From the NCBI GenBank assembly GCA_017451915.1, contig JAFTNJ010000038.1, positions 1 to 59,106 of the forward strand: DNA of 59,106 bases, written 5' to 3'. The notes beneath the pieces were generated by a model. It was not told the origin of the DNA. It was given only the letters and a program-made list of their open reading frames with translations, and ran no database searches. The stretch is from Clostridia bacterium. Lineage in GTDB: Bacteria; Bacillota; Clostridia; Oscillospirales; CAG-272. Both the position numbers and the translations under genes were made by a program. How positions within the stretch are numbered: the first letter of the stretch is position 1; every line of letters starts with the position of its first letter. Positions 1 to 59,106 of the stretch are shown here, piece by piece.

Positions 1-25
1 CCTCTCCGTCTTGCTCCGCAATCCA

Positions 26-44
26 CCTCTCCCTAAGGGAGAGG
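26..44. repeat. Intergenic palindrome (CCTCTCCCT/AGGGAGAGG)
   Basis: A 9-bp perfect inverted repeat around a single A forms a GC-rich hairpin in the gene-free first 240 bases. A T-rich stretch follows it, so it could terminate a plus-strand transcript entering from outside the window. Its style resembles dispersed intergenic palindromes common in gut Clostridia (family recollection, not tested). A comparable pyrimidine-rich palindrome lies near the other end at 58711-58734. Confidence 0.45.
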
Positions 45-142
45 CTTTCTTTTGGGCTTGCTTATAGCTCGCCCATCTTGTTCATCACTCCGCTCGTTTC
101 CCGCTCCCCTGGTAGAACCAGGGGTTTATTTGAATACCAAAG

Positions 143-178
143 AAAAAGAAGCTTCGCCTCCAATGAGACGAAGCTTCT
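143..178 (-). terminator. Rho-independent terminator downstream of the GH28 gene
   Basis: Stem arms 147-156 and 169-178 (AGAAGCTTCG/CGAAGCTTCT) enclose a 12-nt loop. Read on the minus strand the hairpin is followed by a T run (complement of 143-147). It lies 60 nt beyond the stop codon of the GH28 gene at 240. The stretch from 45 to 240 otherwise holds no gene I can support. Confidence 0.7.
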
Positions 179-239
179 TTCTTGTCTATGGGCTCCCTCG
201 TTCCTACGAAGGAAGGCCGAACCTCTTCCAAAATCCGTA

Positions 240-1571
240 TTACTGCACCGAAAAGAAGGTAGCGTTCAGATGAAGCTGATCCACGTAGCGGAATACAGGC
301 AATCCCAAGGGAGTCTCCTGCTGATGCATCCGGGCGGCAAACTTTGTGGGAATATCCTCATACCGCAGGTGCGAAAAATGGCAATCGTTAAAGGATACGT
401 TCTGCACGTGGCAATCCTTACGTCCACTCACCCGGGGCATTCCTGCGGAAAATGCATGGATACCGCTGAAATAAATATTTCGAATGGCGGTACAAAGGTT
501 ATCCTCTTCGATCTGAATACGAATGGGGTGCTGATAGTTCCGGTCAATGGTAATATTCGAAAAGCTGATATTCTCGATCAACGTTGCCTCAAATCCCTGG
601 TCGCTCATACGTGCCTTGGCAGGATTGGAGGGCAAATACATACACAAGCCCGTTCTGGACTCAGTAATATTGAGGTTGGAGAAGGTGCAGTCCCGCATCA
701 CACCGTCGTTGATCCATCCAACGCGCACCGCGCAGGTGTGGCTGGTCAGGTTACAGTTGGTAACGGCCACCTTTTCGCAGACCGTGTTTTTCCCCAGAGG
801 TGCCGAATACGCACGAACGGCGATGCAATCGTCGCCGCAGGTGATGTTGCAATCCGAAACCGTCACGTTGCGACAGCAGTTGATGTGGAGTCCATCGTTG
901 TTCGGCATATCCACGGCGGCAAGGATCTGCGCTCTGTGGAAATGCACGTTGGTGCAACCGCTAATCCAGTAGCTCCAGCCGGCCGGCTGATTGCGCATGG
1001 TCACGTCCTCCACCAAAAGATTGGTGCACCCAAACAGCATGACAACACGCGCGGGGGCAAGACTGGTAGCGCGAGGATCCAACGGATGCGCATAAATCCC
1101 AACCATCATAACCTCCCCAAGCGGCTCACTTCCCTCGGGCAGAGGGAAGGGCTTGCGCGCATACGACATGGTCGGCTTCGCGGCGATCTCCTCCTCGGTC
1201 AAGGGCTCTACGTAAGCATGACCCTGACAGTCGATCACGCCTCGGCCCGTGATAGCAATATCCTCGCAGTTTTCCGCGTAAATAAAGCATCTTTTGTTGA
1301 ATCGCGGTGCGTATTCGGTTTTCCAGAAATCGGTCACGACCTCGGGAAAATCGTTGACGTCGGTAGAACCCAACAATACCGCATCTCTTTCCAGATGGAG
1401 CTCTACACCGCTTTTCAGATCAATTCGTCCGCACAAAAAACGCCCCTCGGCCAACGTGACCCGTCCGCCACCGTGGGCGGAACAATCGTCAATGGCAGCT
1501 TGTACCGCCGCAGTATCCTTGGTCACACCGTCGCCCACGGCTCCGTAGGCTCTTACGTCACAATTCAGCAT
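240..1571 (-). CDS. Glycoside hydrolase family 28 (polygalacturonase-like)
   Basis: This 443-residue protein is a probable pectin-type hydrolase that cleaves galacturonic acid linkages by inversion. The N-terminus has the usual opening of the family (AYGAVGDG, with DT.AVQAAID), which starts the parallel beta-helix. Around residues 220-245 are NNDGLHI and GDDCIAVR, matching the catalytic Asp-containing NTDG and GDDC blocks; RIQI near residue 370 fits the RIK block. I see no convincing signal peptide, so it may act on oligosaccharides inside the cell. It stands alone, with a consensus promoter upstream (1631-1659) and a terminator downstream. Substrate specificity within GH28 (galacturonan versus rhamnogalacturonan) cannot be read from sequence alone. 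Confidence 0.88.
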   Translation of the reverse strand: MLNCDVRAYGAVGDGVTKDTAAVQAAIDDCSAHGGGRVTLAEGRFLCGRIDLKSGVELHLERDAVLLGSTDVNDFPEVVTDFWKTEYAPRFNKRCFIYAENCEDIAITGRGVIDCQGHAYVEPLTEEEIAAKPTMSYARKPFPLPEGSEPLGEVMMVGIYAHPLDPRATSLAPARVVMLFGCTNLLVEDVTMRNQPAGWSYWISGCTNVHFHRAQILAAVDMPNNDGLHINCCRNVTVSDCNITCGDDCIAVRAYSAPLGKNTVCEKVAVTNCNLTSHTCAVRVGWINDGVMRDCTFSNLNITESRTGLCMYLPSNPAKARMSDQGFEATLIENISFSNITIDRNYQHPIRIQIEEDNLCTAIRNIYFSGIHAFSAGMPRVSGRKDCHVQNVSFNDCHFSHLRYEDIPTKFAARMHQQETPLGLPVFRYVDQLHLNATFFSVQ

Positions 1572-1630
1572 AACAATTCCCTTTCTTTTTCACTGTCACA
1601 AGATTATAAAGCGTATTATATATCCAATAT

Positions 1631-1659
1631 ATTATACCACATTTTGTACGCCGTGTCAA
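1631..1659 (-). promoter_or_regulatory. Consensus sigma-A promoter for the GH28 gene
   Basis: On the minus strand TTGACA (1659-1654) and TATAAT (1636-1631) are separated by exactly 17 nt. Both boxes are perfect consensus, so basal transcription should be strong unless repressed. The transcript would have a leader of about 50 nt before the start at 1571. Confidence 0.8.
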
Positions 1660-1743
1660 CCTGCTTGACCGGAAAAGAATCCGCTACAGGCCTTGTATCC
1701 CTCTTCTGCAGCTTGATTCGGAGAAATGCAAGCCTGTCAAATG

Positions 1744-1767
1744 AAAAGGCCGCGCATAGGCGGCCTT
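1744..1767 (-). terminator. Terminator of the flavodoxin-fold reductase gene
   Basis: Arms 1746-1753 and 1760-1767 (AAGGCCGC/GCGGCCTT) with a 6-nt loop are followed on the minus strand by TTTTCAT. It sits 22 nt past the stop at 1789. Confidence 0.65.
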
Positions 1768-1788
1768 AGATGGAGTGAAACTCTTTTC

Positions 1789-2409
1789 TTACCGAATAAA
1801 ATTCGTGCTCTGCCGCGGCTCCTTGGGAGGCAGACCGTAGGCCTCCTTGCCCAGAGCAATGCTCTTGATCAAGAAGGACATATTCTCGGCCAGGGTTCGC
1901 ATTCCCTGCAGCCCTTCGGCGTCCTGCGTCGCTTCACCAACGTCGCGTCCGTGAACGCTGTTCCAGTACTGTCCCGACGCCACGGGCATTCCGCAGATGG
2001 TAAAGTACTTGTTCAGCTCGTCAAAGGTGGCCGAAAGACCGCCCCGACGTGCCACCACCACACCGGCTCCCACCTTCATGGTCTTATCAAAGGAGGAGCT
2101 GTAAAAGAGCCGATCCAAAAAGGAGATCAGGGTTCCGTTGGCCGAGGCGTAATACACGGGACTCCCCACCACCAAGCCGTCACATTCGGCAAACTTGGCG
2201 GCCACCTCGTTGACAAGATCGTCGTCAAAGACGCATTTGCCCGTCTTGCGGCAGGCATTGCAGGCCACGCAACCGCGGATCCCCCGGTTCCCCACCTGCA
2301 CCACCTCACACGCAATGCCGTTCTTCTCAAATACGCCTTGCATCTCCCGCAAGGCAATGGCCGTATTCCCCGCGGGACGCGGGCTGCCGTTGATCATTAA
2401 AACCTTCAT
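1789..2409 (-). CDS. Flavodoxin-fold NAD(P)H-dependent oxidoreductase
   Basis: This 206-residue protein belongs to the NADPH-dependent FMN reductase / iron-sulfur flavoprotein family. The N-terminal MKVLMINGSPRPAGNTA is the classic FMN phosphate-binding loop (GSPR.xGNT). Around residues 47-60 a short run of cysteines (CVACNACRKTGKC) is the compact cysteine cluster of iron-sulfur flavoproteins, and VVGSPVYYAS (about 78-87) is the second flavin contact. It would shuttle electrons in the cytoplasm; the partner is unknown. It is monocistronic, with its own terminator. Confidence 0.85.
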   Translation of the reverse strand: MKVLMINGSPRPAGNTAIALREMQGVFEKNGIACEVVQVGNRGIRGCVACNACRKTGKCVFDDDLVNEVAAKFAECDGLVVGSPVYYASANGTLISFLDRLFYSSSFDKTMKVGAGVVVARRGGLSATFDELNKYFTICGMPVASGQYWNSVHGRDVGEATQDAEGLQGMRTLAENMSFLIKSIALGKEAYGLPPKEPRQSTNFIR

Positions 2410-2439
2410 CGTTCTTCCTCCGTTCTTTCAACTACATAC

Positions 2440-2470
2440 AGTATATCACGGGAAGGAGGGGAAAAGTCAA
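2440..2470 (-). promoter_or_regulatory. Possible promoter of the reductase gene
   Basis: On the minus strand TTGACT (2470-2465) and TATACT (2445-2440) are spaced 19 nt apart. The spacing is longer than ideal, so this is tentative. Confidence 0.35.
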
Positions 2471-2544
2471 TAGAAGCGGCAACAAATTTACAGTTTTTTC
2501 ATGATTTATCACACCACGCGCAAAAAGAGTGTCTGAACTTGCCC

Positions 2545-2573
2545 TTGACACGCTCTCGGAAATATGCTATAAT
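2545..2573 (+). promoter_or_regulatory. Consensus sigma-A promoter for the transporter gene
   Basis: TTGACA (2545-2550) and TATAAT (2568-2573) are spaced 17 nt apart, a perfect consensus promoter. Transcription would begin near 2580. This rules out the upstream in-frame ATG at 2539 as the start, since that codon lies before the promoter. Confidence 0.85.
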
Positions 2574-2610
2574 GAAAAAGAACTCTATTGAAAAAGGAAG
2601 GAACTGTTTG

Positions 2611-3894
2611 ATGATGAACTCTATGATCGCTGCCATCGTTCTCTTTGCGCTGACCTACATCCTCATGCTGATCTTTGGAAAGTACCGTCCCTACATTGCC
2701 CTGGCCTCGGGTGTGATCTTTATTCTCACGGGAATGCTCCCGCTGGATCAGATCTGGTCCTCCATTGACTGGAACGTGATTTTAATGATTGCCGGTACCA
2801 TGGGCCTGGTCTCCCTCTTTGTGGAAAGTAAAATGCCTGCTCTGTTGGCTGACCTGATCATGGAAAAGGTTCCCAACGTCAAGTGGGCGGCCGTTTCCCT
2901 GGCACTCTTTGCGGGAATCATTTCGGCCTTTGTGGACAATGTAGCCACGGTGCTGATGGTTGCTCCCATCGCCCTTGAAATTTGCAAAAAGCTGAACACC
3001 AATCCCGTTCCTTTCATTATTGCCATTGCGGTCTCCTCCAACCTGCAGGGTGCCGCTACCCTGATCGGTGACACCACCGCCATCATGCTTGGCGCAGAGA
3101 TGGACATGAGCTTTTTGGACTTCTTCTGGTACCAGGGAAAGCCCAGCATCTTCTTTGCCGTGGAGCTGGGAGCCGTGCTCTCGGCCTTGATCCTGCTCGT
3201 TCTCTTCCGCAAAGAAAATGGCGCTATCCCCAAGGCGGAATCCCGCACCAAGGTAACCGACATGGTGCCCACGCTGTTGCTTCTTGCCATGCTGCTGCTG
3301 TTGATCGTTGCCTCCTTTATTGAGAACACCCCCGATACCATCAACGGTCTGATCTGCTGCGGCTTGCTGGTGATTGGATTGATCTACACCCTGATCCGCA
3401 AAAAGAAGCTCACCGCCCTCCTTCCTCCCCTGAAGGAAATCGACTTTACCACCATTGGAATTCTGCTGGGTCTGTTCCTGATGATCGGCGGAATCAAGAA
3501 CAAGGGCGTGATCGATGCCGCGGCAAACCTTTTGGCAGAGGCCGGCGGCGGAAACGTCTTCCTGCTGTACACCATCATCGTATGGGCCTCGGTGCTGATC
3601 TCGGCCTTTATTGACAACATTCCCTACGTTGCCACCATGCTTCCCATCATTGGAGGTCTGGCCGCCGCGCTGGGCGTCAATCCCACGCCTCTCTACTTTG
3701 GTCTGCTCTCGGGTGCCACCCTGGGCGGCAACTGTACTCCCATCGGAGCCTCGGCCAACATTACGGGTATTGGCATCCTGCGGAAGGATGGCTACGAGGT
3801 CAAGAACAAGGACTTCTTTAAGATCGGTATCCCCTTCACCCTGGCCGCCATCATTCCCGCGTATATTTACATCTGGTTGGTTTACGGCGTATAA
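2611..3894 (+). CDS. ArsB/NhaD/SLC13-like ion transporter
   Basis: This 427-residue, very hydrophobic membrane protein has about 10-12 predicted helices. It looks like the ion transporter superfamily (ArsB, NhaD, citrate/SLC13 permeases). Two related blocks in the halves support this: FVDNVATVLMVAPIALE in the first and FIDNIPYVATMLPIIG in the second, plus the repeated re-entrant-like motifs GAATLIGDTTAIM and GGNCTPIGASANI. These are the inverted-repeat signature of the fold. I start at ATG 2611, behind AAGGAAGGA (2594-2602), because an upstream ATG precedes the promoter. The substrate (arsenite, Na+/H+, dicarboxylate) cannot be assigned. Confidence 0.85.
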   Translation: MMNSMIAAIVLFALTYILMLIFGKYRPYIALASGVIFILTGMLPLDQIWSSIDWNVILMIAGTMGLVSLFVESKMPALLADLIMEKVPNVKWAAVSLALFAGIISAFVDNVATVLMVAPIALEICKKLNTNPVPFIIAIAVSSNLQGAATLIGDTTAIMLGAEMDMSFLDFFWYQGKPSIFFAVELGAVLSALILLVLFRKENGAIPKAESRTKVTDMVPTLLLLAMLLLLIVASFIENTPDTINGLICCGLLVIGLIYTLIRKKKLTALLPPLKEIDFTTIGILLGLFLMIGGIKNKGVIDAAANLLAEAGGGNVFLLYTIIVWASVLISAFIDNIPYVATMLPIIGGLAAALGVNPTPLYFGLLSGATLGGNCTPIGASANITGIGILRKDGYEVKNKDFFKIGIPFTLAAIIPAYIYIWLVYGV

Positions 3895-3914
3895 TCTGAC
3901 AAAATTACACAATG

Positions 3915-3952
3915 CAACACGGCAAAACACAAGTTTGCCGTGTTGTTTTTTT
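3915..3952 (+). terminator. Strong terminator after the transporter gene
   Basis: A 12-bp perfect stem (3915-3926 with 3934-3945) and a 7-nt loop are followed by a run of seven T. It isolates the transporter from the microcompartment operon. Confidence 0.9.
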
Positions 3953-4027
3953 CTCAAATCCAACACAAAACCAAATCAAATACCAACACAATCAAACACA
4001 AAACAAATAAAAATTATCAAAAACCTA

Positions 4028-4056
4028 TTGACAAACGGGATATTTTGTGATAGAAT
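4028..4056 (+). promoter_or_regulatory. Promoter of the microcompartment operon
   Basis: TTGACA (4028-4033), a 17-nt spacer and TAGAAT (4051-4056) lie about 105 nt before the first gene. The AT-rich stretch 3955-4140 around it is the only sizeable non-coding region upstream of the operon. It is the likely place for operators of the DeoR regulator encoded within the operon. Confidence 0.75.
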
Positions 4057-4162
4057 GTAAACAGAAAAGTAGAAAATTAGAAAAACCGTTTGGTTTTATG
4101 TTTATTTTGGACAAAAACGAAACTTACTTTTTGTTAAAAATGTGAACGAGAGGAGGATTGAT

Positions 4163-6688
4163 ATGAAGTTCTATACAGAACCAATTGCAAAATCTCCGAG
4201 AATCCCCAAGCTTGTGGAGGCATTGTTTGAAAAAATGCCTCAGATCGAGGCCGACCGCGCGATTCTGCTCACCGAATCCTACAAGAGCACCGAGGGCGAA
4301 CCGATCATCACACGCCGGGCAAAGGCATTTAAGCATATTCTCGAGCATATTCCCATCACCATCCGGGACAACGAGTTGATCGTTGGCGCGGCCACCAAGG
4401 CACCCAGAGGATGCCAGGTCTTTCCCGAGTATTCCTTTGAATGGCTGGAGGCCGAGTTTGAAACGGTAGAGCACCGTACGGCCGATCCCTTTTACATCTC
4501 CGAGAAGACCAAGCGAGCCCTCGCCGAGGTCTACAAGTACTGGAAGGGAAAGACCACCAGCGAGCTGGCCACCTCCTATATGTCCGAGGAAGCCAAAACC
4601 GCCATCGACCACGGAATGTTCACCCCCGGCAACTACTTCTACAACGGTATCGGACACGTGACCGTGGATTACCCCAAGATCCTGGCCGGTGGCTACAAGA
4701 CCATCCTGGCCGAGGTCAACGCCGAGCTGGCACGCATTCGCCCCGGCGACGCCGACTACGCGCGCCGCAAGCATTTCCTGGATGCGGTGGTCATCAGCTG
4801 TGAGGCCGTCATCAAATACGCCAAGCGCTACGCCGATCTGGCTGCGGGCATGGCAAAGACCGCCGCCGATATTGGCCGTCGCCGCGAGCTGGAGGACATT
4901 GCGGCAGTCTGCCGCAGAGTGCCCGAGCACGGTGCCGAGAGCTTCCGCGAGGCCTGCCAATCCTTCTGGTTCATTCAAATGCTTTTGCAGATCGAATCCA
5001 GCGGACACTCGATCTCCCCCGGTCGCTTTGACCAATATATGTATCCTTATTATAAAAAGGATCTGGATGCGGGTGTGATCACCCGCGAGGAAGCACAGGA
5101 GCTGATGGACTGCATCTGGGTCAAGCTCAACGACCTGAACAAGGTTCGTGACGCGGCAAGTGCCGAGGGCTTTGCCGGATACAGCCTCTTCCAAAACCTG
5201 ATCGTAGGCGGTCAGGACAAGTACGGACGGGATGCTACCAACGATCTCTCCTTCATGGCCATCACCGCCACCGAGCACGTCTTCCTGCCCCAGCCCTCCT
5301 TCTCGGTTCGCGTTTGGAACGGATCTCCCCACGAGTTCCTCATCCGCGCCGCCGAGCTGACCCGCACCGGCATCGGATTCCCTGCTTATTACAATGATGA
5401 AGTGATCATTCCTTCTCTGCAGAGCCGGGGATTGACCCTGGAGGACGCGCGTGACTACAACATCATTGGTTGCGTGGAGCCCCAAAAGGCCGCCAAGACC
5501 GACGGCTGGCATGACGCGGCATTCTTCAATATGTGCCGTCCCCTGGAAATGGTCTTCTCAAACGGTGTGGATAAGGGCGTACAGATCGGCCCCGCCACCG
5601 GCGATGTGGCCTCCATGGAAACCTACGAGGAATTTGAGGCCGCCTACCGGACGCAGATGAATTACTTCATCGAGCTGATGGTCAACGCCGACAACGCCAT
5701 TGACGTGGCCCACGGCGAGCGCTGTCCCCTCCCCTTCCAATCCTGTATGGTAGAGGATTGCATCGCTCGGGGAAAGAGCCTGCAGGAGGGTGGTGCCATC
5801 TACAACTTCACCGGCCCCCAAGGCTTTGGCATCGCCAACGTGACCGACGCCATGTACGCCATCAAAAAGCTGGTCTTTGAAGACAAGAAATACACCCTGG
5901 CCTTCTTTAAGGAAGCACTGGATAATAACTACGGCAAGGATATGGACGCCTCCATGGCGGCAAAGCTCACCCAGCAGATCGCCGCATCGGTGGTCGAATC
6001 GGGAAAGCCCCTGACCGAGGAGGACATCAAGAACATCTACCTGACCGCAAAGAAGAACAACGCAAGCGAGGCCGACAAGCAAAAGTATGACGCTCTGCTC
6101 TCCGACATCGCCGCGCTGACCAAATTCGGTAACGACGACGACGAGGTGGACGCCTTTGCAAGAGAAATGGCCTACACCTACACCAAGCCCATGGAGGGCT
6201 ACAAAAACCCCAGAGGCGGCGCCTTCCAGGCAGGTCTCTACCCGGTATCGGCCAACGTTCCCCTGGGTGCCCAAACCGGTGCCACCCCCGACGGACGCCT
6301 GGCCTACACCCCCATTGCCGACGGCGTTTCTCCCGCGGCGGGACGCGATCTCAAGGGTCCCACGGCGGCGGCCAACTCGGTCTCCCGTCTGGATCACTAC
6401 ATCGCCTCCAACGGAACCCTGTTCAACATGAAGTTCCATCCTTCCGCCCTGGAGGGCAGAGGAGGCCTGGAAAGCTTCGTGGCTCTGGTGCGCGGCTACT
6501 TTGATCAAAAGGGCAGCCACATGCAGTTCAACGTGGTAAGCCGCGAGACGCTGCGGGACGCCCAGAAGCACCCCGAAAGATACAAATCCCTGGTCGTGCG
6601 CGTTGCCGGCTACTCCGCCCTCTTCACCACCCTCTCCAAGGGTCTGCAGGAGGACATCATCAACCGAACCGAGCAGCAAGGCTTCTAA
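4163..6688 (+). CDS. Glycyl radical diol dehydratase (1,2-propanediol, B12-independent)
   Basis: This 841-residue glycyl radical enzyme is the signature enzyme of the microcompartment, predicted to dehydrate 1,2-propanediol to propionaldehyde. The catalytic cysteine is C437 in GCVEPQ, with the following glutamate (E439) as the general base typical of dehydratases. The glycyl radical is G816 in RVAGYSALF, 25 residues from the C-terminus. Length and motifs match the diol/glycerol dehydratase branch rather than pyruvate formate-lyase. I start at ATG 4163 behind GAGGAGGA (4149-4155), not at the GTG at 4142. No N-terminal encapsulation helix is evident. The neighbouring activase, PduP-like and PduL genes and the aldolase argue for propanediol over glycerol or choline. 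Confidence 0.92.
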   Translation: MKFYTEPIAKSPRIPKLVEALFEKMPQIEADRAILLTESYKSTEGEPIITRRAKAFKHILEHIPITIRDNELIVGAATKAPRGCQVFPEYSFEWLEAEFETVEHRTADPFYISEKTKRALAEVYKYWKGKTTSELATSYMSEEAKTAIDHGMFTPGNYFYNGIGHVTVDYPKILAGGYKTILAEVNAELARIRPGDADYARRKHFLDAVVISCEAVIKYAKRYADLAAGMAKTAADIGRRRELEDIAAVCRRVPEHGAESFREACQSFWFIQMLLQIESSGHSISPGRFDQYMYPYYKKDLDAGVITREEAQELMDCIWVKLNDLNKVRDAASAEGFAGYSLFQNLIVGGQDKYGRDATNDLSFMAITATEHVFLPQPSFSVRVWNGSPHEFLIRAAELTRTGIGFPAYYNDEVIIPSLQSRGLTLEDARDYNIIGCVEPQKAAKTDGWHDAAFFNMCRPLEMVFSNGVDKGVQIGPATGDVASMETYEEFEAAYRTQMNYFIELMVNADNAIDVAHGERCPLPFQSCMVEDCIARGKSLQEGGAIYNFTGPQGFGIANVTDAMYAIKKLVFEDKKYTLAFFKEALDNNYGKDMDASMAAKLTQQIAASVVESGKPLTEEDIKNIYLTAKKNNASEADKQKYDALLSDIAALTKFGNDDDEVDAFAREMAYTYTKPMEGYKNPRGGAFQAGLYPVSANVPLGAQTGATPDGRLAYTPIADGVSPAAGRDLKGPTAAANSVSRLDHYIASNGTLFNMKFHPSALEGRGGLESFVALVRGYFDQKGSHMQFNVVSRETLRDAQKHPERYKSLVVRVAGYSALFTTLSKGLQEDIINRTEQQGF

Positions 6689-6700
6689 CGGAGGGCGACC

Positions 6701-7495
6701 ATGGACGATAAGCTCTTACAAACCACGGGCAGGATCTTCAACATCCAACGATTCTCCATTCACGACGGGCCCGGGATCCGCACCATCGTCTTTCTCAAGG
6801 GCTGTCCCTTGAGATGCCGCTGGTGCTGCAATCCCGAATCCCAGGAATGGAAGCCCGAAACCATCGTTACGGCAGGCGTTTCCAAGCCGGTTGGCCGAGA
6901 CGTTACGGTGGGCGAGGTCCTGGAGGAAATCTCCCGTGACCGCGTATATTACAGCCGCTCCGGCGGCGGAGGCGTGACCCTCTCGGGAGGCGAATGCCTT
7001 TGGCAGCCCGACTTCTCGGCCGCACTGCTGCAGGCCGCAAAGGAGCGCGGCATTTCCACCGCCATTGAAACCACCGGGTACGCAGAGATGGACGTGATCC
7101 GTCGCCTGCTCCCTCACGTGGATACGGTGCTCATGGACATCAAGCACACCGATGCCAAAAAGCACCAGGAATTTACCACCAAGGACAACGGATTGATCTT
7201 GGAAAACGCGAAAGCCATTGCAAGAGAATCCAAATGCCTGATCATACGAACCCCCGTGATCCCTACCTTCAACGATTCGGAGGAGGAGATCGCCGCCATC
7301 GCCGCCTTTGCCAAGAGCCTGCCCGGGGTCAAGGAGATGCATCTGCTACCCTACCACCGCATCGGCTCGGACAAATACGCGGGTCTGGGGCGCACCTACA
7401 CCATGGCGCACATCTCGCCTCCTCCCAAGGAGCAGATGCAACGTCTGCTTGCGGTGGTAGAGCGCGCGGGTCTGATCGGCAAAATTGGCGGTTAA
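6701..7495 (+). CDS. Glycyl radical enzyme activase (radical SAM)
   Basis: This 264-residue radical-SAM enzyme installs the glycyl radical on the preceding dehydratase, whose stop lies 12 nt upstream. The site-differentiated 4Fe-4S motif is CPLRCRWC (CX3CX2C) near residue 35, preceded by the activase block FSIHDGPGIRTIVFLKG. GGGVTLSGGEC binds SAM. Unlike most diol or choline activases it lacks the ferredoxin-like insert. After CCNPESQ the chain goes directly, with no further cysteine cluster, into VTVGEVLEEI. This gives a compact, pyruvate formate-lyase-activase-like layout. An RBS-like GGAGGG precedes ATG 6701. Confidence 0.9.
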   Translation: MDDKLLQTTGRIFNIQRFSIHDGPGIRTIVFLKGCPLRCRWCCNPESQEWKPETIVTAGVSKPVGRDVTVGEVLEEISRDRVYYSRSGGGGVTLSGGECLWQPDFSAALLQAAKERGISTAIETTGYAEMDVIRRLLPHVDTVLMDIKHTDAKKHQEFTTKDNGLILENAKAIARESKCLIIRTPVIPTFNDSEEEIAAIAAFAKSLPGVKEMHLLPYHRIGSDKYAGLGRTYTMAHISPPPKEQMQRLLAVVERAGLIGKIGG

Positions 7496-7516
7496 AGGAG
7501 GTAAGATCCCAAAGGA

Positions 7517-7879
7517 ATGGAACATTACGAAAACAAGCAACGCATCATTCAGGAGCTGGTCCCGGGTAAACAGATCACTCTGGCGCATATCATTGCCAAC
7601 CCCGACGAGATCCTGTACAAAAAGCTGGGCCTGGACCCTGCGGTGGAGTATTCCAAATCCGCCATTGGCATCCTGACCCTCAGCCCCGCCGAAACCGCGA
7701 TCATTGCCGGTGACATTGCCATCAAGGCCTCGGGCGCACAGCTCGGCTTTGTGGATCGCTTTAGCGGAACCGTCATTCTCACGGGCACCTACTCGGAGGT
7801 AGACGCCTCCCTTAAGGCCGTGACCGATTACGCGGAAGGCACCCTTGGATTTACCGTATGCAAGATCACGAAAACCTGA
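7517..7879 (+). CDS. pduU: PduU/EutS-like permuted BMC-H shell protein
   Basis: This 120-residue protein carries a circularly permuted BMC domain. The N-terminus (RIIQELVPGKQITLAHIIANP) followed by KKLGL and SAIGILTLSPAE is very close to PduU and EutS as I know them. Such proteins form hexamers with a small beta-barrel over the pore on one face of the shell. It is co-transcribed with the activase (21-nt gap), and its stop codon overlaps the start of the GTPase gene. Confidence 0.92.
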   Translation: MEHYENKQRIIQELVPGKQITLAHIIANPDEILYKKLGLDPAVEYSKSAIGILTLSPAETAIIAGDIAIKASGAQLGFVDRFSGTVILTGTYSEVDASLKAVTDYAEGTLGFTVCKITKT

Positions 7880-8310
7880 TGATGAAAAAAACCCTTCTCG
7901 TGGGTCGCCACGGTGTGGGAAAAACCACCCTGAAGCAGGCTCTGCGAGGAGAACCGATCCACTACGTAAAGACCCAATACATGGATTACGGGGACTGGCT
8001 GATCGACTCCCCCGGCGAATACGCCGAGGTTCACGGCCTGGGAGCCGCCCTTGCCATCTACTCTTATGAGGCAGACATTGTGGCGCTTCTCATTGCCGCC
8101 GACGACGATTATTCCCTCTTTCCCCCAAACATCACCTGCATGGTCAACCGCGAGGTGATCGGCATTGTGACCAAGATCGACCACGCGCCTCCCGAGCGTG
8201 CCGCCAACTGGCTTCGCCTTTCGGGATGCGAAAAGATCTTCCCCATCAACTCCCACAGCGGACACGGGGTAAAAGAACTCAAAAGCTATCTGCAAAAGCA
8301 GAGCAAATAA
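7879..8310 (+). CDS. PduV/EutP-like small GTPase
   Basis: This 143-residue P-loop protein begins with LLVGRHGVGKTTL (Walker A). It also shows DSPGEY (Walker B/G3 equivalent) and TKIDH (G4, TKxD). PduV and EutP proteins associate with microcompartments, possibly in positioning; their role is not settled. The ATG at 7879 overlaps the TGA of the pduU-like gene (TGATG), so translation is probably coupled. An upstream in-frame ATG at 7858 lies inside the previous gene and is less likely. Confidence 0.85.
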   Translation: MMKKTLLVGRHGVGKTTLKQALRGEPIHYVKTQYMDYGDWLIDSPGEYAEVHGLGAALAIYSYEADIVALLIAADDDYSLFPPNITCMVNREVIGIVTKIDHAPPERAANWLRLSGCEKIFPINSHSGHGVKELKSYLQKQSK

Positions 8311-8355
8311 AACCGTTTTTAAAAAAATATTTATCATATTAAGGAGAACAAAACA

Positions 8356-9150
8356 ATGGTAAACGAGTATGAAATCAAGAAACAGATATGCGAGATCGGT
8401 AAGCGTATCTACGACAAGGGCATGGTTGCTTCCAACGACGGTAACATTTCCGTAAAGATCAGCGACAATGAATTCCTCTGCACCCCCACCGGCGTATCCA
8501 AGGGCTTTATGACCCCTGAGTTCATCTGCAAGGTGGACGCCAACGGCAACGTGATCCAGGCAAACAAAGGCTTTAAGCCCTCCTCCGAGATCAAGATGCA
8601 CATGAGAGTTTACCGTGAACGTCCCGACGTTAAGTCCGTGGTTCACGCGCATCCCCTGTACGCTACCTCCTTCGCCATTGCAGGCATCCCGCTGACCGAG
8701 CCCATTATGCCCGAGGCAGTGATCGCTCTGGGTTGCGTTCCGATCGCCGAGTACGGCACCCCCTCCACCGAGGAGATTCCGGACGCCATCTCCAAGTACC
8801 TGCAGCACTACGATGCAGTTCTGCTGGCAAACCACGGCGCTCTGTCCTTCTCCGACAGCCTGCTCAACGCTTACCACAAGATGGAATCGGTTGAGTTCTA
8901 TGCACAGCTGATGTACCAGGCAAAGATGCTGGGCGGCCCCAAGAAGCTGACCGACGCGCAGGTTGAGAGACTTTACGAGATCCGCCGTCAGTTCGGTCTG
9001 AAGGGTAAGCACCCCGCAGACATCTGCCCCAACGCAAAATCCGGCAAGCCCAGCTGCCACGGCTGCGGCGGTCACTGCAAGTCGGGCTCCGCAGACGCTG
9101 ACACCATCGCAATGGTAACCAAGCTGGTTCTGGAGCAGTTGGGAAAATAA
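8356..9150 (+). CDS. Class II aldolase (L-fuculose/rhamnulose-1-phosphate aldolase-like) with encapsulation tail
   Basis: This 264-residue zinc aldolase is predicted to split fuculose- or rhamnulose-1-phosphate to dihydroxyacetone phosphate and lactaldehyde. Zinc ligands are H97 and H99 (HAHP) and H160 (LANHG); GNISVK and TPTGVSKG form the phosphate site. Family members are about 215 residues. Here about 48 residues are added, made of a cysteine-rich linker (C224, C234, C237, C241) and a terminal amphipathic helix (DTIAMVTKLVLEQLGK) that looks like an encapsulation peptide. An aldolase inside a glycyl-radical locus is the hallmark of the GRM5-type fucose/rhamnose microcompartment. AAGGAGAACA precedes the start. 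Confidence 0.9.
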   Translation: MVNEYEIKKQICEIGKRIYDKGMVASNDGNISVKISDNEFLCTPTGVSKGFMTPEFICKVDANGNVIQANKGFKPSSEIKMHMRVYRERPDVKSVVHAHPLYATSFAIAGIPLTEPIMPEAVIALGCVPIAEYGTPSTEEIPDAISKYLQHYDAVLLANHGALSFSDSLLNAYHKMESVEFYAQLMYQAKMLGGPKKLTDAQVERLYEIRRQFGLKGKHPADICPNAKSGKPSCHGCGGHCKSGSADADTIAMVTKLVLEQLGK

Positions 9151-9168
9151 TCCCTCGGGGTTAGTTCT

Positions 9169-9645
9169 ATGAACCAATCCGAGATCAAAAGAATCGTTCA
9201 GGATACGGTTTCCAAATACAAGACCGACAAATCGGTCATGACCCTCTCCCTGGCGGAGAAGATCGCAGGCGCGGTATTGGCCGAAGCCGAGCGCATTGGG
9301 GTCAAGGCCGTGGTCTGCGTCAGCGACGCGGGTGGACATCCCAGGCTGGTCAAAAGCATGGACGACGCCTACATCGCAAGCTACGACGTGGCCGTAAACA
9401 AGGCCTTTACGGTGGTGGCACTCAAAATGTCCACCATTGCCCTGAAGCCCCTGGCACAGCCCGGCGAATCCCTCTACGGGATCCAGTTTACCAATGGCGG
9501 CAGGATCGTGATCTTTGGCGGCGGCGACCCTCTGGTCAATGCCGACGGTAAGATCATTGGAGGTCTTGGCGTCAGCGGCGGGAGCGAGGAACAGGACACT
9601 GCCCTCTCCGCCTTTGGAAAAGCCTATTTTGAAGGACTCTTCTAA
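9169..9645 (+). CDS. GlcG/HbpS-type (PduO C-terminal-like) protein
   Basis: This 158-residue protein is of the heme-binding/DUF336 family also found as the C-terminal half of PduO. It shows AVVCVSDAGGHPRLVKSMDDA and GGRIVIFGGGDPLV, with a closing GLGVSGGSEEQD, which is the family pattern. The first 20 residues (SEIKRIVQDTVSKYK) form a short amphipathic helix like an encapsulation signal, so the protein may sit in the lumen. A redox or cofactor-protective role is possible; the function is not established. Confidence 0.8.
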   Translation: MNQSEIKRIVQDTVSKYKTDKSVMTLSLAEKIAGAVLAEAERIGVKAVVCVSDAGGHPRLVKSMDDAYIASYDVAVNKAFTVVALKMSTIALKPLAQPGESLYGIQFTNGGRIVIFGGGDPLVNADGKIIGGLGVSGGSEEQDTALSAFGKAYFEGLF

Positions 9646-9683
9646 AAACAAATTACTTGCATATACACGAAAGGATAGACAAA

Positions 9684-10883
9684 ATGGATATGAAATCCGC
9701 AGACATCGAAAAGATCGTCCGTCAGGTCCTGGAGAGCATGGGCTCCTCCGCAGCTCCTGCACGTGCGACCTCTGCGTCGGTTCCCGCCACCGCCCGTGTG
9801 GCTATGCTTACCAAGCTGGAGCACTTCGACCTCAAAGAATATCCCATCCCCGAGATCGGCGATGACGATGTTCTGGTAAAGGTAGAGGGTTGCGGCGTAT
9901 GCGGCACCGATGCTCACGAATTCAAGCGCGACCCCTTCGGTTTGATTCCCGTGGTTCTCGGTCACGAGGGCACCGGTGAGATCGTAAAGATGGGTAAGAA
10001 CGTAAAGGTAGACAGCGCCGGCAAGCCTCTGGCCATTGGCGATAAGGTTGTTACCTGCATGATCTTCAAGGATAATCCCGACATCACCATGTTCGATCTG
10101 AACAAGCAAAACGTGGGCGGCGCAGACGTTTACGGTCTGCTCCCTGACGACGACAAGCACCTCAACGGTTGGTTCTCCGATTACATTCTGGTAAGAGGCG
10201 GCTCCACCATCTTCAACGTAAGTGACCTGGATCTGGATTCCAGAATCCTCATCGAGCCCTGCGCAGTGCTGATCCATGCGGTGGAACGTGCAAAAACCAC
10301 CGGAATCCTCCGCTTCAACTCCCGCGTTGTGGTACAGGGATGCGGCCCCATCGGTCTGATCTGTATCGCAGTTCTTCGCACCCTTGGCACCGAGAATATC
10401 GTTGCCGTAGACGGAGAAGCCAAGCGTCTGGAGTTTGCAAAGCTCATGGGTGCTACCGAAACCGTCAACTTCAAGGATCACAAGGGAATTGAGGCTCTTG
10501 CAGGTGCTGTGAAGGATGCCTTTGGCGGCTACCTTGCCGACTTCGCCTTCCAGTGCACCGGTTCTCCCGTGGCACACGCCAACATCTACAAGTTCATCCG
10601 CAACGGCGGCGGACTTTGCGAGCTTGGTTTCTTCATCAACGGCGGCGACGCCACCATCAACCCCCACTTCGATATTTGCTCCAAGGAGATCACCACCGTG
10701 GGATCCTGGGTATACACCCTGCGTGACTACGCAACCACCTTTGATTTCCTCAAGCGGGCAAAGGCCATCGGCATTCCCCTGGAAAAGCTGATCACCCACA
10801 AGTATCCCCTTGAAAAGATCAACGAGGCTCTTGAAACCAACCTCAAGATGGAAGGTCTTAAGATCGCCATCGTGAACGATTGA
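9684..10883 (+). CDS. Zinc-dependent medium-chain alcohol dehydrogenase with N-terminal encapsulation peptide
   Basis: This 399-residue MDR-family alcohol dehydrogenase would regenerate NAD+ inside the compartment (propionaldehyde to propanol). It could also reduce lactaldehyde to propanediol. The start at 9684 follows AAAGGA. Residues 1-22 (MDMKSADIEKIVRQVLESMG) are an encapsulation-peptide-like helix, followed by an Ala/Pro/Thr linker to about residue 40. The catalytic zinc motif is CGVCGTDAHE, with GHEGTGEI. The usual structural-zinc four-cysteine lobe is not obvious. GCGPIGLICI is the nucleotide-binding loop. Canonical pdu loci use an iron-type PduQ instead. Confidence 0.88.
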   Translation: MDMKSADIEKIVRQVLESMGSSAAPARATSASVPATARVAMLTKLEHFDLKEYPIPEIGDDDVLVKVEGCGVCGTDAHEFKRDPFGLIPVVLGHEGTGEIVKMGKNVKVDSAGKPLAIGDKVVTCMIFKDNPDITMFDLNKQNVGGADVYGLLPDDDKHLNGWFSDYILVRGGSTIFNVSDLDLDSRILIEPCAVLIHAVERAKTTGILRFNSRVVVQGCGPIGLICIAVLRTLGTENIVAVDGEAKRLEFAKLMGATETVNFKDHKGIEALAGAVKDAFGGYLADFAFQCTGSPVAHANIYKFIRNGGGLCELGFFINGGDATINPHFDICSKEITTVGSWVYTLRDYATTFDFLKRAKAIGIPLEKLITHKYPLEKINEALETNLKMEGLKIAIVND

Positions 10884-10899
10884 TCCGTAGGTGATCGCT

Positions 10900-11211
10900 A
10901 TGATGGCAACAGGTATTATTGAGGTCTACGGTCTGACCGCCGCCTTCGTTGCGGTGGACGCCGGCTGCAAGGCCGCCAACGTGACCGTGGAGACCTTGGA
11001 TAAAAACAAGCCCGGAAACGCCGACGCGCTTCCCGTTCCTCTGATCATGGTTGTAAAGTTCAGAGGCTCGGTGGAGGACGTGCGCGCCGCTCTGGAGGCC
11101 GCGGAGACCGCCGCAAACGGCGTGAGCGGTGTGATCAGCAAGCACGTGATCGCAAACGTGGAGCCCTCCACCGAAAAAATGCTCCGCATCAACGCATTCG
11201 ATAAAAACTAA
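10900..11211 (+). CDS. BMC-H shell protein, divergent
   Basis: This 103-residue single BMC-domain protein (TGIIEVYGLTAAFVAVDAG at the start) is clearly different from the four-copy family downstream, so it is a separate shell tile. The pore region is not KIGSG-like. A longer loop (KNKPGNADALP) is inserted before the third strand. I start at ATG 10900 behind GTAGGTG rather than at GTG 10891. Confidence 0.85.
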   Translation: MMATGIIEVYGLTAAFVAVDAGCKAANVTVETLDKNKPGNADALPVPLIMVVKFRGSVEDVRAALEAAETAANGVSGVISKHVIANVEPSTEKMLRINAFDKN

Positions 11212-11237
11212 CGAATTATTGAAAGGAAATAAAAACA

Positions 11238-11516
11238 ATGGCATTTGAAGCTCTTGGAATGGTAGAAACCAGAGGACTGGTAGCCGCAATTGAGGCGGCA
11301 GACGCAATGGTAAAGGCTGCAGAGGTATCCCTCATTGGTACCGAAAAGATCGGTTCGGGTCTGGTATCCGTTATGGTCAGAGGCGACGTTGGAGCCGTAA
11401 AGGCTGCAACCGAGGCAGGAAGCGTTGCCGCTTCCAAGCTGGGTGAGCTGGTAGCAGTTCACGTCATTCCCCGCCCCCATGCAGACGTTGAGAAGATTCT
11501 TCCTTCTCTTGACTAA
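11238..11516 (+). CDS. BMC-H shell protein, PduA/J type (copy 1 of 4)
   Basis: This 92-residue hexameric shell protein has the pore motif KIGSG (37-41) and the C-terminal [13 protein letters not shown] typical of PduA/PduJ. It is the most diverged of four tandem paralogs. Relative to the 11976 copy it differs at only about five sites: F3, E29, S31, K67 and D92. It forms the main facets of the shell and would conduct propanediol through its pore. GAAAGGAAA precedes the start. Confidence 0.93.
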
Positions 11517-11552
11517 TTCTCCCAACACTCATTCATCACTCACGGAGGCACT

Positions 11553-11960
11553 ATGAAATCATTGGGATTTGTCGAGGTGAGCGGAGTGGTTGCCGCAGTG
11601 GACGCCCTGGACATTATGTGCAAAAGCGCGGACGTTTCCCTGGTTACCTGGGAGCGTAAGCTGGGCGGCCGTTTGGTGACCCTGGTGGTTACCGGCAGCG
11701 TATCTGCGGTAACCGCAGCAGTAGATAACGCCTGCGCGCGGTGCATCAAAAAGCCCTGCGCCAGCGCGGTGATCGCCAACCCCCACCCCGAAACGGTAAG
11801 ACTTGCGGAGCTTTCCGCAAAGCGTCTGGAAAAGCAGGCGCAAGCCAAAAAAGCAACCAAAGGGGGCAAAAAAGCCGCCAAGCCGGCCGAGCCCCAAGAG
11901 GTAGTATCCGAGCAGATAACGATCTCGGATCCCATCGTTCAAAATAAAACAGAAATATAA
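11553..11960 (+). CDS. BMC-H shell protein with Lys/Ala-rich C-terminal tail
   Basis: The first 90 or so of 135 residues form a BMC domain (GFVEVSGVVAAVDALDIMCK). The remaining 45 form a low-complexity, highly charged tail (KKATKGGKKAAKPAEP and beyond). Tails in PduK- and EutK-like proteins have been linked to nucleic acid or cargo contacts; here no known fold is visible. The gene interrupts the tandem array of near-identical BMC-H genes. Confidence 0.85.
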   Translation: MKSLGFVEVSGVVAAVDALDIMCKSADVSLVTWERKLGGRLVTLVVTGSVSAVTAAVDNACARCIKKPCASAVIANPHPETVRLAELSAKRLEKQAQAKKATKGGKKAAKPAEPQEVVSEQITISDPIVQNKTEI

Positions 11961-11975
11961 AAGGAGATCAAAATT

Positions 11976-12254
11976 ATGGCACTCGAAGCACTTGGAATGG
12001 TAGAAACCAGAGGTCTGGTTGCCGCAATCGAAGCAGCAGACGCAATGGTAAAGGCCGCAAACGTAGAACTCATTGGCACCGAGAAGATCGGTTCCGGTCT
12101 GGTATCCGTCATGGTTAGAGGCGACGTTGGAGCCGTGAAGGCAGCCACCGAAGCCGGCAGCGTTGCCGCTTCCAGACTGGGTGAGCTGGTAGCAGTTCAC
12201 GTCATTCCCCGCCCCCACGCAGACGTTGAGAAGATTCTGCCCTCTTTGAACTAA
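11976..12254 (+). CDS. BMC-H shell protein, PduA/J type (copy 2 of 4)
   Basis: This 92-residue PduA/PduJ-like hexamer-forming shell protein is identical to the 12591 copy except for R67 in place of A67. Pore motif KIGSG is at 37-41. AAAAGGAGATC gives a strong ribosome binding site. The high abundance expected for facet proteins may explain the repeated genes. Confidence 0.93.
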
Positions 12255-12285
12255 TTAAAAAACAAAAAACGGAGGTACATTTATT

Positions 12286-12564
12286 ATGGCACTTCAAGCA
12301 CTCGGAATGGTAGAAACCAGAGGTCTGGTTGCCGCGATTGAGGCTGCAGACGCAATGGTAAAGGCCGCAAACGTAGAGCTCATCGGCACCGAGAAGATCG
12401 GTTCCGGTCTGGTATCCGTCATGGTCAGAGGCGACGTTGGCGCCGTTAAGGCCGCCACCGAAGCCGGCAGCGTAGCCGCTTCCGCTCTTGGTGAGCTGGT
12501 TGCTGTTCACGTGATTCCCCGTCCTCATGCAGACGTTGAGAAGATTCTTCCTTCTCTGAACTGA
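12286..12564 (+). CDS. BMC-H shell protein, PduA/J type (copy 3 of 4)
   Basis: This 92-residue shell protein is identical in sequence to the 12591 copy except Q4 for E4. ACGGAGGT precedes the ATG. Nucleotide sequence over most of the gene is also nearly the same as in the next copy, indicating recent duplication or gene conversion. Confidence 0.93.
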
Positions 12565-12590
12565 TGAAATAATATAGGAGGTATATGGAT

Positions 12591-12869
12591 ATGGCACTCG
12601 AAGCACTTGGAATGGTAGAGACCAGAGGTCTGGTTGCCGCGATTGAGGCTGCAGACGCAATGGTAAAGGCCGCAAACGTAGAGCTCATCGGCACCGAGAA
12701 GATCGGTTCTGGTCTGGTATCCGTCATGGTCAGAGGCGACGTTGGCGCTGTAAAGGCCGCCACCGAAGCCGGTAGCGTAGCCGCTTCCGCTCTTGGCGAG
12801 CTGGTTGCTGTTCACGTGATTCCCCGTCCTCATGCAGACGTTGAGAAGATTCTTCCTTCTCTGAACTAA
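12591..12869 (+). CDS. BMC-H shell protein, PduA/J type (copy 4 of 4)
   Basis: This is the last of the four tandem paralogs, 92 residues. GGAGGT at 12577-12582 is only 2 nt from the in-frame ATG at 12585 but 8 nt from ATG 12591. The latter also gives the same N-terminus (MALEALGMV) as the other copies and is the true start. A structured intergenic element follows. Confidence 0.92.
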
Positions 12870-12880
12870 TTTGAGGCATC

Positions 12881-12965
12881 GGAAAATAAATCATGTTTAT
12901 ACGTGGTTTATTTTCCGAGCGGCGCGCTCGGAGCCCTTCGAGCGTGGCGCTGGGAAAATAAACAC
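12881..12965 (+). promoter_or_regulatory. Switch-like RNA element between shell genes
   Basis: The 133-nt gap between BMC-H copy 4 and the EutN gene holds three related 12-13-nt segments: GGAAAATAAATCA (12881-12893), its near-complement TGGTTTATTTTCC (12904-12916), and GGAAAATAAACA (12953-12964). The middle segment can pair with either the first or the third, so the two hairpins exclude each other. The second option forms a long stem over GC-rich inner arms (CGCTCG at 12925-12930 with CGAGCG at 12939-12944). This could set the lower dose of pentamer protein by attenuation or processing; that is inference. Confidence 0.5.
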
Positions 12966-13002
12966 ACCAAAAATTCGCCGAAAGGCTGTTGGAGATGATA
13001 CT

Positions 13003-13272
13003 ATGTTAATTGGAAAAGTTGTTGGAAGCGTCGTTTCTACCAGAAAGAACGAAAAGCTGGTGGGAAGTAAATTTATGATCGTGGAGACCTGTGCCCAGAC
13101 CGGAAACGCCAAGCGCATCGTTGCCGTGGATAACGTAGGCGCCGGCATTGGCGAAATGGTGCTGGTAGCTACGGGCAGTGCCGCACGCATCGGCTGTGAT
13201 CAGCCCTCCTCCCCCATTGATGCCGCCATTGTTGGTATTATTGACAGCGGCATTGGTATCGTTGAGGAATAA
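13003..13272 (+). CDS. EutN/CcmL-type BMC-P vertex protein
   Basis: This 89-residue pentameric protein caps the shell vertices. MLIGKVVGSVVSTRKNEKL, then VAVDNVGAGIGEMVLVATGSAAR and a C-terminal AAIVGIIDS, are the standard BMC-P blocks. I start at ATG 13003 behind TTGGAGATG. The 44 residues that would extend it upstream translate the structured intergenic element and are not protein-like. Confidence 0.93.
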   Translation: MLIGKVVGSVVSTRKNEKLVGSKFMIVETCAQTGNAKRIVAVDNVGAGIGEMVLVATGSAARIGCDQPSSPIDAAIVGIIDSGIGIVEE

Positions 13273-13299
13273 TCCAATTTGAAGCAAGGATAAAGAACC

Positions 13300-14619
13300 A
13301 TGCAACTAAACGAAATCAAAACCCTCCTGCGAGATATGGGTGTGGTAGGAGCCGGCGGCGCCGGATTCCCCAGCTACGCCAAGCTCTCGGATCACGTGGA
13401 CACCATTCTTCTGAACTGCGCCGAGTGCGAGCCGTTATTGAAGGTTCACCGCCAGGTGCTGGAGGAATACACGGAGGAGATCCTTTCCGCCCTCTCCCAA
13501 CTGCTCAAGGCATCGGGAGCCAAGGAAGGCATTGTTGCCATCAAGGCACACTACACCTCCACGGTAGAGGCACTGGAGAGCGTGATCGGGGAGTATCCCG
13601 GTCTGTCCATCCACAAGCTGGCCTCGGTCTACCCCGCGGGAGATGAAATCATTTTGATCAAGGAGGTTACCGGTCGCACCGTGCCTCCCGGAAAGCTTCC
13701 CCTCTCGGTGGGCGTTACCGTTTGCAATGTGGAATCGGTCTATAATGTCTACCAGGCAATGAAGGGACATCCCGTAACCCAAAAATACGTCACCGTGGCC
13801 GGCGAGGTCGCCCACCCCATGACCCTTTGCGTTCCCCTTGGAACCACCATTGGAGAATTGCTGCAGGCCGCAGGCGGTGTGACCGTGGAGAATCCCCGCT
13901 ACATCAACGGCGGTCCCATGATGGGACGCTTGATCTCTCCCCGTGACGTAGTGACCAAGACCACCAACGCGGTGATCGTTCTCCCTGAGAACCATACCGT
14001 GGTGATGAATAAAAATCTGAACCCCTCCATCAACCTGCGTCGGGCCATGTCCACCTGCTGCCAATGCCGCAGCTGCACCGAGCTCTGCTCGCGTCACGTC
14101 CTTGGCTACCCCGTAGAGCCGCACGCGGTCATGCGTCTGCTCTCCAACGGTGGAAAGGGCGATCCCACCGCCGTGGAAGGCTCCATGTTCTGCTCGGGCT
14201 GCGGACTTTGCGAAACCTATTCCTGTCCTCAAGGACTCTCCCCCAAGGCCATGATCACCGCGCTCAAGAACGCGGCACGGCAATCGGGCTATAAGCCCCC
14301 CGAGGAGGTTCCGCTGGTACAGATCAAGGACCCCGACCTGAAAAAGGTCTCGGTGGAACGCTTGACCATGCGTCTGGGACTGAAAAAATACGACGTTCCC
14401 GCGCCTCTGAATCACGCTTTTGAAACCAAAAGCGTAAAGCTTCTGCTCTCCCAGCATCTGGGTGCGCCTGCCGTTCCCGTGGTGGCCGAGGGCGACACCG
14501 TTGCCTGCGGTGATTTGATTGCCGCCTACAAGGAGGATGCCTTGAGCGTCAACATTCACGCATCCATCAGCGGCACCGTGGTTGCCGTTACCGATAAATA
14601 CGTTAAAATCAAGAAATAA
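13300..14619 (+). CDS. pduS: PduS/RnfC-like flavin iron-sulfur oxidoreductase
   Basis: This 439-residue RnfC-family protein has a glycine-rich GVVGAGGAGFPSYAK at residues 11-25 (NADH/FMN site). Two 4Fe-4S motifs follow: CCQCRSCTELC (253-263) and CSGCGLCETYSCP (about 298-310). A C-terminal SLBB/barrel-like domain ends in ISGTVV. In B12-type pdu loci PduS is the cobalamin reductase. This locus has no B12 enzyme, so it more likely passes electrons across the shell, possibly through the PduT cluster encoded next. Confidence 0.88.
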   Translation: MQLNEIKTLLRDMGVVGAGGAGFPSYAKLSDHVDTILLNCAECEPLLKVHRQVLEEYTEEILSALSQLLKASGAKEGIVAIKAHYTSTVEALESVIGEYPGLSIHKLASVYPAGDEIILIKEVTGRTVPPGKLPLSVGVTVCNVESVYNVYQAMKGHPVTQKYVTVAGEVAHPMTLCVPLGTTIGELLQAAGGVTVENPRYINGGPMMGRLISPRDVVTKTTNAVIVLPENHTVVMNKNLNPSINLRRAMSTCCQCRSCTELCSRHVLGYPVEPHAVMRLLSNGGKGDPTAVEGSMFCSGCGLCETYSCPQGLSPKAMITALKNAARQSGYKPPEEVPLVQIKDPDLKKVSVERLTMRLGLKKYDVPAPLNHAFETKSVKLLLSQHLGAPAVPVVAEGDTVACGDLIAAYKEDALSVNIHASISGTVVAVTDKYVKIKK

Positions 14620-14646
14620 CCGCTTTTTTGAAAAGGAAAACAACAA

Positions 14647-15192
14647 ATGAAAAAAGCACTTGGAATGATTGAATTCAAAACCGTTGCCTCGGGCATTACC
14701 GCCACCGACGTCATGCTGAAAACCGCGGACGTGGAAGTGGTTCAGGCCAACCCCGTGTGCCCCGGAAAATACCTGGCAACCATTGCGGGCGAGCTCAGCT
14801 CGGTACGCGCCGCCATTGACGCCGCCGAGAAATACAATCCCGCCATGCTGGTGGACAAATTCGTGCTGGGCAATCCCCACGAATCGGTTCAGCCTGCCAT
14901 CAGCGGTGCCCTGGAGATCCAGAATAAGAGTGCCATTGGTATTCTGGAAACCTTTACCGCGGCCTCCGCTGTGGTTGCCGCCGACACCGCCGCCAAAACC
15001 GCCTTGGTGGAATTGGTAGAGGTTCGTCTGGCCAAGGGAATGTGTGGCAAATCCTACATCATCCTTACCGGTAGCGTTTCCTCGGTGAGTGCCGCCATTG
15101 AACGCGCAAAGGCAGGTGTGGAGGACGGTCTGTTGCTGGATTCCTCCATTATCGCCGGTCCCGACGAACGCCTCTGGGAAAGCATTCTTTAA
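14647..15192 (+). CDS. pduT: PduT-like BMC-T shell protein with 4Fe-4S pore
   Basis: This 181-residue protein has two fused BMC domains (GMIEFKTVASGITATD and IGILETFTAASAVVAAD). C38 in NPVCPGKY corresponds to the PduT cysteine that binds a 4Fe-4S cluster at the trimer pore. Placement right after the pduS-like gene supports a transmembrane-like electron path between lumen and cytoplasm. Confidence 0.92.
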   Translation: MKKALGMIEFKTVASGITATDVMLKTADVEVVQANPVCPGKYLATIAGELSSVRAAIDAAEKYNPAMLVDKFVLGNPHESVQPAISGALEIQNKSAIGILETFTAASAVVAADTAAKTALVELVEVRLAKGMCGKSYIILTGSVSSVSAAIERAKAGVEDGLLLDSSIIAGPDERLWESIL

Positions 15193-15213
15193 TTTTGAAC
15201 GGAGGTATTCCCC

Positions 15214-15972
15214 TTGCTGGCCATTGAACGAAGAAGAGAAATTATCGCAAGACTCGCCACCAACGGAAAAGTGATCGTTACCGAGCTGGCAAGAGATTTT
15301 TGCGTTACCGAAGAAACCATTCGGCGCGATCTGGAAAAGCTGGACAAGGAAGGCCTGGTCTCCAAAACCTATGGAGGCGCGGTCTCCAAGCACAGCCCTG
15401 CCCTGGATCTCCCCTACAACATTCGCGAGAGCGTGAACGTTGCCGAAAAGCAGCGCATCGCCAACAAAATTGCCGAATCCATTGAAGACGGCGAGCGGAT
15501 CATGCTGGACTCCAGCTCCACCGCCCTCTACATTGTAAAGCGACTGAAGGACAAGAAAAATCTGACCATCATCACCAACGGCATCAAGATCCTCTTTGAG
15601 GTTGCCGATAAGCAGGATTGGACGGTGCTTTCCACCGGCGGCGTGCTCAAAAAGAACGCCCTTGCCCTGACCGGCTCCTCGGCCGAGAAGATGATCGCCT
15701 CCTACCACGTGGATACCGCCATTTGCTCCTGCAAGGGCTTGGATGCCGACGTTGGAGTTACCGACTCCAACGAAAACGATTCCCTGATCAAGCAGGCCAT
15801 GTTCCAATCGGCAGAACGACGGATCCTGGCGGCGGACAGCGGAAAGTTTGACAAAAAATCCTTTGTAAAGGTGGTCGAGCTCTCGGGAATCGATATGATC
15901 GTAACCGACGCTCCTCCCTCTGAAAAATGGCAAAAGGCCTGCGCCGAGCGCAACATTCCCCTGCTTTACTGA
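15214..15972 (+). CDS. DeoR-family transcriptional regulator (TTG start)
   Basis: This 252-residue protein has an N-terminal winged helix (VTELARDFCVTEETIRRDLEKLDKEG, residues about 21-46), the DeoR signature. A sugar-phosphate-binding domain of the ISOCOT fold follows, with DSSSTALYIV and a closing DAPP. The start is a TTG at 15214, 7 nt after GGAGGT (15201-15206). It is encoded inside the operon it probably controls. A likely effector is fuculose or rhamnulose phosphate or DHAP, which is inference from the aldolase gene. Confidence 0.88.
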   Translation: MLAIERRREIIARLATNGKVIVTELARDFCVTEETIRRDLEKLDKEGLVSKTYGGAVSKHSPALDLPYNIRESVNVAEKQRIANKIAESIEDGERIMLDSSSTALYIVKRLKDKKNLTIITNGIKILFEVADKQDWTVLSTGGVLKKNALALTGSSAEKMIASYHVDTAICSCKGLDADVGVTDSNENDSLIKQAMFQSAERRILAADSGKFDKKSFVKVVELSGIDMIVTDAPPSEKWQKACAERNIPLLY

Positions 15973-16012
15973 TCCCTCTGATAATAAAACCGAAAGGATA
16001 GCAATAAATCTT

Positions 16013-17209
16013 ATGAAAATTCTTGTATTGAACGCGGGAAGCTCTTCCCTGAAATACCAGCTTTTCAATATGGAAAGCTCCGAAGTACTGGCAAAAGGAA
16101 CCTGTGAGCGCATTGGCGCCGGTGGCTTTATTACCCACAAGCGCGGCGGTGAGGCCTACACCGAGGAAGTGGATTTCCCCAATCACGGTGTCGCCCTGGA
16201 AAAGGTGCTCTCCCTGCTCTGCTCCAAGGAGTACGGCGTGATCGCCTCCATTGACGAGATCAACGCGGTAGGACACCGCGTGGCTCACGGCGGCGAGATG
16301 CTGAAGGAGTCCTCCATCATCACCGAGAGCGTGATCAAGTATCTGGAAAACATTGTTCCCATCAATCCCCTCCACGGCCCTCCTGCCATTGCCGGTATCA
16401 AGGCCTGCCTGGAGCTGATGCCTGCCGTAACCCAGGTTGCCGTGTTTGATACCTCCTTCTACTCCACGGTAGAGGATTCCCGCTTTGTTTACGCCATTCC
16501 CTACGAATTCTACGAAGAAGATAAGATCCGTCGCTACGGCTTCCACGGAACCTCCCACCGTTACGTCAGCGCAAAGCTGGCAGAGGTGCTGGGCAAGCCC
16601 ATTGAAGATCTGAAGATCATCACCTGCCACCTTGGCAACGGCTCCTCCATCACCGCCATCAACGGCGGCAAGGCCATGGACACCTCCATGGGCTTTACTC
16701 CCCAGGAGGGCGTGGTTATGGGCACCCGCTCGGGCACCATCGATCCCACGGTGGTCACCTACCTGATGAAGACCAAGGGCTACTCCGCACAGGAAGTAGA
16801 GGATATCCTCAACAAGAAGAGCGGTCTGCTGGGTGTTTCGGGCATTTCCAACGACCTGCGCAACGTAGTGGACGCCGCAAATCAGGGCAACAAGAGAGCC
16901 GAGCTGGCCATTCAGCTCCTCATCAACAGCATCAAGAAGTTGATTGGTGCCTACACCGCCGAAATGAACGGTCTGGACGCTCTGGTATTTACCGCCGGCA
17001 TTGGTGAGAACCAACACAACATCCGCGAGATGGTTTGTGAGAACATGAGCTACCTTGGCATTGAGATCGACAAGGATAAGAACGAACACTTTACCCGTGG
17101 CATTCCCTTTGACATTACCAAGGAAGGGGCTCACGTTGCCACCTGGATCATTCCCACCGACGAGGAATACATGATCGCCATTGACACCCAACGCTTGGCA
17201 AGCAAATAA
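16013..17209 (+). CDS. ackA: Acetate/propionate kinase
   Basis: This 398-residue ASKHA kinase starts MKILVLNAGSSSLKY and contains VFDTSFYSTV, HGTSHRYV, HLGNGSSI, DTSMGFTP and FTAGIGEN, all of the standard acetate kinase family. In this operon it would convert propionyl phosphate made by PduL to propionate, yielding ATP, so a PduW-like role is likely. No encapsulation peptide is seen, consistent with a cytosolic reaction. Confidence 0.93.
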   Translation: MKILVLNAGSSSLKYQLFNMESSEVLAKGTCERIGAGGFITHKRGGEAYTEEVDFPNHGVALEKVLSLLCSKEYGVIASIDEINAVGHRVAHGGEMLKESSIITESVIKYLENIVPINPLHGPPAIAGIKACLELMPAVTQVAVFDTSFYSTVEDSRFVYAIPYEFYEEDKIRRYGFHGTSHRYVSAKLAEVLGKPIEDLKIITCHLGNGSSITAINGGKAMDTSMGFTPQEGVVMGTRSGTIDPTVVTYLMKTKGYSAQEVEDILNKKSGLLGVSGISNDLRNVVDAANQGNKRAELAIQLLINSIKKLIGAYTAEMNGLDALVFTAGIGENQHNIREMVCENMSYLGIEIDKDKNEHFTRGIPFDITKEGAHVATWIIPTDEEYMIAIDTQRLASK

Positions 17210-17233
17210 TAGGCAAAGGACAGGTATTTGAAC

Positions 17234-18676
17234 ATGGCAAATATTACCGAAGCGGAAATCCGCAAAATTGTAGAAAACATCATCAAGGGCAACGGCAATC
17301 CTGCCGCCCCCAAATATAGCTCCACCGAGTACAACGGCCGCAAGCTCATTGGCATCTACGCCGATATGAACGAGGCCATTGACGCCGCCGAGCGTGGCTA
17401 CAAGGCAGTTCGTGCCATGACCGTGGAGCAGAGAGAAAAGATCATTACCGAGATCCGCCGTTTGACGGTTGCCGAGGCTCCCATTATGGCCGAGATTGGC
17501 GTAGCCGAAACCGGCATGGGTAAGGTGGAGCACAAGAGACTGAAGCATATTCTGGTGGCCGAAAAGACCCCCGGAACCGAGGACATTGTGTCCGAGGCCA
17601 AGACCGGAGACAACGGTCTGACCCTGACCGAGATGGCTCCCTTTGGTGTGGTAGGCTCCATCACCCCCAGCACCAACCCCTCCGAAACCGTCATTTGCAA
17701 CTCCATTGGTATGATCGCCGCAGGCAACGGCGTGGTATTCAATCCCCACCCCAATGCCATTTGCACCTCCAACTACGCCATTGACCTGGTCAACCGTGCC
17801 TCTGCCGCCGCCGGCGGTCCCGAGATCCTGGTTTGCTCCATGGTCAAGCCCACGCTGGAGAGTGCGGGCATTATGCAGTCCCATCCCAAGATCAAGCTTC
17901 TGGTTTGCACCGGCGGCCCCGGTGTAGTAAAGGCAGTGCTTTCCTCGGGTAAGAAGGCCATCGGCGCCGGTGCGGGCAATCCCCCCGTGATCGTTGACGA
18001 CACCGCCGACATTCGCAAGGCCGGCAAGGACATCATTGACGGCTGCTGCTTTGACAACAATCTTCCCTGCATTGCCGAGAAGGAGGTCTTTGCCTTCTCC
18101 AACATCGCGGATCAGCTGATTGCTGAAATGCAAAAGAACGGCGCCTACCTGATCAATCAGGAGCAGGCCGATAAGCTCGCTGCCATCGTCCTGGAGGAAA
18201 AGACCAACAAGGCCGGCAAGACGGTTAAGACCGTGAGCCGCCATTGCGTTGGCCGCGACGCCGACGTGCTTCTTGCCAAGATTGGTATCAACGTAGATAA
18301 GAGCGTGCGTTGCATCATTTGTGAGACCTACTTTATGCACGATTTCGTTCAGCACGAGCTGATGATGCCCATTCTTCCCATCGTCCGTGTGGACAACATC
18401 GAGCAGGCCATTGACCTGGCCGTTAAGGCAGAGCACGGCAACCGCCACACCGCTCATATGCACTCCAAGAACATTGATCACCTCTCCGCCTTTGCAAAGG
18501 CCGTGGAAACCACCATCTTTGTAAAGAACGCTCCCTCCTACGCCGGCATCGGCTTTGGTGGCGAGGGACACACCACCTTCACCATTGCGGGTCCCACCGG
18601 TGAGGGCATCACCTCGGCACGCTCCTTTACCAGAAAGCGCAGATGCGTGATGGCAGACAACTTTAGAATTATTTAA
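17234..18676 (+). CDS. pduP: CoA-acylating propionaldehyde dehydrogenase (PduP-like)
   Basis: This 480-residue aldehyde dehydrogenase oxidises propionaldehyde to propionyl-CoA with NAD+. The first 18 residues (ANITEAEIRKIVENIIKG) are a typical PduP encapsulation helix, followed by a short linker. GVVGSITPSTNPSE, GGPGVVKAVL and the catalytic C279 in NNLPCIAEKE are family motifs. I take ATG 17234 rather than TTG 17228, since only the former keeps MANIT as the N-terminus at a good distance from AAAGGACAGG. Confidence 0.94.
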   Translation: MANITEAEIRKIVENIIKGNGNPAAPKYSSTEYNGRKLIGIYADMNEAIDAAERGYKAVRAMTVEQREKIITEIRRLTVAEAPIMAEIGVAETGMGKVEHKRLKHILVAEKTPGTEDIVSEAKTGDNGLTLTEMAPFGVVGSITPSTNPSETVICNSIGMIAAGNGVVFNPHPNAICTSNYAIDLVNRASAAAGGPEILVCSMVKPTLESAGIMQSHPKIKLLVCTGGPGVVKAVLSSGKKAIGAGAGNPPVIVDDTADIRKAGKDIIDGCCFDNNLPCIAEKEVFAFSNIADQLIAEMQKNGAYLINQEQADKLAAIVLEEKTNKAGKTVKTVSRHCVGRDADVLLAKIGINVDKSVRCIICETYFMHDFVQHELMMPILPIVRVDNIEQAIDLAVKAEHGNRHTAHMHSKNIDHLSAFAKAVETTIFVKNAPSYAGIGFGGEGHTTFTIAGPTGEGITSARSFTRKRRCVMADNFRII

Positions 18677-18689
18677 CGAGGATTGCGGC

Positions 18690-19340
18690 ATGAAATATAC
18701 GGAACAAGAATTAAAGGCCCTGGTCAACAAGGTGATCGAGGCCGTAAAGGATGAAAAGAATCCCGAAGGCGATATTCCCGTTGGCATTTCCAACCGCCAC
18801 ATCCACCTGACCCGTGAGCACGTGGAGATCCTCTTTGGAAAGGGCTATCAGCTCACCAAGATCAAGGATCTGTCCCAGCCCGGTCAGTACGCCTGCAAGG
18901 AGCAGTTGACCATTGTAGGCCCCTCTATGCGCGCCATTGAGGGTGTTCGCGTCCTGGGTCCCGAGAGAAAGGCATCTCAGGTAGAAATCTCCAGAACCGA
19001 CAGCTACGTGCTCAAGCTCAAGCCCCCCGTAAGGGAGTCGGGTGACATCGGCGGATCCGCCCCCATCACCATCATCGGCCCCAAGGGCATTGTCACCCTG
19101 AAGGAGGGTTGCATCATTGCCAATCGCCACATTCACATGAGCGAGGAAGAGGGCAAGGCCTTTGGTGTGGTAGATAATGAGTATGTGGACGTAGAGCTCT
19201 CGGGCGAGAGAAGAAGCCTCTTTTATGACGTACAGATCCGTGTGCACAAGGATTTCCGCCTGGAAATGCACATCGACACCGACGACGCCAACGCCGCAGG
19301 TGTGGGCAACGGCTTTAAAGCCAAGCTCCTGAAGCGCTGA
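18690..19340 (+). CDS. pduL: Phosphate propanoyltransferase (PduL)
   Basis: This 216-residue enzyme exchanges CoA for phosphate on propionyl-CoA and recycles CoA inside the shell. Two-zinc ligands are visible in SNRHIHLTREH (about residues 32-42), ANRHIHMSEEE and EMHIDTDDANA. The N-terminal TEQELKALVNKVIEAVKDE is an encapsulation helix. It is the last gene of the operon, 13 nt after pduP, and a terminator follows. Confidence 0.95.
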   Translation: MKYTEQELKALVNKVIEAVKDEKNPEGDIPVGISNRHIHLTREHVEILFGKGYQLTKIKDLSQPGQYACKEQLTIVGPSMRAIEGVRVLGPERKASQVEISRTDSYVLKLKPPVRESGDIGGSAPITIIGPKGIVTLKEGCIIANRHIHMSEEEGKAFGVVDNEYVDVELSGERRSLFYDVQIRVHKDFRLEMHIDTDDANAAGVGNGFKAKLLKR

Positions 19341-19390
19341 CGCCTCGCCGAGGATAGGAAACCGTCCCTTCCTGACCAAATGAGACACCA

Positions 19391-19430
19391 AATCGGCAGA
19401 GAGCAGCATCGCCTCCTCTGCCGATTTTCT
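19391..19430 (+). terminator. Terminator of the microcompartment operon
   Basis: An 11-bp perfect stem (AATCGGCAGAG 19391-19401 with 19416-19426) is followed by TTTCT. It closes a transcript of about 15 kb. Confidence 0.8.
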
Positions 19431-19465
19431 CTACCCACCATTCATTCAAACGAAAGGAATTCGCC

Positions 19466-20305
19466 ATGCAACGTCTTTGCGACCTTCACACCCATTCGAT
19501 CTATTCCGACGGCTCCTGCACCCCCGAGGAGCTCCTGAATCTGGCGCAGCAGGCCGGCCTTTCCGCGGTCGCTCTTTGCGACCACAACACCGTGGACGGA
19601 CTTCCCTCCTTTTTGTCCGCGGCAACCAATACCAAGGTAGAAGCCATTGCCGGAGCCGAATTCTCGGTGGATCTGGAGGGAACCGAGCTCCATTTGCTGG
19701 GGCTGGAAATTCCGGTAACTTACTTCTCCCAGATCTCGGAGCAAATGCGCGAGGGAATGAAACGCAAGGAGATCAGCAATTTGGAGCTGATCGAATCCCT
19801 GGGGCGGGCAGGCTATTCCCTGGACTACAAGGCCATCAAAGACCAGACCCCCAACGGGAAGGTCAATCGGGCGCACATCGCCATGGAGTTGACCCGACGG
19901 GGCTACACCGGCTCGGTGCAGGAGGCGTTTGCCACCCTTCTTTCTCCCGCGGCAGGCCATTACATCGAGCCCAAACGCCTTACCGTTTGGGAGATGCTGG
20001 ACGTGCTCTGCTCCATGGGGGCCATCCCTGTGCTGGCACATCCCTTCCTGAATCTCTCCGAGGAACGGCTAAAGGAACTCCTCCCCCAGGCGGCCCGTCG
20101 TGGCCTGCGAGGCATGGAATGTCAATACTCTTTATATGACGAAACCACCACACAAACCGCCATGCAAATGGCAGACGCCTACGGACTGAAGTACAGCGGC
20201 GGCAGCGATTTTCACGGTACTGCAAAGCCGGACATCCGTATAGGCGTTGGCAAGGGGAATTTGCAAATTCCCTACCAATGGCTGATCGATCTGCACCGCG
20301 CGTAA
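19466..20305 (+). CDS. PHP-domain phosphoesterase (YciV/RNase AM-like)
   Basis: This 279-residue metal-dependent phosphoesterase starts with DLHTHSIYSDGSCTPEEL (HxH metal motif). ALCDHNTVDG, GAEFSV, VLAHPF and the late GGSDFHG supply the remaining ligands. The overall layout resembles 3',5'-nucleoside bisphosphate phosphatase / 5'-3' exoribonuclease AM proteins. The ATG is preceded by CGAAAGGAAT. It lies between two terminators and is probably transcribed alone; a link to the microcompartment is not indicated. Confidence 0.85.
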   Translation: MQRLCDLHTHSIYSDGSCTPEELLNLAQQAGLSAVALCDHNTVDGLPSFLSAATNTKVEAIAGAEFSVDLEGTELHLLGLEIPVTYFSQISEQMREGMKRKEISNLELIESLGRAGYSLDYKAIKDQTPNGKVNRAHIAMELTRRGYTGSVQEAFATLLSPAAGHYIEPKRLTVWEMLDVLCSMGAIPVLAHPFLNLSEERLKELLPQAARRGLRGMECQYSLYDETTTQTAMQMADAYGLKYSGGSDFHGTAKPDIRIGVGKGNLQIPYQWLIDLHRA

Positions 20306-20306
20306 A

Positions 20307-20345
20307 AAACAGGGGCTGTGTCGTTTGACACAGCCCCTGTTTTCT
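20307..20345. terminator. Bidirectional terminator between convergent genes
   Basis: A 16-bp perfect stem (20307-20322 with 20327-20342) and a GTTT loop have T-rich flanks on both strands. It serves the PHP gene on the plus strand and overlaps the end of the XRE regulator gene on the minus strand. Confidence 0.9.
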
Positions 20346-21433
20346 TATGGATGAGATGACATTCTTCGGGAAAGCAACTTCTCCCGATAGATTGGCATCT
20401 CCCGCGGCTTTGCGAATTGCGGATGGGGAGAATGAGCAAGACGGTTCCACAACCAACCTGCAAGATCCTCGGTACCGTAGGTACTCATAATTAGCTCCTT
20501 GATCACGGCATCCTCTTTAGCCAAAGCCATCAGATCCTCCATGGCGGCGAATTGCCTTTCCCGCACGCGGATCAAATCCTCCACGGCGTCCTCCATGTTG
20601 GCCTCCACCCCAAGCATTCCTGCCAACACCTCGCAAACGGCAATTTCAGCAATGCAAAAAGATGCAAAGTCTTCCCGCTTCCGCAGTTCCCCAAAGGCCT
20701 TCGCCATCGCTTCCAAACGGACGGTCTTTTCCGTCAGCGAACACGCGGGATCAAACCGCAATGTTCGCGCAAGCCGAATTGCCATCGCGTCCATCAATCC
20801 GTAACAGTTTTTTCGGTTCCAATGTCGAAATTCTTCCGTATTTCGGTCAAACAGTTGTTCTTTCATCATGGACGCCGTCTGATTTGACTGTTCGGAAAGT
20901 ACCGCGAGGGCTTCCTGTGTATTTCCTGCGGCGTGAAGCAGTTTCGCTTTCATATGAATCGCTCGGGCGCGAAGTCCGTCCTCCTTACTACCGTCCAGAA
21001 TGCATTCACAGATCCGCAACAGCTCCTCCCGATGTGCCAGAAGCTTGGCTGCATCGGTTCCAACTTCTCCCCCGGCCATGTCCCACATATAGGCATTCAT
21101 GATTCCATAATCGTGGGGAAATTGCCTTCTCGCTTCAACAATCGTTTCCCGCGCCTCAGGATATCGGCCGTCCAAATGCAATCGACGATGCTCCGCCAAG
21201 ATTTGATCAACGTCGGCCTGCTCCTTCATGACATCATATCCTAAAAGCGTGTCCACACTGACCCCAAAGATCCGGGCGAGGGGAAATAGAAGAGTGATGT
21301 CCGGATAGGTGTTTTTCGCTTCCCATTTGCTAACCGCCGCAGTAGAGATCTGCAAAAGCTCAGCCAGCTGCTCCTGGGTAAATCCCTTGGCAAGCCGAAA
21401 CCGCTTAATATTTGCTCCTATGTTCAGTTCCAT
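20345..21433 (-). CDS. XRE-family regulator with large helical C-terminal domain
   Basis: This 362-residue protein begins with a helix-turn-helix (ANIKRFRLAKGFTQEQLAELL, then STAAVSKWE) and PDITLLFPLARIFGVSVDTLLG, the usual XRE linker. The remaining 290 residues are helix-rich and TPR-like (YPEARETIVEARRQFPHDY...), probably a sensing or dimerisation part. The same architecture appears in the interrupted gene at 35713-36924. A promoter lies at 21482-21509. Its targets are unknown; the neighbouring exported-protein cluster is a candidate. Confidence 0.85.
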   Translation of the reverse strand: MELNIGANIKRFRLAKGFTQEQLAELLQISTAAVSKWEAKNTYPDITLLFPLARIFGVSVDTLLGYDVMKEQADVDQILAEHRRLHLDGRYPEARETIVEARRQFPHDYGIMNAYMWDMAGGEVGTDAAKLLAHREELLRICECILDGSKEDGLRARAIHMKAKLLHAAGNTQEALAVLSEQSNQTASMMKEQLFDRNTEEFRHWNRKNCYGLMDAMAIRLARTLRFDPACSLTEKTVRLEAMAKAFGELRKREDFASFCIAEIAVCEVLAGMLGVEANMEDAVEDLIRVRERQFAAMEDLMALAKEDAVIKELIMSTYGTEDLAGWLWNRLAHSPHPQFAKPREMPIYREKLLSRRMSSHP

Positions 21434-21481
21434 GTTTTTCTCCTTTTTTTCTATAAGGTAAACCGGCCGATTTCCAATTCT

Positions 21482-21509
21482 ATTATAGCATAATCCTCCA
21501 AAAATACAA
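21482..21509 (-). promoter_or_regulatory. Promoter of the XRE regulator gene
   Basis: On the minus strand TTGTAT (21509-21504) and TATAAT (21487-21482) are spaced 16 nt apart, about 50 nt before the start codon. Confidence 0.6.
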
Positions 21510-21574
21510 GGGAAACCAAGGCAACCTCTTCTTAACCTGCAGTTAAAAAAACATCAGAACCTTTTTGAAATCAA

Positions 21575-21607
21575 CAAAAAAGAGCCGTTGCAAAAGCAAC
21601 GGCTCTT
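21575..21607 (-). terminator. Terminator of the exported-protein/micropeptide cluster
   Basis: A 12-bp stem (AAGAGCCGTTGC 21580-21591 with 21596-21607) and an AAAA loop are followed on the minus strand by TTTTTTG. It lies 12 nt past the micropeptide stop codon. This supports the micropeptide being the last gene of a real transcript. Confidence 0.85.
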
Positions 21608-21618
21608 AAATGTTTCAA

Positions 21619-21753
21619 TTAGCCAAACTGAAAAATATCGTTAAAGTCGATCACGTCACCGTCACCAATGCCGGCATCCACCAACACGGAGGCAGTCAGG
21701 ATATCTTCGTCAGATACTTGGATCAGTTCAATTTCGGGGGTAATATATTTCAT
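21619..21753 (-). CDS. EDILTAS-type micropeptide (44 aa)
   Basis: A 44-residue ORF starts MKYITPEIELIQV, continues with SDEDILTAS, and ends in an acidic tail (DGDVIDFNDIFQFG). AAGGAG sits 8 nt before the ATG, and a strong terminator follows the stop, so it should be expressed. Longer in-frame upstream starts would run into the preceding gene and have no ribosome site. The same pattern (MxKxY..P.IE followed by [DE]EDILTAS and an acidic tail) recurs in the 38-residue ORF at 58751-58867, also directly after an exported-protein gene. I recall similar unannotated peptides in gut Clostridia but know no function. It could be a leader-type precursor, a tag or a chaperone-like partner; none is proven. 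Confidence 0.75.
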   Translation of the reverse strand: MKYITPEIELIQVSDEDILTASVLVDAGIGDGDVIDFNDIFQFG

Positions 21754-21790
21754 ATTTGTTCTCCTTTCTGAATGACTTGCTCGGCAGATA

Positions 21791-22507
21791 TTACTGAATA
21801 CCGGCGGTCGAATGATTCCATTCGCCATACACAAAGGAGCCATCCTGAAGCTGCACAAAGGAACGAATAGAAAAAGGAAGATTGGTGGGGAAATTGGTCA
21901 CCGTGAGAGCAATAAAGTAATTGGACTCGGCAACAAATGCCTCAGCAGGCGTACGATCGTCGCCGGAAAGTGCTGTGTAGGCATTCTTGGTGGTAATCTT
22001 GAAGGATTCTTCGCCAAATTGAATTTCAAATCCGGCGCACTGGTAATCCACCAAAGAGTTGACAGTAGTTACAAAGCGTACGTCGCGCACATCAGCTACA
22101 CCCTTATCATTAATCTGAAACTGCACATTCAGCGTTTTCAAGCTCACAAACTTGTTGGCGCTAACGCGGAAGGTACGAATATAGTTTGCAACGTAGGTTT
22201 TTCCATCCACAACGGTCTCATTGGACATATCCATACCAATAGACAACCATCCCTCAAAGCGCATCAGTCCTGCCATTTTGGCAAGATCAGGAATCAGAAT
22301 TGCGGCGGCCTCATTAACCGTCAAGGAAGCACTCACGTTGCCGCTAACGGTTTCCTGAGATACCATGGTACCGTTCTCGTCAAATACGGGGAACAGGAAA
22401 CTAACGGTAACGGTCTCGTCAACGGTGTCGGTGGCAAATGCAGGGGCTACGAACAAAAATGGAAGGGTCAAGAGAATGCACATCAGTTTGATCCATCTTA
22501 ATTTCAT
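21791..22507 (-). CDS. Exported protein of unknown function
   Basis: This 238-residue protein has a clear signal peptide (MKLRWIKLMCILLTLPFLFVAPAFA, cut after about residue 24). The rest is beta-rich. The block VRFVTTVNSL..Y.CAGFEI, with a later NYFIALTV...FSIRSFVQL, resembles a domain I associate with large surface proteins of Clostridia (RFVSTVDSL...VGFEI). The start at 22507 follows AAGGAGG. It lies between the lipoprotein gene and the micropeptide gene, with 37 nt to each, which suggests co-transcription. Confidence 0.8.
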   Translation of the reverse strand: MKLRWIKLMCILLTLPFLFVAPAFATDTVDETVTVSFLFPVFDENGTMVSQETVSGNVSASLTVNEAAAILIPDLAKMAGLMRFEGWLSIGMDMSNETVVDGKTYVANYIRTFRVSANKFVSLKTLNVQFQINDKGVADVRDVRFVTTVNSLVDYQCAGFEIQFGEESFKITTKNAYTALSGDDRTPAEAFVAESNYFIALTVTNFPTNLPFSIRSFVQLQDGSFVYGEWNHSTAGIQ

Positions 22508-22544
22508 TTTATTATCCTCCTTAATATAAATCAAGGTTGTTTGC

Positions 22545-23018
22545 TTATTCAAGAATTGTCTCGATCGTTAAAACGTCAAGAACGGGAATTTCAGCACCAT
22601 TTACGGTTTTCAGTGTAATGATGCCAAGTACACGAACCTCACTTCCCTCTTTTGCTACCTTGGTAAGGCCATGGAGAGGAAGTCCGAATTTAACGTCCAT
22701 ACCTTCAACAGTTTGCGTACGGTAGAGGAACGGCGTCTTGTCTGCGTAGTAATCGGTCGTAATATAGCCCTGCAACATGTAGATCTGACCCGAATAGGGA
22801 GAAACATCTTGCTGCAGAGAAGTAATGAAGGATACAAACTCCTCCTTGCTGACCTTGTTAGTCAATTCATCTACGGTCTCGATCAAGGTGATCTCATCCG
22901 GTGAGAGGGTAATGATTCCACTGGTGGTGGTTGCGTGATCATGGTCATGATCATGGGAGCAGGACACACAGGAGATCACAATGGAAAACAATATAATACC
23001 AATAATTATTTTTTTCAT
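22545..23018 (-). CDS. Small lipoprotein with His/Asp-rich N-terminus
   Basis: This 157-residue protein has a lipoprotein signal (MKKIIIGIILFSIVISCVSC, lipobox V-S-C). Directly after the lipidated cysteine comes SHDHDHDHATTT, a likely metal-binding stretch. The remaining region has YMLQGYITTDY and VRVLGIITLKT and may be a small OB-like or NTF2-like fold. It is the second gene of the minus-strand cluster. Given the cysteine-module protein upstream, zinc-related binding at the cell surface is a possibility, not a conclusion. Confidence 0.8.
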   Translation of the reverse strand: MKKIIIGIILFSIVISCVSCSHDHDHDHATTTSGIITLSPDEITLIETVDELTNKVSKEEFVSFITSLQQDVSPYSGQIYMLQGYITTDYYADKTPFLYRTQTVEGMDVKFGLPLHGLTKVAKEGSEVRVLGIITLKTVNGAEIPVLDVLTIETILE

Positions 23019-23045
23019 AGTTTTTATACTTTCTTATTTAACAAA

Positions 23046-23073
23046 TCCTGCGGGGATTTGAATCCCCGCAGGA
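23046..23073 (-). terminator. Hairpin after the CxxC-repeat gene
   Basis: Stem 23046-23058 with 23061-23073 (TCCTGCGGGGATT and its complement) lies in the 72-nt gap between the large repeat gene and the lipoprotein gene. On the minus strand only a weak T-rich tail (TTTGTTAAAT) follows. It may terminate partially or stabilise the upstream mRNA rather than stop transcription fully. Confidence 0.55.
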
Positions 23074-23090
23074 CCGTTTGAAAAATTCAA

Positions 23091-26000
23091 TTAGTGAACG
23101 TCAACCTTGGTCTTGTCGCACAGTTCACACTGATACATTACAACGTACTCGCCGTTAGCATCGAAGCCTTCGGAAACTACCTTGTACTGGTGAGGAGCTG
23201 CAACAACCTTGCCCTCGGTGAGAACAACGTCACAGTGAGCGCACTTGGTGTAAGCGGTCTTACCGTCTACACATACGCCAGGAGTAACAGCCTGAACCGT
23301 CTCAGAAACGTGCTTGCCAACCAGGCAGTTCTTCTCTGCGTCGGTCAGAGCGGTTTCCTTGGTAGTGAATACAACGTTGATGTACTCACATACAGAGCAA
23401 ACCTCGTACATGGTGGTGTACTTGCCGGCGGAGGTGAGCTGCTCACCGTAGGTGTGGGTGGGAAGCTTGGGAGCGGGAGCGTACTTCACGGGAACGTTCT
23501 CAGCCGGGCAGCTGCAGGTGAGTCTGTAGATACCAGCAGTAGCGCAGGTGGGAGCGAGAACAACGGTCTTCACGTCATATGCATGAACGGAAGGAACCTT
23601 ATCGCCGGTAATAGGATAGTTCTCGTTGTCAGCGACCAGAGCACCAACCTCCTGGCAAACCAGGCAGTTGAATACGTAGTGAGCACCCTGCTGGCAGTTG
23701 CCATCAACCTTGGTGATCTCGCCAAGAACGAACTCGTCCTCGGTAGACATATCAGCGATCTCCTTGGACTGCTCATAGCAGTTGATCTTATCGGCATCGC
23801 CGCAAGTGGAGCAGGTAGCAATGTGGTAACCAGCGCCATTGTAGACATAGGAACCAGGAGCGAAGGTGTGACCGGTAGCCTTAGCACCACCCTCAAAGAC
23901 GATCTTCTGCTCGTAGTCACAGTTGGTACACTCAACGAGGAAGTGCTCGTCGGTCTCACAATCAGCTGCAACATGGGTCTCAACAGTATTGTGAGCAGCC
24001 AGCTCTGCGCCAACGTATGCCCACTTATCCTTGGGGGTGTAGCAGTTTACGCAAGCAACACCGATTCTGATACCAACCTGGCAGTTAGCAGGTACATACA
24101 TATCTTCCTCGGAGAATACGTGCTCGGCAACAGGCTTAATTTCGGTTACTTGCTTGTAGTCACAAACCTTACATACTCTGTACTTGGAGCCGGGCAGGCA
24201 GGTAGCTTCCAGAGTGGTGGTGTAGGAACCGTACTCGTGAGGCTTGTAAGCCTTCTCGGTCTTGGTAGCATCGCAGAGAGTGCAAGTGAAGAGACAGTTA
24301 ACGTAGTTAGCCTCCTTGTTCTTAGCGCTACACTCATCGTTTACGCGAACGCCTGCATCCCAGGTGTGCTTAATGTCAAGAGTATCGTACTCGATTCTGC
24401 TGCAGTACTTGCAGGTACGCTTCTGAATACCCTTGGAATCGCAATCAGGAGGAAGAATAGTGGTCTTGATATCGCTGTGCTCGGTGCCAGTAGAAGCCTC
24501 GAAGATAACTTCGTCGCTTACGTTCTTCTTACAGTTCTTGCAGATGAGGGTGTAGTAACCACCATCCAGACAAGTGGTCTTCTTACCGGTGAGGTAAGAC
24601 TTTTCGGTCTTAAAGCCAGCATCCTCTTCCAGAGCGCAAGCCAGCTTAGCGGACTTGGAGATAACAACATTTTCATCGCACTTGGTGCAGATGTAGAAGG
24701 TGTATCCACCCTTCTCACAGGTAGCGTCTACCTCGAAGATATCATCTTCATCAGCAGGTACGTCGGAGTGACCGTTGGGTTCACCCTGAGGAACGGACTT
24801 AACAACCTTTTCGCAACGAGTGCAGTAATCCTGCAGCTGTGCAGCGGCAGTACAGGTAGCAGCCTTGGTCTGCTTAACCAGGCCGGTAGCATTCTCATGG
24901 TTTACACCATAGTAACCGCTAACTTCGTCACCATCGTCAATTACCTGAACGTTGGTCTGATCGCCACAGTAGATGCAAACGTCAGCAACATAAGCGTCCA
25001 GAGTACAGGTCTTAGCAAACACCTGGGTCTCGTAGGTGCACTCGCCGGTACCCTTCTTATCTACGTACTGATTTACGTAGCTACATACGATACAGGTGCG
25101 CTCCTTAATGATACCGCCACAAACGGTATCAGAAACGGTTACAGAAGAACCGTAGGAGTGAGCTGCCTTGATTACTACAGTCAGCTCGTCAGCCTTGATC
25201 TGATCCTCGTTAGCTTCGATCTTACATACGGTACACTTGTAGCCGTAGGTACCATTTTCAGTACAGGAAGCAGCTTCCTTTACGTACTGGCCGTCAGCAA
25301 AGTTGTGAGCATAGGGAGCAACTGCATAAGCAGAGCCATTGAGAGTAGTGTACTCGCCGCAGAGCTTGCAAACTACTCTTGCAATACCGGAAGCACCGGT
25401 GATGCAATCGGGAGCGAGCAGGAAATCAGTCTTGGACTCTACGCCAATGTGGGTCTCACCATCGGGAGCCTCATTGTTGAGAATACGAACGTTCTCCTCC
25501 AGGCCGCAATCATTCTGACAAATGTTTGCAATGTAACCGTAGGTGGAGCAGGTTGCTTCAACGTGAACATCTTCCTTGATGTTATGGCCATATGCCTTGT
25601 CATAGCCTTCCTCGGCTACAGCATACTCGCCGCAACGCTTACATACGTAGATATCAACCTCGTCCTGAGTACAGGTAGCCTCAACGTGTACAGGCTTAAT
25701 CTTGGTGTCAGTATCGTGCTTAAGAGCATCCTGAACACCGGGGATTGCTTCGATGTAAACGTAATCACAAACGGTGCACTCACGCTTTACAGAGGTGGGA
25801 GCGCCGCAGGTAGCAGGAACAACGGTTTCCTTGATCTTGTGACCAAGAGCGGGCTCATCTTTGTGGATGGTTACGGTACCGGAAGCGGTTCCGCAAACAG
25901 TACAGATCTTACCGGTACGGCCGGGGTTCTCGCAATCTGCTGCAAAGTGGCCGGTCTGGTAGCTATGCTCCAGAATCTTAATGGTTTCCTTCTGCTGAAC

Positions 26001-27392
26001 GCCGCAATCCAAGCAGGTCAGAAGCTTGGTTCCGGCCTTGGTGCAGGTAGCATCCTCAAGAATCTCAACCTTATTGTTGTGGCTTGCCTTGATTACTTCC
26101 TCAATGGTCTGAGCGCAAACAGAACACTCGTAGGTGCGGAGACCGGGAGTGGTACAGGTCTTGGCAGTCTTAATTACAGAAGTGCCAGCCTTCTCGGTAT
26201 GAGCTGCATCGATGGGGCCGTAGCCAATAAATGCCTTACATCCGGTGCAGAAGAGCTTTTCGATACCGGAAGAAGTACAGGTATTGGGAACCATTACCTC
26301 GCCGGTGGTCTTGTTCTTTCCGTGGTTGTTAGGATCGATCTCGATAACGATTACGTTTTCCTTATCGTCTACCTTCTTCTGCTCGGTCTTGCAACCGTTC
26401 TTGCAGAGCCAGTAGTAGTAACCAGTGGTGGTACAAGTAGCAGCCTTTACAGAGGGCTCTGCGGTCAGATCAAAGTCATGACCGGACTTCTCCAGAACGA
26501 TGGTGTAGGAGTCACCGCAGTGATTGCAGGTGTAAACTTCCTTACCGTCCTTTACGCAAGTAGCCTCGGTGGTGGTCTTCTTGTAGTTGTGATTTGCAGC
26601 GTGCTCATCGCTGGGAACGTCCTTTGCGTCAGCCTCGTCGATGGTCTTGCCGCCGCAAACGGTACAAGTGTAAATGGTGTGAGTAAAGCCGTCGCAGCCT
26701 TCCAGCTCGCACTTGCCGGGAGCAACTACGCCCTTATTCCACTTGTGGCCTGCAGCCTCTACGAGGTAAGCAGCCAGAATCTCTGCAGGAGTCTTGTCGC
26801 CAGCGATTTCTTCAGCCAGCTTGCCGCAGTAGATACAGGGCTTGAACTCGTAGCCAGCCTCAGCACAGGTTGCCTTGGAATAAGCAACGTCATCGGTCTC
26901 ATCCTCGGCAGTGCCATTGTTGAATACGAACTTAACATTGTCCTTGTAGTAGTGGTCAACCTTCTCGCCGATCTCAACGGGAGTGGTATCTTCCTTCTGC
27001 TCGCCGCAACGAGTACAGAACTGACCAACCAGAGCAGGACGAGCGCAGGTAGCAGGCTTTACAGTCTCTACGTACAGGTGTCCAAAGGCCTTAACTTCCT
27101 CAACAACCTTCTCAGAACATACAGAGCAGGTCTTTTCAACGGAGCCAGCCTTGGTACAAGTAGCCTCCTCCAGAACAACACCAGCATCCAGGGTGTGCTT
27201 GGGAATAGCCTCGTACTTGGTGTCGCCACAAGCGCATACCAGCTTCTTGATACCGGTGGTGGTACAAGATGCTTCGATCACCGTGGTGCTCGTGTAACTA
27301 TGCTCGTGCTCATCGGCTGCAAACGCTGCAAAAGGAATCAGCGAGAGAACCATGAGACAAGACAGAATTACAGCAAAAATTCTTCTTTTCAT
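23091..27392 (-). CDS. Giant exported CxxC-module repeat protein (1433 aa)
   Basis: A signal peptide (MKRRIFAVILSCLMVLSLIP...AFA) is followed almost to the last residue by repeats of about 40-45 residues. Each has the core [ST]C(T)xxG.xxxx.CxxC, for example CTTPGLRTYECSVC and CTKAGTKLLTCLDC, then a glycine/histidine turn (GH.). I count about 32 CxxC sites. No LPxTG motif, SLH domain or other anchor is visible at the C-terminus, which ends CELCDKTKVDVH. Each module looks like a zinc-ribbon or disulfide knuckle; which state exists outside an anaerobe is unknown. Single modules of this kind decorate many clostridial surface proteins (recollection). A protein made only of them is unusual. The promoter region contains an inverted repeat at 27448-27476. 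Confidence 0.85.
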   Translation of the reverse strand: MKRRIFAVILSCLMVLSLIPFAAFAADEHEHSYTSTTVIEASCTTTGIKKLVCACGDTKYEAIPKHTLDAGVVLEEATCTKAGSVEKTCSVCSEKVVEEVKAFGHLYVETVKPATCARPALVGQFCTRCGEQKEDTTPVEIGEKVDHYYKDNVKFVFNNGTAEDETDDVAYSKATCAEAGYEFKPCIYCGKLAEEIAGDKTPAEILAAYLVEAAGHKWNKGVVAPGKCELEGCDGFTHTIYTCTVCGGKTIDEADAKDVPSDEHAANHNYKKTTTEATCVKDGKEVYTCNHCGDSYTIVLEKSGHDFDLTAEPSVKAATCTTTGYYYWLCKNGCKTEQKKVDDKENVIVIEIDPNNHGKNKTTGEVMVPNTCTSSGIEKLFCTGCKAFIGYGPIDAAHTEKAGTSVIKTAKTCTTPGLRTYECSVCAQTIEEVIKASHNNKVEILEDATCTKAGTKLLTCLDCGVQQKETIKILEHSYQTGHFAADCENPGRTGKICTVCGTASGTVTIHKDEPALGHKIKETVVPATCGAPTSVKRECTVCDYVYIEAIPGVQDALKHDTDTKIKPVHVEATCTQDEVDIYVCKRCGEYAVAEEGYDKAYGHNIKEDVHVEATCSTYGYIANICQNDCGLEENVRILNNEAPDGETHIGVESKTDFLLAPDCITGASGIARVVCKLCGEYTTLNGSAYAVAPYAHNFADGQYVKEAASCTENGTYGYKCTVCKIEANEDQIKADELTVVIKAAHSYGSSVTVSDTVCGGIIKERTCIVCSYVNQYVDKKGTGECTYETQVFAKTCTLDAYVADVCIYCGDQTNVQVIDDGDEVSGYYGVNHENATGLVKQTKAATCTAAAQLQDYCTRCEKVVKSVPQGEPNGHSDVPADEDDIFEVDATCEKGGYTFYICTKCDENVVISKSAKLACALEEDAGFKTEKSYLTGKKTTCLDGGYYTLICKNCKKNVSDEVIFEASTGTEHSDIKTTILPPDCDSKGIQKRTCKYCSRIEYDTLDIKHTWDAGVRVNDECSAKNKEANYVNCLFTCTLCDATKTEKAYKPHEYGSYTTTLEATCLPGSKYRVCKVCDYKQVTEIKPVAEHVFSEEDMYVPANCQVGIRIGVACVNCYTPKDKWAYVGAELAAHNTVETHVAADCETDEHFLVECTNCDYEQKIVFEGGAKATGHTFAPGSYVYNGAGYHIATCSTCGDADKINCYEQSKEIADMSTEDEFVLGEITKVDGNCQQGAHYVFNCLVCQEVGALVADNENYPITGDKVPSVHAYDVKTVVLAPTCATAGIYRLTCSCPAENVPVKYAPAPKLPTHTYGEQLTSAGKYTTMYEVCSVCEYINVVFTTKETALTDAEKNCLVGKHVSETVQAVTPGVCVDGKTAYTKCAHCDVVLTEGKVVAAPHQYKVVSEGFDANGEYVVMYQCELCDKTKVDVH

Positions 27393-27447
27393 TTTTTGTT
27401 TTCCTCCAAAAAAATTTTTTTAAAAAAGATTTCACACTATTACGAAT

Positions 27448-27476
27448 TTGACAACCTATTAAAATAGGGCTGTCAA
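27448..27476 (-). promoter_or_regulatory. Inverted repeat in the promoter region of the repeat-protein gene
   Basis: TTGACA-A-CCTATT-AA-AATAGG-GC-TGTCAA is a near-perfect 29-nt dyad placed 56 nt upstream of the start. Its right arm read on the minus strand gives TTGACA, a possible -35 box, but no good -10 sits 17 nt from it. A dimeric regulator could bind here. Confidence 0.45.
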
Positions 27477-27972
27477 GGCGGAACAGTGGATAGGTTATCC
27501 AAACTTGTGTCTGTTGTCCGCCTTCTCGACCGCGGCAGACCAGATGCGCAAGGTGTTAACATATCGGTGCTTCCCTCCTATTCTTTCAAAATTTTCCGCA
27601 ATGCGTATAGTCACGGGGGTATTCTACCACAGTTTTCTTATAAATGCAATAGGTTTTTTGAAAAAATTCGCCTTGTTCACAAAAAATTTGCATTTTCAGG
27701 CATAATTTCCCCATACCCTGCTGAATAAGATGCGTTTGCGGCGGAAAGTCCACCCTAAAAACGTCAGTTGGAGCAAGAATCCCCATTGTCATATAAATTC
27801 CCCATTCGGGGGGAGAGATTCCAATCCATCCCCATTATATCACATTCTTTTTCAAATTGCAACCACAAAATACAAAAAAATATTTTTTTCTTTTGCAGGG
27901 AGAAAATCCCTTTGCAACGATCTCCGTTTGGAGCCCCTATATAATAAAATGATAAAAATCGGCGTTTCGCTA
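27477..27972. other. Gene-free, AT-rich intergenic stretch
   Basis: About 500 nt between divergent genes contain no ORF with a ribosome binding site. I see only homopolymer-rich segments and a short hairpin (CCCCATTCGGGG region near 27801-27812). The next clear signal is the promoter at 27973. Confidence 0.6.
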
Positions 27973-28001
27973 TTTACAAGCGGCAAAAAAGATGATATAA
28001 T
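27973..28001 (+). promoter_or_regulatory. Promoter of the ROK kinase/beta-mannosidase operon
   Basis: TTTACA (27973-27978) and TATAAT (27996-28001) are spaced 17 nt apart. A short leader with AAAGGAG leads to ATG 28040. Confidence 0.8.
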
Positions 28002-28039
28002 AGTCACGAAAAAATCAAAAGAACACAAAGGAGTTTTTT

Positions 28040-29005
28040 ATGATCGGGTTTGATATTGGCGGCACCAAATGTGCCGTGAGCATTGGAGTGGAAGAAAACG
28101 GACGGCTGACGATCCTGGACGAGCGTCGGATCGCTACTGACCTCTCGGTTCCTCCCATAGAAATGATGGAACGGCTTTGCGCTCTGGCGGAGGAGATGAC
28201 CGACACCATCGACGCCATTGGCATTTCCTGCGGCGGCCCTCTGAACAGCCGCACCGGAGAGATCCTCTCGCCTCCCAATCTTCCCGGTTGGGACAAGGTT
28301 CCCGTGGTGTCCTATCTAAAGGAGCGGTACCACTGCCCCGTGGCTCTGCAGAACGACGCCAACGCCTGTGCCATGGCCGAATGGCGCTACGGCGCGGGAG
28401 AGCGTTGCGATAATATGCTCTTTTTGACCTTTGGCACCGGACTTGGCGCCGGGTTGATCCTGAACGGACGTCTTTACGAGGGCTCCAACGGCATGGCAGG
28501 AGAAGCCGGACACATCCGTCTTGCCCCCTTTGGCCCGGTGGGCTACGGAAAAGCCGGATCCTTTGAAGGCTTTTGCTCCGGCGGCGGACTTGCGCAGCTG
28601 GGACAGACCTTTGCCACCGAGCAATTACAAATTGGAAAGAAGACCTCCTTCTGTCAAAGCCCCGAGGAGCTTTCCTCCATCACCGCAAAGCGGTTAGCCG
28701 AGCTGGCACGGGAAGGACACGGAGACGCGCTGGAGATCTTCCGCATCTGCGGTGAGAAGCTGGGCGAGGGGCTTTCGATCCTGATTGACCTTTTCAATCC
28801 CGACCGCATTGTGATCGGAAGCATCTTTACCCGTTGCCAGGATCTGTTGCGCCCCTCCATGGAGCCGGTGCTGAAAAAGAACACCCTGGCCCAGTCCCTG
28901 GAGATCTGCCAGATCCTGCCCGCCGTACTGGGGGAGCAGATCGGAAACTACGCCGCACTTTCGGTGGCGGCACAGGCTTTGGCGGATGCCAACGAAAAAG
29001 TATAA
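28040..29005 (+). CDS. ROK-family sugar kinase (zinc-motif-less subgroup)
   Basis: This 321-residue protein shows MIGFDIGGTKCAVS (phosphate 1), QNDANACAMAEW (catalytic Asp in NDAN) and FGTGLGAGLILNG, all of the ROK family (glucokinase/N-acetylmannosamine kinase-like). The usual CxCGxxGCxE zinc motif is replaced by GYGKAGSFEGFCSGGG, which keeps the glutamate but lacks the zinc cysteines. It has no HTH, so it is a kinase rather than a NagC repressor. It is co-transcribed with the GH2 enzyme 89 nt downstream, so it may phosphorylate mannose or a related released sugar. Confidence 0.88.
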   Translation: MIGFDIGGTKCAVSIGVEENGRLTILDERRIATDLSVPPIEMMERLCALAEEMTDTIDAIGISCGGPLNSRTGEILSPPNLPGWDKVPVVSYLKERYHCPVALQNDANACAMAEWRYGAGERCDNMLFLTFGTGLGAGLILNGRLYEGSNGMAGEAGHIRLAPFGPVGYGKAGSFEGFCSGGGLAQLGQTFATEQLQIGKKTSFCQSPEELSSITAKRLAELAREGHGDALEIFRICGEKLGEGLSILIDLFNPDRIVIGSIFTRCQDLLRPSMEPVLKKNTLAQSLEICQILPAVLGEQIGNYAALSVAAQALADANEKV

Positions 29006-29094
29006 CATTCCCACTTTTTCTTACGGGATTCTTCCAACCAAGCCATAACAAAAAAATAAGGAAATTTATCCTCGCAAAAGAAAGGAACCCTTTT

Positions 29095-31338
29095 ATGAAA
29101 CGCATCTCACTCAACGGCACTTGGACCTTAACGGGAAGATTGCAAACCGCTCCCCATTCCAAGCAACTGTCTCTGACCGCCGAGGTTCCGGGAACGGTAG
29201 CGCTGGAGCTTTCCCGACAAGGCTATCTCCCCGAGGATCTGTATCTTGGAAACAACATCACCCAAGTCCGGGAGTTTGAAGACTATGAATGGTGGTACGA
29301 GCGAACCTTCACCGCGCCTGCGGAACGGGAAAACGTATTTCTCGTCTTTCGCGGCGTAGACTGCCTGGCCGAGTATTTTCTCAACGGCGAAAAGCTTGGG
29401 GAGAGTGCCAATATGTTCATTCCCTTCGAATTCGATGTTTCGGACAAGCTGACCGACGGCGAAAATACGGTCACCGTCCATCTCTCCTCCCCCACGGTCT
29501 ATGAGCACTCCCTCTCAACCCCCATTCAAGCCATCGGTTATTCTTTTGCCTTTGGCCCCGAGAGCATCCATACCCGTCGCGCCGCCCACACCTACGGCTG
29601 GGACATCTTCCCGCGGGCCGTTTCCTGCGGCCTTTGGCGGGACGTAACCCTGGAGATCCGTGATCCCGTTCGCTTCGGTCAAGCCTTTTTTGACACCACC
29701 AATCCTCAAAAGCTCCGCTTTTGTTATGAGATCGAATGTCCAAAGTTGGATTTTGAAAATATGGAGATCGAGGTGGACTGCGTTTGCGGGGACAGTGCCT
29801 ACCATACCCGCGTTCCCGTCACCTATAAGAGCGGATATACCGAGATCGAAAGTCCAAACCCCAAGCTCTGGTGGCCGCGGGACTACGGTGAGCAAAACCT
29901 CTACACCGCCACCCTGCGGATCTATTCCCACGGAACCTTGGTCTGCCAGGAAACCGCTCGCTTTGGCATTCGAACCGTCAAGCTGGAGCGAAGTGATATT
30001 ACCGACGGAAAGAAGGGCTGCTTCCGTTTTTTGATCAACGGCGAGGAGATCATGGCCAAGGGCTCCAACTGGGTCCCCTTGGACGCCTTCCACTCCCGGG
30101 CCAAGGAGCGGTGCGCCAAGGCATTGGAGCTGGTCAAGGATATTGGTTGCAACATTCTGCGCTCCTGGGGCGGTGGAGTGTACGAGGATCATGATTTCTT
30201 TGACTTCTGCGACGAAAACGGCATTCTGGTCTGGCAGGATTTTGCCATGGCCTGCCACAACTATGTGCCCACCCCGGAATTTATGGAAAATTTCCGCCGC
30301 GAGGCCACCCACGTAGTACGGGAATACCGTCACCATCCCTCCATCATCCTTTGGAGCGGTGACAACGAGGTGGACGAGATGAAGGCCAAGCGGGGTGTGG
30401 ATCCCTCCACCAACGTCATCACCCGGGAGCTTTTGCCCGAGGTCGTGCTTTGGAACGACATTGGCAGACCCTACCTGGAAAGCTCGCCCTACGTCTCCAA
30501 GGAATCCTTTGCCACGGGCGGCTTTGTCTATCAGCCCGAGGCACACCTCTGGGGTGCCCGGGACAACTACAAAAGTCCCTACTACAAGCATTCCCTGGCC
30601 CACTTTGTCAGTGAGGCGGGGTACCACGGATGCCCCTCTATGGAGTCGATCCAAAAATTCATTACCCCCGAAAAGCTCTGGCCCTATCAGAACAACGACG
30701 AATGGATCCTCCATTCCAGCGATCAGAAGGGCAACGACAAGCGAGTGATGCTGATGGAAAAGCAGATCCGTCAGCTCTTTGGAAAGGTACCAACCACCCC
30801 CGAGGAGTATATTTTCGCCTCCCAGATCTCCCAGGCCGAGGCATTTAAGTACTTTATTGAGCGAATGCGAGTGGGACGCCCCCACAAGAGCGGCATCATC
30901 TGGTGGAACCTCCTGGACGGTTGGCCTCAGATGTCGGACGCCGTGGTGGACTACTACTACGAAAAGAAGCTGGCCTACGGCTACATCCAGCGTTCCCAAG
31001 CCCCCTTTATCATCGCTATTGACGAAATTTACAACTGGAAATCCAAGGTCTTTGCCTGCAACGATACCCTGACCGAGAAAACGGGGCGGGTTCGGATCCT
31101 TGACGTGGATACGCAAGAGATTTTGCTGGACACCGTCTTTGCGGCCAAGGCAAATACCTCCACGGTGATCGGCGAGCTTCCCCTTTACTATTCCGACAAA
31201 AAATTCCTGGTCATTGAGTGGACCGTAGATGGAAAGACCTGCTACAACCACTATTTGTGCGGAGAATTCCCCTTCGACCCGGAACAGTACCGCGGCTGGC
31301 TTGACGCCTATGAGCGTTTTGGTGGAAAGCTTCTATAA
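29095..31338 (+). CDS. Glycoside hydrolase family 2, beta-mannosidase-like
   Basis: This 747-residue enzyme has the GH2 order of jelly-roll, immunoglobulin-like and TIM-barrel domains. NGTWTL and VPGTVALELSRQGYL at the start are typical of beta-mannosidases, as are WGGGVYEDHDFFDFCDENG and LVWQDFAMAC. The acid/base is E425 (WSGDNEVDE) and the nucleophile is E507 (FVSEAGYHG). No signal peptide is seen, so it probably hydrolyses imported oligosaccharides. The start at 29095 follows AAAGGAACCC; upstream in-frame codons overlap the kinase gene and are not protein-like. Confidence 0.92.
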   Translation: MKRISLNGTWTLTGRLQTAPHSKQLSLTAEVPGTVALELSRQGYLPEDLYLGNNITQVREFEDYEWWYERTFTAPAERENVFLVFRGVDCLAEYFLNGEKLGESANMFIPFEFDVSDKLTDGENTVTVHLSSPTVYEHSLSTPIQAIGYSFAFGPESIHTRRAAHTYGWDIFPRAVSCGLWRDVTLEIRDPVRFGQAFFDTTNPQKLRFCYEIECPKLDFENMEIEVDCVCGDSAYHTRVPVTYKSGYTEIESPNPKLWWPRDYGEQNLYTATLRIYSHGTLVCQETARFGIRTVKLERSDITDGKKGCFRFLINGEEIMAKGSNWVPLDAFHSRAKERCAKALELVKDIGCNILRSWGGGVYEDHDFFDFCDENGILVWQDFAMACHNYVPTPEFMENFRREATHVVREYRHHPSIILWSGDNEVDEMKAKRGVDPSTNVITRELLPEVVLWNDIGRPYLESSPYVSKESFATGGFVYQPEAHLWGARDNYKSPYYKHSLAHFVSEAGYHGCPSMESIQKFITPEKLWPYQNNDEWILHSSDQKGNDKRVMLMEKQIRQLFGKVPTTPEEYIFASQISQAEAFKYFIERMRVGRPHKSGIIWWNLLDGWPQMSDAVVDYYYEKKLAYGYIQRSQAPFIIAIDEIYNWKSKVFACNDTLTEKTGRVRILDVDTQEILLDTVFAAKANTSTVIGELPLYYSDKKFLVIEWTVDGKTCYNHYLCGEFPFDPEQYRGWLDAYERFGGKLL

Positions 31339-31345
31339 AAAGAAT

Positions 31346-31377
31346 GGCGGCGTCCTTTGACGCCGCCTGCTTTTTTT
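31346..31377 (+). terminator. Terminator after the beta-mannosidase gene
   Basis: A 9-bp GC-rich stem (GGCGGCGTC 31346-31354 with 31359-31367), a CTTT loop and a following run of seven T. Confidence 0.9.
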
Positions 31378-31379
31378 GT

Positions 31380-31578
31380 TGTATCATCAAAACTCCTTAG
31401 CCGCTTTTTCTTTTGACCATATAGGCGCAAAAGAAAAAGCTTGCAAAAAGAAAACGCCGTACAGGTTTTTTCGCCCTCTGCGGAGGGCGAGGAGACCTAC
31501 GCGGCCTCCACTGCGCAAGCTTTTGAAAAAGCTTGACCAAAACCTTTGCCAAAAGACAGTACGAACTCTATTGAAAGC
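31380..31578. repeat. Intergenic stretch with nested inverted repeats
   Basis: No gene is visible in this 200-nt gap between convergent genes. It contains AAGCTTTTGAAAAAGCTT (31517-31534), a complementary AAAAAGCTTGC near 31433, and CGCCCTCTGCGGAGGGCG. The dense palindromes suggest a dispersed intergenic repeat or an RNA hairpin cluster. I cannot test whether copies exist elsewhere in the genome. Confidence 0.4.
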
Positions 31579-31579
31579 T

Positions 31580-31610
31580 AACCGGCGGCGTCCTTTGGGC
31601 GCCGCCGGTT
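31580..31610 (-). terminator. Terminator of the sugar isomerase/epimerase gene
   Basis: An 11-bp stem (AACCGGCGGCG 31580-31590 with 31600-31610) lies 14 nt past the minus-strand stop at 31625. The T tail is weak (TTAGCTTTC). Confidence 0.6.
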
Positions 31611-31624
31611 CTCTATATTTCAAA

Positions 31625-32593
31625 TTATGCCCAAGACATGGTGGTGGGCTTTTCCTCGGTAATGATGATGTCCTTGAGGAAGGCAACTGCCTTTTGCAGA
31701 CCCTCGTCAATGGTCATCAGGCTGTCCTCATGCTCAATGGAAAGCACGCGGTCATAACCAACCAAACGCAGATTGGAAACCAGATCTCTCCAGTAGGTCT
31801 CGCCGTTGCCGTAGCCAACGGTACGGAATACCCAAGCGCGGTTGATCTCGTCACTGTAATGCTTGGTATCCAGAACGCCGTTCTTTGCGGTGTTGTACTT
31901 GTCGATCTTGGTATCCTTGGCGTGCACGTGGTAGATGGCACCCTTCAGCTCACGGATCGCGGCAACGGGATCCATGCCCTGCCAAATCAAGTGCGAGGGG
32001 TCAAAGTTGGCACCAATCACGTCGCCCACTGCCGCGCGCAGACGGAGCAGGGTCTCGGGATTGTAAACGCAGAAGCCGGGATGCATCTCAAAGGCGATGT
32101 GAGGAACGTTGTGGGCCTTGGCAAAAGCGCCTGCTTCCTTCCAGTAGGGGATCAGCTTCTCATTCCACTGCCAATCGAGAATGGCAAGGAAATCCTCGGG
32201 CCAGGGGCAGGTGACCCAGTTGGGATACTTTGCGCCCTCGTGGTCGCCGGGGCAGCCCGAGAAGGTGATCACAGTATCCACGCCCATCTTCTCGGCCAGG
32301 AGTACCGCGTTGCGGAAATCGGTGTCAAACTGCTCGGCAATCTTTTGATCGGGATGCAGGGCATTGCCGTGCGCGGCCAGAGCGCAAACGGTAACGTCGT
32401 ATTTTTTGAGGGTATCCATAAAGGCATTGTACTTGGCCTCGTCCGCCAGCAGCTCTGCGGGATTGCAGTGTGCCTTTCCGGGATATCCGCCCGCACCGAT
32501 CTCTACGGTGTGAACGCCCAGACCCGTGAGGATCTGCAGAGTTTCATCCAGCGATTTGGCGCCGTACAAATTAGCAAGAACACTTAATTTCAT
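31625..32593 (-). CDS. Sugar phosphate isomerase/epimerase (xylose isomerase-like TIM barrel)
   Basis: This 322-residue protein of the AP-endonuclease-2/IolE-like fold shows GVHTVEIGAGGYPGK near the start. EMHPGFCVYN supplies a metal-ligand glutamate and histidine, NFDPSHLIWQGMD an aspartate and histidine, and HVHAKDT another histidine pair; SIEHED comes near the end. These are the conserved metal ligands. The in-frame extension upstream to 32833 crosses the promoter and is not real. Start is at 32593, with GAGG as ribosome site. The substrate is unknown; similar enzymes act on inositol- or ketose-type sugars. Confidence 0.88.
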   Translation of the reverse strand: MKLSVLANLYGAKSLDETLQILTGLGVHTVEIGAGGYPGKAHCNPAELLADEAKYNAFMDTLKKYDVTVCALAAHGNALHPDQKIAEQFDTDFRNAVLLAEKMGVDTVITFSGCPGDHEGAKYPNWVTCPWPEDFLAILDWQWNEKLIPYWKEAGAFAKAHNVPHIAFEMHPGFCVYNPETLLRLRAAVGDVIGANFDPSHLIWQGMDPVAAIRELKGAIYHVHAKDTKIDKYNTAKNGVLDTKHYSDEINRAWVFRTVGYGNGETYWRDLVSNLRLVGYDRVLSIEHEDSLMTIDEGLQKAVAFLKDIIITEEKPTTMSWA

Positions 32594-32630
32594 TTTTGAA
32601 AACCTCGTTTCTTTCAATATCGGTATTATC

Positions 32631-32659
32631 ATCATACCATTTTTTTGAACAAATTGCAA
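32631..32659 (-). promoter_or_regulatory. Promoter of the isomerase gene
   Basis: On the minus strand TTGCAA (32659-32654) and TATGAT (32636-32631) are spaced 17 nt apart. Confidence 0.55.
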
Positions 32660-32710
32660 TAGTTTGGCAAGTTTTTTCTTGGTTCCCGGCGGCTTTTTTT
32701 TCGCAAGCCC

Positions 32711-32739
32711 TTGTAAAAAACCGCGGATTATGCTAAAAT
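32711..32739 (+). promoter_or_regulatory. Promoter of the PHP-rimO-pgsA operon
   Basis: TTGTAA (32711-32716) and TAAAAT (32734-32739) are spaced 17 nt apart and followed by AAAAAAGGAG before ATG 32778. Confidence 0.6.
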
Positions 32740-32777
32740 AGGGGAAGAAACGTGAAAAAGAAAAAAGGAGTCTCTCC

Positions 32778-33641
32778 ATGTACGTTGATTTGTTTGAAAA
32801 AAAGCGATTCAAGGTCAATCTGCATACCCACACCTCCCTCTCCGACGGCAGACGCAGTCCCTCGGAGGCTTTGCGGCTCTATCGGGAGCATGGCTACGAC
32901 GCCGTAGCTCTGACCGATCACTGGGTCTGGACCGAAAACGCCGAGGCCGAGGGCATCACCGTCCTCTCGGGAATTGAATACAACTGCGGCGGATCGGATG
33001 GCAGGGACGGCGTCTTTCACATCGTTGGCATTGGCTGCACCTCGGCCCCCGCGGCTACCAAAAGCATGGGTGCCCAGGAGCTGATCGACGCCATTCACGC
33101 CGCCGGCGGTCTTGCCGTGCTGGCCCATCCCGCCTGGTCCCTGAACACCCACGACCAGATCCTGCCCCTGGAGGGCGTGGACGCCACCGAGATCTACAAC
33201 ACCACCTCGGGTCTGCATCACTCCCGCCGTCCCGACGCCTCCCTGATCGTGGATATGCTGGGGGCCCGTGGACGATTCTATCCGCTGATTGCGGACGACG
33301 ATACTCACTACTACGACGGAGACGAATGCAAATCCTTTATTATGGTGCGCGCTGAGGACGCCTCCACGGAATCCCTGACGGAAGCCATTGCGGCAGGAGA
33401 TTTTTACGCCTCCCAGGGCCCCGAGGTTCACCTGAAGAAGGAGGGTGACGAATACGTTGCCTACACCTCCCCCTGTGCCTCCATCGTCTTTCTTTCCAAC
33501 CTGGTCTGGTCCCGCCGCGCCTTTGAAGGCGAGGGCTTGACGGAGGCCCGTTACAAGCCCCGGGAGGGCGAGCGTTACCTGCGCGTGGAGGTCACCGATG
33601 CCGACGGAAAGCGCGCGTGGACCAATATTTTGCCGCTCTGA
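32778..33641 (+). CDS. PHP-domain metal-dependent phosphoesterase
   Basis: This 287-residue protein contains NLHTHTSLSDGRRSPSEAL (HxH), AVALTDHW, SGIEYNCGG, VLAHPAWS and ADDDTHYYDGDE, the metal ligands of the PHP family. A C-terminal segment after about residue 215 is beta-rich and may form an accessory domain. It heads an operon with rimO and pgsA. Substrate unknown. Confidence 0.82.
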   Translation: MYVDLFEKKRFKVNLHTHTSLSDGRRSPSEALRLYREHGYDAVALTDHWVWTENAEAEGITVLSGIEYNCGGSDGRDGVFHIVGIGCTSAPAATKSMGAQELIDAIHAAGGLAVLAHPAWSLNTHDQILPLEGVDATEIYNTTSGLHHSRRPDASLIVDMLGARGRFYPLIADDDTHYYDGDECKSFIMVRAEDASTESLTEAIAAGDFYASQGPEVHLKKEGDEYVAYTSPCASIVFLSNLVWSRRAFEGEGLTEARYKPREGERYLRVEVTDADGKRAWTNILPL

Positions 33642-33683
33642 TCCGGGGACGGCTGCTGAACAAACAGAAAGGAACCCTTATAC

Positions 33684-35027
33684 ATGAAAATCGGATTTAT
33701 TTCCCTCGGCTGTCCCAAGAATCAGTTGGACACCGAGGTTATGCTCCACGAGATCTGGGAAGCCGGCTATGAGATCACTCCCGAGGATATTGAAGCCGAC
33801 GTGATCATCGTAAACACCTGCGCCTTTATTGAAAGCGCAAAAAAGGAGGCCATTGACAACATTCTGGATGTGGCCTGGCTGAAGAAAAACCGCAACCTCA
33901 AGGCCATTATCGTTACGGGATGCCTGGCAGAACGCTACGGCGAGGAGATCTTCAAGGAGCTCCCCGAGGTAGACGCCGTGCTGGGCGTGGGCAGTATCCA
34001 CAACATTGTGGAGGCCATTGAGGCCGTTACCTCCAAAAAGAAGAAGGGCTCCAAGCAAAAGTACTTCTCCCACGAGGACAAAAACACCGTGCGCCTGGGT
34101 GGCGATCGGGTGCTCACCACTCCCGATTACACCGCCTACATCAAGATCGCCGAGGGCTGTGACAACCGCTGTGCCTACTGTGCCATTCCCTCCATTCGCG
34201 GCAGCTTCCGCAGCCGCCCCATGGAGGACGTAGTTGCCGAGGCCAAGCAAATGGAGGCATTGGGCGTCAAGGAACTGACGGTGGTAGCCCAGGACATTAC
34301 CCGCTACGGTCTGGACCTCTACGGTAAGTACAGCCTGGCCGAGCTGCTCCACAAGATCACCGAGGAGACCTCCATTCCATGGATCCGTCTGCTCTACTGC
34401 TATCCCGATAAGATCACCGACGAGCTGATCGCCGAGATCCGCGACAATCCCCGCATCGTTAAGTACCTGGATCTTCCCCTCCAGCACATCAGCGACCATA
34501 TGCTCTCGGCCATGAACCGTCACGGCGACGGTGCCATGATCCGCGAGGTGCTCGCCAAGCTCCGCCGCGAGATCCCCGGCATTGTGATCCGCACCACCTT
34601 TATCGTGGGCTTCCCCGGAGAGACCGAGGAGGATTTTGAGGAGCTTTGCCACTTTGTAAAGGAACAAAAATTCGATCACGCCGGCGTATTCACCTACTCC
34701 CGCGAGGAGGATACCCCCGCCTACGACTTCTCCGATCAGATCGACGAGCAGGTCAAGCAGGACCGTATGGACATTCTCATGCGGATGCAGATGGACATTA
34801 ACGAGGAACTGAACAAGGAGAAGATCGGACAGGTCATTGACGTGCTTTGCGAGGACTACGATCCCGTAGCCGAGGTCCACTTTGGTCGCAGTGCCACCGA
34901 TGCACCCGAGATCGACGGCAAGGTCTACTTCCGCAGTGAAAGCCGCATCGCCCCCGGCAGCTTTGTTAAGGTCAAGGTGCGCAAGGTGGTAGACTACGAT
35001 CTCTTTGGCAACATCGTCACTAAATAA
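33684..35027 (+). CDS. rimO: Ribosomal protein S12 methylthiotransferase RimO
   Basis: This 447-residue radical-SAM methylthiotransferase modifies Asp of ribosomal protein S12. The N-terminal cluster domain has cysteines in SLGCPKNQLD, NTCAF and TGCLAERYG. The radical-SAM CX3CX2C motif is in GCDNRCAYCAIP. The C-terminal TRAM domain ends with VDYDLFGNIV. The motif CAIPSIRG and the opening MKIGFISLGCPKN distinguish RimO from MiaB/MtaB. AAAGGAACC precedes the start. Confidence 0.96.
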   Translation: MKIGFISLGCPKNQLDTEVMLHEIWEAGYEITPEDIEADVIIVNTCAFIESAKKEAIDNILDVAWLKKNRNLKAIIVTGCLAERYGEEIFKELPEVDAVLGVGSIHNIVEAIEAVTSKKKKGSKQKYFSHEDKNTVRLGGDRVLTTPDYTAYIKIAEGCDNRCAYCAIPSIRGSFRSRPMEDVVAEAKQMEALGVKELTVVAQDITRYGLDLYGKYSLAELLHKITEETSIPWIRLLYCYPDKITDELIAEIRDNPRIVKYLDLPLQHISDHMLSAMNRHGDGAMIREVLAKLRREIPGIVIRTTFIVGFPGETEEDFEELCHFVKEQKFDHAGVFTYSREEDTPAYDFSDQIDEQVKQDRMDILMRMQMDINEELNKEKIGQVIDVLCEDYDPVAEVHFGRSATDAPEIDGKVYFRSESRIAPGSFVKVKVRKVVDYDLFGNIVTK

Positions 35028-35048
35028 TTTCAGAAAGGATATTTCACT

Positions 35049-35648
35049 ATGAAAATGAATCTTCCCAACAAGCTCACCGTCCTGCGTTTGATCCTGGTTC
35101 CCATCTTTGTGGTGATCATGATGGTCTCCAACGCCCTGTGGGCAAGCGCCCTGGGCCTGGCCCTCTTTATCATCGCCTCCCTTACCGATATGCTGGACGG
35201 CAAGATTGCCCGAAAGCACAATCTGGTCACCGATTTTGGTAAGTTTATGGATCCTCTGGCCGATAAGTTTATGGTCATTGGTGCCATGTTCGTTATCCTC
35301 TACCGTTCCCTTTCTCTCTACTCCGATAAGCTCTTTTCGGGTGTCTTCTTCTGGGCGTTTATGATCGTCATCTTCCGTGAGCTGGCTGTTACCTCCATTC
35401 GCCTGGTGGTGTCGGGCTCCAGCGGCATCGTCATTGCCGCCAATATGCTGGGCAAGATCAAGACCTGCACCCAGATCGCCTGCGTGATCTGCTGCATTGC
35501 AGAACCGGTGATCTACGGTCTTCTGGAAATGGAAACCGACTTCCTGCCGGTCTCCCTGGTCACCTCGGCCCTGATGCTCATCTTTACCCTGTGGTCGGGC
35601 ATCAACTATATCGTCTCCTATTGGAAGTACCTGGATCCCGAAAAATAA
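35049..35648 (+). CDS. pgsA: CDP-diacylglycerol-glycerol-3-phosphate 3-phosphatidyltransferase
   Basis: This 199-residue integral membrane enzyme makes phosphatidylglycerol phosphate. MNLPNKLTVLRL is the usual PgsA start. The CDP-alcohol transferase motif is complete: DMLDGKIARKHNLVTDFGKF followed by MDPLADK. Five to six hydrophobic helices are apparent. The rimO-pgsA order, here with a 21-nt gap, is common in Firmicutes. Confidence 0.96.
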   Translation: MKMNLPNKLTVLRLILVPIFVVIMMVSNALWASALGLALFIIASLTDMLDGKIARKHNLVTDFGKFMDPLADKFMVIGAMFVILYRSLSLYSDKLFSGVFFWAFMIVIFRELAVTSIRLVVSGSSGIVIAANMLGKIKTCTQIACVICCIAEPVIYGLLEMETDFLPVSLVTSALMLIFTLWSGINYIVSYWKYLDPEK

Positions 35649-35660
35649 TGGAATACACCA

Positions 35661-35701
35661 AGCGGCCGCCGCAACGTTGGAGTTGCGGCGGCCGCTTTTT
35701 T
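35661..35701 (+). terminator. Strong terminator after pgsA
   Basis: A 15-bp perfect GC-rich stem (35661-35675 with 35682-35696) and a 6-nt loop are followed by TTTTTTG. Confidence 0.92.
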
Positions 35702-35712
35702 GATCAATGCAA

Positions 35713-36480
35713 TCAACCACCGTCCGATTTTTTCCGCGTTCGAATCTGCCGTTGCAGTCGGTGGATGAGGGCTTGATACCGGGGATCGTTGCGCAGGGAA
35801 TCAAAGCCGCTCCAGCCACGCTTGGCAGTAAGGTAGCGGTAATAGGTGGAGGGGTAGATCATGTAGCAATATCCCGTATGGTGGATCCAGATGTTGTACT
35901 CCTCTTCCCCATCGGGATCGTTGTTCTTGTTGAACCATCCGGGGCGCGCCTCCCACTCCAGCGTTTGGAGCCAGGGAGAAGGGGCGGGAAGGATCTCGGC
36001 CTCGGGAAGCGCCATGATCTTCTCGATCATCTCTACGCAATCCTCCAAAACGGTGAGGGCTTCGTCTCCACGCTCCAAGGAGGAAAGACACTCCGCCATG
36101 CGAAATCCGATCTCCAACCGCTCCTCGATCAGAAAATCCATTCCATCGCCTCCGGAGATCGGTCGCTTCGGGTCGGGCGTTCTTTGACAGAGGGAATGAA
36201 GCAGACCCATTTGAAATTGCAGGATCGCCAGCGTCTCCTCGGGAGACGTTTTCCTTCGAAAATCATAGAAGTTGGCCCTGTTGCAAAGCTCCCCTACCTG
36301 CAACCAAAGATGAAGCTGTCGGTAGTATTCGTACTTGTCAAACTCCCGCCGAAACCGATAGCGGGCGCGCAAAAGCGCCTCCTTGGAAATATCCGAATCC
36401 GTAGCATATCGCTTCAAAAAGGACTCCAGATGTTCCTCGTCCTCCACACGGGACATCAGCTCAATGGCCGAGTAACGCAA
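35713..36480 (-). pseudogene. C-terminal part of an XRE regulator cut off by an in-frame TAG
   Basis: These 255 codons are helix-rich (SRVEDEEHLESFLKRY, ARYRFRREFDKYEYYRQLHLWLQ) with a tyrosine-rich segment (HHTGYCYMIYPSTYYRYLTAK) and no start codon with a ribosome site; the first possible start is a TTG. The reading frame is exactly that of the upstream HTH gene and is separated from it only by the TAG at 36489-36487 and two sense codons. The two parts together (about 403 codons) match the size and architecture of full-length XRE regulators such as the 362-residue one at 20345. Most likely this is a nonsense-truncated gene, unless the stop is a sequencing error or is read through. Confidence 0.75.
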
Positions 36481-36486
36481 CGGGGA

Positions 36487-36924
36487 CTACACTCTCTCAA
36501 GAAAGGCCTCCGCCGTCAGACGAACCTCGGGAAGCACCTCCGGGTGACGGTAGCAGGCGTCGTTTCCAAGATTCCAGAATTCCCACATATGCTCGCTGTC
36601 CAAATAATTTCGACGAATGTCACGGATCTTCTCCACAATAGCGGGAATATTCCTCTCCTTCTTCAGGATCTCGCGGCGAAGATCGTCCATGGCGGCTTTG
36701 GCTTTGGCCTCCTTCTCCGCCTCGGGAATGCCAAGCAACGCATCCACACTCACCGAGAAGAATCCGGCAATGGCAGGAAGTAGCTCCATATCGGGATAGG
36801 TAACCTCGTTCTCCCAACGGCTGACCGATTGGTAGGAGACTCCCAGATGCTCCGCCAGCGCCTCCTGGGTAATGCTTTGTTGCTTGCGCAGGGCGCGAAT
36901 ATTTTTCCCAATGGTAAGATTCAT
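36487..36924 (-). CDS. XRE-family regulator, N-terminal part (truncated by amber codon)
   Basis: These 145 residues begin MNLTIGKNIRALRKQQSITQ, with the helix-turn-helix ALAEHLGVSYQSVSRWENEVTYPDMELLPAIAGFFSVSVDALLG. They end at TAG 36489-36487, after which the same frame stays open for another 257 codons. The DNA-binding part is intact and might still act. Start is at 36924 with GGAGAAACG upstream; a good promoter lies at 36961-36989. TAG is used as a genuine stop elsewhere in the window (for example at 43637 and 56469), so general recoding is unlikely. Confidence 0.78.
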   Translation of the reverse strand: MNLTIGKNIRALRKQQSITQEALAEHLGVSYQSVSRWENEVTYPDMELLPAIAGFFSVSVDALLGIPEAEKEAKAKAAMDDLRREILKKERNIPAIVEKIRDIRRNYLDSEHMWEFWNLGNDACYRHPEVLPEVRLTAEAFLERV

Positions 36925-36960
36925 AGCGTTTCTCCTTCTCTTTTGTTTGCCGGCACCTTT

Positions 36961-36989
36961 ATTATAATACGCCGCGCCATAGAAATCAA
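36961..36989 (-). promoter_or_regulatory. Promoter of the interrupted XRE gene
   Basis: On the minus strand TTGATT (36989-36984) and TATAAT (36966-36961) are spaced 17 nt apart. The intact promoter suggests the disruption downstream is recent. Confidence 0.65.
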
Positions 36990-37170
36990 TAACGCAGAAA
37001 GTGAAAAAAACACACGCGGAACGAGAATTCAAGACAGTTGACAAGCAACGCCATCCCTTCACCACTGTGCGAATAGCCCAACGCAGAGAGCAAAGCCGCC
37101 GATGGAAGGAAAAGCAACGGTGGAATTTCATGGAAAACCGAAAAAGAAGCAAAAAAAATCAAAAAGGGGC

Positions 37171-37199
37171 TTGACAAAGACGAGAGAATCGTGTATAAT
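37171..37199 (+). promoter_or_regulatory. Consensus promoter of the tRNA-Ser gene
   Basis: TTGACA (37171-37176) and TATAAT (37194-37199) with a 17-nt spacer form a perfect consensus promoter. The precursor would have a leader of about 40 nt before the tRNA. Confidence 0.88.
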
Positions 37200-37246
37200 G
37201 TAGGATGTCGCAAGCCTATGCAACCGGCGGCTGGCGATGAGTACAC

Positions 37247-37338
37247 GGAGAAGTACTCAAGAGGCCGAAGAGGCGCCCCTGCTAAGGGTGTAGGCCGGCT
37301 ATACCGGCGCGAGAGTTCAAATCTCTCCTTCTCCGCCA
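37247..37338 (+). tRNA. tRNA-Ser (anticodon GCU)
   Basis: This is a 92-nt class II tRNA including an encoded CCA. The acceptor stem is GGAGAAG (37247-37253) with CTTCTCC (37328-37334) and discriminator G. The anticodon loop is CTGCTAA in the stem CCC/GGG, giving GCT for AGC/AGU serine codons. A long variable arm (GTAGGCCGGCTATACCGGC) and the T arm GAGAGTTCAAATCTCTC are clear. Its 3' end serves as an integration site: 54 nt starting at 37325 are repeated exactly at 46826. Confidence 0.96.
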
Positions 37339-37508
37339 AAGAAAAGTCCTGAAATCGCAAGATTTCAGGGCTTTTTCTTTATTTTTCTCACTTTTTGTTG
37401 TCAACCGTGTTGTCATTGACCCTTATTGTGACCCTTATAGATTGGGGTATATCGAACGAAAGAAATAGATAAAAAAGAGTTGAAACGGCTAAAAAACAGT
37501 TTTTCTAG
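37325..37508 (+). repeat. Left attachment-type repeat at tRNA-Ser (copy A)
   Basis: Positions 37325-37378 (the tRNA 3' end plus its terminator) are identical to 46826-46879. Beyond this the two copies remain alignable with some changes and small gaps for about 130 nt, through TTGTTGTCAACC.TGTTGTCATTGACCC to AAAAACAGTTTTTCTA. This is the expected left boundary of an integrated island. The remainder up to 37670 shows no gene. Confidence 0.8.
37345..37378 (+). terminator. Terminator of the tRNA-Ser gene
   Basis: Stem 37345-37356 with 37361-37372 (AGTCCTGAAATC/GATTTCAGGGCT, one G-T pair), loop GCAA, then TTTTTC. The hairpin is carried along in the duplicated copy at 46846-46873. Confidence 0.85.
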
Positions 37509-37672
37509 CCTTCCATCTTCAATTTCGAATTCGAATATATAATCTTTTCTACATAGAAAAGGGTTCTCCCATTATTTTTCACTCTCCTCATTTTTTTCTT
37601 AGTCACAAAAAATGACCATCTTTCTTGGTAGCTCCTCGAAGGAGTAAGTAAACACTTAGACATAGCCTCAGC

Positions 37673-37700
37673 AAAAAAGAGTCGGATGAACCGACTCTTT
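37673..37700 (-). terminator. Terminator of the XRE-sigma-anti-sigma operon
   Basis: A 10-bp stem (AAAGAGTCGG 37676-37685 with 37691-37700) is followed on the minus strand by a T run. It lies 9 nt after the stop at 37709. Confidence 0.85.
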
Positions 37701-37708
37701 TTACTGGG

Positions 37709-38104
37709 TCAATCTTCGGGACAACAGGAGATGTAATAATAACTTATTCTTTCTGTTGTTGTTTCACCACACCGCGAACAAGTAGTGATTTCAAAGTTTT
37801 CTAACAAGCATCGGGGCGCTTTGGTATCCACGCGATGAGTAATCGTTTGTACCGCTTCCGTTGTGTTTTTATGCCCAAACAAAGTACACATTAATCCATA
37901 AGTAGAGTGCTCCTGTTCGGGGCTAACTAACTGTGTCACTATTGTTTGTTGTTCTTCAATGGAAAAAGCAGATGATTCGTTAAAAATAATGGTTTTGTTT
38001 CCAATTTGGTAAATATTTTCTCCTGATGCATTGGCCGAAGATCCAAAAACACACATGTTGGAAAGCAAAATGATTGCAAATAAAACAGATATTACTTTTT
38101 TCAT
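37709..38104 (-). CDS. Small exported cysteine-knuckle protein
   Basis: This 131-residue protein has a signal peptide (MKKVISVLFAIILLSNMCVFGSSANA). The mature part carries LMCTLFGHKNTTEAV and PRCLLENFEITTCSRCGETTTE. The second block has the spacing C-x9-C-x2-C, the same as the modules of the 1433-residue protein at 23091. It lies 2 nt downstream of the anti-sigma gene, so the sigma/anti-sigma pair probably controls and may sense events linked to it. Function unknown. Confidence 0.75.
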   Translation of the reverse strand: MKKVISVLFAIILLSNMCVFGSSANASGENIYQIGNKTIIFNESSAFSIEEQQTIVTQLVSPEQEHSTYGLMCTLFGHKNTTEAVQTITHRVDTKAPRCLLENFEITTCSRCGETTTERISYYYISCCPED

Positions 38105-38106
38105 AA

Positions 38107-39003
38107 TTAAATTCCTTTCATATTGTTGAGTATGGAAATTAGCATTTCATAATCGTTATAAATTATATGATATTCATAATTTTCAAAATATCCAACAGCC
38201 AGATATACGTTATTCGGTTTTGCATCAATATAAAAAGTGATGTTAGACGTTTCATATATTTCAAAATGTTGGAGATCTTCTTCTAAAACACTTGAATTAC
38301 TCGAAATAGAAAAAACCAGATTAGGATCATTGGTTTGAAGGCTTAAAATCACAGAATCATTATCAAAATTTTGCTGTTTTATTTTCTCAATTACAACATT
38401 ATTAGGCAATTTAGAAGGATATAAAATATTATACTTTTCTTCTTTTATCAACTGCTCAATGGATGCATAAGAGATGCTTTGTTCCCCTTTGATCAAAGTA
38501 ATATTTCCTTCTTCCATTTTGTCACCAGGTTTAAGTTTTATAATCTTTTCAATGTTTTGAGATACAAAATCCCAAGCACTGGAATACCCTTGCGTCTTCG
38601 CCGCAACAGTAATGCCAGAAAACAGCGCGATAAATGCCGCGGCTAAAATGATTACGGTTCGAACAAATTTCTTTCTGTAACGCTTGATCGGAACATCCAT
38701 GATTTTAGAACGTTGAAGATTTTGCTTTATTTCCTTCAGTCCCTGTTGTAATTTGTCTTCGCTAACAGCGACCTCCGCCTCGGAAAGCTCATACAAATAA
38801 TCCGAACATTCCGAAATCAAATCAATATCCTGTTCATCTTCCGGTTTTTCTGTCTCATTTTTTATTATTTGGCACAGCCAAGCAATTTTCTGCTCATTAG
38901 TTGCATTATCCACATCTAAATTACACAAAAAATCGTTGTTGTTTATTTTTTCATGGGGGATCATGATGACTTCGCTCCCTTCTCTTTCTACCAAGCCACA
39001 CAT
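38107..39003 (-). CDS. Membrane anti-sigma-factor-like protein
   Basis: This 298-residue protein has a cytoplasmic N-terminal part of about 110 residues, one membrane helix (FVRTVIILAAAFIALFSGITVAA), and an outer domain of about 160 residues with repeated KLPNNVVIEKI and SLQTNDPNLVFSIS features of a DUF4367-like fold. Its position directly downstream of a sigma-70-family gene identifies it as the probable anti-sigma partner. GGAGGTGATTT gives a very strong ribosome site, partly enclosed in a small hairpin (39014-39027). Confidence 0.75.
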   Translation of the reverse strand: MCGLVEREGSEVIMIPHEKINNNDFLCNLDVDNATNEQKIAWLCQIIKNETEKPEDEQDIDLISECSDYLYELSEAEVAVSEDKLQQGLKEIKQNLQRSKIMDVPIKRYRKKFVRTVIILAAAFIALFSGITVAAKTQGYSSAWDFVSQNIEKIIKLKPGDKMEEGNITLIKGEQSISYASIEQLIKEEKYNILYPSKLPNNVVIEKIKQQNFDNDSVILSLQTNDPNLVFSISSNSSVLEEDLQHFEIYETSNITFYIDAKPNNVYLAVGYFENYEYHIIYNDYEMLISILNNMKGI

Positions 39004-39008
39004 AAATC

Positions 39009-39027
39009 ACCTCCTTCCGTAAGGAAG
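39009..39027 (-). promoter_or_regulatory. Hairpin touching the anti-sigma ribosome site
   Basis: CTTCC/GGAAG (39014-39018 with 39023-39027) with a 4-nt loop abuts and partly covers the AGGAGGTG Shine-Dalgarno of the anti-sigma gene. A similar CCTTCCTTATGTAAGGAG dyad occurs before the leader ORF at 40244. Translational tuning is possible. Confidence 0.3.
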
Positions 39028-39075
39028 TGATTCCCTATGTGCTTATTTATTTCACATTTTTAAAACGTTTACGTT

Positions 39076-39606
39076 TTATTTATTATCAAGCATTTTCTTT
39101 ACTAACGGTTGTAATTTTTTACGCAAGCGACTCCAACGTATCCTTACTGCATTTTCTGTCAAATTCATTTTTCTTGCAATCGCCTCAATTGATAATTCTT
39201 CTACTACAATGTAATGAAAAAGAATTTTTGCTTCTAATTCCAAAGATTTTTCCAAATCGCTTGCATAGTCAAGAAATTTTTGCCACTCATCAAAATAATC
39301 GTAATAGCCACCATTTTTATATTGCTGCTCGTCAACCAAGTCTTGGCACCAAGGTTCATCCAGGGGCTCATAAGAGGACGGTTGTTTTCGTCCAACTTCC
39401 TTCATCGTATTTTCTACTGCTTTTATCAACCAGCTTCTTAGGACCTTTTCATCATGCGATCGTAATGTGTCCCATTTTTTATATAACACTTCAAACGCTT
39501 TTGCAGTCGCTTCTTCCGCTAAATAACGATCTCTGCCGTTACGGTAAAAACAATAGGCTGTAACCGTTGGAAAATGCTTTAAGTATGCCTCATCAAAAGT
39601 CATCAT
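39076..39606 (-). CDS. RNA polymerase sigma-70 family (ECF-type) factor
   Basis: This 176-residue protein has region 2 at residues about 8-75 (AYCFYRNGRDRYLAEEATAKAFEVLYKKWDTL, LRSWLIKAVENT). Region 4 is near the C-terminus (EELSIEAIARKMNLTENAVRIRWSRLRKKL). The start overlaps the stop of the upstream HTH gene, so the three genes HTH, sigma and anti-sigma form one operon. It could direct the divergent ABC transporter/lipoprotein genes of the same island. Confidence 0.88.
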   Translation of the reverse strand: MMTFDEAYLKHFPTVTAYCFYRNGRDRYLAEEATAKAFEVLYKKWDTLRSHDEKVLRSWLIKAVENTMKEVGRKQPSSYEPLDEPWCQDLVDEQQYKNGGYYDYFDEWQKFLDYASDLEKSLELEAKILFHYIVVEELSIEAIARKMNLTENAVRIRWSRLRKKLQPLVKKMLDNK

Positions 39607-39980
39607 TCTCTCCTTCTCAACATTGACTCACATGTAGCCTTTAGGATTCCAATAATCATCCCCTGCTCTTCTGATGTAAGATCGGCTAGCATATCATTGA
39701 TTTCATCAATGGAAATTGTGTTGTTAAAACGGCTATACCCAAACACAAATTCATCTAACGACATATCTAGTACATCTGCGAGACGAAAGATATTTTCATG
39801 ACTTGGAAAGGTTTCCCCACGTTCGGTACAGCTGACCGACTTGGGAGTAATTCCTAAAAGATCCGCCAGATCCTGTTGTGTATATCCTTTGGATTTACGG
39901 TGCCTTTGAATATACTTCCCAAAATCTTGTTTTAATTGGTCAACGTTCATTTTTGGAATTTCAGAATTTATTTCTTTCAT
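39603..39980 (-). CDS. XRE-family regulator heading the sigma operon
   Basis: This 125-residue HTH protein contains FGKYIQRHRKSKGYTQQDLA, LLGITPKSVSCTERGETFPS and ENIFRLADVLDMSLDEFVFG, a standard XRE fold. A short C-terminal acidic region (ISIDEINDMLADLTSEEQG) follows. The last codons overlap the sigma-factor start. A good promoter lies at 40012-40040. Confidence 0.88.
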   Translation of the reverse strand: MKEINSEIPKMNVDQLKQDFGKYIQRHRKSKGYTQQDLADLLGITPKSVSCTERGETFPSHENIFRLADVLDMSLDEFVFGYSRFNNTISIDEINDMLADLTSEEQGMIIGILKATCESMLRRRE

Positions 39981-40011
39981 GTCATTTGAAAACTCATTAC
40001 GTTATGTTATA

Positions 40012-40040
40012 ATTATACACGAAATGTTCAGTTTTGTAAA
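40012..40040 (-). promoter_or_regulatory. Promoter of the XRE-sigma-anti-sigma operon
   Basis: On the minus strand TTTACA (40040-40035) and TATAAT (40017-40012) are spaced 17 nt apart. The rest of the divergent region up to 40230 is AT-rich with no visible gene. Confidence 0.7.
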
Positions 40041-40243
40041 CCCTTCAAAAGGTACTATTTATACATGATGTGTATTGTTTTTCAAATAAGCAGCATCTTT
40101 TAAGATAAACCCAATTTGTAAAAATACAAATATCTCTTTTTTGATTTTAGTTTGTACAAAATAATTCCTTGCATTTTATAGATATCAAAAATGAAATAAT
40201 CTTGGAAATATTTGTCACCTTCCTTATGTAAGGAGAGGCCATT

Positions 40244-40348
40244 GTGATTAAAAAAGCTTCAACATTAAGGTTCAAAATCATTGTTTTAAAACAAAATATG
40301 TCTATAAGTATATTGAAGGTCGGAATTCATTATGGAGGCATGGTGTGA
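40244..40348 (+). CDS. 34-aa leader ORF coupled to the ABC permease
   Basis: A GTG-started ORF (MIKKASTLRFKIIVLKQN and 16 more residues) follows AAGGAGAGG (40230-40238). It ends in a TGA that overlaps the GTG start of the permease by 4 nt (GTGA). The peptide is basic and hydrophobic. The tight overlap and good ribosome site suggest translational coupling or a regulatory leader; the peptide itself may have no function. Confidence 0.45.
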   Translation: MIKKASTLRFKIIVLKQNMSISILKVGIHYGGMV

Positions 40349-42741
40349 AATTAATAAAAGCAGAATTTGCGAAATTTTTTTCAGCAAAAATTTTAAGTTT
40401 ATTACTACTGACATTATTAGCCATAAACTTTCTAGTAACATTTTATCTTTCGCAACCGAATCCGTGGGAAGACACGGTTGAGCGCGTTTATTCCGATTAT
40501 TTGAAGGATCCTGAACCGTATGAGCATTATTTTAAGGAGCTGGAGCAAATGATGATGGAATCCATCCGTGACGAGACTCCTTCCCTTCCCCATATCTTTT
40601 CGGGAACACCTACATACGACGATTATCAAATACTGCTACATGTGCAAGAGCGGAATGCCTATTTTAAAAATTACAATCAAACGATTCAGCAAGTGATCCA
40701 CCTGACTGAAATTAAGATCCGCGACCTTCAAAGTTACGGCTATAGCGATAAGACCTATACAACGAAATCTCAAATAGAACTGAAAAAGCAATATGAAATA
40801 CTGCTGGATAATGTAAAACTTCAAAACGAGTACACATCAGGATACGATTGCTATTTGCAAAATCACATTGTAGCTGCGTTTATTTTGATCTTTTTGACAG
40901 CTACGGTTTCCTATCTTTTCTTACATGACGAGGACATAGGCTTTGGTTCAATCCTAAAAACCACCAAACACGGTCGAGGTTCCACTGCCGTGGCAAAGCT
41001 TTGCACAACGTTGATTATTACGGCCCTTATAACATTGCTGTTTCTCGGAACAACATTTCTGGCGGTTGGATTGGCAACGGGATATTCCTCCCCTTTTAAT
41101 GCTATACAGGCTTTTGAGGATTTTGCAACCGTGCCCAACGCAATGACCGTAATGGAGTACCTCGGGTTACATACCTTGCATCGGTTATGTGCATTTGCAG
41201 TATACGCCATGTTCATTGCACTCCTGGCGTCTCTCAAGCTACAGTATTTCTTTTGCTTTTGCGGCACAGCTATCTTTGCGGGGTTCAACGGATTTTTAAA
41301 TTATCGCACTTACTATGGCACGGTTCCCGCCATTCGTTATTTGAATCTTGCCTCAATGACGGAGGCGTGCTCTCTGACAAGCTTCTTCCGTACGGTGTCC
41401 TTTTTTAAAATTCCCGTACGCATCTCTGTAGTGTTGATTGTGGCGTGTTTCATTCTCTGTCTGTTGTTTGGATGTGTTGTATTTTTTGCCTTTTCGCACG
41501 ATTTTCGTTTGTTTTATCATATTGGAAAAAACTTCTCAAGGACTTTAAAAACAATCACCAATCAATTTCAGTCATTATTATTTGGGATAAAAAGACGCAT
41601 ATATCGAGCACATGCAAGTCCACTTTGGATATTCGAGCTTAAAAAAGCTCGCCCGCTTTTGATTATTTTGATCGTTGGGTGTCTGCTTTTCTTGCGTATA
41701 AGATACGTTGATCAAACCATCGGCGATATGGAAAGCTACGGGGAAGCCTTGTACTATCGGTATATCACCGAGATACAGGGAATGACCGAAGATGCTCGCG
41801 TCAACTATTTGACCGATGAACGCTACCGTATCGATCGTATAAAGATGTCCTATGATCAAAACAAAGAAAAATTTGAGAATGGTGATATGAACAGTGCCGA
41901 ATACACGGTATATCTGGAAACTTACTACACCGTATGTGCTGAAGAAATTGCTTTCAATCGTGTGGAACAGTATGCCAAGGATTTAAGTCGAAGCAGTCGT
42001 CTGGCGGGGATCACCGGCGATTGGATATACACCAGTGGCTATGAATCTTTTTTGGGCCTATCCTCAAACCTATTTTTATATGTGGCATTGATTTTTCTAT
42101 GCACCGGCAGTTTTTCGGTAGAATATATTTCAAAAAATTCTTCAAATGGCTTTGCGCAGATCTTACGAAGCACCAAAAAAGGAAGAAACAAAACCTTTAT
42201 TTCCAAGTTTGCAGTTTTCCTTAGTCTTTCCGTACTTCTTGCCATTGTCTTTCGACTTTGTGATCTTTGGATTGTAAAACAAAACTATACTATGAATGCC
42301 TCCCACGCCACCCTACTCTCGGTACAATCCTTTGCAGGAATCACTTCGGATATCTCCATCGGCAACTATATTATTTTTGATCTGCTCTTAAATGCATTTT
42401 CCGCGGCAATGCTGGCATTAATTATCTGCCTGTTATCTTGTTTTTTTAAAAAAACGTTTGCGATCCTTACCACATCCATGTTGTTAACCGGGCTTCCGGA
42501 ACTATTAGCAAAAACCAAATTGAATAACTTCTCCAATTGCAGTATCTTATCATTTACGGCTCCGCAAGCCATTGTTTACAGATCTTTTGAAAAGCATTGG
42601 CTGGGGTGCAATTGGCTGTATTTGATCATGCTGTGTGCAGCATACCTTCTCCTCGCTATTTTGCTTTTTTATCTTGCCTGGAGAAGATTTGAGGGAAAAA
42701 CACGTTCCTTTATAAGAAAGGAAAAACATGATGAAGCTTGA
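40345..42741 (+). CDS. ABC-2-type permease, duplicated two-half architecture
   Basis: This 798-residue membrane protein consists of two similar halves (about 1-410 and 425-798). Each has an N-terminal helix, a large extracytoplasmic loop, and a block of about five helices. Related cytoplasmic motifs GFGSILKTTKHGRGSTAVAKL and FAQILRSTKKGRNKTFISKF precede the helix blocks, which shows the duplication. The GTG start follows GGAGG. The ATPase gene overlaps the 3' end by 14 nt. Exporters of this kind handle peptides, lipids or antibiotics; the cargo is unknown. Confidence 0.82.
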   Translation: MKLIKAEFAKFFSAKILSLLLLTLLAINFLVTFYLSQPNPWEDTVERVYSDYLKDPEPYEHYFKELEQMMMESIRDETPSLPHIFSGTPTYDDYQILLHVQERNAYFKNYNQTIQQVIHLTEIKIRDLQSYGYSDKTYTTKSQIELKKQYEILLDNVKLQNEYTSGYDCYLQNHIVAAFILIFLTATVSYLFLHDEDIGFGSILKTTKHGRGSTAVAKLCTTLIITALITLLFLGTTFLAVGLATGYSSPFNAIQAFEDFATVPNAMTVMEYLGLHTLHRLCAFAVYAMFIALLASLKLQYFFCFCGTAIFAGFNGFLNYRTYYGTVPAIRYLNLASMTEACSLTSFFRTVSFFKIPVRISVVLIVACFILCLLFGCVVFFAFSHDFRLFYHIGKNFSRTLKTITNQFQSLLFGIKRRIYRAHASPLWIFELKKARPLLIILIVGCLLFLRIRYVDQTIGDMESYGEALYYRYITEIQGMTEDARVNYLTDERYRIDRIKMSYDQNKEKFENGDMNSAEYTVYLETYYTVCAEEIAFNRVEQYAKDLSRSSRLAGITGDWIYTSGYESFLGLSSNLFLYVALIFLCTGSFSVEYISKNSSNGFAQILRSTKKGRNKTFISKFAVFLSLSVLLAIVFRLCDLWIVKQNYTMNASHATLLSVQSFAGITSDISIGNYIIFDLLLNAFSAAMLALIICLLSCFFKKTFAILTTSMLLTGLPELLAKTKLNNFSNCSILSFTAPQAIVYRSFEKHWLGCNWLYLIMLCAAYLLLAILLFYLAWRRFEGKTRSFIRKEKHDEA

Positions 42742-43639
42742 ATTTCAAAACATTAGCAAATCCTATGGTAATACCAAAGCGTTACAAAAAATCACCGCAG
42801 TATTAGAGCCTGGAATTTATGCACTGTTGGGGCCCAATGGCTCTGGAAAATCCACATTGATGAATATTCTTACCGATAATCTTAAAGCAGATACCGGGTG
42901 CATCATCTATACGGACGATGCCGGAACGTCCGAAAATATTCTCCACATGGGAGTTCGTTTTCGGGAAAAACTCGGATTTATGCCACAATATCCGGGGATG
43001 TATCCCAACTTCACCGTTGACCGTTTTTTGTGGTACATTGCGGCACTCAAGGACATTGGCATCGGTCTGCGCGGTAAAGAAAAGCCTCGCTATATTGCAG
43101 AACAAATACACACCGTTCTCGCCGAGGTTGAGTTGGATGATGTATCCCATCATCGGATCAGTACATTATCCGGCGGCATGAAACAACGCTTGGCATTAGC
43201 ACAAGCGGTATTGGGAAATCCTGAAATTCTGATTTTAGATGAGCCCACCGCCGGACTTGACCCCAAACAACGCATTTCCGTTCGTAATTATATCTCCCGG
43301 ATCGCCCTGAACAAAATTGTCATTATTGCCACGCACGTCGTTTCGGATGTAGAATTTATTGCCCGAGAAGCCATTCTATTAAAAAAAGGGGTGATTGCGG
43401 ACATGGCACCACCACAGGAATTGATTGCAAAAATGAATGGAAAGGTATGGGAAATTCGATGTCAAGAATCGGAGGTGTCCAAGTGGCAACAGCAACATCC
43501 TGTAACCAAGCTTACCAAATGTGAGCATGACGATGGTGTGATCTTACGTGTTTTGGCAGATCACAAACCACACGAAAAGGCTTCCCCGTTGTTGCCATCC
43601 TTAGAGGATTGCTATCTGCATGTCTTTGGACAGCAGTAG
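42728..43639 (+). CDS. ABC transporter ATP-binding protein
   Basis: This 303-residue ATPase has Walker A LLGPNGSGKSTLMN, the signature LSGGMKQRLALAQA, Walker B ILILDEPTAGLD and the switch His in IATHVV. About 80 C-terminal residues (VWEIRCQESEVSKW...) form the accessory domain seen in ABC-2 exporters. It overlaps and pairs with the upstream permease. It ends with TAG. Confidence 0.94.
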   Translation: MMKLEFQNISKSYGNTKALQKITAVLEPGIYALLGPNGSGKSTLMNILTDNLKADTGCIIYTDDAGTSENILHMGVRFREKLGFMPQYPGMYPNFTVDRFLWYIAALKDIGIGLRGKEKPRYIAEQIHTVLAEVELDDVSHHRISTLSGGMKQRLALAQAVLGNPEILILDEPTAGLDPKQRISVRNYISRIALNKIVIIATHVVSDVEFIAREAILLKKGVIADMAPPQELIAKMNGKVWEIRCQESEVSKWQQQHPVTKLTKCEHDDGVILRVLADHKPHEKASPLLPSLEDCYLHVFGQQ

Positions 43640-43734
43640 AAAAAAGGCAATCTTTTTAACATTAAAAAAGTGAAAGAAATGAATCGAACCTTGTCACTTA
43701 CCTCTTGAAAGAGGGAAAATGGAGAACGATAGAT

Positions 43735-44802
43735 ATGAAAAAAAGCATAAATGTTTTAAAATTCATTATGGTGATTTTCCTCTTGTTATCGCAGTCACTT
43801 TCACTGGGATCTTGTTACTATAAAACGCCAATGGTTACATTTGATTATGACTATATGGGAAAACAAGCTGTTCAAGCACCTATCAACGGATTTTTGACAG
43901 AGCCTGCATTGCCCGAGCGAACCGGTTATGTTTTTGACGGTTGGTATTATGAAGAAAAGCGATGGATTTTTTCAGAGGATACAACAAACGATAATATTGT
44001 ACTAATCGCAAAATGGATTCCGCAAAGCTATACACTCACATTGGACACCAACGGCGGGATATGCGACGCAGAGTCTATAACCGTCTATTTTGAACAACCG
44101 TACCGATTACCCGAAGTAACCAAAGAAGGATATTATTTTGCGGGATGGTATATCGGGAACTCGCATCATTTGGTAAAAGATGAAATATGGACTTACACAA
44201 CCGATAAAACGTACCAAGCAAAATGGAGTGTTTTACCCGAAGGTACAACGGTCACGTTTGGAGTATATGAGCAGGATAACAACATTGCAAACGGCGCTGA
44301 GCCGATCGATTGGTTGGTACTGGACGAAAAAGACGGAAAATATCTTTTGATCAGTCAATTTGTTTTAGACGGTCAGCATTATAACGAACTTGAATCAAAA
44401 TACAATCTTTGGAAAGATTCTTATATACGAACATGGTTAAATACATACTTTTTGGAAGCTGCTTTTACTTTGGAAGAACAGAAGGCCATTTCAGAAACCT
44501 ATCTTTCAGATGTTGATACAACGGATAGAATTTTCTTTCTAAATCATGCGGAAACGCAAGCCCTACTGCTAAACGACACGTGGTGTTTGGGAAAATGCAC
44601 ACCTTATGCTCTGTCCTTAGGCCTAAAATTAAATGTTAGTAATGAACGATATAAGTCTTGGCATTTAAGAGACGGAGACAATCATGGGCGTTTTTCCACA
44701 GCAGCAGCATCCGGTGTGTTTTGTGGCACCGATGTTGGACGTGGGTTACAGGGCTGTCGGCCGGCACTTTGGGTAAATAAGGATGCTGTACAATTAAACT
44801 AA
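43735..44802 (+). CDS. Lipoprotein with two InlB B-repeats and a DUF6273-like domain
   Basis: The 355-residue protein begins with a lipoprotein signal ending LSLGSCYYK. Two Listeria/Bacteroides-type InlB B-repeats follow (GYVFDGWYYEEKRW and LDTNGGICDAE...GYYFAGWYIG, about residues 30-165). Then comes a DUF6273-like C-terminal domain (PIDWLVLDEKDGKYLLIS, SYIRTWLN, GRPALWV-like CRPALWVNKD). It is a surface protein transcribed after the ABC genes. Start at 43735 is chosen because it begins the signal sequence. Confidence 0.82.
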   Translation: MKKSINVLKFIMVIFLLLSQSLSLGSCYYKTPMVTFDYDYMGKQAVQAPINGFLTEPALPERTGYVFDGWYYEEKRWIFSEDTTNDNIVLIAKWIPQSYTLTLDTNGGICDAESITVYFEQPYRLPEVTKEGYYFAGWYIGNSHHLVKDEIWTYTTDKTYQAKWSVLPEGTTVTFGVYEQDNNIANGAEPIDWLVLDEKDGKYLLISQFVLDGQHYNELESKYNLWKDSYIRTWLNTYFLEAAFTLEEQKAISETYLSDVDTTDRIFFLNHAETQALLLNDTWCLGKCTPYALSLGLKLNVSNERYKSWHLRDGDNHGRFSTAAASGVFCGTDVGRGLQGCRPALWVNKDAVQLN

Positions 44803-44975
44803 ATGTATTGTTTATGTATCGTTTCTGATCAAAACGATTTACATAAAAGGAGAGGGTAAATTTTTATTTTTGTTTTTGCGCGCAAAACATTTGTAAAAAT
44901 GATTATTTGATTGGTTTCGTCACCAATCATGCCCGAAATTTGACGGAAACAATTTTTAAAAAGAAAGGATTTCTT

Positions 44976-45464
44976 ATGAAAAAGAGAAAATTATTAAAAG
45001 GTTTATCGTTGGTGCTTGGTTTGGTTTGCTTGATAAACACGTTGACCATTCTATCTTTTGCTGCAGTTAAAAATTATTTTGATAAAGATTGGCAGTACAC
45101 GTCTGATACCCGCACCGCCGGTTACAGTATGATCGACTGCTATGCGTACGACTATGGTGTTGATGATCCGGACAACTATGCTATCATTATCGGTGAATCA
45201 AAAGGCGGAGCGGTCTCTGCTTTTGAAACTACTGTATTGGCTCAATATCTTGATGGCGTAAGACATATTCAAACAGCCTCTTCGGATGATACCGGAACTG
45301 CTCGTGTTTCTGCACAAGTATCCTTTTATGAGGGGGATCTTATAGGAGGCGCAACCGGATACACCGAACATTGGAGCACCAGTAAAACAGATGATAGTGA
45401 TTATTGGTGTTATAACTATGTGGTTCGTTTTGTGAACTGTGAAGTGGGATTTGTTGAGACATAA
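44976..45464 (+). CDS. Exported protein of unknown function
   Basis: This 162-residue protein has a signal peptide (KRKLLKGLSLVLGLVCLINT ending LSFA). The mature part is about 130 residues, polar, tyrosine- and glycine-rich (DKDWQYTSDTRTAGYSMIDC, SAQVSFYEGDLIGGATGYTE), suggesting a beta-sandwich. AAAGGA precedes ATG 44976. It is one of three exported products in the ABC-transporter cassette and might be its cargo, but nothing in the sequence proves this. Confidence 0.75.
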   Translation: MKKRKLLKGLSLVLGLVCLINTLTILSFAAVKNYFDKDWQYTSDTRTAGYSMIDCYAYDYGVDDPDNYAIIIGESKGGAVSAFETTVLAQYLDGVRHIQTASSDDTGTARVSAQVSFYEGDLIGGATGYTEHWSTSKTDDSDYWCYNYVVRFVNCEVGFVET

Positions 45465-45542
45465 CAATATTTGACGCCGCAATTCATAATTTAATGTTAC
45501 ATATCATATCCCTGTAGAAGCATAATAAACCGAACCCCCCCT

Positions 45543-45575
45543 CCCCGAAGCTACTGAAATTCAGTAGTTTCGGGG
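45543..45575 (+). terminator. Hairpin between the exported-protein genes
   Basis: CCCCGAA and CTACTGAA pair with TTCAGTAG and TTTCGGGG to form a long stem across 45544-45575. No T run follows, so it may be a processing or partial terminator rather than a complete stop. AAGGAGG for the next gene lies just downstream. Confidence 0.55.
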
Positions 45576-45600
45576 GGACACTAAGGAGGCGAGTAAAACG

Positions 45601-46797
45601 ATGAATAAACGATTCATGCGGGTACCAATTTTTATATTAACAGTTACCATATTGATATGCGTATTATCCTCATGCTCCGAGCAACCCGACGAACCATATC
45701 ATGAAATGCTAAACACAGTACCTGTTTCTCAGAAAGATAACGTTATCGAATATGGAAATTATGTTTTTTATGAAAGCGGAAAAGGCATAATGAAATATGA
45801 CCGTTCCACAGGAGAGATAAGAAGTGCCTGTGTTGATCCGGAATGCAAAGGCAATTGTTTACTGGAATCACCACTGAATTATTTTTCACAAATTGTAGAT
45901 GGAAAGCTATACTTTGCTACGATGACAGCATATACACATGAGTATACCTATGCTTATTTGGATATTCAAACCGGAATAGTCACCGTATTACGTATATGCG
46001 AAGAGATTGAAAGCGTTATGGGAATACCCCCATTGGTAGAAAATGGCTATTGCTATTATAGTTGTAAAAAATTAAAGGAAAATGGCAATAAACAGGACCC
46101 GCAGGACTATTTGCCCTATATTTGCCGTATTTCGGCAGATGGCTCTGGTTCGGAAGAGGTCTTATGTGAACTTTTAGGCGAATCAGACATCCTTTTGTTT
46201 GTGTACAATGGCAATGCAATTACACATTATGATGCAAAACTCCATTTAGTAAATCTTTCCACAGGTGAACGTCAAATTATATTCGATCAATATAAGGAAG
46301 GATATACATTTGTAAATGGAGATCTCGCTTTCTTAAATGGAAAAATATATTTGCTACTAAAAACAAATGCCTCTGTTACTTCGGAATATACAAAAAAAAG
46401 TTATAAATACAGTTATTTGGTATGTGTCGATCCGGAGACACGTACCCACAAGCGTGTATTGGAAACTCCAGTTGTCAGTTTTCATATTACTAACAACAAA
46501 ATATATTATGCCCCCTTTGAATTAAGGCATTTAAATATTCCTGAAGATTACGAAAATAATCTTTCTCAAATAACAATCATGTTGGCTTCTCCTGACTTGC
46601 ATTGTTGTGATTTAGACGGAAAAAATGATCAAATTCTTTATTCAAATCCAACGCTTAATTACATGGAATCCTTTACCGTAGTTCAAGATAAACTCTATGG
46701 TTGGCTGATTAATCACGACGAACAAACAAATACAGAAAATAAGAAAATGTACTTTGGAGAAATCGATTTTAAAACAAAAGAAATTGTCATAAAATAA
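45601..46797 (+). CDS. Lipoprotein, probable beta-propeller
   Basis: This 398-residue protein has a lipoprotein signal with lipobox LSSC at about residue 25. The rest repeats a pattern of short strands (IEYGNYVFYESGKGIMKYD, IVDGKLYFATM, FLNGKIYLLLK, ITNNKIYYAP), as in DUF5050-like propellers. It is the last gene of island 1. Its stop codon lies in the right-end sequence that recurs at 58586. Confidence 0.78.
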   Translation: MNKRFMRVPIFILTVTILICVLSSCSEQPDEPYHEMLNTVPVSQKDNVIEYGNYVFYESGKGIMKYDRSTGEIRSACVDPECKGNCLLESPLNYFSQIVDGKLYFATMTAYTHEYTYAYLDIQTGIVTVLRICEEIESVMGIPPLVENGYCYYSCKKLKENGNKQDPQDYLPYICRISADGSGSEEVLCELLGESDILLFVYNGNAITHYDAKLHLVNLSTGERQIIFDQYKEGYTFVNGDLAFLNGKIYLLLKTNASVTSEYTKKSYKYSYLVCVDPETRTHKRVLETPVVSFHITNNKIYYAPFELRHLNIPEDYENNLSQITIMLASPDLHCCDLDGKNDQILYSNPTLNYMESFTVVQDKLYGWLINHDEQTNTENKKMYFGEIDFKTKEIVIK

Positions 46798-46998
46798 TAA
46801 AAGATTGTGCACATGAGATGCAACGCTCCTTCTCCGCCAAAGAAAAGTCCTGAAATCGCAAGATTTCAGGGCTTTTTCTCTTTTTTCTCACTTTTTGTTG
46901 TCAACCATGTTGTCATTGACCCTTATAGATTGCCTCGTATCAAACAAAAGAAACAGATAAAACAGAGCTGAAACGCCTAAAAAACAGTTTTTCTATCC
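46787..46998 (+). repeat. Internal attachment-type repeat (copy B)
   Basis: 46826-46879 repeats the tRNA-Ser 3' end and terminator exactly (54 nt), and similarity to copy A continues to about 46998. The sequence just left of the core (TTGTGCACATGAGATGCAACGC, from 46805) matches 58586-58613 at 26 of 28 positions, with further similarity leftward to about 46790. It therefore looks like the junction of two islands: the right end of island 1 and the left end of island 2. Confidence 0.78.
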
Positions 46999-47082
46999 TC
47001 TGTGCTTATATATATTTATTCGCCCAAAACAGAAGAAAGAAATTTTATGGTTCCAAAGCATCGATACGCAAATCGAACAGTA

Positions 47083-47125
47083 AAAAAAGAGAAAGCTCAT
47101 TGCAATAATGAACTTTCTCTTTTTT
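47083..47125. terminator. AT-rich bidirectional hairpin
   Basis: AAAAAAGAGAAAG (47083-47095) pairs with CTTTCTCTTTTTT (47113-47125). It has A- and T-runs on both sides and could terminate in either direction. The surrounding 46999-47295 holds no gene. Confidence 0.6.
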
Positions 47126-47211
47126 CGCCTAAGCGGGTTATAAACAACTTTGAAAGATATAATTTAACTATATGTTATGGTTCCAAAAACGAAGGTTTTT
47201 GAAACTTTTTG

Positions 47212-47256
47212 CAACCGTCCCAAAACCGTCTGAAAAGATGGGTTTTGGGACGGTTG
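47212..47256. repeat. 16-bp perfect inverted repeat downstream of the recombinase gene
   Basis: CAACCGTCCCAAAACC (47212-47227) pairs perfectly with 47241-47256 across a 13-nt loop, 40 nt past the recombinase stop. It lacks a T run on the minus strand. Related CGTCCCAAAACC and TTTTGAGAC words occur at 58510-58560 near the other end of the island, so it may be a terminal or recombination element rather than a simple terminator. Confidence 0.45.
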
Positions 47257-47295
47257 TTTGTGTCAAAACGCGTTTCAAAATCAAGGTTTCAAAAC

Positions 47296-47841
47296 TCAAC
47301 CCTTTATGGCACGGTATAGCGTATTTTTGGAAATACCCGTTAAGTCTGTTACTTCCGTGACGCTATATTGATTCGTTTTGTAAAGTGCCACTGCCTTTTG
47401 AACAGCTTTGGCATCGGTCTTTGGTCTGCCGCCGCATCGTCCTCTGGCTCTGGCGGCGTTGAGTCCTTCACGTGTCCGTTCAACCAATACGTCGCGTTCA
47501 AACTGCGCGAGGGATGAGAGAATCGTGAACAAAAGGCGTCCGGTTGATGACGTGGTGTCTATTGTTTCCTTTAAGGACACCAACCGAACACCCTTCTCGT
47601 TCAGAAGCTCCATGAGCTCGGCGAGGTTTTTCACACTCCTGCCAAGCCGACTGAGGCTTTCGATTACAATCGTATCCCCACTTTGAATCGTCCCGAGCAT
47701 TTGGTCAAGCTCGGGGCGATTCTTTTTTGTTCCCGACATCTTCTCGCAATAGAGCTTGTCAATGCCGTACTTATAAAGCGCATCCTTCTGCCGATCCAAG
47801 TTCTGATCGGCGGTAGACACGCGCGCATAGCCGTAGATCAT
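47296..47841 (-). CDS. Serine recombinase (resolvase/invertase family)
   Basis: This 181-residue small serine recombinase has the catalytic serine at S9 (IYGYARVSTADQNLDRQ). It also shows GDTIVIESLSRLGRS, FTILSSLAQFERDVLVERTREGL (E helix) and a C-terminal HTH (SVTEVTDLTGISKNTLYRAIKG). Size and domains fit resolution or inversion rather than tRNA-site integration. Start at 47841 follows GGTAGGAG. It sits at the left end of island 2 and is probably a resident mobile-element gene. Confidence 0.92.
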   Translation of the reverse strand: MIYGYARVSTADQNLDRQKDALYKYGIDKLYCEKMSGTKKNRPELDQMLGTIQSGDTIVIESLSRLGRSVKNLAELMELLNEKGVRLVSLKETIDTTSSTGRLLFTILSSLAQFERDVLVERTREGLNAARARGRCGGRPKTDAKAVQKAVALYKTNQYSVTEVTDLTGISKNTLYRAIKG

Positions 47842-47845
47842 ACTC

Positions 47846-47926
47846 CTACCTCCGATCCTTGTGCTTGTTATACATTTCGGCGATGATCTCAATCAAAGCC
47901 CAGATCAAAATTCTTGCGTATTTCAT
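47846..47926 (-). CDS. 26-aa ORF upstream of the recombinase
   Basis: This short ORF (MKYARILIWALIEIIAEMY and seven charged residues) ends 4 nt before the recombinase start and contains its ribosome binding site. AAAGGA lies about 12 nt upstream of the ATG, a long spacing. It could be a leader peptide or a small membrane peptide. The evidence is its hydrophobic N-terminal half and position only. Confidence 0.35.
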   Translation of the reverse strand: MKYARILIWALIEIIAEMYNKHKDRR

Positions 47927-47984
47927 GTAAAAGATCGTTCCTTTCATTTTCAATATTTTGGCATAGAGTTGCCAATATTTTTTC

Positions 47985-48932
47985 TTATCCGTATTCATAG
48001 TCGTATATATACTCCTCGATCATTTCAAGATCCCAACCTTCCTCAAGCAGCGCATCCACCACGTCCACCGAAATGCCTTGGTATGCTGCTATCGATTTAA
48101 GTGCGTTGATGTAATCCTCCCTTGTGTCACCCGTGGATTGACCGAAGAATGCTCGGTAGGCAGAGAAACCATCATATTCCCACCAACCTCGGCTTTTGTA
48201 ATAGCTGTAATGAAAATGGTACCGCTCGATTTTGCCATCAGAACGAATCTTTAATATCTCGCCCTCCTCGACGGGGATTTCCTCATAGTCCCCGATCTTT
48301 AACGCCTCAAACAACTTGGTATCGACCAACGCCTTGTAGAGGATCTGCTCAGTGCTGGCGTAGATGTAGATCTTCTGCTTTGGGAAGTGCAGGATCGAGA
48401 GCGGTGAATCCCCCTTGACGAGATAGACGTTGTTCCGATCATCCAAGATGGAAAACGAAAAGCTGCCCTTGACCTGTTCCGCCATGTACTTGATACTGTC
48501 GATATTAAAGACTCTTCGGCTTTCTATCAACTGCACCGCAATGAAGGAATCGGTTTCAATCTTGGTTTTGGAAAGGTTCAAAGACTTCCGCAGTTCTTCA
48601 TCGTTCATCAGGACACCGTTATGGGCAAGGGCAAATCTTGTTCCTTTCGCCTTTCCATAGAAGGGATGGTTGTTGAAGTTCTTTTTCTCATCCCCCTGTG
48701 TTGAGTGTCTTGTATGACTAATCAATGCAGGGATATCATCGGAATGCTTGAAATCCAAGGAATACGCTGACTTCGCCTCCTTGTGAATGTTGATTCCTCC
48801 CGGTCTGCAAAAGGCGATTCCCGTGGCATCAATGCCTCTTACGGCGGATTGCTCGGCAAGGGCGTTGGTCAGATCCGAAAGCCCTTTTATAGGCTGATCG
48901 GCATAGGCAGAAAATCCAAATAATCCACACAT
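47985..48932 (-). CDS. Class II glutamine amidotransferase (Ntn hydrolase)
   Basis: This 315-residue protein begins MCGLFGFSAYA, so removal of Met exposes the catalytic Cys of class II amidotransferases (PurF/GlmS type). ISHTRHSTQGDEKKNFNNHPF and FALAHNGVLMND are the glutamine-site blocks. No synthetase or isomerase domain follows, so the ammonia acceptor must be another protein. The start lies 1 nt after the amidoligase stop, which makes that enzyme the obvious partner. The C-terminal 70 residues (YYKSRGWWEYDGFSAY...) are tyrosine-rich and specific to this protein. Confidence 0.88.
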   Translation of the reverse strand: MCGLFGFSAYADQPIKGLSDLTNALAEQSAVRGIDATGIAFCRPGGINIHKEAKSAYSLDFKHSDDIPALISHTRHSTQGDEKKNFNNHPFYGKAKGTRFALAHNGVLMNDEELRKSLNLSKTKIETDSFIAVQLIESRRVFNIDSIKYMAEQVKGSFSFSILDDRNNVYLVKGDSPLSILHFPKQKIYIYASTEQILYKALVDTKLFEALKIGDYEEIPVEEGEILKIRSDGKIERYHFHYSYYKSRGWWEYDGFSAYRAFFGQSTGDTREDYINALKSIAAYQGISVDVVDALLEEGWDLEMIEEYIYDYEYG

Positions 48933-48933
48933 C

Positions 48934-50085
48934 TTACATGCCCTCGCTTTCATCTGCAATTTCATTTACAGGCTCATTGACATAGAGTTGCTTCAGTTTG
49001 AGATAGGCGATCAATTCATCTCTGCTTTCCTTGTCAATACGAAGAACAAAGTCACTCCAAGAAAGGTTTTCCATTTCCTTGTCGGTCAAGGCAATGGCGG
49101 CATTACAGATTTCAGAGACCAACTGCAAGGTGGCGATAAATGTTTCGTAGCGGAGAGTTCCTCTGAACAGACGGAACTCAATCGTCTCATAGTTCTCCAG
49201 ATTGACCGCGACGTATCGTCCCATACGCTTGTCCTTTGCCTTCTTGAAGGTCTCCTTTGTAGTGGGAGAGATGGTGGCATAGCGCGCAGCCCATCTTTCC
49301 AGAGCGTCGGCATGACGGCGAGAGAAGCGGACAAGCTCGTTCCAGTGCTTCTCTACGAAATAGACGACGCGACCGATTGCGGCATCCTGTACGTAGGAAT
49401 CCGCTCCAAAGGCATAGCGGCTGCAATGCACGTGAAAGCCACAGGTCGAGGTATTATGAGAAGCATATTTCATCTCCAACGCCTTCTCAAAGACCTCTTT
49501 CCAATTCATCTTGGACATGTGGTATTCCAAGGTCATGGGATGGCTGACGATCTCAAAGCAATCACAGATGCTACCGTCATGCTTGCAGTAGATGTGCTCC
49601 CTAGAGAAGTTTGCGACGTCGAGAAGATTCTCGGCGTTCTCATCCAGCTCGCCACCCTTGTCGATTTCCAACTCTACGCCCATATAGAGATCGCTTTCCG
49701 AGCCGTAGAAGATCGGCTCTGGCTTGTATCCGTAGGCGTGGATCGGACGCTCCCGAAGCTTTTGATAGCAGCTTGCGCAATAGGGATAGTCCGAGTCATC
49801 GTCATAGTAGGCATCGTTGGTGGGGATCAGACATCCGCAGTCCTCGCAGGTGGTGTAGCGATCCTCGTAGCAACGAGTACAAAGAATCAGCGAATCGTTG
49901 CCCTCTGCATCGTCCCGACGGATACGTGTGGAACAGCAATCGCAAAGGACGGTCAGATCGTCCAGACAATCCTCGCAATAGAGGTGCCCCTCAAATTCGT
50001 GGGCATCATCAGTGGTCAATTTCGCGCCGCATTCCGAGCAGACGTGGATGGCTTCTTGATTTTGTTCGTAGGTGTTTTCGTTCAT
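48934..50085 (-). CDS. Amidoligase (Amidoligase_2-like) with N-terminal zinc-ribbon array
   Basis: This 383-residue protein has an N-terminal part (about 1-115) with three CxxC-type zinc-ribbon/LIM-like knuckles (CSECGAK...CEDC, CDCCSTR...CTRC, CEDCGC...CASC). The rest matches the glutamine-synthetase-fold amidoligase family. Conserved blocks are YMGVELEID (acidic ATP/Mg site), CKHDGSI, EIVSHPM, CGFHVHCS and IEFRLFRGTL. Family members are predicted to form amide bonds, often with ammonia from an adjacent class II amidotransferase, exactly the arrangement here. The acceptor (a peptide, protein or metabolite) is unknown. CAGGAGGATAATACC precedes the ATG. Confidence 0.85.
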   Translation of the reverse strand: MNENTYEQNQEAIHVCSECGAKLTTDDAHEFEGHLYCEDCLDDLTVLCDCCSTRIRRDDAEGNDSLILCTRCYEDRYTTCEDCGCLIPTNDAYYDDDSDYPYCASCYQKLRERPIHAYGYKPEPIFYGSESDLYMGVELEIDKGGELDENAENLLDVANFSREHIYCKHDGSICDCFEIVSHPMTLEYHMSKMNWKEVFEKALEMKYASHNTSTCGFHVHCSRYAFGADSYVQDAAIGRVVYFVEKHWNELVRFSRRHADALERWAARYATISPTTKETFKKAKDKRMGRYVAVNLENYETIEFRLFRGTLRYETFIATLQLVSEICNAAIALTDKEMENLSWSDFVLRIDKESRDELIAYLKLKQLYVNEPVNEIADESEGM

Positions 50086-50235
50086 GGTATTATCCTCCTG
50101 AAAGTTTATTTTTGTTTCCTACTGCGAGAATAATATATAAACAAAAAAATAAGGCTTGCGATGGCAAAACAAACCGAAAAGGGCTGTTTCAAACCATTGC
50201 AAACCGAAAATAACGATAGAAAGGATTTGATTTTT

Positions 50236-50409
50236 ATGTACGAAAATATCCCCGAAGTAATGACATTAAAAGAGTGCCAAGAACTCTTGAAGGTTGGAAA
50301 GAATACCATGCTGGAGTTATTACATACAAGGCAGATCGAAGGATTCAAGATCGGGAGTAGGTGGAAAGTAAAAAAAGAGAGCTTGGTGGAGTTTTTGAGA
50401 TATCAATAG
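50236..50409 (+). CDS. Excisionase-family MerR-like HTH protein
   Basis: This 57-residue protein (VMTLKECQELLKVGKNTMLEL, then GFKIGSRWKVKKESLVEFL) is the small winged-helix excisionase/DNA-binding type common on integrative elements. ATG 50236 follows GAAAGGA. It is divergent from the amidoligase gene. No integrase lies nearby, so it may control the divergent promoter or be left over from a degraded module. Confidence 0.88.
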   Translation: MYENIPEVMTLKECQELLKVGKNTMLELLHTRQIEGFKIGSRWKVKKESLVEFLRYQ

Positions 50410-50410
50410 A

Positions 50411-50452
50411 AAATCGAGTAGAGGTCTATTTAAAGCTCTCTACTCGATTTTT
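50411..50452 (+). terminator. Terminator of the excisionase-like gene
   Basis: A 13-bp perfect stem (AAATCGAGTAGAG 50411-50423 with 50438-50450) is followed by TTTTTG, counting the last bases of the stem. Confidence 0.82.
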
Positions 50453-50545
50453 GATATAAAATATATATTATTCCAATCCAAAGATTAAAGAAGTCCAAAA
50501 AACATCAAAAAGAAAAACTTGGAAAGTCGTTTAAAAGCGTTGCTT

Positions 50546-51910
50546 TCAATGAACCTCAAAATCGGGAATCAGCTTGCGCCTTACGTAATTGCAAAGACAC
50601 TTGCATTCCTTGGTCACCGCTTCTGCAAGGAGTGGATCTTGGGAAAAATTCTCGGGGTCATCATTGGGAAAATCCCCACGAACGCCGAGCACCTCGGCAT
50701 CCTTTATGTATGCTTTTGCAAGCTCGACGGCGCGGCGGGTGTGAAAATAGGAGGTGACGATGGCAAGACGCGGGTATTCCTTTGCGCAACCTTCGGCAAC
50801 GATTTGACGACTGCAGGTCATATTTTCACGAGTTGTAGTGGCATTGGTTTCGGTTATGATCAATTCCTTCGGAACGCCCATATCCGTCATATAATGCTTC
50901 AATGCCTCTGCCTCCGTAACAAAACCGTATTGGGTATCACGGAAAACGCCGCCTGTGGTGATAAACATACGGCACTGTCCGCCAAGATAAAGTCGGGCAG
51001 CCGCCTCGGCACGCGACTTCATAAAGAGATCGGGACAGCCGAGAACAAGCGCGGCGTCAAAGCATCCCTCGGGGGCTTTGTAGTTCCCGTATGCCACACG
51101 CCCCTTGACACGTTCCGGAAAGAGCTCTGCTTCAGCACCGGTGAAATCCGACATCCGCGCGCCTTCTTTGACCACGGTCACGGGACCTGTCGGTGCCTCC
51201 TTCGGCGTGTCAAATATGTCCACTCGCTCCATATAGCGAAATCCATCGGGACCTCCATCCCTTAAGCAAAGAACAAAGGGAAAGGAATTGACTTTGGTAC
51301 AAAGCTCAAAATAACTCGTCGGAAAAACATCCTTTTGCGCTTCATCAAAGAAACGGGCTCCGCTTGTTTTCTTAAGCTCCTCTATTTTTTTATTAATATT
51401 GGGAATAGACTTGTTTTCAATCAGGCTCTTGATATATTCAGCGGCAAGGATATCCTCGTCCGCAGGAGTTTCGCCTGCCTCTCCCATACAAACCAGAGAA
51501 ACCTCCTCGGGATTTTTTCTCCTGACATACTCCGCAATCGCCTTAGCGCATACCAGGTTTCCGCCAACGATCTCGTCTGCTTCGGTTGCAACTTTCACCC
51601 CTTGCGTTCCCGCACTGGTAGCATGTATAACGGTTTTGCCCAAAAAATCTCCCTTTTCGATCTCGGTTGGAGAATTCCCGTAGTCGAAGCCTTCTATCTT
51701 GATTCCGCCCCGTTCACCGCAAAGGATCGCGTCCGGATGGTTCTTTTTAAAATTCATGGCAGTGTTGATATCGCCTACGGGGATGACCGTTTTCGCGCCC
51801 GCCCTCATCAAATATGCCTCTACAGAAAAGTCATAAAAAACATCGATGATGACGGTAAGACCGCGTGCTTGCGCTGCACCTTTCGTAAAATGCAATACGT
51901 TGATCTTCAT
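50546..51910 (-). CDS. ComB-like phosphatase fused to a DUF218/YdcF domain
   Basis: This is a 454-residue two-domain protein. Residues 1 to about 240 look like 2-phosphosulfolactate phosphatase (ComB): VIIDVFYDFSVEAYLM, CGERGGIKIEGFDYGNSP, TSAGTQGV. Residues about 285-454 are a DUF218/YdcF/ElyC-like domain: ALVLGCPDLFMKSRAEAAARL, FITTGG, TEAEALKHYMTDMGVP, NATTTRENM, IVTSYFHTRRAVEL. I know no such fusion. ComB enzymes classically belong to coenzyme M synthesis in methanogens but occur widely in bacteria. Substrate unknown. GGAGGAAGAT precedes the start at 51910. Confidence 0.82.
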   Translation of the reverse strand: MKINVLHFTKGAAQARGLTVIIDVFYDFSVEAYLMRAGAKTVIPVGDINTAMNFKKNHPDAILCGERGGIKIEGFDYGNSPTEIEKGDFLGKTVIHATSAGTQGVKVATEADEIVGGNLVCAKAIAEYVRRKNPEEVSLVCMGEAGETPADEDILAAEYIKSLIENKSIPNINKKIEELKKTSGARFFDEAQKDVFPTSYFELCTKVNSFPFVLCLRDGGPDGFRYMERVDIFDTPKEAPTGPVTVVKEGARMSDFTGAEAELFPERVKGRVAYGNYKAPEGCFDAALVLGCPDLFMKSRAEAAARLYLGGQCRMFITTGGVFRDTQYGFVTEAEALKHYMTDMGVPKELIITETNATTTRENMTCSRQIVAEGCAKEYPRLAIVTSYFHTRRAVELAKAYIKDAEVLGVRGDFPNDDPENFSQDPLLAEAVTKECKCLCNYVRRKLIPDFEVH

Positions 51911-51938
51911 ATCTTCCTCCTGTTTTTATTTGCTAATA

Positions 51939-52256
51939 TCATTTGTCATTTTTTCGTAAATTTTGATGGTGGTACACCCATGATTTTTTATATGTGCGAG
52001 AAAAACAGGAGATGCTCTCAAAGCCGCACTCGTACGCGGTTTCGGTCACCGACTTTCCCTCCGCCAAACAGATTTCGGCATTCTTGCATCGGACCATGTT
52101 CAAATAGGTCATCACGGTTTGCCCCGTGTAGCTCTTGAATTCTCTTGCAAGATAACACTCGGTGATCTCGCATACTATGTGGAAAGTTATCGGAAGTTTC
52201 TCCCTCTCCTTTTCCCTGTTTCATCGTAAAATTGAAAGGCGAAAAAGTAGAAGCTT
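51939..52256 (-). pseudogene. Remnant of an AraC-family regulator
   Basis: One minus-strand frame without a usable start encodes CEITECYLAREFKSYTGQ, then MTYLNMVRCKNAEICLAEG and VTETAYECGFESISCFSRTYKK, an unmistakable AraC/XylS double HTH C-terminus. About 40 codons of less conserved helix precede it, reaching back to a TAA near 52257. The ligand-binding N-terminus is missing. It lies between the ComB-fusion and phosphatase genes and is not translated as far as I can see. Confidence 0.75.
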
Positions 52257-52277
52257 GAAGTACAGGGTTAAGGATTG

Positions 52278-52946
52278 TTATTCAGGCGCTACCACGTTGC
52301 TGTTTTCCTGCAAGAAGCTTCGGTAACAGCAAAGGGGGGCGCGCAAAAAAGTGCCGTCATCGTCATATTCGGCAACCGTTACCGAACAACTGTGAAAGCC
52401 CTTGATTTTTCGCTGTGTCATTTCCTCGTCCAGCTCCTTGTCAAACTGTCTCCAATAATCGGCAAGAACACGGATCATTCTGCTATGGCAAAAGATGGCG
52501 ACGCACCCTCCTTGACAAGCCTTGATAACGTCCCCAATGGCAGCGCTGACGCGCTCCAGAACCTCCTCGCGGCACTCAGCTCCCTTGGGACGCGGCGTGT
52601 TACGATCCATAATATAATTAGTCCACGTAGCGTGGATCTCAGGGTAGGTTTCTTTTAACAAACTCCAAGGTTGTCCATCCCACTCTCCCACGCAAACCTC
52701 ACGAAAACGGGGATCGGCAATCGGCACCAAACCAAATGCCTCTGCGGTGGGCTGTGCTGTTTGAGCGGTTCTGCAAAGGTCACTGGTATAAACGGCGGTT
52801 ATAGGATAGATTGCCCGCAAATAGTCCGCAGTCTTTTGCGCTTGGGCAAAGCCTTTCTCTACCAACGGAAAATCAATTTGCCCGCTGCAAATTCCTTTCA
52901 GATTCCCTTCGCTTTGCGCGTGGCGAATAAAAATCAAGGTCGTCAT
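52278..52946 (-). CDS. Histidine phosphatase family protein
   Basis: This 222-residue phosphoglycerate-mutase-like phosphatase has FIRHAQSEGN (catalytic H9 and R8), YTSDLCRTAQTA (second Arg), REVCVGEWDGQPW (acid/base Glu region) and AIFCHSRMIRVL (second His). Members include cobalamin-phosphate and broad-specificity phosphatases; the substrate here is not evident. It is transcribed away from the MATE operon by its own unit. Confidence 0.9.
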   Translation of the reverse strand: MTTLIFIRHAQSEGNLKGICSGQIDFPLVEKGFAQAQKTADYLRAIYPITAVYTSDLCRTAQTAQPTAEAFGLVPIADPRFREVCVGEWDGQPWSLLKETYPEIHATWTNYIMDRNTPRPKGAECREEVLERVSAAIGDVIKACQGGCVAIFCHSRMIRVLADYWRQFDKELDEEMTQRKIKGFHSCSVTVAEYDDDGTFLRAPLCCYRSFLQENSNVVAPE

Positions 52947-53124
52947 AGTTAGCCTCCTTATACATTTTTCATGTCAGTAAAGATCGAAATGTCCACAAAA
53001 CACTCTCTGTAGCCAAGCTTAAGATTGCACCTTTCTTTGCTTGGTAGGTGACAGCACAAAAAATGCAATATTCTGTATTTTACTTGAATCAATTTACTGT
53101 GATTGCGAAACATACCTACATTTA

Positions 53125-54528
53125 TTACTTATTTTCCAATTTAACTCCCCGATATTTGGTCAGCCACCTTCCGCTGATCACCCTCCACAAAAAGAGGATC
53201 GCGCGGAACAGCCAGTCTACGCTTACGGCAACCCGAACACCCATGATACCCATTCCAAGCCCCGGGAAAGAAAGGATGCCAAACAAGGATACGGTCTCTT
53301 GTGCCATCACGTAGGCAAGTGCCACACGGAACACCCACATCGAAAAAATCGAGATCTTCATGGTGTATTTCACGTCGCCGGCGGCACGGAGGGCGGAGGG
53401 CAAACAAAAGGCAATCGGCCAAAGCAGGAGTGTAACGGCACTTTGGTAGATGAGCAGCCAACGGGCGACCTGGGAGGTCTCTCCCGAAAGCCCGTAAAAA
53501 CGCAACAACGGAGTTGCAAATACCGAGGACGGAACGGCTATGGCAATGACAATAAGGTAAGCGATTCCCACAAGCAACCACGTGTAATACTTTGCCTGCT
53601 CCTTCTCTTTTGCTCCCACACAACGTCCCACCACGGGCACCATAGCGCTCTGACTTGCCCCACCCGCGCTATACTGGATATTACAGATCGAATTTGCCGC
53701 GGCGTTTGCGGCAATGGCGACGGTTCCCAAAGAGGAAACCAGGCTTGCGGTAATCAGATTTCCAAAATTATACATGGATTGTTCGATTCCGTTGGGAATG
53801 CCGAAACGCAAAATAGGCTTGATCATGGCTCCGTCGGGGCGGTAATGAAACAGTTTTTCAACATAGATGTAGCGCTTTTTATTGCGAATGACGATCAACT
53901 TGATAAATGCCCCCGTCATACGGGAGAAAAGCGTCGCGATAGCGGCTCCCGCCGCTCCAAGATCCAACCCGTAGATCAAAACCGCGTTGCCCGCGATATT
54001 CAAAAGGTTCATCAAAATCGAAACTTTCAGCGAGGTCATGCTATCGCCTTGCGCGCGCAGAGTGGCGGCTACGCTGTTTTCAATGGCTAAAAACGGAAAG
54101 GAGATGGCAATAAAAAAGAAATAATCAAGTGCGTTGCGCAAAACGTCGGCTTCGACCTCTCCAAACAAAAGCTTCAGGATCGGCACGCGAAGCAGTAAAA
54201 CCACCGCGCTGATCGCCGCCGCTACTGCGGTGCTAACATATAACATTTGCTTGGCGGCCTTGCAAGCATAGTCACGATCCTTTCGTCCTATTGCCTGTGC
54301 CAAGACCACAGATCCTCCGGCGGTCAGAGCCGAAAACAGGGTGATCAAAACCGTATCCAGGGAATTGACCAGCGAAACTCCGGCAAACGCCGCCTCTCCC
54401 TTGTTGGAGACCATGATGGAATCCGCCATACCAATGGCGATCGACAAAAGATTTTGCAAAAGCAAGGGGAAAATAATCGCCGCGATCTGCTTGCGGGAAA
54501 ACAGCATTTGTTCTTTATCTTTGATCAT
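53125..54528 (-). CDS. MATE-family multidrug/cation efflux transporter
   Basis: This 467-residue membrane protein has 12 predicted helices and MATE motifs (FPLLLQNLLSIAIGMADSIMVS, GVSLVNSLDTVLITLFSALTAGGSVVLAQAIG, and GIPNGIEQSMYNFGNLI in the second half). I take ATG 54528 because GAGAGGAAT lies 7 nt upstream. The in-frame ATG at 54543 overlaps the preceding stop (ATGA) and would add five residues. It is the second gene of an operon with the beta-helix protein. Confidence 0.9.
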   Translation of the reverse strand: MIKDKEQMLFSRKQIAAIIFPLLLQNLLSIAIGMADSIMVSNKGEAAFAGVSLVNSLDTVLITLFSALTAGGSVVLAQAIGRKDRDYACKAAKQMLYVSTAVAAAISAVVLLLRVPILKLLFGEVEADVLRNALDYFFFIAISFPFLAIENSVAATLRAQGDSMTSLKVSILMNLLNIAGNAVLIYGLDLGAAGAAIATLFSRMTGAFIKLIVIRNKKRYIYVEKLFHYRPDGAMIKPILRFGIPNGIEQSMYNFGNLITASLVSSLGTVAIAANAAANSICNIQYSAGGASQSAMVPVVGRCVGAKEKEQAKYYTWLLVGIAYLIVIAIAVPSSVFATPLLRFYGLSGETSQVARWLLIYQSAVTLLLWPIAFCLPSALRAAGDVKYTMKISIFSMWVFRVALAYVMAQETVSLFGILSFPGLGMGIMGVRVAVSVDWLFRAILFLWRVISGRWLTKYRGVKLENK

Positions 54529-54539
54529 GAGGATTCCTC

Positions 54540-55538
54540 TCATTTCTGTTCTTCAACGGTAATGCAATCATTTCCGTTACTGTCAATACAATCGTTCCAA
54601 CGGAACTTTGCGCCACCCGAAAGCTTGATCGCATTTACGGATTCCGGTGCGCCAAAAAAGCAGCTTGTCATCATCGTGGAGCCACCGTGGATCTCGATCT
54701 TAACAAAACGCAAAATATTCATGCCCGTAAACTGAATGCGCGCCGAATTGTCCAAAACGATATTAGAAAACCCAATTTGACATCCGCTAAACACGTAGCC
54801 GCTTCTGGCGTTTACGATCTTAATGCCGATCCCCTTGTTGTCATCGGAATGATGGAAGGTACAACCAATAGCAGACCCGTGGGAATTGTTTTTTGCCATA
54901 CCGTCGCTGTTATCAATGAGAAAGCCCAGCGTGTTGCCGCTGAAATCGCAATTCACAAACATATTGTTTCCGCCGTTGTTGATGCAACCGTACCGATTAT
55001 GGGTACAATGCATATTGGTAAATTGATGGAATTCACTGAAATGAGGAATATAAATTCCCACGCCACACCGCGTGATATGACAGTTTGACGCCGTCATGGA
55101 GGAACGAACGTGATAGCCCGTATCCAGGCATTTCAAGCCTCCGCCCGTAAAGGAATGGATATAGCAGGACTCCACAATGGCGTTTTGAGGTCCTCGGTCT
55201 CCGCTATGCCGAGCAGTACCCATGAACAAAAGACCCGTGCGCGTGCCGATCTCGGCAGGGCGCTCAGAAAATTCCTCCTCCGCCCCCGCGAGGCACAGAT
55301 TGCGAACCGTACAAAAGGAGCCGATCTGAATTGCGGCGCCGTCACTCACCTCAGGCGAGAGAATGACACGCGTGGCATTCCCCTGTCCCCAAAGGGTGGA
55401 ATGATCGGGCATTTTGACACCCGTAACATAAAACACGCCGCTCCCCAGAATGCAAACACCGTAAAACTTCAGCTTTTCTTCGATTTCCGCCGAGCGGTCA
55501 CTTTTGTCATTTTTACTTTTCAAAAAATATTCTTCCAT
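54540..55538 (-). CDS. Right-handed beta-helix protein (pectate-lyase-like fold)
   Basis: This 332-residue protein has a repeating short-strand pattern with N, G and C turns (VESCYIHSFTGGGLKCLDT, ASNCHITRCGVGIYIPH, NMFVNCDFSGNTLGFLIDNS, GCTFHHSDDNKGIGIKI), typical of parallel beta-helices. No signal peptide is visible, and I cannot point to catalytic residues. It could be a polysaccharide lyase, epimerase or hydrolase-like protein. Operon with the MATE exporter and proximity to the TIM-barrel protein suggest carbohydrate handling. Confidence 0.72.
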   Translation of the reverse strand: MEEYFLKSKNDKSDRSAEIEEKLKFYGVCILGSGVFYVTGVKMPDHSTLWGQGNATRVILSPEVSDGAAIQIGSFCTVRNLCLAGAEEEFSERPAEIGTRTGLLFMGTARHSGDRGPQNAIVESCYIHSFTGGGLKCLDTGYHVRSSMTASNCHITRCGVGIYIPHFSEFHQFTNMHCTHNRYGCINNGGNNMFVNCDFSGNTLGFLIDNSDGMAKNNSHGSAIGCTFHHSDDNKGIGIKIVNARSGYVFSGCQIGFSNIVLDNSARIQFTGMNILRFVKIEIHGGSTMMTSCFFGAPESVNAIKLSGGAKFRWNDCIDSNGNDCITVEEQK

Positions 55539-55581
55539 GCGTTTTCCTCTTTTCTCAAAGCACTATTTTGTCAAAAGGCTC

Positions 55582-55610
55582 TTGACTTTTCGAACGGTCC
55601 AATCTATAAT
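55582..55610 (+). promoter_or_regulatory. Promoter of the AraC-type gene
   Basis: TTGACT (55582-55587) and TATAAT (55605-55610) with a 17-nt spacer lie 70 nt before the AraC start. They are placed in the divergent region with the beta-helix gene. Confidence 0.75.
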
Positions 55611-55679
55611 AAGTATAATGTTTTGGCTTTGCAATTTCTTGCCAAAAAAAGACTTTATTTATGCCATTTGGGAGGATGT

Positions 55680-56471
55680 ATGCGAGCGATATTCCATATG
55701 AAACGAGATCAGATCAATCATTTTCACATCGAGCGTTCTCCGTCACTTAAAATCGTTGGAAAATTGAATTTTCATTCTCATATAGAAGTTTTTTTGGTCA
55801 ATCAAGGAAAATTAGATTTCCGTGTCAACGATACGGTGGAAACACTGCGTGACGGAGAATTCGTCGTGATTCCCAGCTACATCCCGCACCAGTTCCTTGC
55901 CAATCAATGATCTGTCGATTGCACCTTCCTGTTCATCCCCACCTTTCTCTGTCCCGATTTTACGGAGGCGATTGCCGGCAAGCACGTGTCGCGCCTCTTT
56001 ATCAGAGATCCCAAAGCCATCCAAAAGGCACAAAACGCCGTGGCGGAGCTGGAAAAAGACGATTTAAACGCCGTTGAACAAGCGGGATATATTCGCGTCA
56101 TATTGGGAACCGCGCTACGGCATATCACCCTTGAGAATGGAAAGCCGCAGGGCGACATCGATCTTCCCACCAAGCTTTTGCTTTACATTAACGAGCATTT
56201 TAAGGAGGATCTTTCCACAGAAGGCATTGCAAAGGAAATGGGATATAGCCGAAGATACGTAGTCGAGTGCTTTCACTCCAATTTTCAGATTGGAATCAAC
56301 CGTTATATCAACACGGTGCGCCTGAAAAACGCGCTGCTGATGATGCGCGAAAACAAGCATACCGTGACCGAATGCGCCATGGAGAGCGGATTTTCCTCTC
56401 TGCGTACATTCTACCGCGTCTTTGCCGAGGAGTGCGGTTGTTCTCCAAAAGAGTATTTTAAAACCAAATAG
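55680..56471 (+). pseudogene. AraC-family regulator interrupted by one in-frame TGA
   Basis: The frame from ATG 55680 encodes a cupin-like sensor (LNFHSHIEVFLVNQGKLDFRV, FVVIPSYIPHQFLANQ). It hits TGA at 55908-55910 and continues in the same frame (SVDCTFLFIPTFLCPDFTE...) to a complete AraC double HTH (LSTEGIAKEMGYSRRYVVECF, GINRYINTVRLKNALLMMREN, TVTECAMESGFSSLRTFYRVF). Without the stop it would be 263 residues, a normal AraC length. A downstream GTG at 55986 could yield a 161-residue HTH-only product but has no convincing ribosome site. Intact promoter and frame suggest a recent nonsense change or a sequencing error. Confidence 0.8.
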
Positions 56472-56588
56472 ATTCTTTTTCCATTCATTCTCCGTAAAAA
56501 TGACATAACAGAGGGATCTTTTTGGCAAGAATCTGTCAAATAAACGTGTTATACTTGATATACATACTTATCAAAAAGGAGTAATGAC

Positions 56589-57905
56589 ATGGAACACAAG
56601 CTATTTGCCAGATACCCCATCGGAAATCCCAGACGCAAGTGGAGACAGGATAATTTTTTGTCACGCTCCTCCAATCCCGGTCCAAGAGGCTTGTCCCCTC
56701 AAAGCGAGCTGACTTTTCGCAAGACGCGTCGCGCGGTCAAAACGGCCTTTGATGCAGGATTTGACATGATTGGAACCGGGTGGTCGGAGTCTCAGATCGC
56801 CATGGAGATTGTACGCACGGCGGAACGCTATGGCGGCAAGGTTTTATTTACCGACTTTTCGCGCTTCGGCGGTATGGGAAACAAAAATGTTTTTTGCCCC
56901 ACCAATGATTTTGAAGGTGCGATGAAAGATACTGAAAAATGGAACTCTGTTCAGGGCTATTGCCTGTGGGATGAGCCAATTCTTCCCGAGCATCTGGAGG
57001 AGGTGCGCCGTATGTACGACTACTGCGAGAGAACCCGTCCACATATGCTCCCCTATACCGTTGTCAATCCCGATTATCACAAGCTTTGCCTATGGCAGGA
57101 TAACGCATACGCACCTTATATTGAGAAATGTCTTTCGGTAATCGATCCCGTGCAGATCGACTTTGATTATTATCCCATTGGCAGACTGGAGTACGATCCC
57201 ACCCTTCAGCTGGACAACACCACCATGTGGAGTGATTTGGAGATCGTCCGCCGCGCCTCCCAAAAGCACCAAACGCCCTTTTGGTTTTGCTATCAGGGAC
57301 AGCGGTTTGCATTTCATAAGATCCACTATATTTTCCGATTTCCCATGGCACGTGCCATGGCTTACGCAGGAATCCTTCACGGTGCAAAAGCACTCACCGT
57401 ATACACTTCCTTCGGCGGCTACATCGATCCCACCACGGGCGGCAAGGGCGTGTATTTTGAGGAGCAAAAGAAGCTGAACGCCGAGATTCACGCCCTTGGA
57501 AACACCTTGATGGCTCTGGAATGCCTCCGCGTCATTCACGATGATAGCCTTCTTCCTGACCATCCCTCTATGGAGGGGCTGCGCACGCCTTTTGCGGAAA
57601 GTGAATTGTTGAACACTGACAGACCGCTTACTCGGAGAATCTCGATCTCCGAGCACAAGGATGCTTACGGTCACAAATACCTCATGGTGCTGAACCGCGA
57701 CTACGATAATCCCCAGCTTGTGAGCCTCACCATGAAAAAGCCCTCCCATATTTACGAGGTCAGCAAGGAGGACGGAGAGGAACGCTTCATCTTTGAAACC
57801 GCCGGCTATATGACCCTTGATTTTGCCCCCGGCGACCTGCGCCTGTTCCGTATCCAGCCCGCCGAGGAAGAGCCTTATACGATGGAATATTATCTCGATA
57901 AATAA
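56589..57905 (+). CDS. Putative TIM-barrel glycoside hydrolase-like protein
   Basis: This 438-residue protein of no certain family begins with an N-terminal RKTRRAVKTAFDAGFDMIGTG. GYCLWDEPILPEHLEEVRRMY carries a candidate acid/base glutamate after a strand, as in clan GH-A. DFDYYPIGRLEYDPTL, PFWFCYQGQRF and a late FGGYIDPTTGGKGVYF follow. A C-terminal beta domain (about 350-438, YLMVLNRDYDNPQLVSLTM, PGDLRLFRIQ) resembles the all-beta cap of GH42/DUF-type hydrolases. No signal peptide. It probably works on a sugar released by the neighbouring beta-helix enzyme; this is inference from position. Confidence 0.68.
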   Translation: MEHKLFARYPIGNPRRKWRQDNFLSRSSNPGPRGLSPQSELTFRKTRRAVKTAFDAGFDMIGTGWSESQIAMEIVRTAERYGGKVLFTDFSRFGGMGNKNVFCPTNDFEGAMKDTEKWNSVQGYCLWDEPILPEHLEEVRRMYDYCERTRPHMLPYTVVNPDYHKLCLWQDNAYAPYIEKCLSVIDPVQIDFDYYPIGRLEYDPTLQLDNTTMWSDLEIVRRASQKHQTPFWFCYQGQRFAFHKIHYIFRFPMARAMAYAGILHGAKALTVYTSFGGYIDPTTGGKGVYFEEQKKLNAEIHALGNTLMALECLRVIHDDSLLPDHPSMEGLRTPFAESELLNTDRPLTRRISISEHKDAYGHKYLMVLNRDYDNPQLVSLTMKKPSHIYEVSKEDGEERFIFETAGYMTLDFAPGDLRLFRIQPAEEEPYTMEYYLDK

Positions 57906-57993
57906 GCCAAATAAGAAATAACAACGGTGCTTTGATAATCCTCAATTCCGTTTTTAGAAATCCAAAAAATTATGTCGAGGTTGAGTAAAAGCC

Positions 57994-58036
57994 ACCTCCG
58001 TCAATGCAATTTTAGATGCATTGACGGAGGTTTTTG
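57994..58036 (+). terminator. Strong terminator downstream of the TIM-barrel gene
   Basis: A 15-bp perfect stem (57994-58008 with 58017-58031) and an 8-nt loop are followed by TTTTTG. Confidence 0.88.
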
Positions 58037-58346
58037 TATTAAAATATAAGCACGTCGAACATCGACGGGGCTCTAGAACCCACCTGATTGGAAAGGAGGC
58101 AACCAATCCATCCTCGGCCAAGGTATTGATTGGTACATCGTTATGAAGTAACCCACTAATGTGAATTTCTTGTATAACTTGTGCCGTGTGCCGCATTGTT
58201 TCTTACCTTTTCACAGATAGGCAAGAATAGAGTAACCGCCGTACCTTTATAAAATATAGTAAAAAGGTGAAAATGCATTCGGCACGCGGCACACCCTGTA
58301 TGAATTTTTAATTGAATATTGAACTATGAAAGAGAGGTAATTAATA
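58037..58346. other. Non-coding stretch with long-range inverted repeat
   Basis: No supportable gene. GTGTGCCGC (58186-58194) and GCGGCACAC (58286-58294) are perfect inverted arms 91 nt apart. Each lies next to a further GGCAC/GTGCC word, and CCTTTTCAC and GGTGAAAA words lie just inside. The whole could fold as one long imperfect hairpin. It may be a leader region or the end of a small mobile element. Confidence 0.4.
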
Positions 58347-58469
58347 ATGATTGACATAAATATGCCTGCAATTTTTACGCTTATGGCAGGGGGAACTGTT
58401 TCTTTTAATAGAGAGAGGGTGACCACAAACTTACCACAACAAAAAATAAGACAAAACAAAGGATTTTAA
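58347..58469 (+). CDS. Possible 40-aa ORF
   Basis: MIDINMPAIFTLMAGGTVSF followed by a basic, Gln-rich tail ends at TAA 58469. GAGAGGTAA lies about 7 nt before the ATG. I do not recognise it; it could be the truncated N-terminus of a lost gene at the island's right end. Confidence 0.3.
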   Translation: MIDINMPAIFTLMAGGTVSFNRERVTTNLPQQKIRQNKGF

Positions 58470-58585
58470 CGTTTTTACGCCTTTTTTCGTTTCAAAAACG
58501 TCTATACGGAGGTTTTGAGACGTCCCAAAACCTATCAAACACCGTTTTTGAGACAAATCAAAGCTCCAAGAGATAATAAAAGCTG

Positions 58586-58613
58586 TTGTGTACATGAGAT
58601 GCAATGCTCCTTC
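58586..58613 (+). repeat. Third attachment-type remnant (copy C)
   Basis: TTGTGTACATGAGATGCAAT followed by GCTCCTTC matches 46805-46832 at 26 of 28 positions, and ATAATAAAAG precedes both. Similarity stops after GCTCCTTC, so only the island-internal right end and the first bases of the att core are kept. It probably marks the right border of island 2. Confidence 0.6.
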
Positions 58614-58660
58614 ATATTTTCAAAAAACACGTGATGCCGGAGCGGGCACATAAAAACAGG

Positions 58661-58734
58661 AATCCCCCACAGTGTGCTCAATTTGAGCATTCTGCGGGGG
58701 ATTGGTTGTTCCCTCCCCCATATGCGGGGGAGGG
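58661..58734 (-). terminator. Pair of GC-rich hairpins downstream of the second micropeptide
   Basis: Hairpin 1: AATCCCCCACAGTGTGCTCAA (58661-58681, a few mismatches) with 58683-58703. Hairpin 2: CCCTCCCCC (58711-58719) with GGGGGAGGG (58726-58734). They lie 17 nt past the micropeptide stop on the minus strand and probably end its transcript, though T runs are weak. Confidence 0.5.
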
Positions 58735-58750
58735 GTGTTTTGAATTCCTA

Positions 58751-58867
58751 TCAGAGGGCAAGCAGATCCTCGTCCTCGCCGGAGAAGCCGGCGCTGGCTG
58801 TGAGGATGTCCTCCTCGTCCAGAAGCGTTGCCTCGATCATCGGGGAAACATAGCTCTTCTTTTCCAT
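58751..58867 (-). CDS. EDILTAS-type micropeptide (38 aa)
   Basis: A 38-residue ORF begins MEKKSYVSPMIEATLL, continues with DEEDILTAS, and ends GFSGEDEDLLAL. AAAGGAGG sits 8 nt before the ATG at 58867, an excellent ribosome site. It shares MxKxY..P.IE, EDILTAS and an acidic tail with the peptide at 21619-21753. It likewise follows an exported-protein gene (stop 14 nt upstream) and is followed by hairpins. The repetition of sequence and of context argues for a real family. Confidence 0.72.
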   Translation of the reverse strand: MEKKSYVSPMIEATLLDEEDILTASAGFSGEDEDLLAL

Positions 58868-58881
58868 TTCGATGTCCTCCT

Positions 58882-59106
58882 TTACTTGTTCAGGTAGGCC
58901 TCGGCAGAAGCACCGTAGCGGTAGAGGGCCTTTGCCAGCTCTGCCATGGTTGCGTTGGCGCTGTGCTGCTTAGCGTTTGCGTAGGAATTGATGCTGTAGG
59001 TCAGGGTCTGTACCAGGGTCTCGCCCTCATACAGCTCGAAGGTGTAGATCGCGTCAAAGTCGGTTGCCGCGATGTCCTCGGTGTAGAGCACCTTCTCGGT
59101 CAGATC
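58882..59106 (-). CDS. C-terminal end of a probable large surface protein (partial)
   Basis: 75 codons run in from beyond the window edge with no start. The ending SYANAKQHSANATMAELAKAL then YRYGASAEAYLNK is like the conserved LxKALLNYGAAAQxYF tail I associate with clostridial extracellular proteins. The preceding strand pairs (YTFELYEGETLVQTLTYS) agree. It is directly upstream of the second micropeptide. Confidence 0.7.
   Translation of the reverse strand, partial: DLTEKVLYTEDIAATDFDAIYTFELYEGETLVQTLTYSINSYANAKQHSANATMAELAKALYRYGASAEAYLNK

Follow-up and report, generated by a model that had tools for sequence, protein, structure and literature searches.

Four consecutive reading frames occupy the minus strand at 47296-50085 of the window, the name used here for the whole 59,106-nt stretch of DNA that was analyzed. 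They encode an amidoligase, a glutaminase, a micropeptide and a small serine recombinase. The glutaminase ATG lies 1 nt past the amidoligase TAA, and the recombinase ATG lies 4 nt past the micro-ORF stop. The features of the locus are as follows.

48934..50085, minus strand: zinc-ribbon head (three four-cysteine sites, residues about 15-106) plus Amidoligase_2 domain, 383 aa (motifs, Pfam, alignment)
47985..48932, minus strand: class II (N-terminal cysteine) glutaminase/amidotransferase, 315 aa (Pfam, alignment)
47846..47926, minus strand: unannotated micro-ORF MKYARILIWALIEIIAEMYNKHKDRR, 26 aa (codon-level comparison, profiles)
47296..47841, minus strand: small serine recombinase of the resolvase/invertase type, 181 aa from its likely start (Pfam)
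50236..50409, plus strand: HTH_17/excisionase-like protein, 57 aa, divergent from the amidoligase (Pfam)
50131..50138, minus strand: TATATTAT box, promoter-like, upstream of the amidoligase (pattern recurrence)
47181..47204, minus strand: 24-bp near-palindrome TTTCAAAAACCTTCGTTTTTGGAA directly after the recombinase, a candidate recombination site

Amidoligase-to-glutaminase spacing was -1 to +3 nt in all 21 loci compared. A gene resembling that of the HTH_17 protein lies close upstream in seven relatives, and the TATATTAT pattern is present in 18 of 27 loci, a raw count made without a chance control. Rfam searches of 46500-50700 gave matches below the gathering score only, and a regulatory RNA at the operon was rejected on that basis. 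The enzyme pair as such is already known, because passages of phage papers name such pairs (PMC10580990, PMC3890496, PMC5513430). What is novel here is the micro-ORF and the recurring recombinase as operon parts; the titles, abstract openings and passages surveyed in the open-licence literature mention neither a micropeptide nor a recurrent recombinase with an amidoligase-glutaminase pair.

The amidoligase and its zinc head

The initial annotation had described an intact amidoligase core behind a three-knuckle zinc-ribbon head, and both descriptions stand. The motifs that it quoted (GVELEID, HDGS, CGFHVHCS and IEFRLFRGTL) are all present in the 383-aa ORF, which scored 38.9 bits against Pfam Amidoligase_2 (PF12224; gathering cut-off 22). 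The same family was matched by 22 of 22 close relatives, which are 45-67% identical to the window protein, and by 26 of the 27 sequences of a wider set (E up to 0.01). Active-site residues are kept in all aligned relatives, with no loss of catalytic residues at the ATP site. Sixteen core positions are invariant in all 27 sequences of the wider set, and the window protein has every one; E138, E140, D170, S172, E178, G216, H218, H220, E303 and R305 are invariant in 27/27, down to 26% identity. The core residues are likewise invariant in the close set of 22.

The head contains twelve cysteines (16, 19, 37, 40, 48, 51, 69, 72, 80, 83, 103 and 106) that form three four-cysteine sites and are invariant in 22/22 close relatives; a LIM-type zinc match in Pfam covers the first knuckle, residues 15-41. 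Unlike the core positions, the zinc cysteines vary in the wider set of 27, down to 26% identity, and a rough tally of the cysteine pairs that precede the core ranged from 0 to 14 among relatives. Recruitment of a protein target by the head, as raised in the initial annotation, is a putative role. PHROG 16683, a viral family without assigned function, spans both head and enzyme (E 7.9e-91). A PDB sequence search gave no match for the enzyme part of the protein and weak matches to zinc domains only (best E 0.0026; 0.005 using a profile).

The glutaminase and its coupling to the amidoligase

The downstream frame proved to be, as first proposed, a class II amidotransferase starting 1 nt after the amidoligase, and its catalytic residues are intact. 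Its GATase_6 score in Pfam was 41.4 against a cut-off of 27, and its PDB matches were to the glutaminase domains of PurF and GlmS. All 20 aligned sequences have C2, R75, H104-N105-G106 and D128, whose individual roles are assigned by analogy with GlmS and PurF.

We collected 86 close loci, of which 78 were non-redundant after removal of 8 near-duplicates at 97%. A glutaminase is adjacent in 77 of these 78, always with the amidoligase gene first; in the one exception, L013, the sequence ends 138 bp past the amidoligase. Viral contigs hold at least 482 confirmed amidoligase relatives. Among the best 80 of these, 65 have a glutaminase, of two types, and in 63 it is adjacent, downstream and on the same strand. 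Since the glutaminase is adjacent in so many close loci and in most of these best 80 viral loci, the pairing is not due to chance, and most homologues of the amidoligase do have an amidotransferase beside them. Tabulation of conserved neighbours, a check that the initial annotation had proposed, showed that glutaminases, recombinases, micro-ORFs and mobile-element genes recur near the amidoligase.

The pairs of PF12224 protein and class II amidotransferase in the phages phiEco32, Marvin, LUZ24-like and OM43 consist of the same adjacent enzyme families and likewise lie on mobile DNA. In contrast to the phage pairs, the gene group here includes a conserved micro-ORF and a small serine recombinase. 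The glutaminases also differ: the one here is of the MCxLFG type, whereas 51 glutaminases among the best 80 of at least 482 viral relatives are of the MCII type, and a micro-ORF accompanies only one of those 51, without the acidic motif described below. Judging from the intact residues and from what is known of the families, the window pair very likely couples glutaminase activity to ATP-dependent amide bond formation.

A micropeptide gene in the operon

Counterparts of the micro-ORF MKYARILIWALIEIIAEMYNKHKDRR, which the initial annotation had missed, lie immediately after the glutaminase in L001, L003, L005, L024 and L066. Over 355 aligned codons from the window and these five relatives, differences at codon positions 1, 2 and 3 numbered 140, 93 and 245, and 80 of 140 identical residues are encoded by different codons. 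This third-position bias, together with the differing codons for identical residues, is the pattern of a translated, selected peptide; as judged from codon usage, the micropeptide is under selection. The peptide in the window has an acidic pair, Glu13 and Glu17, whose two members would share one face of a predicted helix.

The micro-ORFs fall into several families, among them MO0 (the window type), MO1 and MO2, which gave no mutual alignment; in hindgut relatives, MO1 and MO2 follow either the recombinase or DUF3846. When profiles of the three were run against the 53,386 small ORFs of the loci, all matches at E of 3.4e-5 or below fell in amidoligase-glutaminase loci, some of them second copies of the same DNA, and the next-best match had an E of 0.023; these values were computed with Z=1000 and would rise roughly fiftyfold if scaled to all 53,386 ORFs.

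A profile-free scan used crude filters: a hydrophobic micro-ORF, preceded by ribosome-site-like sequence, starting at most 140 nt past the glutaminase. Such a micro-ORF followed the glutaminase in 19 of 72 loci, one of them (L280) doubtful, compared with 16 of 382 control ORFs, which were other ORFs of at least 200 aa within the same loci (Fisher p 3.8e-8, ignoring kinship). These counts overstate independence, because some positives are paralogues within a single genome (four in G330, two in G465). The pattern [ED]-h-h-x?-[ED] (acidic-hydrophobic-acidic) occurs in 17 of 21 post-glutaminase micro-ORFs versus 2 of 18 control micro-ORFs, having been first seen in the same data and counted afterwards. 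Both motif-positive controls are themselves in amidoligase operons, one after the recombinase (L256) and one upstream of the amidoligase (L010). MO1, MO2 and most upstream micro-ORFs are without the motif.

In seven loci a micro-ORF lies immediately upstream of the amidoligase instead. Counting both positions, a micro-ORF was recognized in 39 of the 72 close loci and in none of the remaining 33, some of which have intact enzymes. The distant viral loci with the other glutaminase type nearly lack micro-ORFs, and the enzyme pair can therefore function without one.

The micropeptide might be a small membrane toxin or holin-like peptide, akin to type I toxins, within an addiction or exclusion module in which the enzymes serve as antidote or act elsewhere. 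Its size, hydrophobic helix and charged ends suit such a role, and the micropeptides presumably resemble bacterial type I toxin peptides. None of ten micropeptides, however, matched Pfam or NCBIfam at E up to 10, a search in which models this short match poorly, and Rfam placed nothing at gathering level in 46500-50700; we consider this explanation quite improbable. That the micropeptide works with the enzyme pair, the relationship on which our preferred reading depends, seems to us about an even bet.

A recurring serine recombinase and its candidate sites

The window recombinase has a clear resolvase N-terminal domain (PF00239, 156.8 bits against a cut-off of 23.3) and a C-terminal HTH_7 domain scoring slightly under the curated cut-off (21.6 against 23.8 bits). 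The initial annotation read it as the sign of an island. The recombinase is real, but it goes beyond an island sign in being a recurring, non-orthologous member of the operon. At least 1.5 kb of sequence past the glutaminase was available in 65 of the 78 loci, and in 43 of these testable loci a small serine recombinase lies on the same strand within 5 kb of the glutaminase (38 within 1.3 kb). Peptide patterns of the query had guided the choice of loci L001-L025. The samples from the order and the class were picked independently of those patterns and, taken alone, gave 30 of 49 within 5 kb and 27 of 49 within 1.3 kb. No recombinase was present in the other 22 of the 65 testable close loci, and none was found in the distant viral loci among the best 80 of at least 482.

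Assigned to four reference types, the first recombinases of the loci comprised 30 of type C, 7 of type A, 5 of type B and 1 of type D. Recombinase type switches at least five times on an amidoligase tree of 35 rows, 23 of them typed, from which L014 and three distant outgroups were excluded. Tree neighbours L001 and L024, for example, differ in type, the L001 recombinase being 3.7 kb away. Placement is nevertheless regular: the first 1.3 kb past the glutaminase (89 kb in all) contained 43 recombinase ORFs on the same strand and 0 on the opposite one. By comparison, the 216 kb upstream of the amidoligase contained 2, and the 224 kb at 1.3-5 kb downstream contained 6. Regular placement despite exchange of type therefore argues for some use of the recombinase, although the gene itself is not universal.

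These observations bear on whether the locus is ordinary cargo, that is, a generic phage metabolic pair beside which the carrier elements happen to have their own recombinase and micro-ORFs. In six genomes of the family, homologues of the recombinase stand alone, with no amidoligase, the type switches and absences just described fit loose association, and mobile-element genes (DUF3846, DUF960, relaxase, integrase) lie near the pair. Set against this, the strand and position of the recombinase, 43 to 0, are too regular for cargo, and the micro-ORFs are specific to amidoligase-glutaminase loci in the profile search. We regard the cargo explanation as somewhat unlikely and continue to favor an operon in which enzymes and micropeptide belong together.

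In several relatives, the DNA between glutaminase and recombinase is rich in dyads. A 103-bp segment between these two genes, at 10078-10195 of L012, is inverted relative to 2178-2299 of L011, with 101 of 103 bases identical (98%), while the genes flanking it in these two rabbit-gut genomes keep their orientation at about 82% identity. The corresponding segment of L064 is likewise reversed relative to those of L030 and L017 (local alignment scores 79 vs 27 and 52 vs 25). A promoter within the 103-bp segment was considered and rejected: L012 has one weak consensus match overlapping the edge, and L011 has none. Because of this, the segment does not amount to a clear phase switch.

The window operon itself contains no invertible segment, and the near-palindrome TTTCAAAAACCTTCGTTTTTGGAA is its only candidate site. 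At up to 3 mismatches the near-palindrome is unique in the window genome, and a further genome of the genus has it next to a remnant of the recombinase end (136 nt, 90%). Between recombinase and near-palindrome, a perfect 16-bp inverted repeat with a 13-nt loop (47212-47256) may be a terminator or part of a site.

Mobility and distribution

The 3' end of a tRNA-Ser(gct) gene starts a long direct repeat (37247-37511 and 46826-46999) that bounds a low-G+C stretch of ~9.5 kb. The operon had been placed on an island. Because this repeat-flanked island (37325 to 46999) ends before the recombinase, the operon adjoins it rather than lying inside; the G+C content of the operon DNA, too, falls below that of the window's left half. 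Among the listed ORFs from 38 kb onward, no tyrosine integrase was conspicuous. The right-end sequence of the low-G+C stretch recurs at 58573-58613 as a 41-bp copy (88%), which is perhaps a further, older boundary.

Neighbours of the relatives include a relaxase domain, a Tn916-type integrase, a D5-like primase, DUF3846, DUF960 and DUF6809. Two loci, L008 and L014, share a 3597-nt block (91%) whose direct flanks are unmatched, and another 454-nt match lies about 3 kb beyond it. Relative to L013, L020 has 5.9 kb of extra genes (about 1997-7917), without recognizable terminal repeats, interposed between the HTH gene and the amidoligase; the junction lies immediately ahead of the TATATTAT box. 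Among 35 genomes of the genus we found no empty site for the window operon; its right flank was found only in the window genome and its left flank as short pieces only. A simple transposon with two defined ends was rejected, given the 454-nt match beyond the L008/L014 block, the lack of an empty site for the window and the lack of terminal repeats around the extra stretch of L020. The operon is probably on mobile DNA, and we infer that the window copy has moved.

The amidoligase is single copy in the window genome. At E 1e-10, 4 of 196 family genomes have a relative; at E 1e-30, so do 29 of 394 genomes from the order and 19 of 391 from the class, two samples that overlap partly. The initial annotation had also suggested a transferable modification or conflict function. 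The sporadic distribution and the mobile-element neighbours are in keeping with transfer, but PADLOC matches neither the amidoligase nor the glutaminase, and a known anti-phage defence system was rejected for that reason.

Proposed function

We propose that the locus is a transferable operon consisting of a glutamine-fed, amide-forming enzyme pair and a dedicated micropeptide partner, a reading to which we assign a probability of roughly 0.5. The glutaminase, with Cys2 as nucleophile, would release ammonia from glutamine; the amidoligase, predicted to be glutamine-synthetase-like, would activate a carboxylate with ATP and couple the ammonia to it. The micropeptide would be a dedicated partner, serving either as acceptor, with amidation of its conserved acidic pair, or as a partner of the enzymes in the membrane. 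Moving, resolving or inverting the element would be the task of the recombinase and nearby sites, which would take no part in the chemistry. That the micropeptide is the acceptor or substrate of the pair is the more doubtful part of the proposal, and we think it rather unlikely. Similarly tentative is a fuller version in which the pair amidates or cross-links Glu13 and Glu17 of the helix, altering its seating in the membrane, and the recombinase makes the module mobile or phase-variable.

The main rival is that the pair amidates peptidoglycan or another wall precursor, blocking competing phages. Passages of two papers report the suggestion, for which Iyer et al. 2009 is cited, that the phiEco32 amidoligase/GATase pair modifies the cell wall against superinfection (PMC11318856, PMC10580990), and the amidoligase pair is widespread in phages. 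The chemistry has a general precedent in MurT-GatD, where, in the passages we drew on, a glutaminase likewise supplies ammonia to an ATP-dependent ligase for the amidation of lipid II, although GatD is of another amidotransferase class and MurT is a Mur ligase (PMC5871853); we found no sequence kinship of the window pair to MurT-GatD, which has another fold. Against envelope amidation, no wall gene was recognized among the annotated conserved neighbours, and the zinc head and micropeptide are left unexplained by it. We think this explanation unlikely, though a serious rival nonetheless. For a DNA modification reading, no supporting neighbour was seen.

An enzyme pair acting with its own micropeptide has a partial parallel in graspetide and other modified-peptide systems, in which, as a general idea, a ligase gene likewise lies beside that of a tiny peptide with acidic residues. 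Graspetide systems use a ligase of the ATP-grasp fold and are not known to include a glutaminase.

To our knowledge, the substrates of phage-type amidoligases have remained unknown ever since the family was described. A peptide gene within the operon, carrying an acidic motif that suits amide chemistry, offers a concrete substrate candidate. If the fuller version is true, mobile elements would carry a new type of ribosomal peptide modification, and if the substrate reading in general is right, it would provide a function for a whole class of orphan phage enzymes. Should that reading prove wrong, mobile elements of gut Clostridia would still have in the micropeptide a conserved component that had escaped annotation. 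The recurring, non-orthologous recombinase and the invertible segment provide a second handle.

Several further observations concern individual loci. In the window, 50546-51910 encodes a 2-phosphosulfolactate phosphatase domain fused to DUF218, which at the DNA level was not found in 34 other genomes of the genus. Two relatives appear to be decaying copies: in L022 (1365-2755) the amidoligase and glutaminase are both broken, and in L016 (4010-4550) the recombinase is frameshifted.
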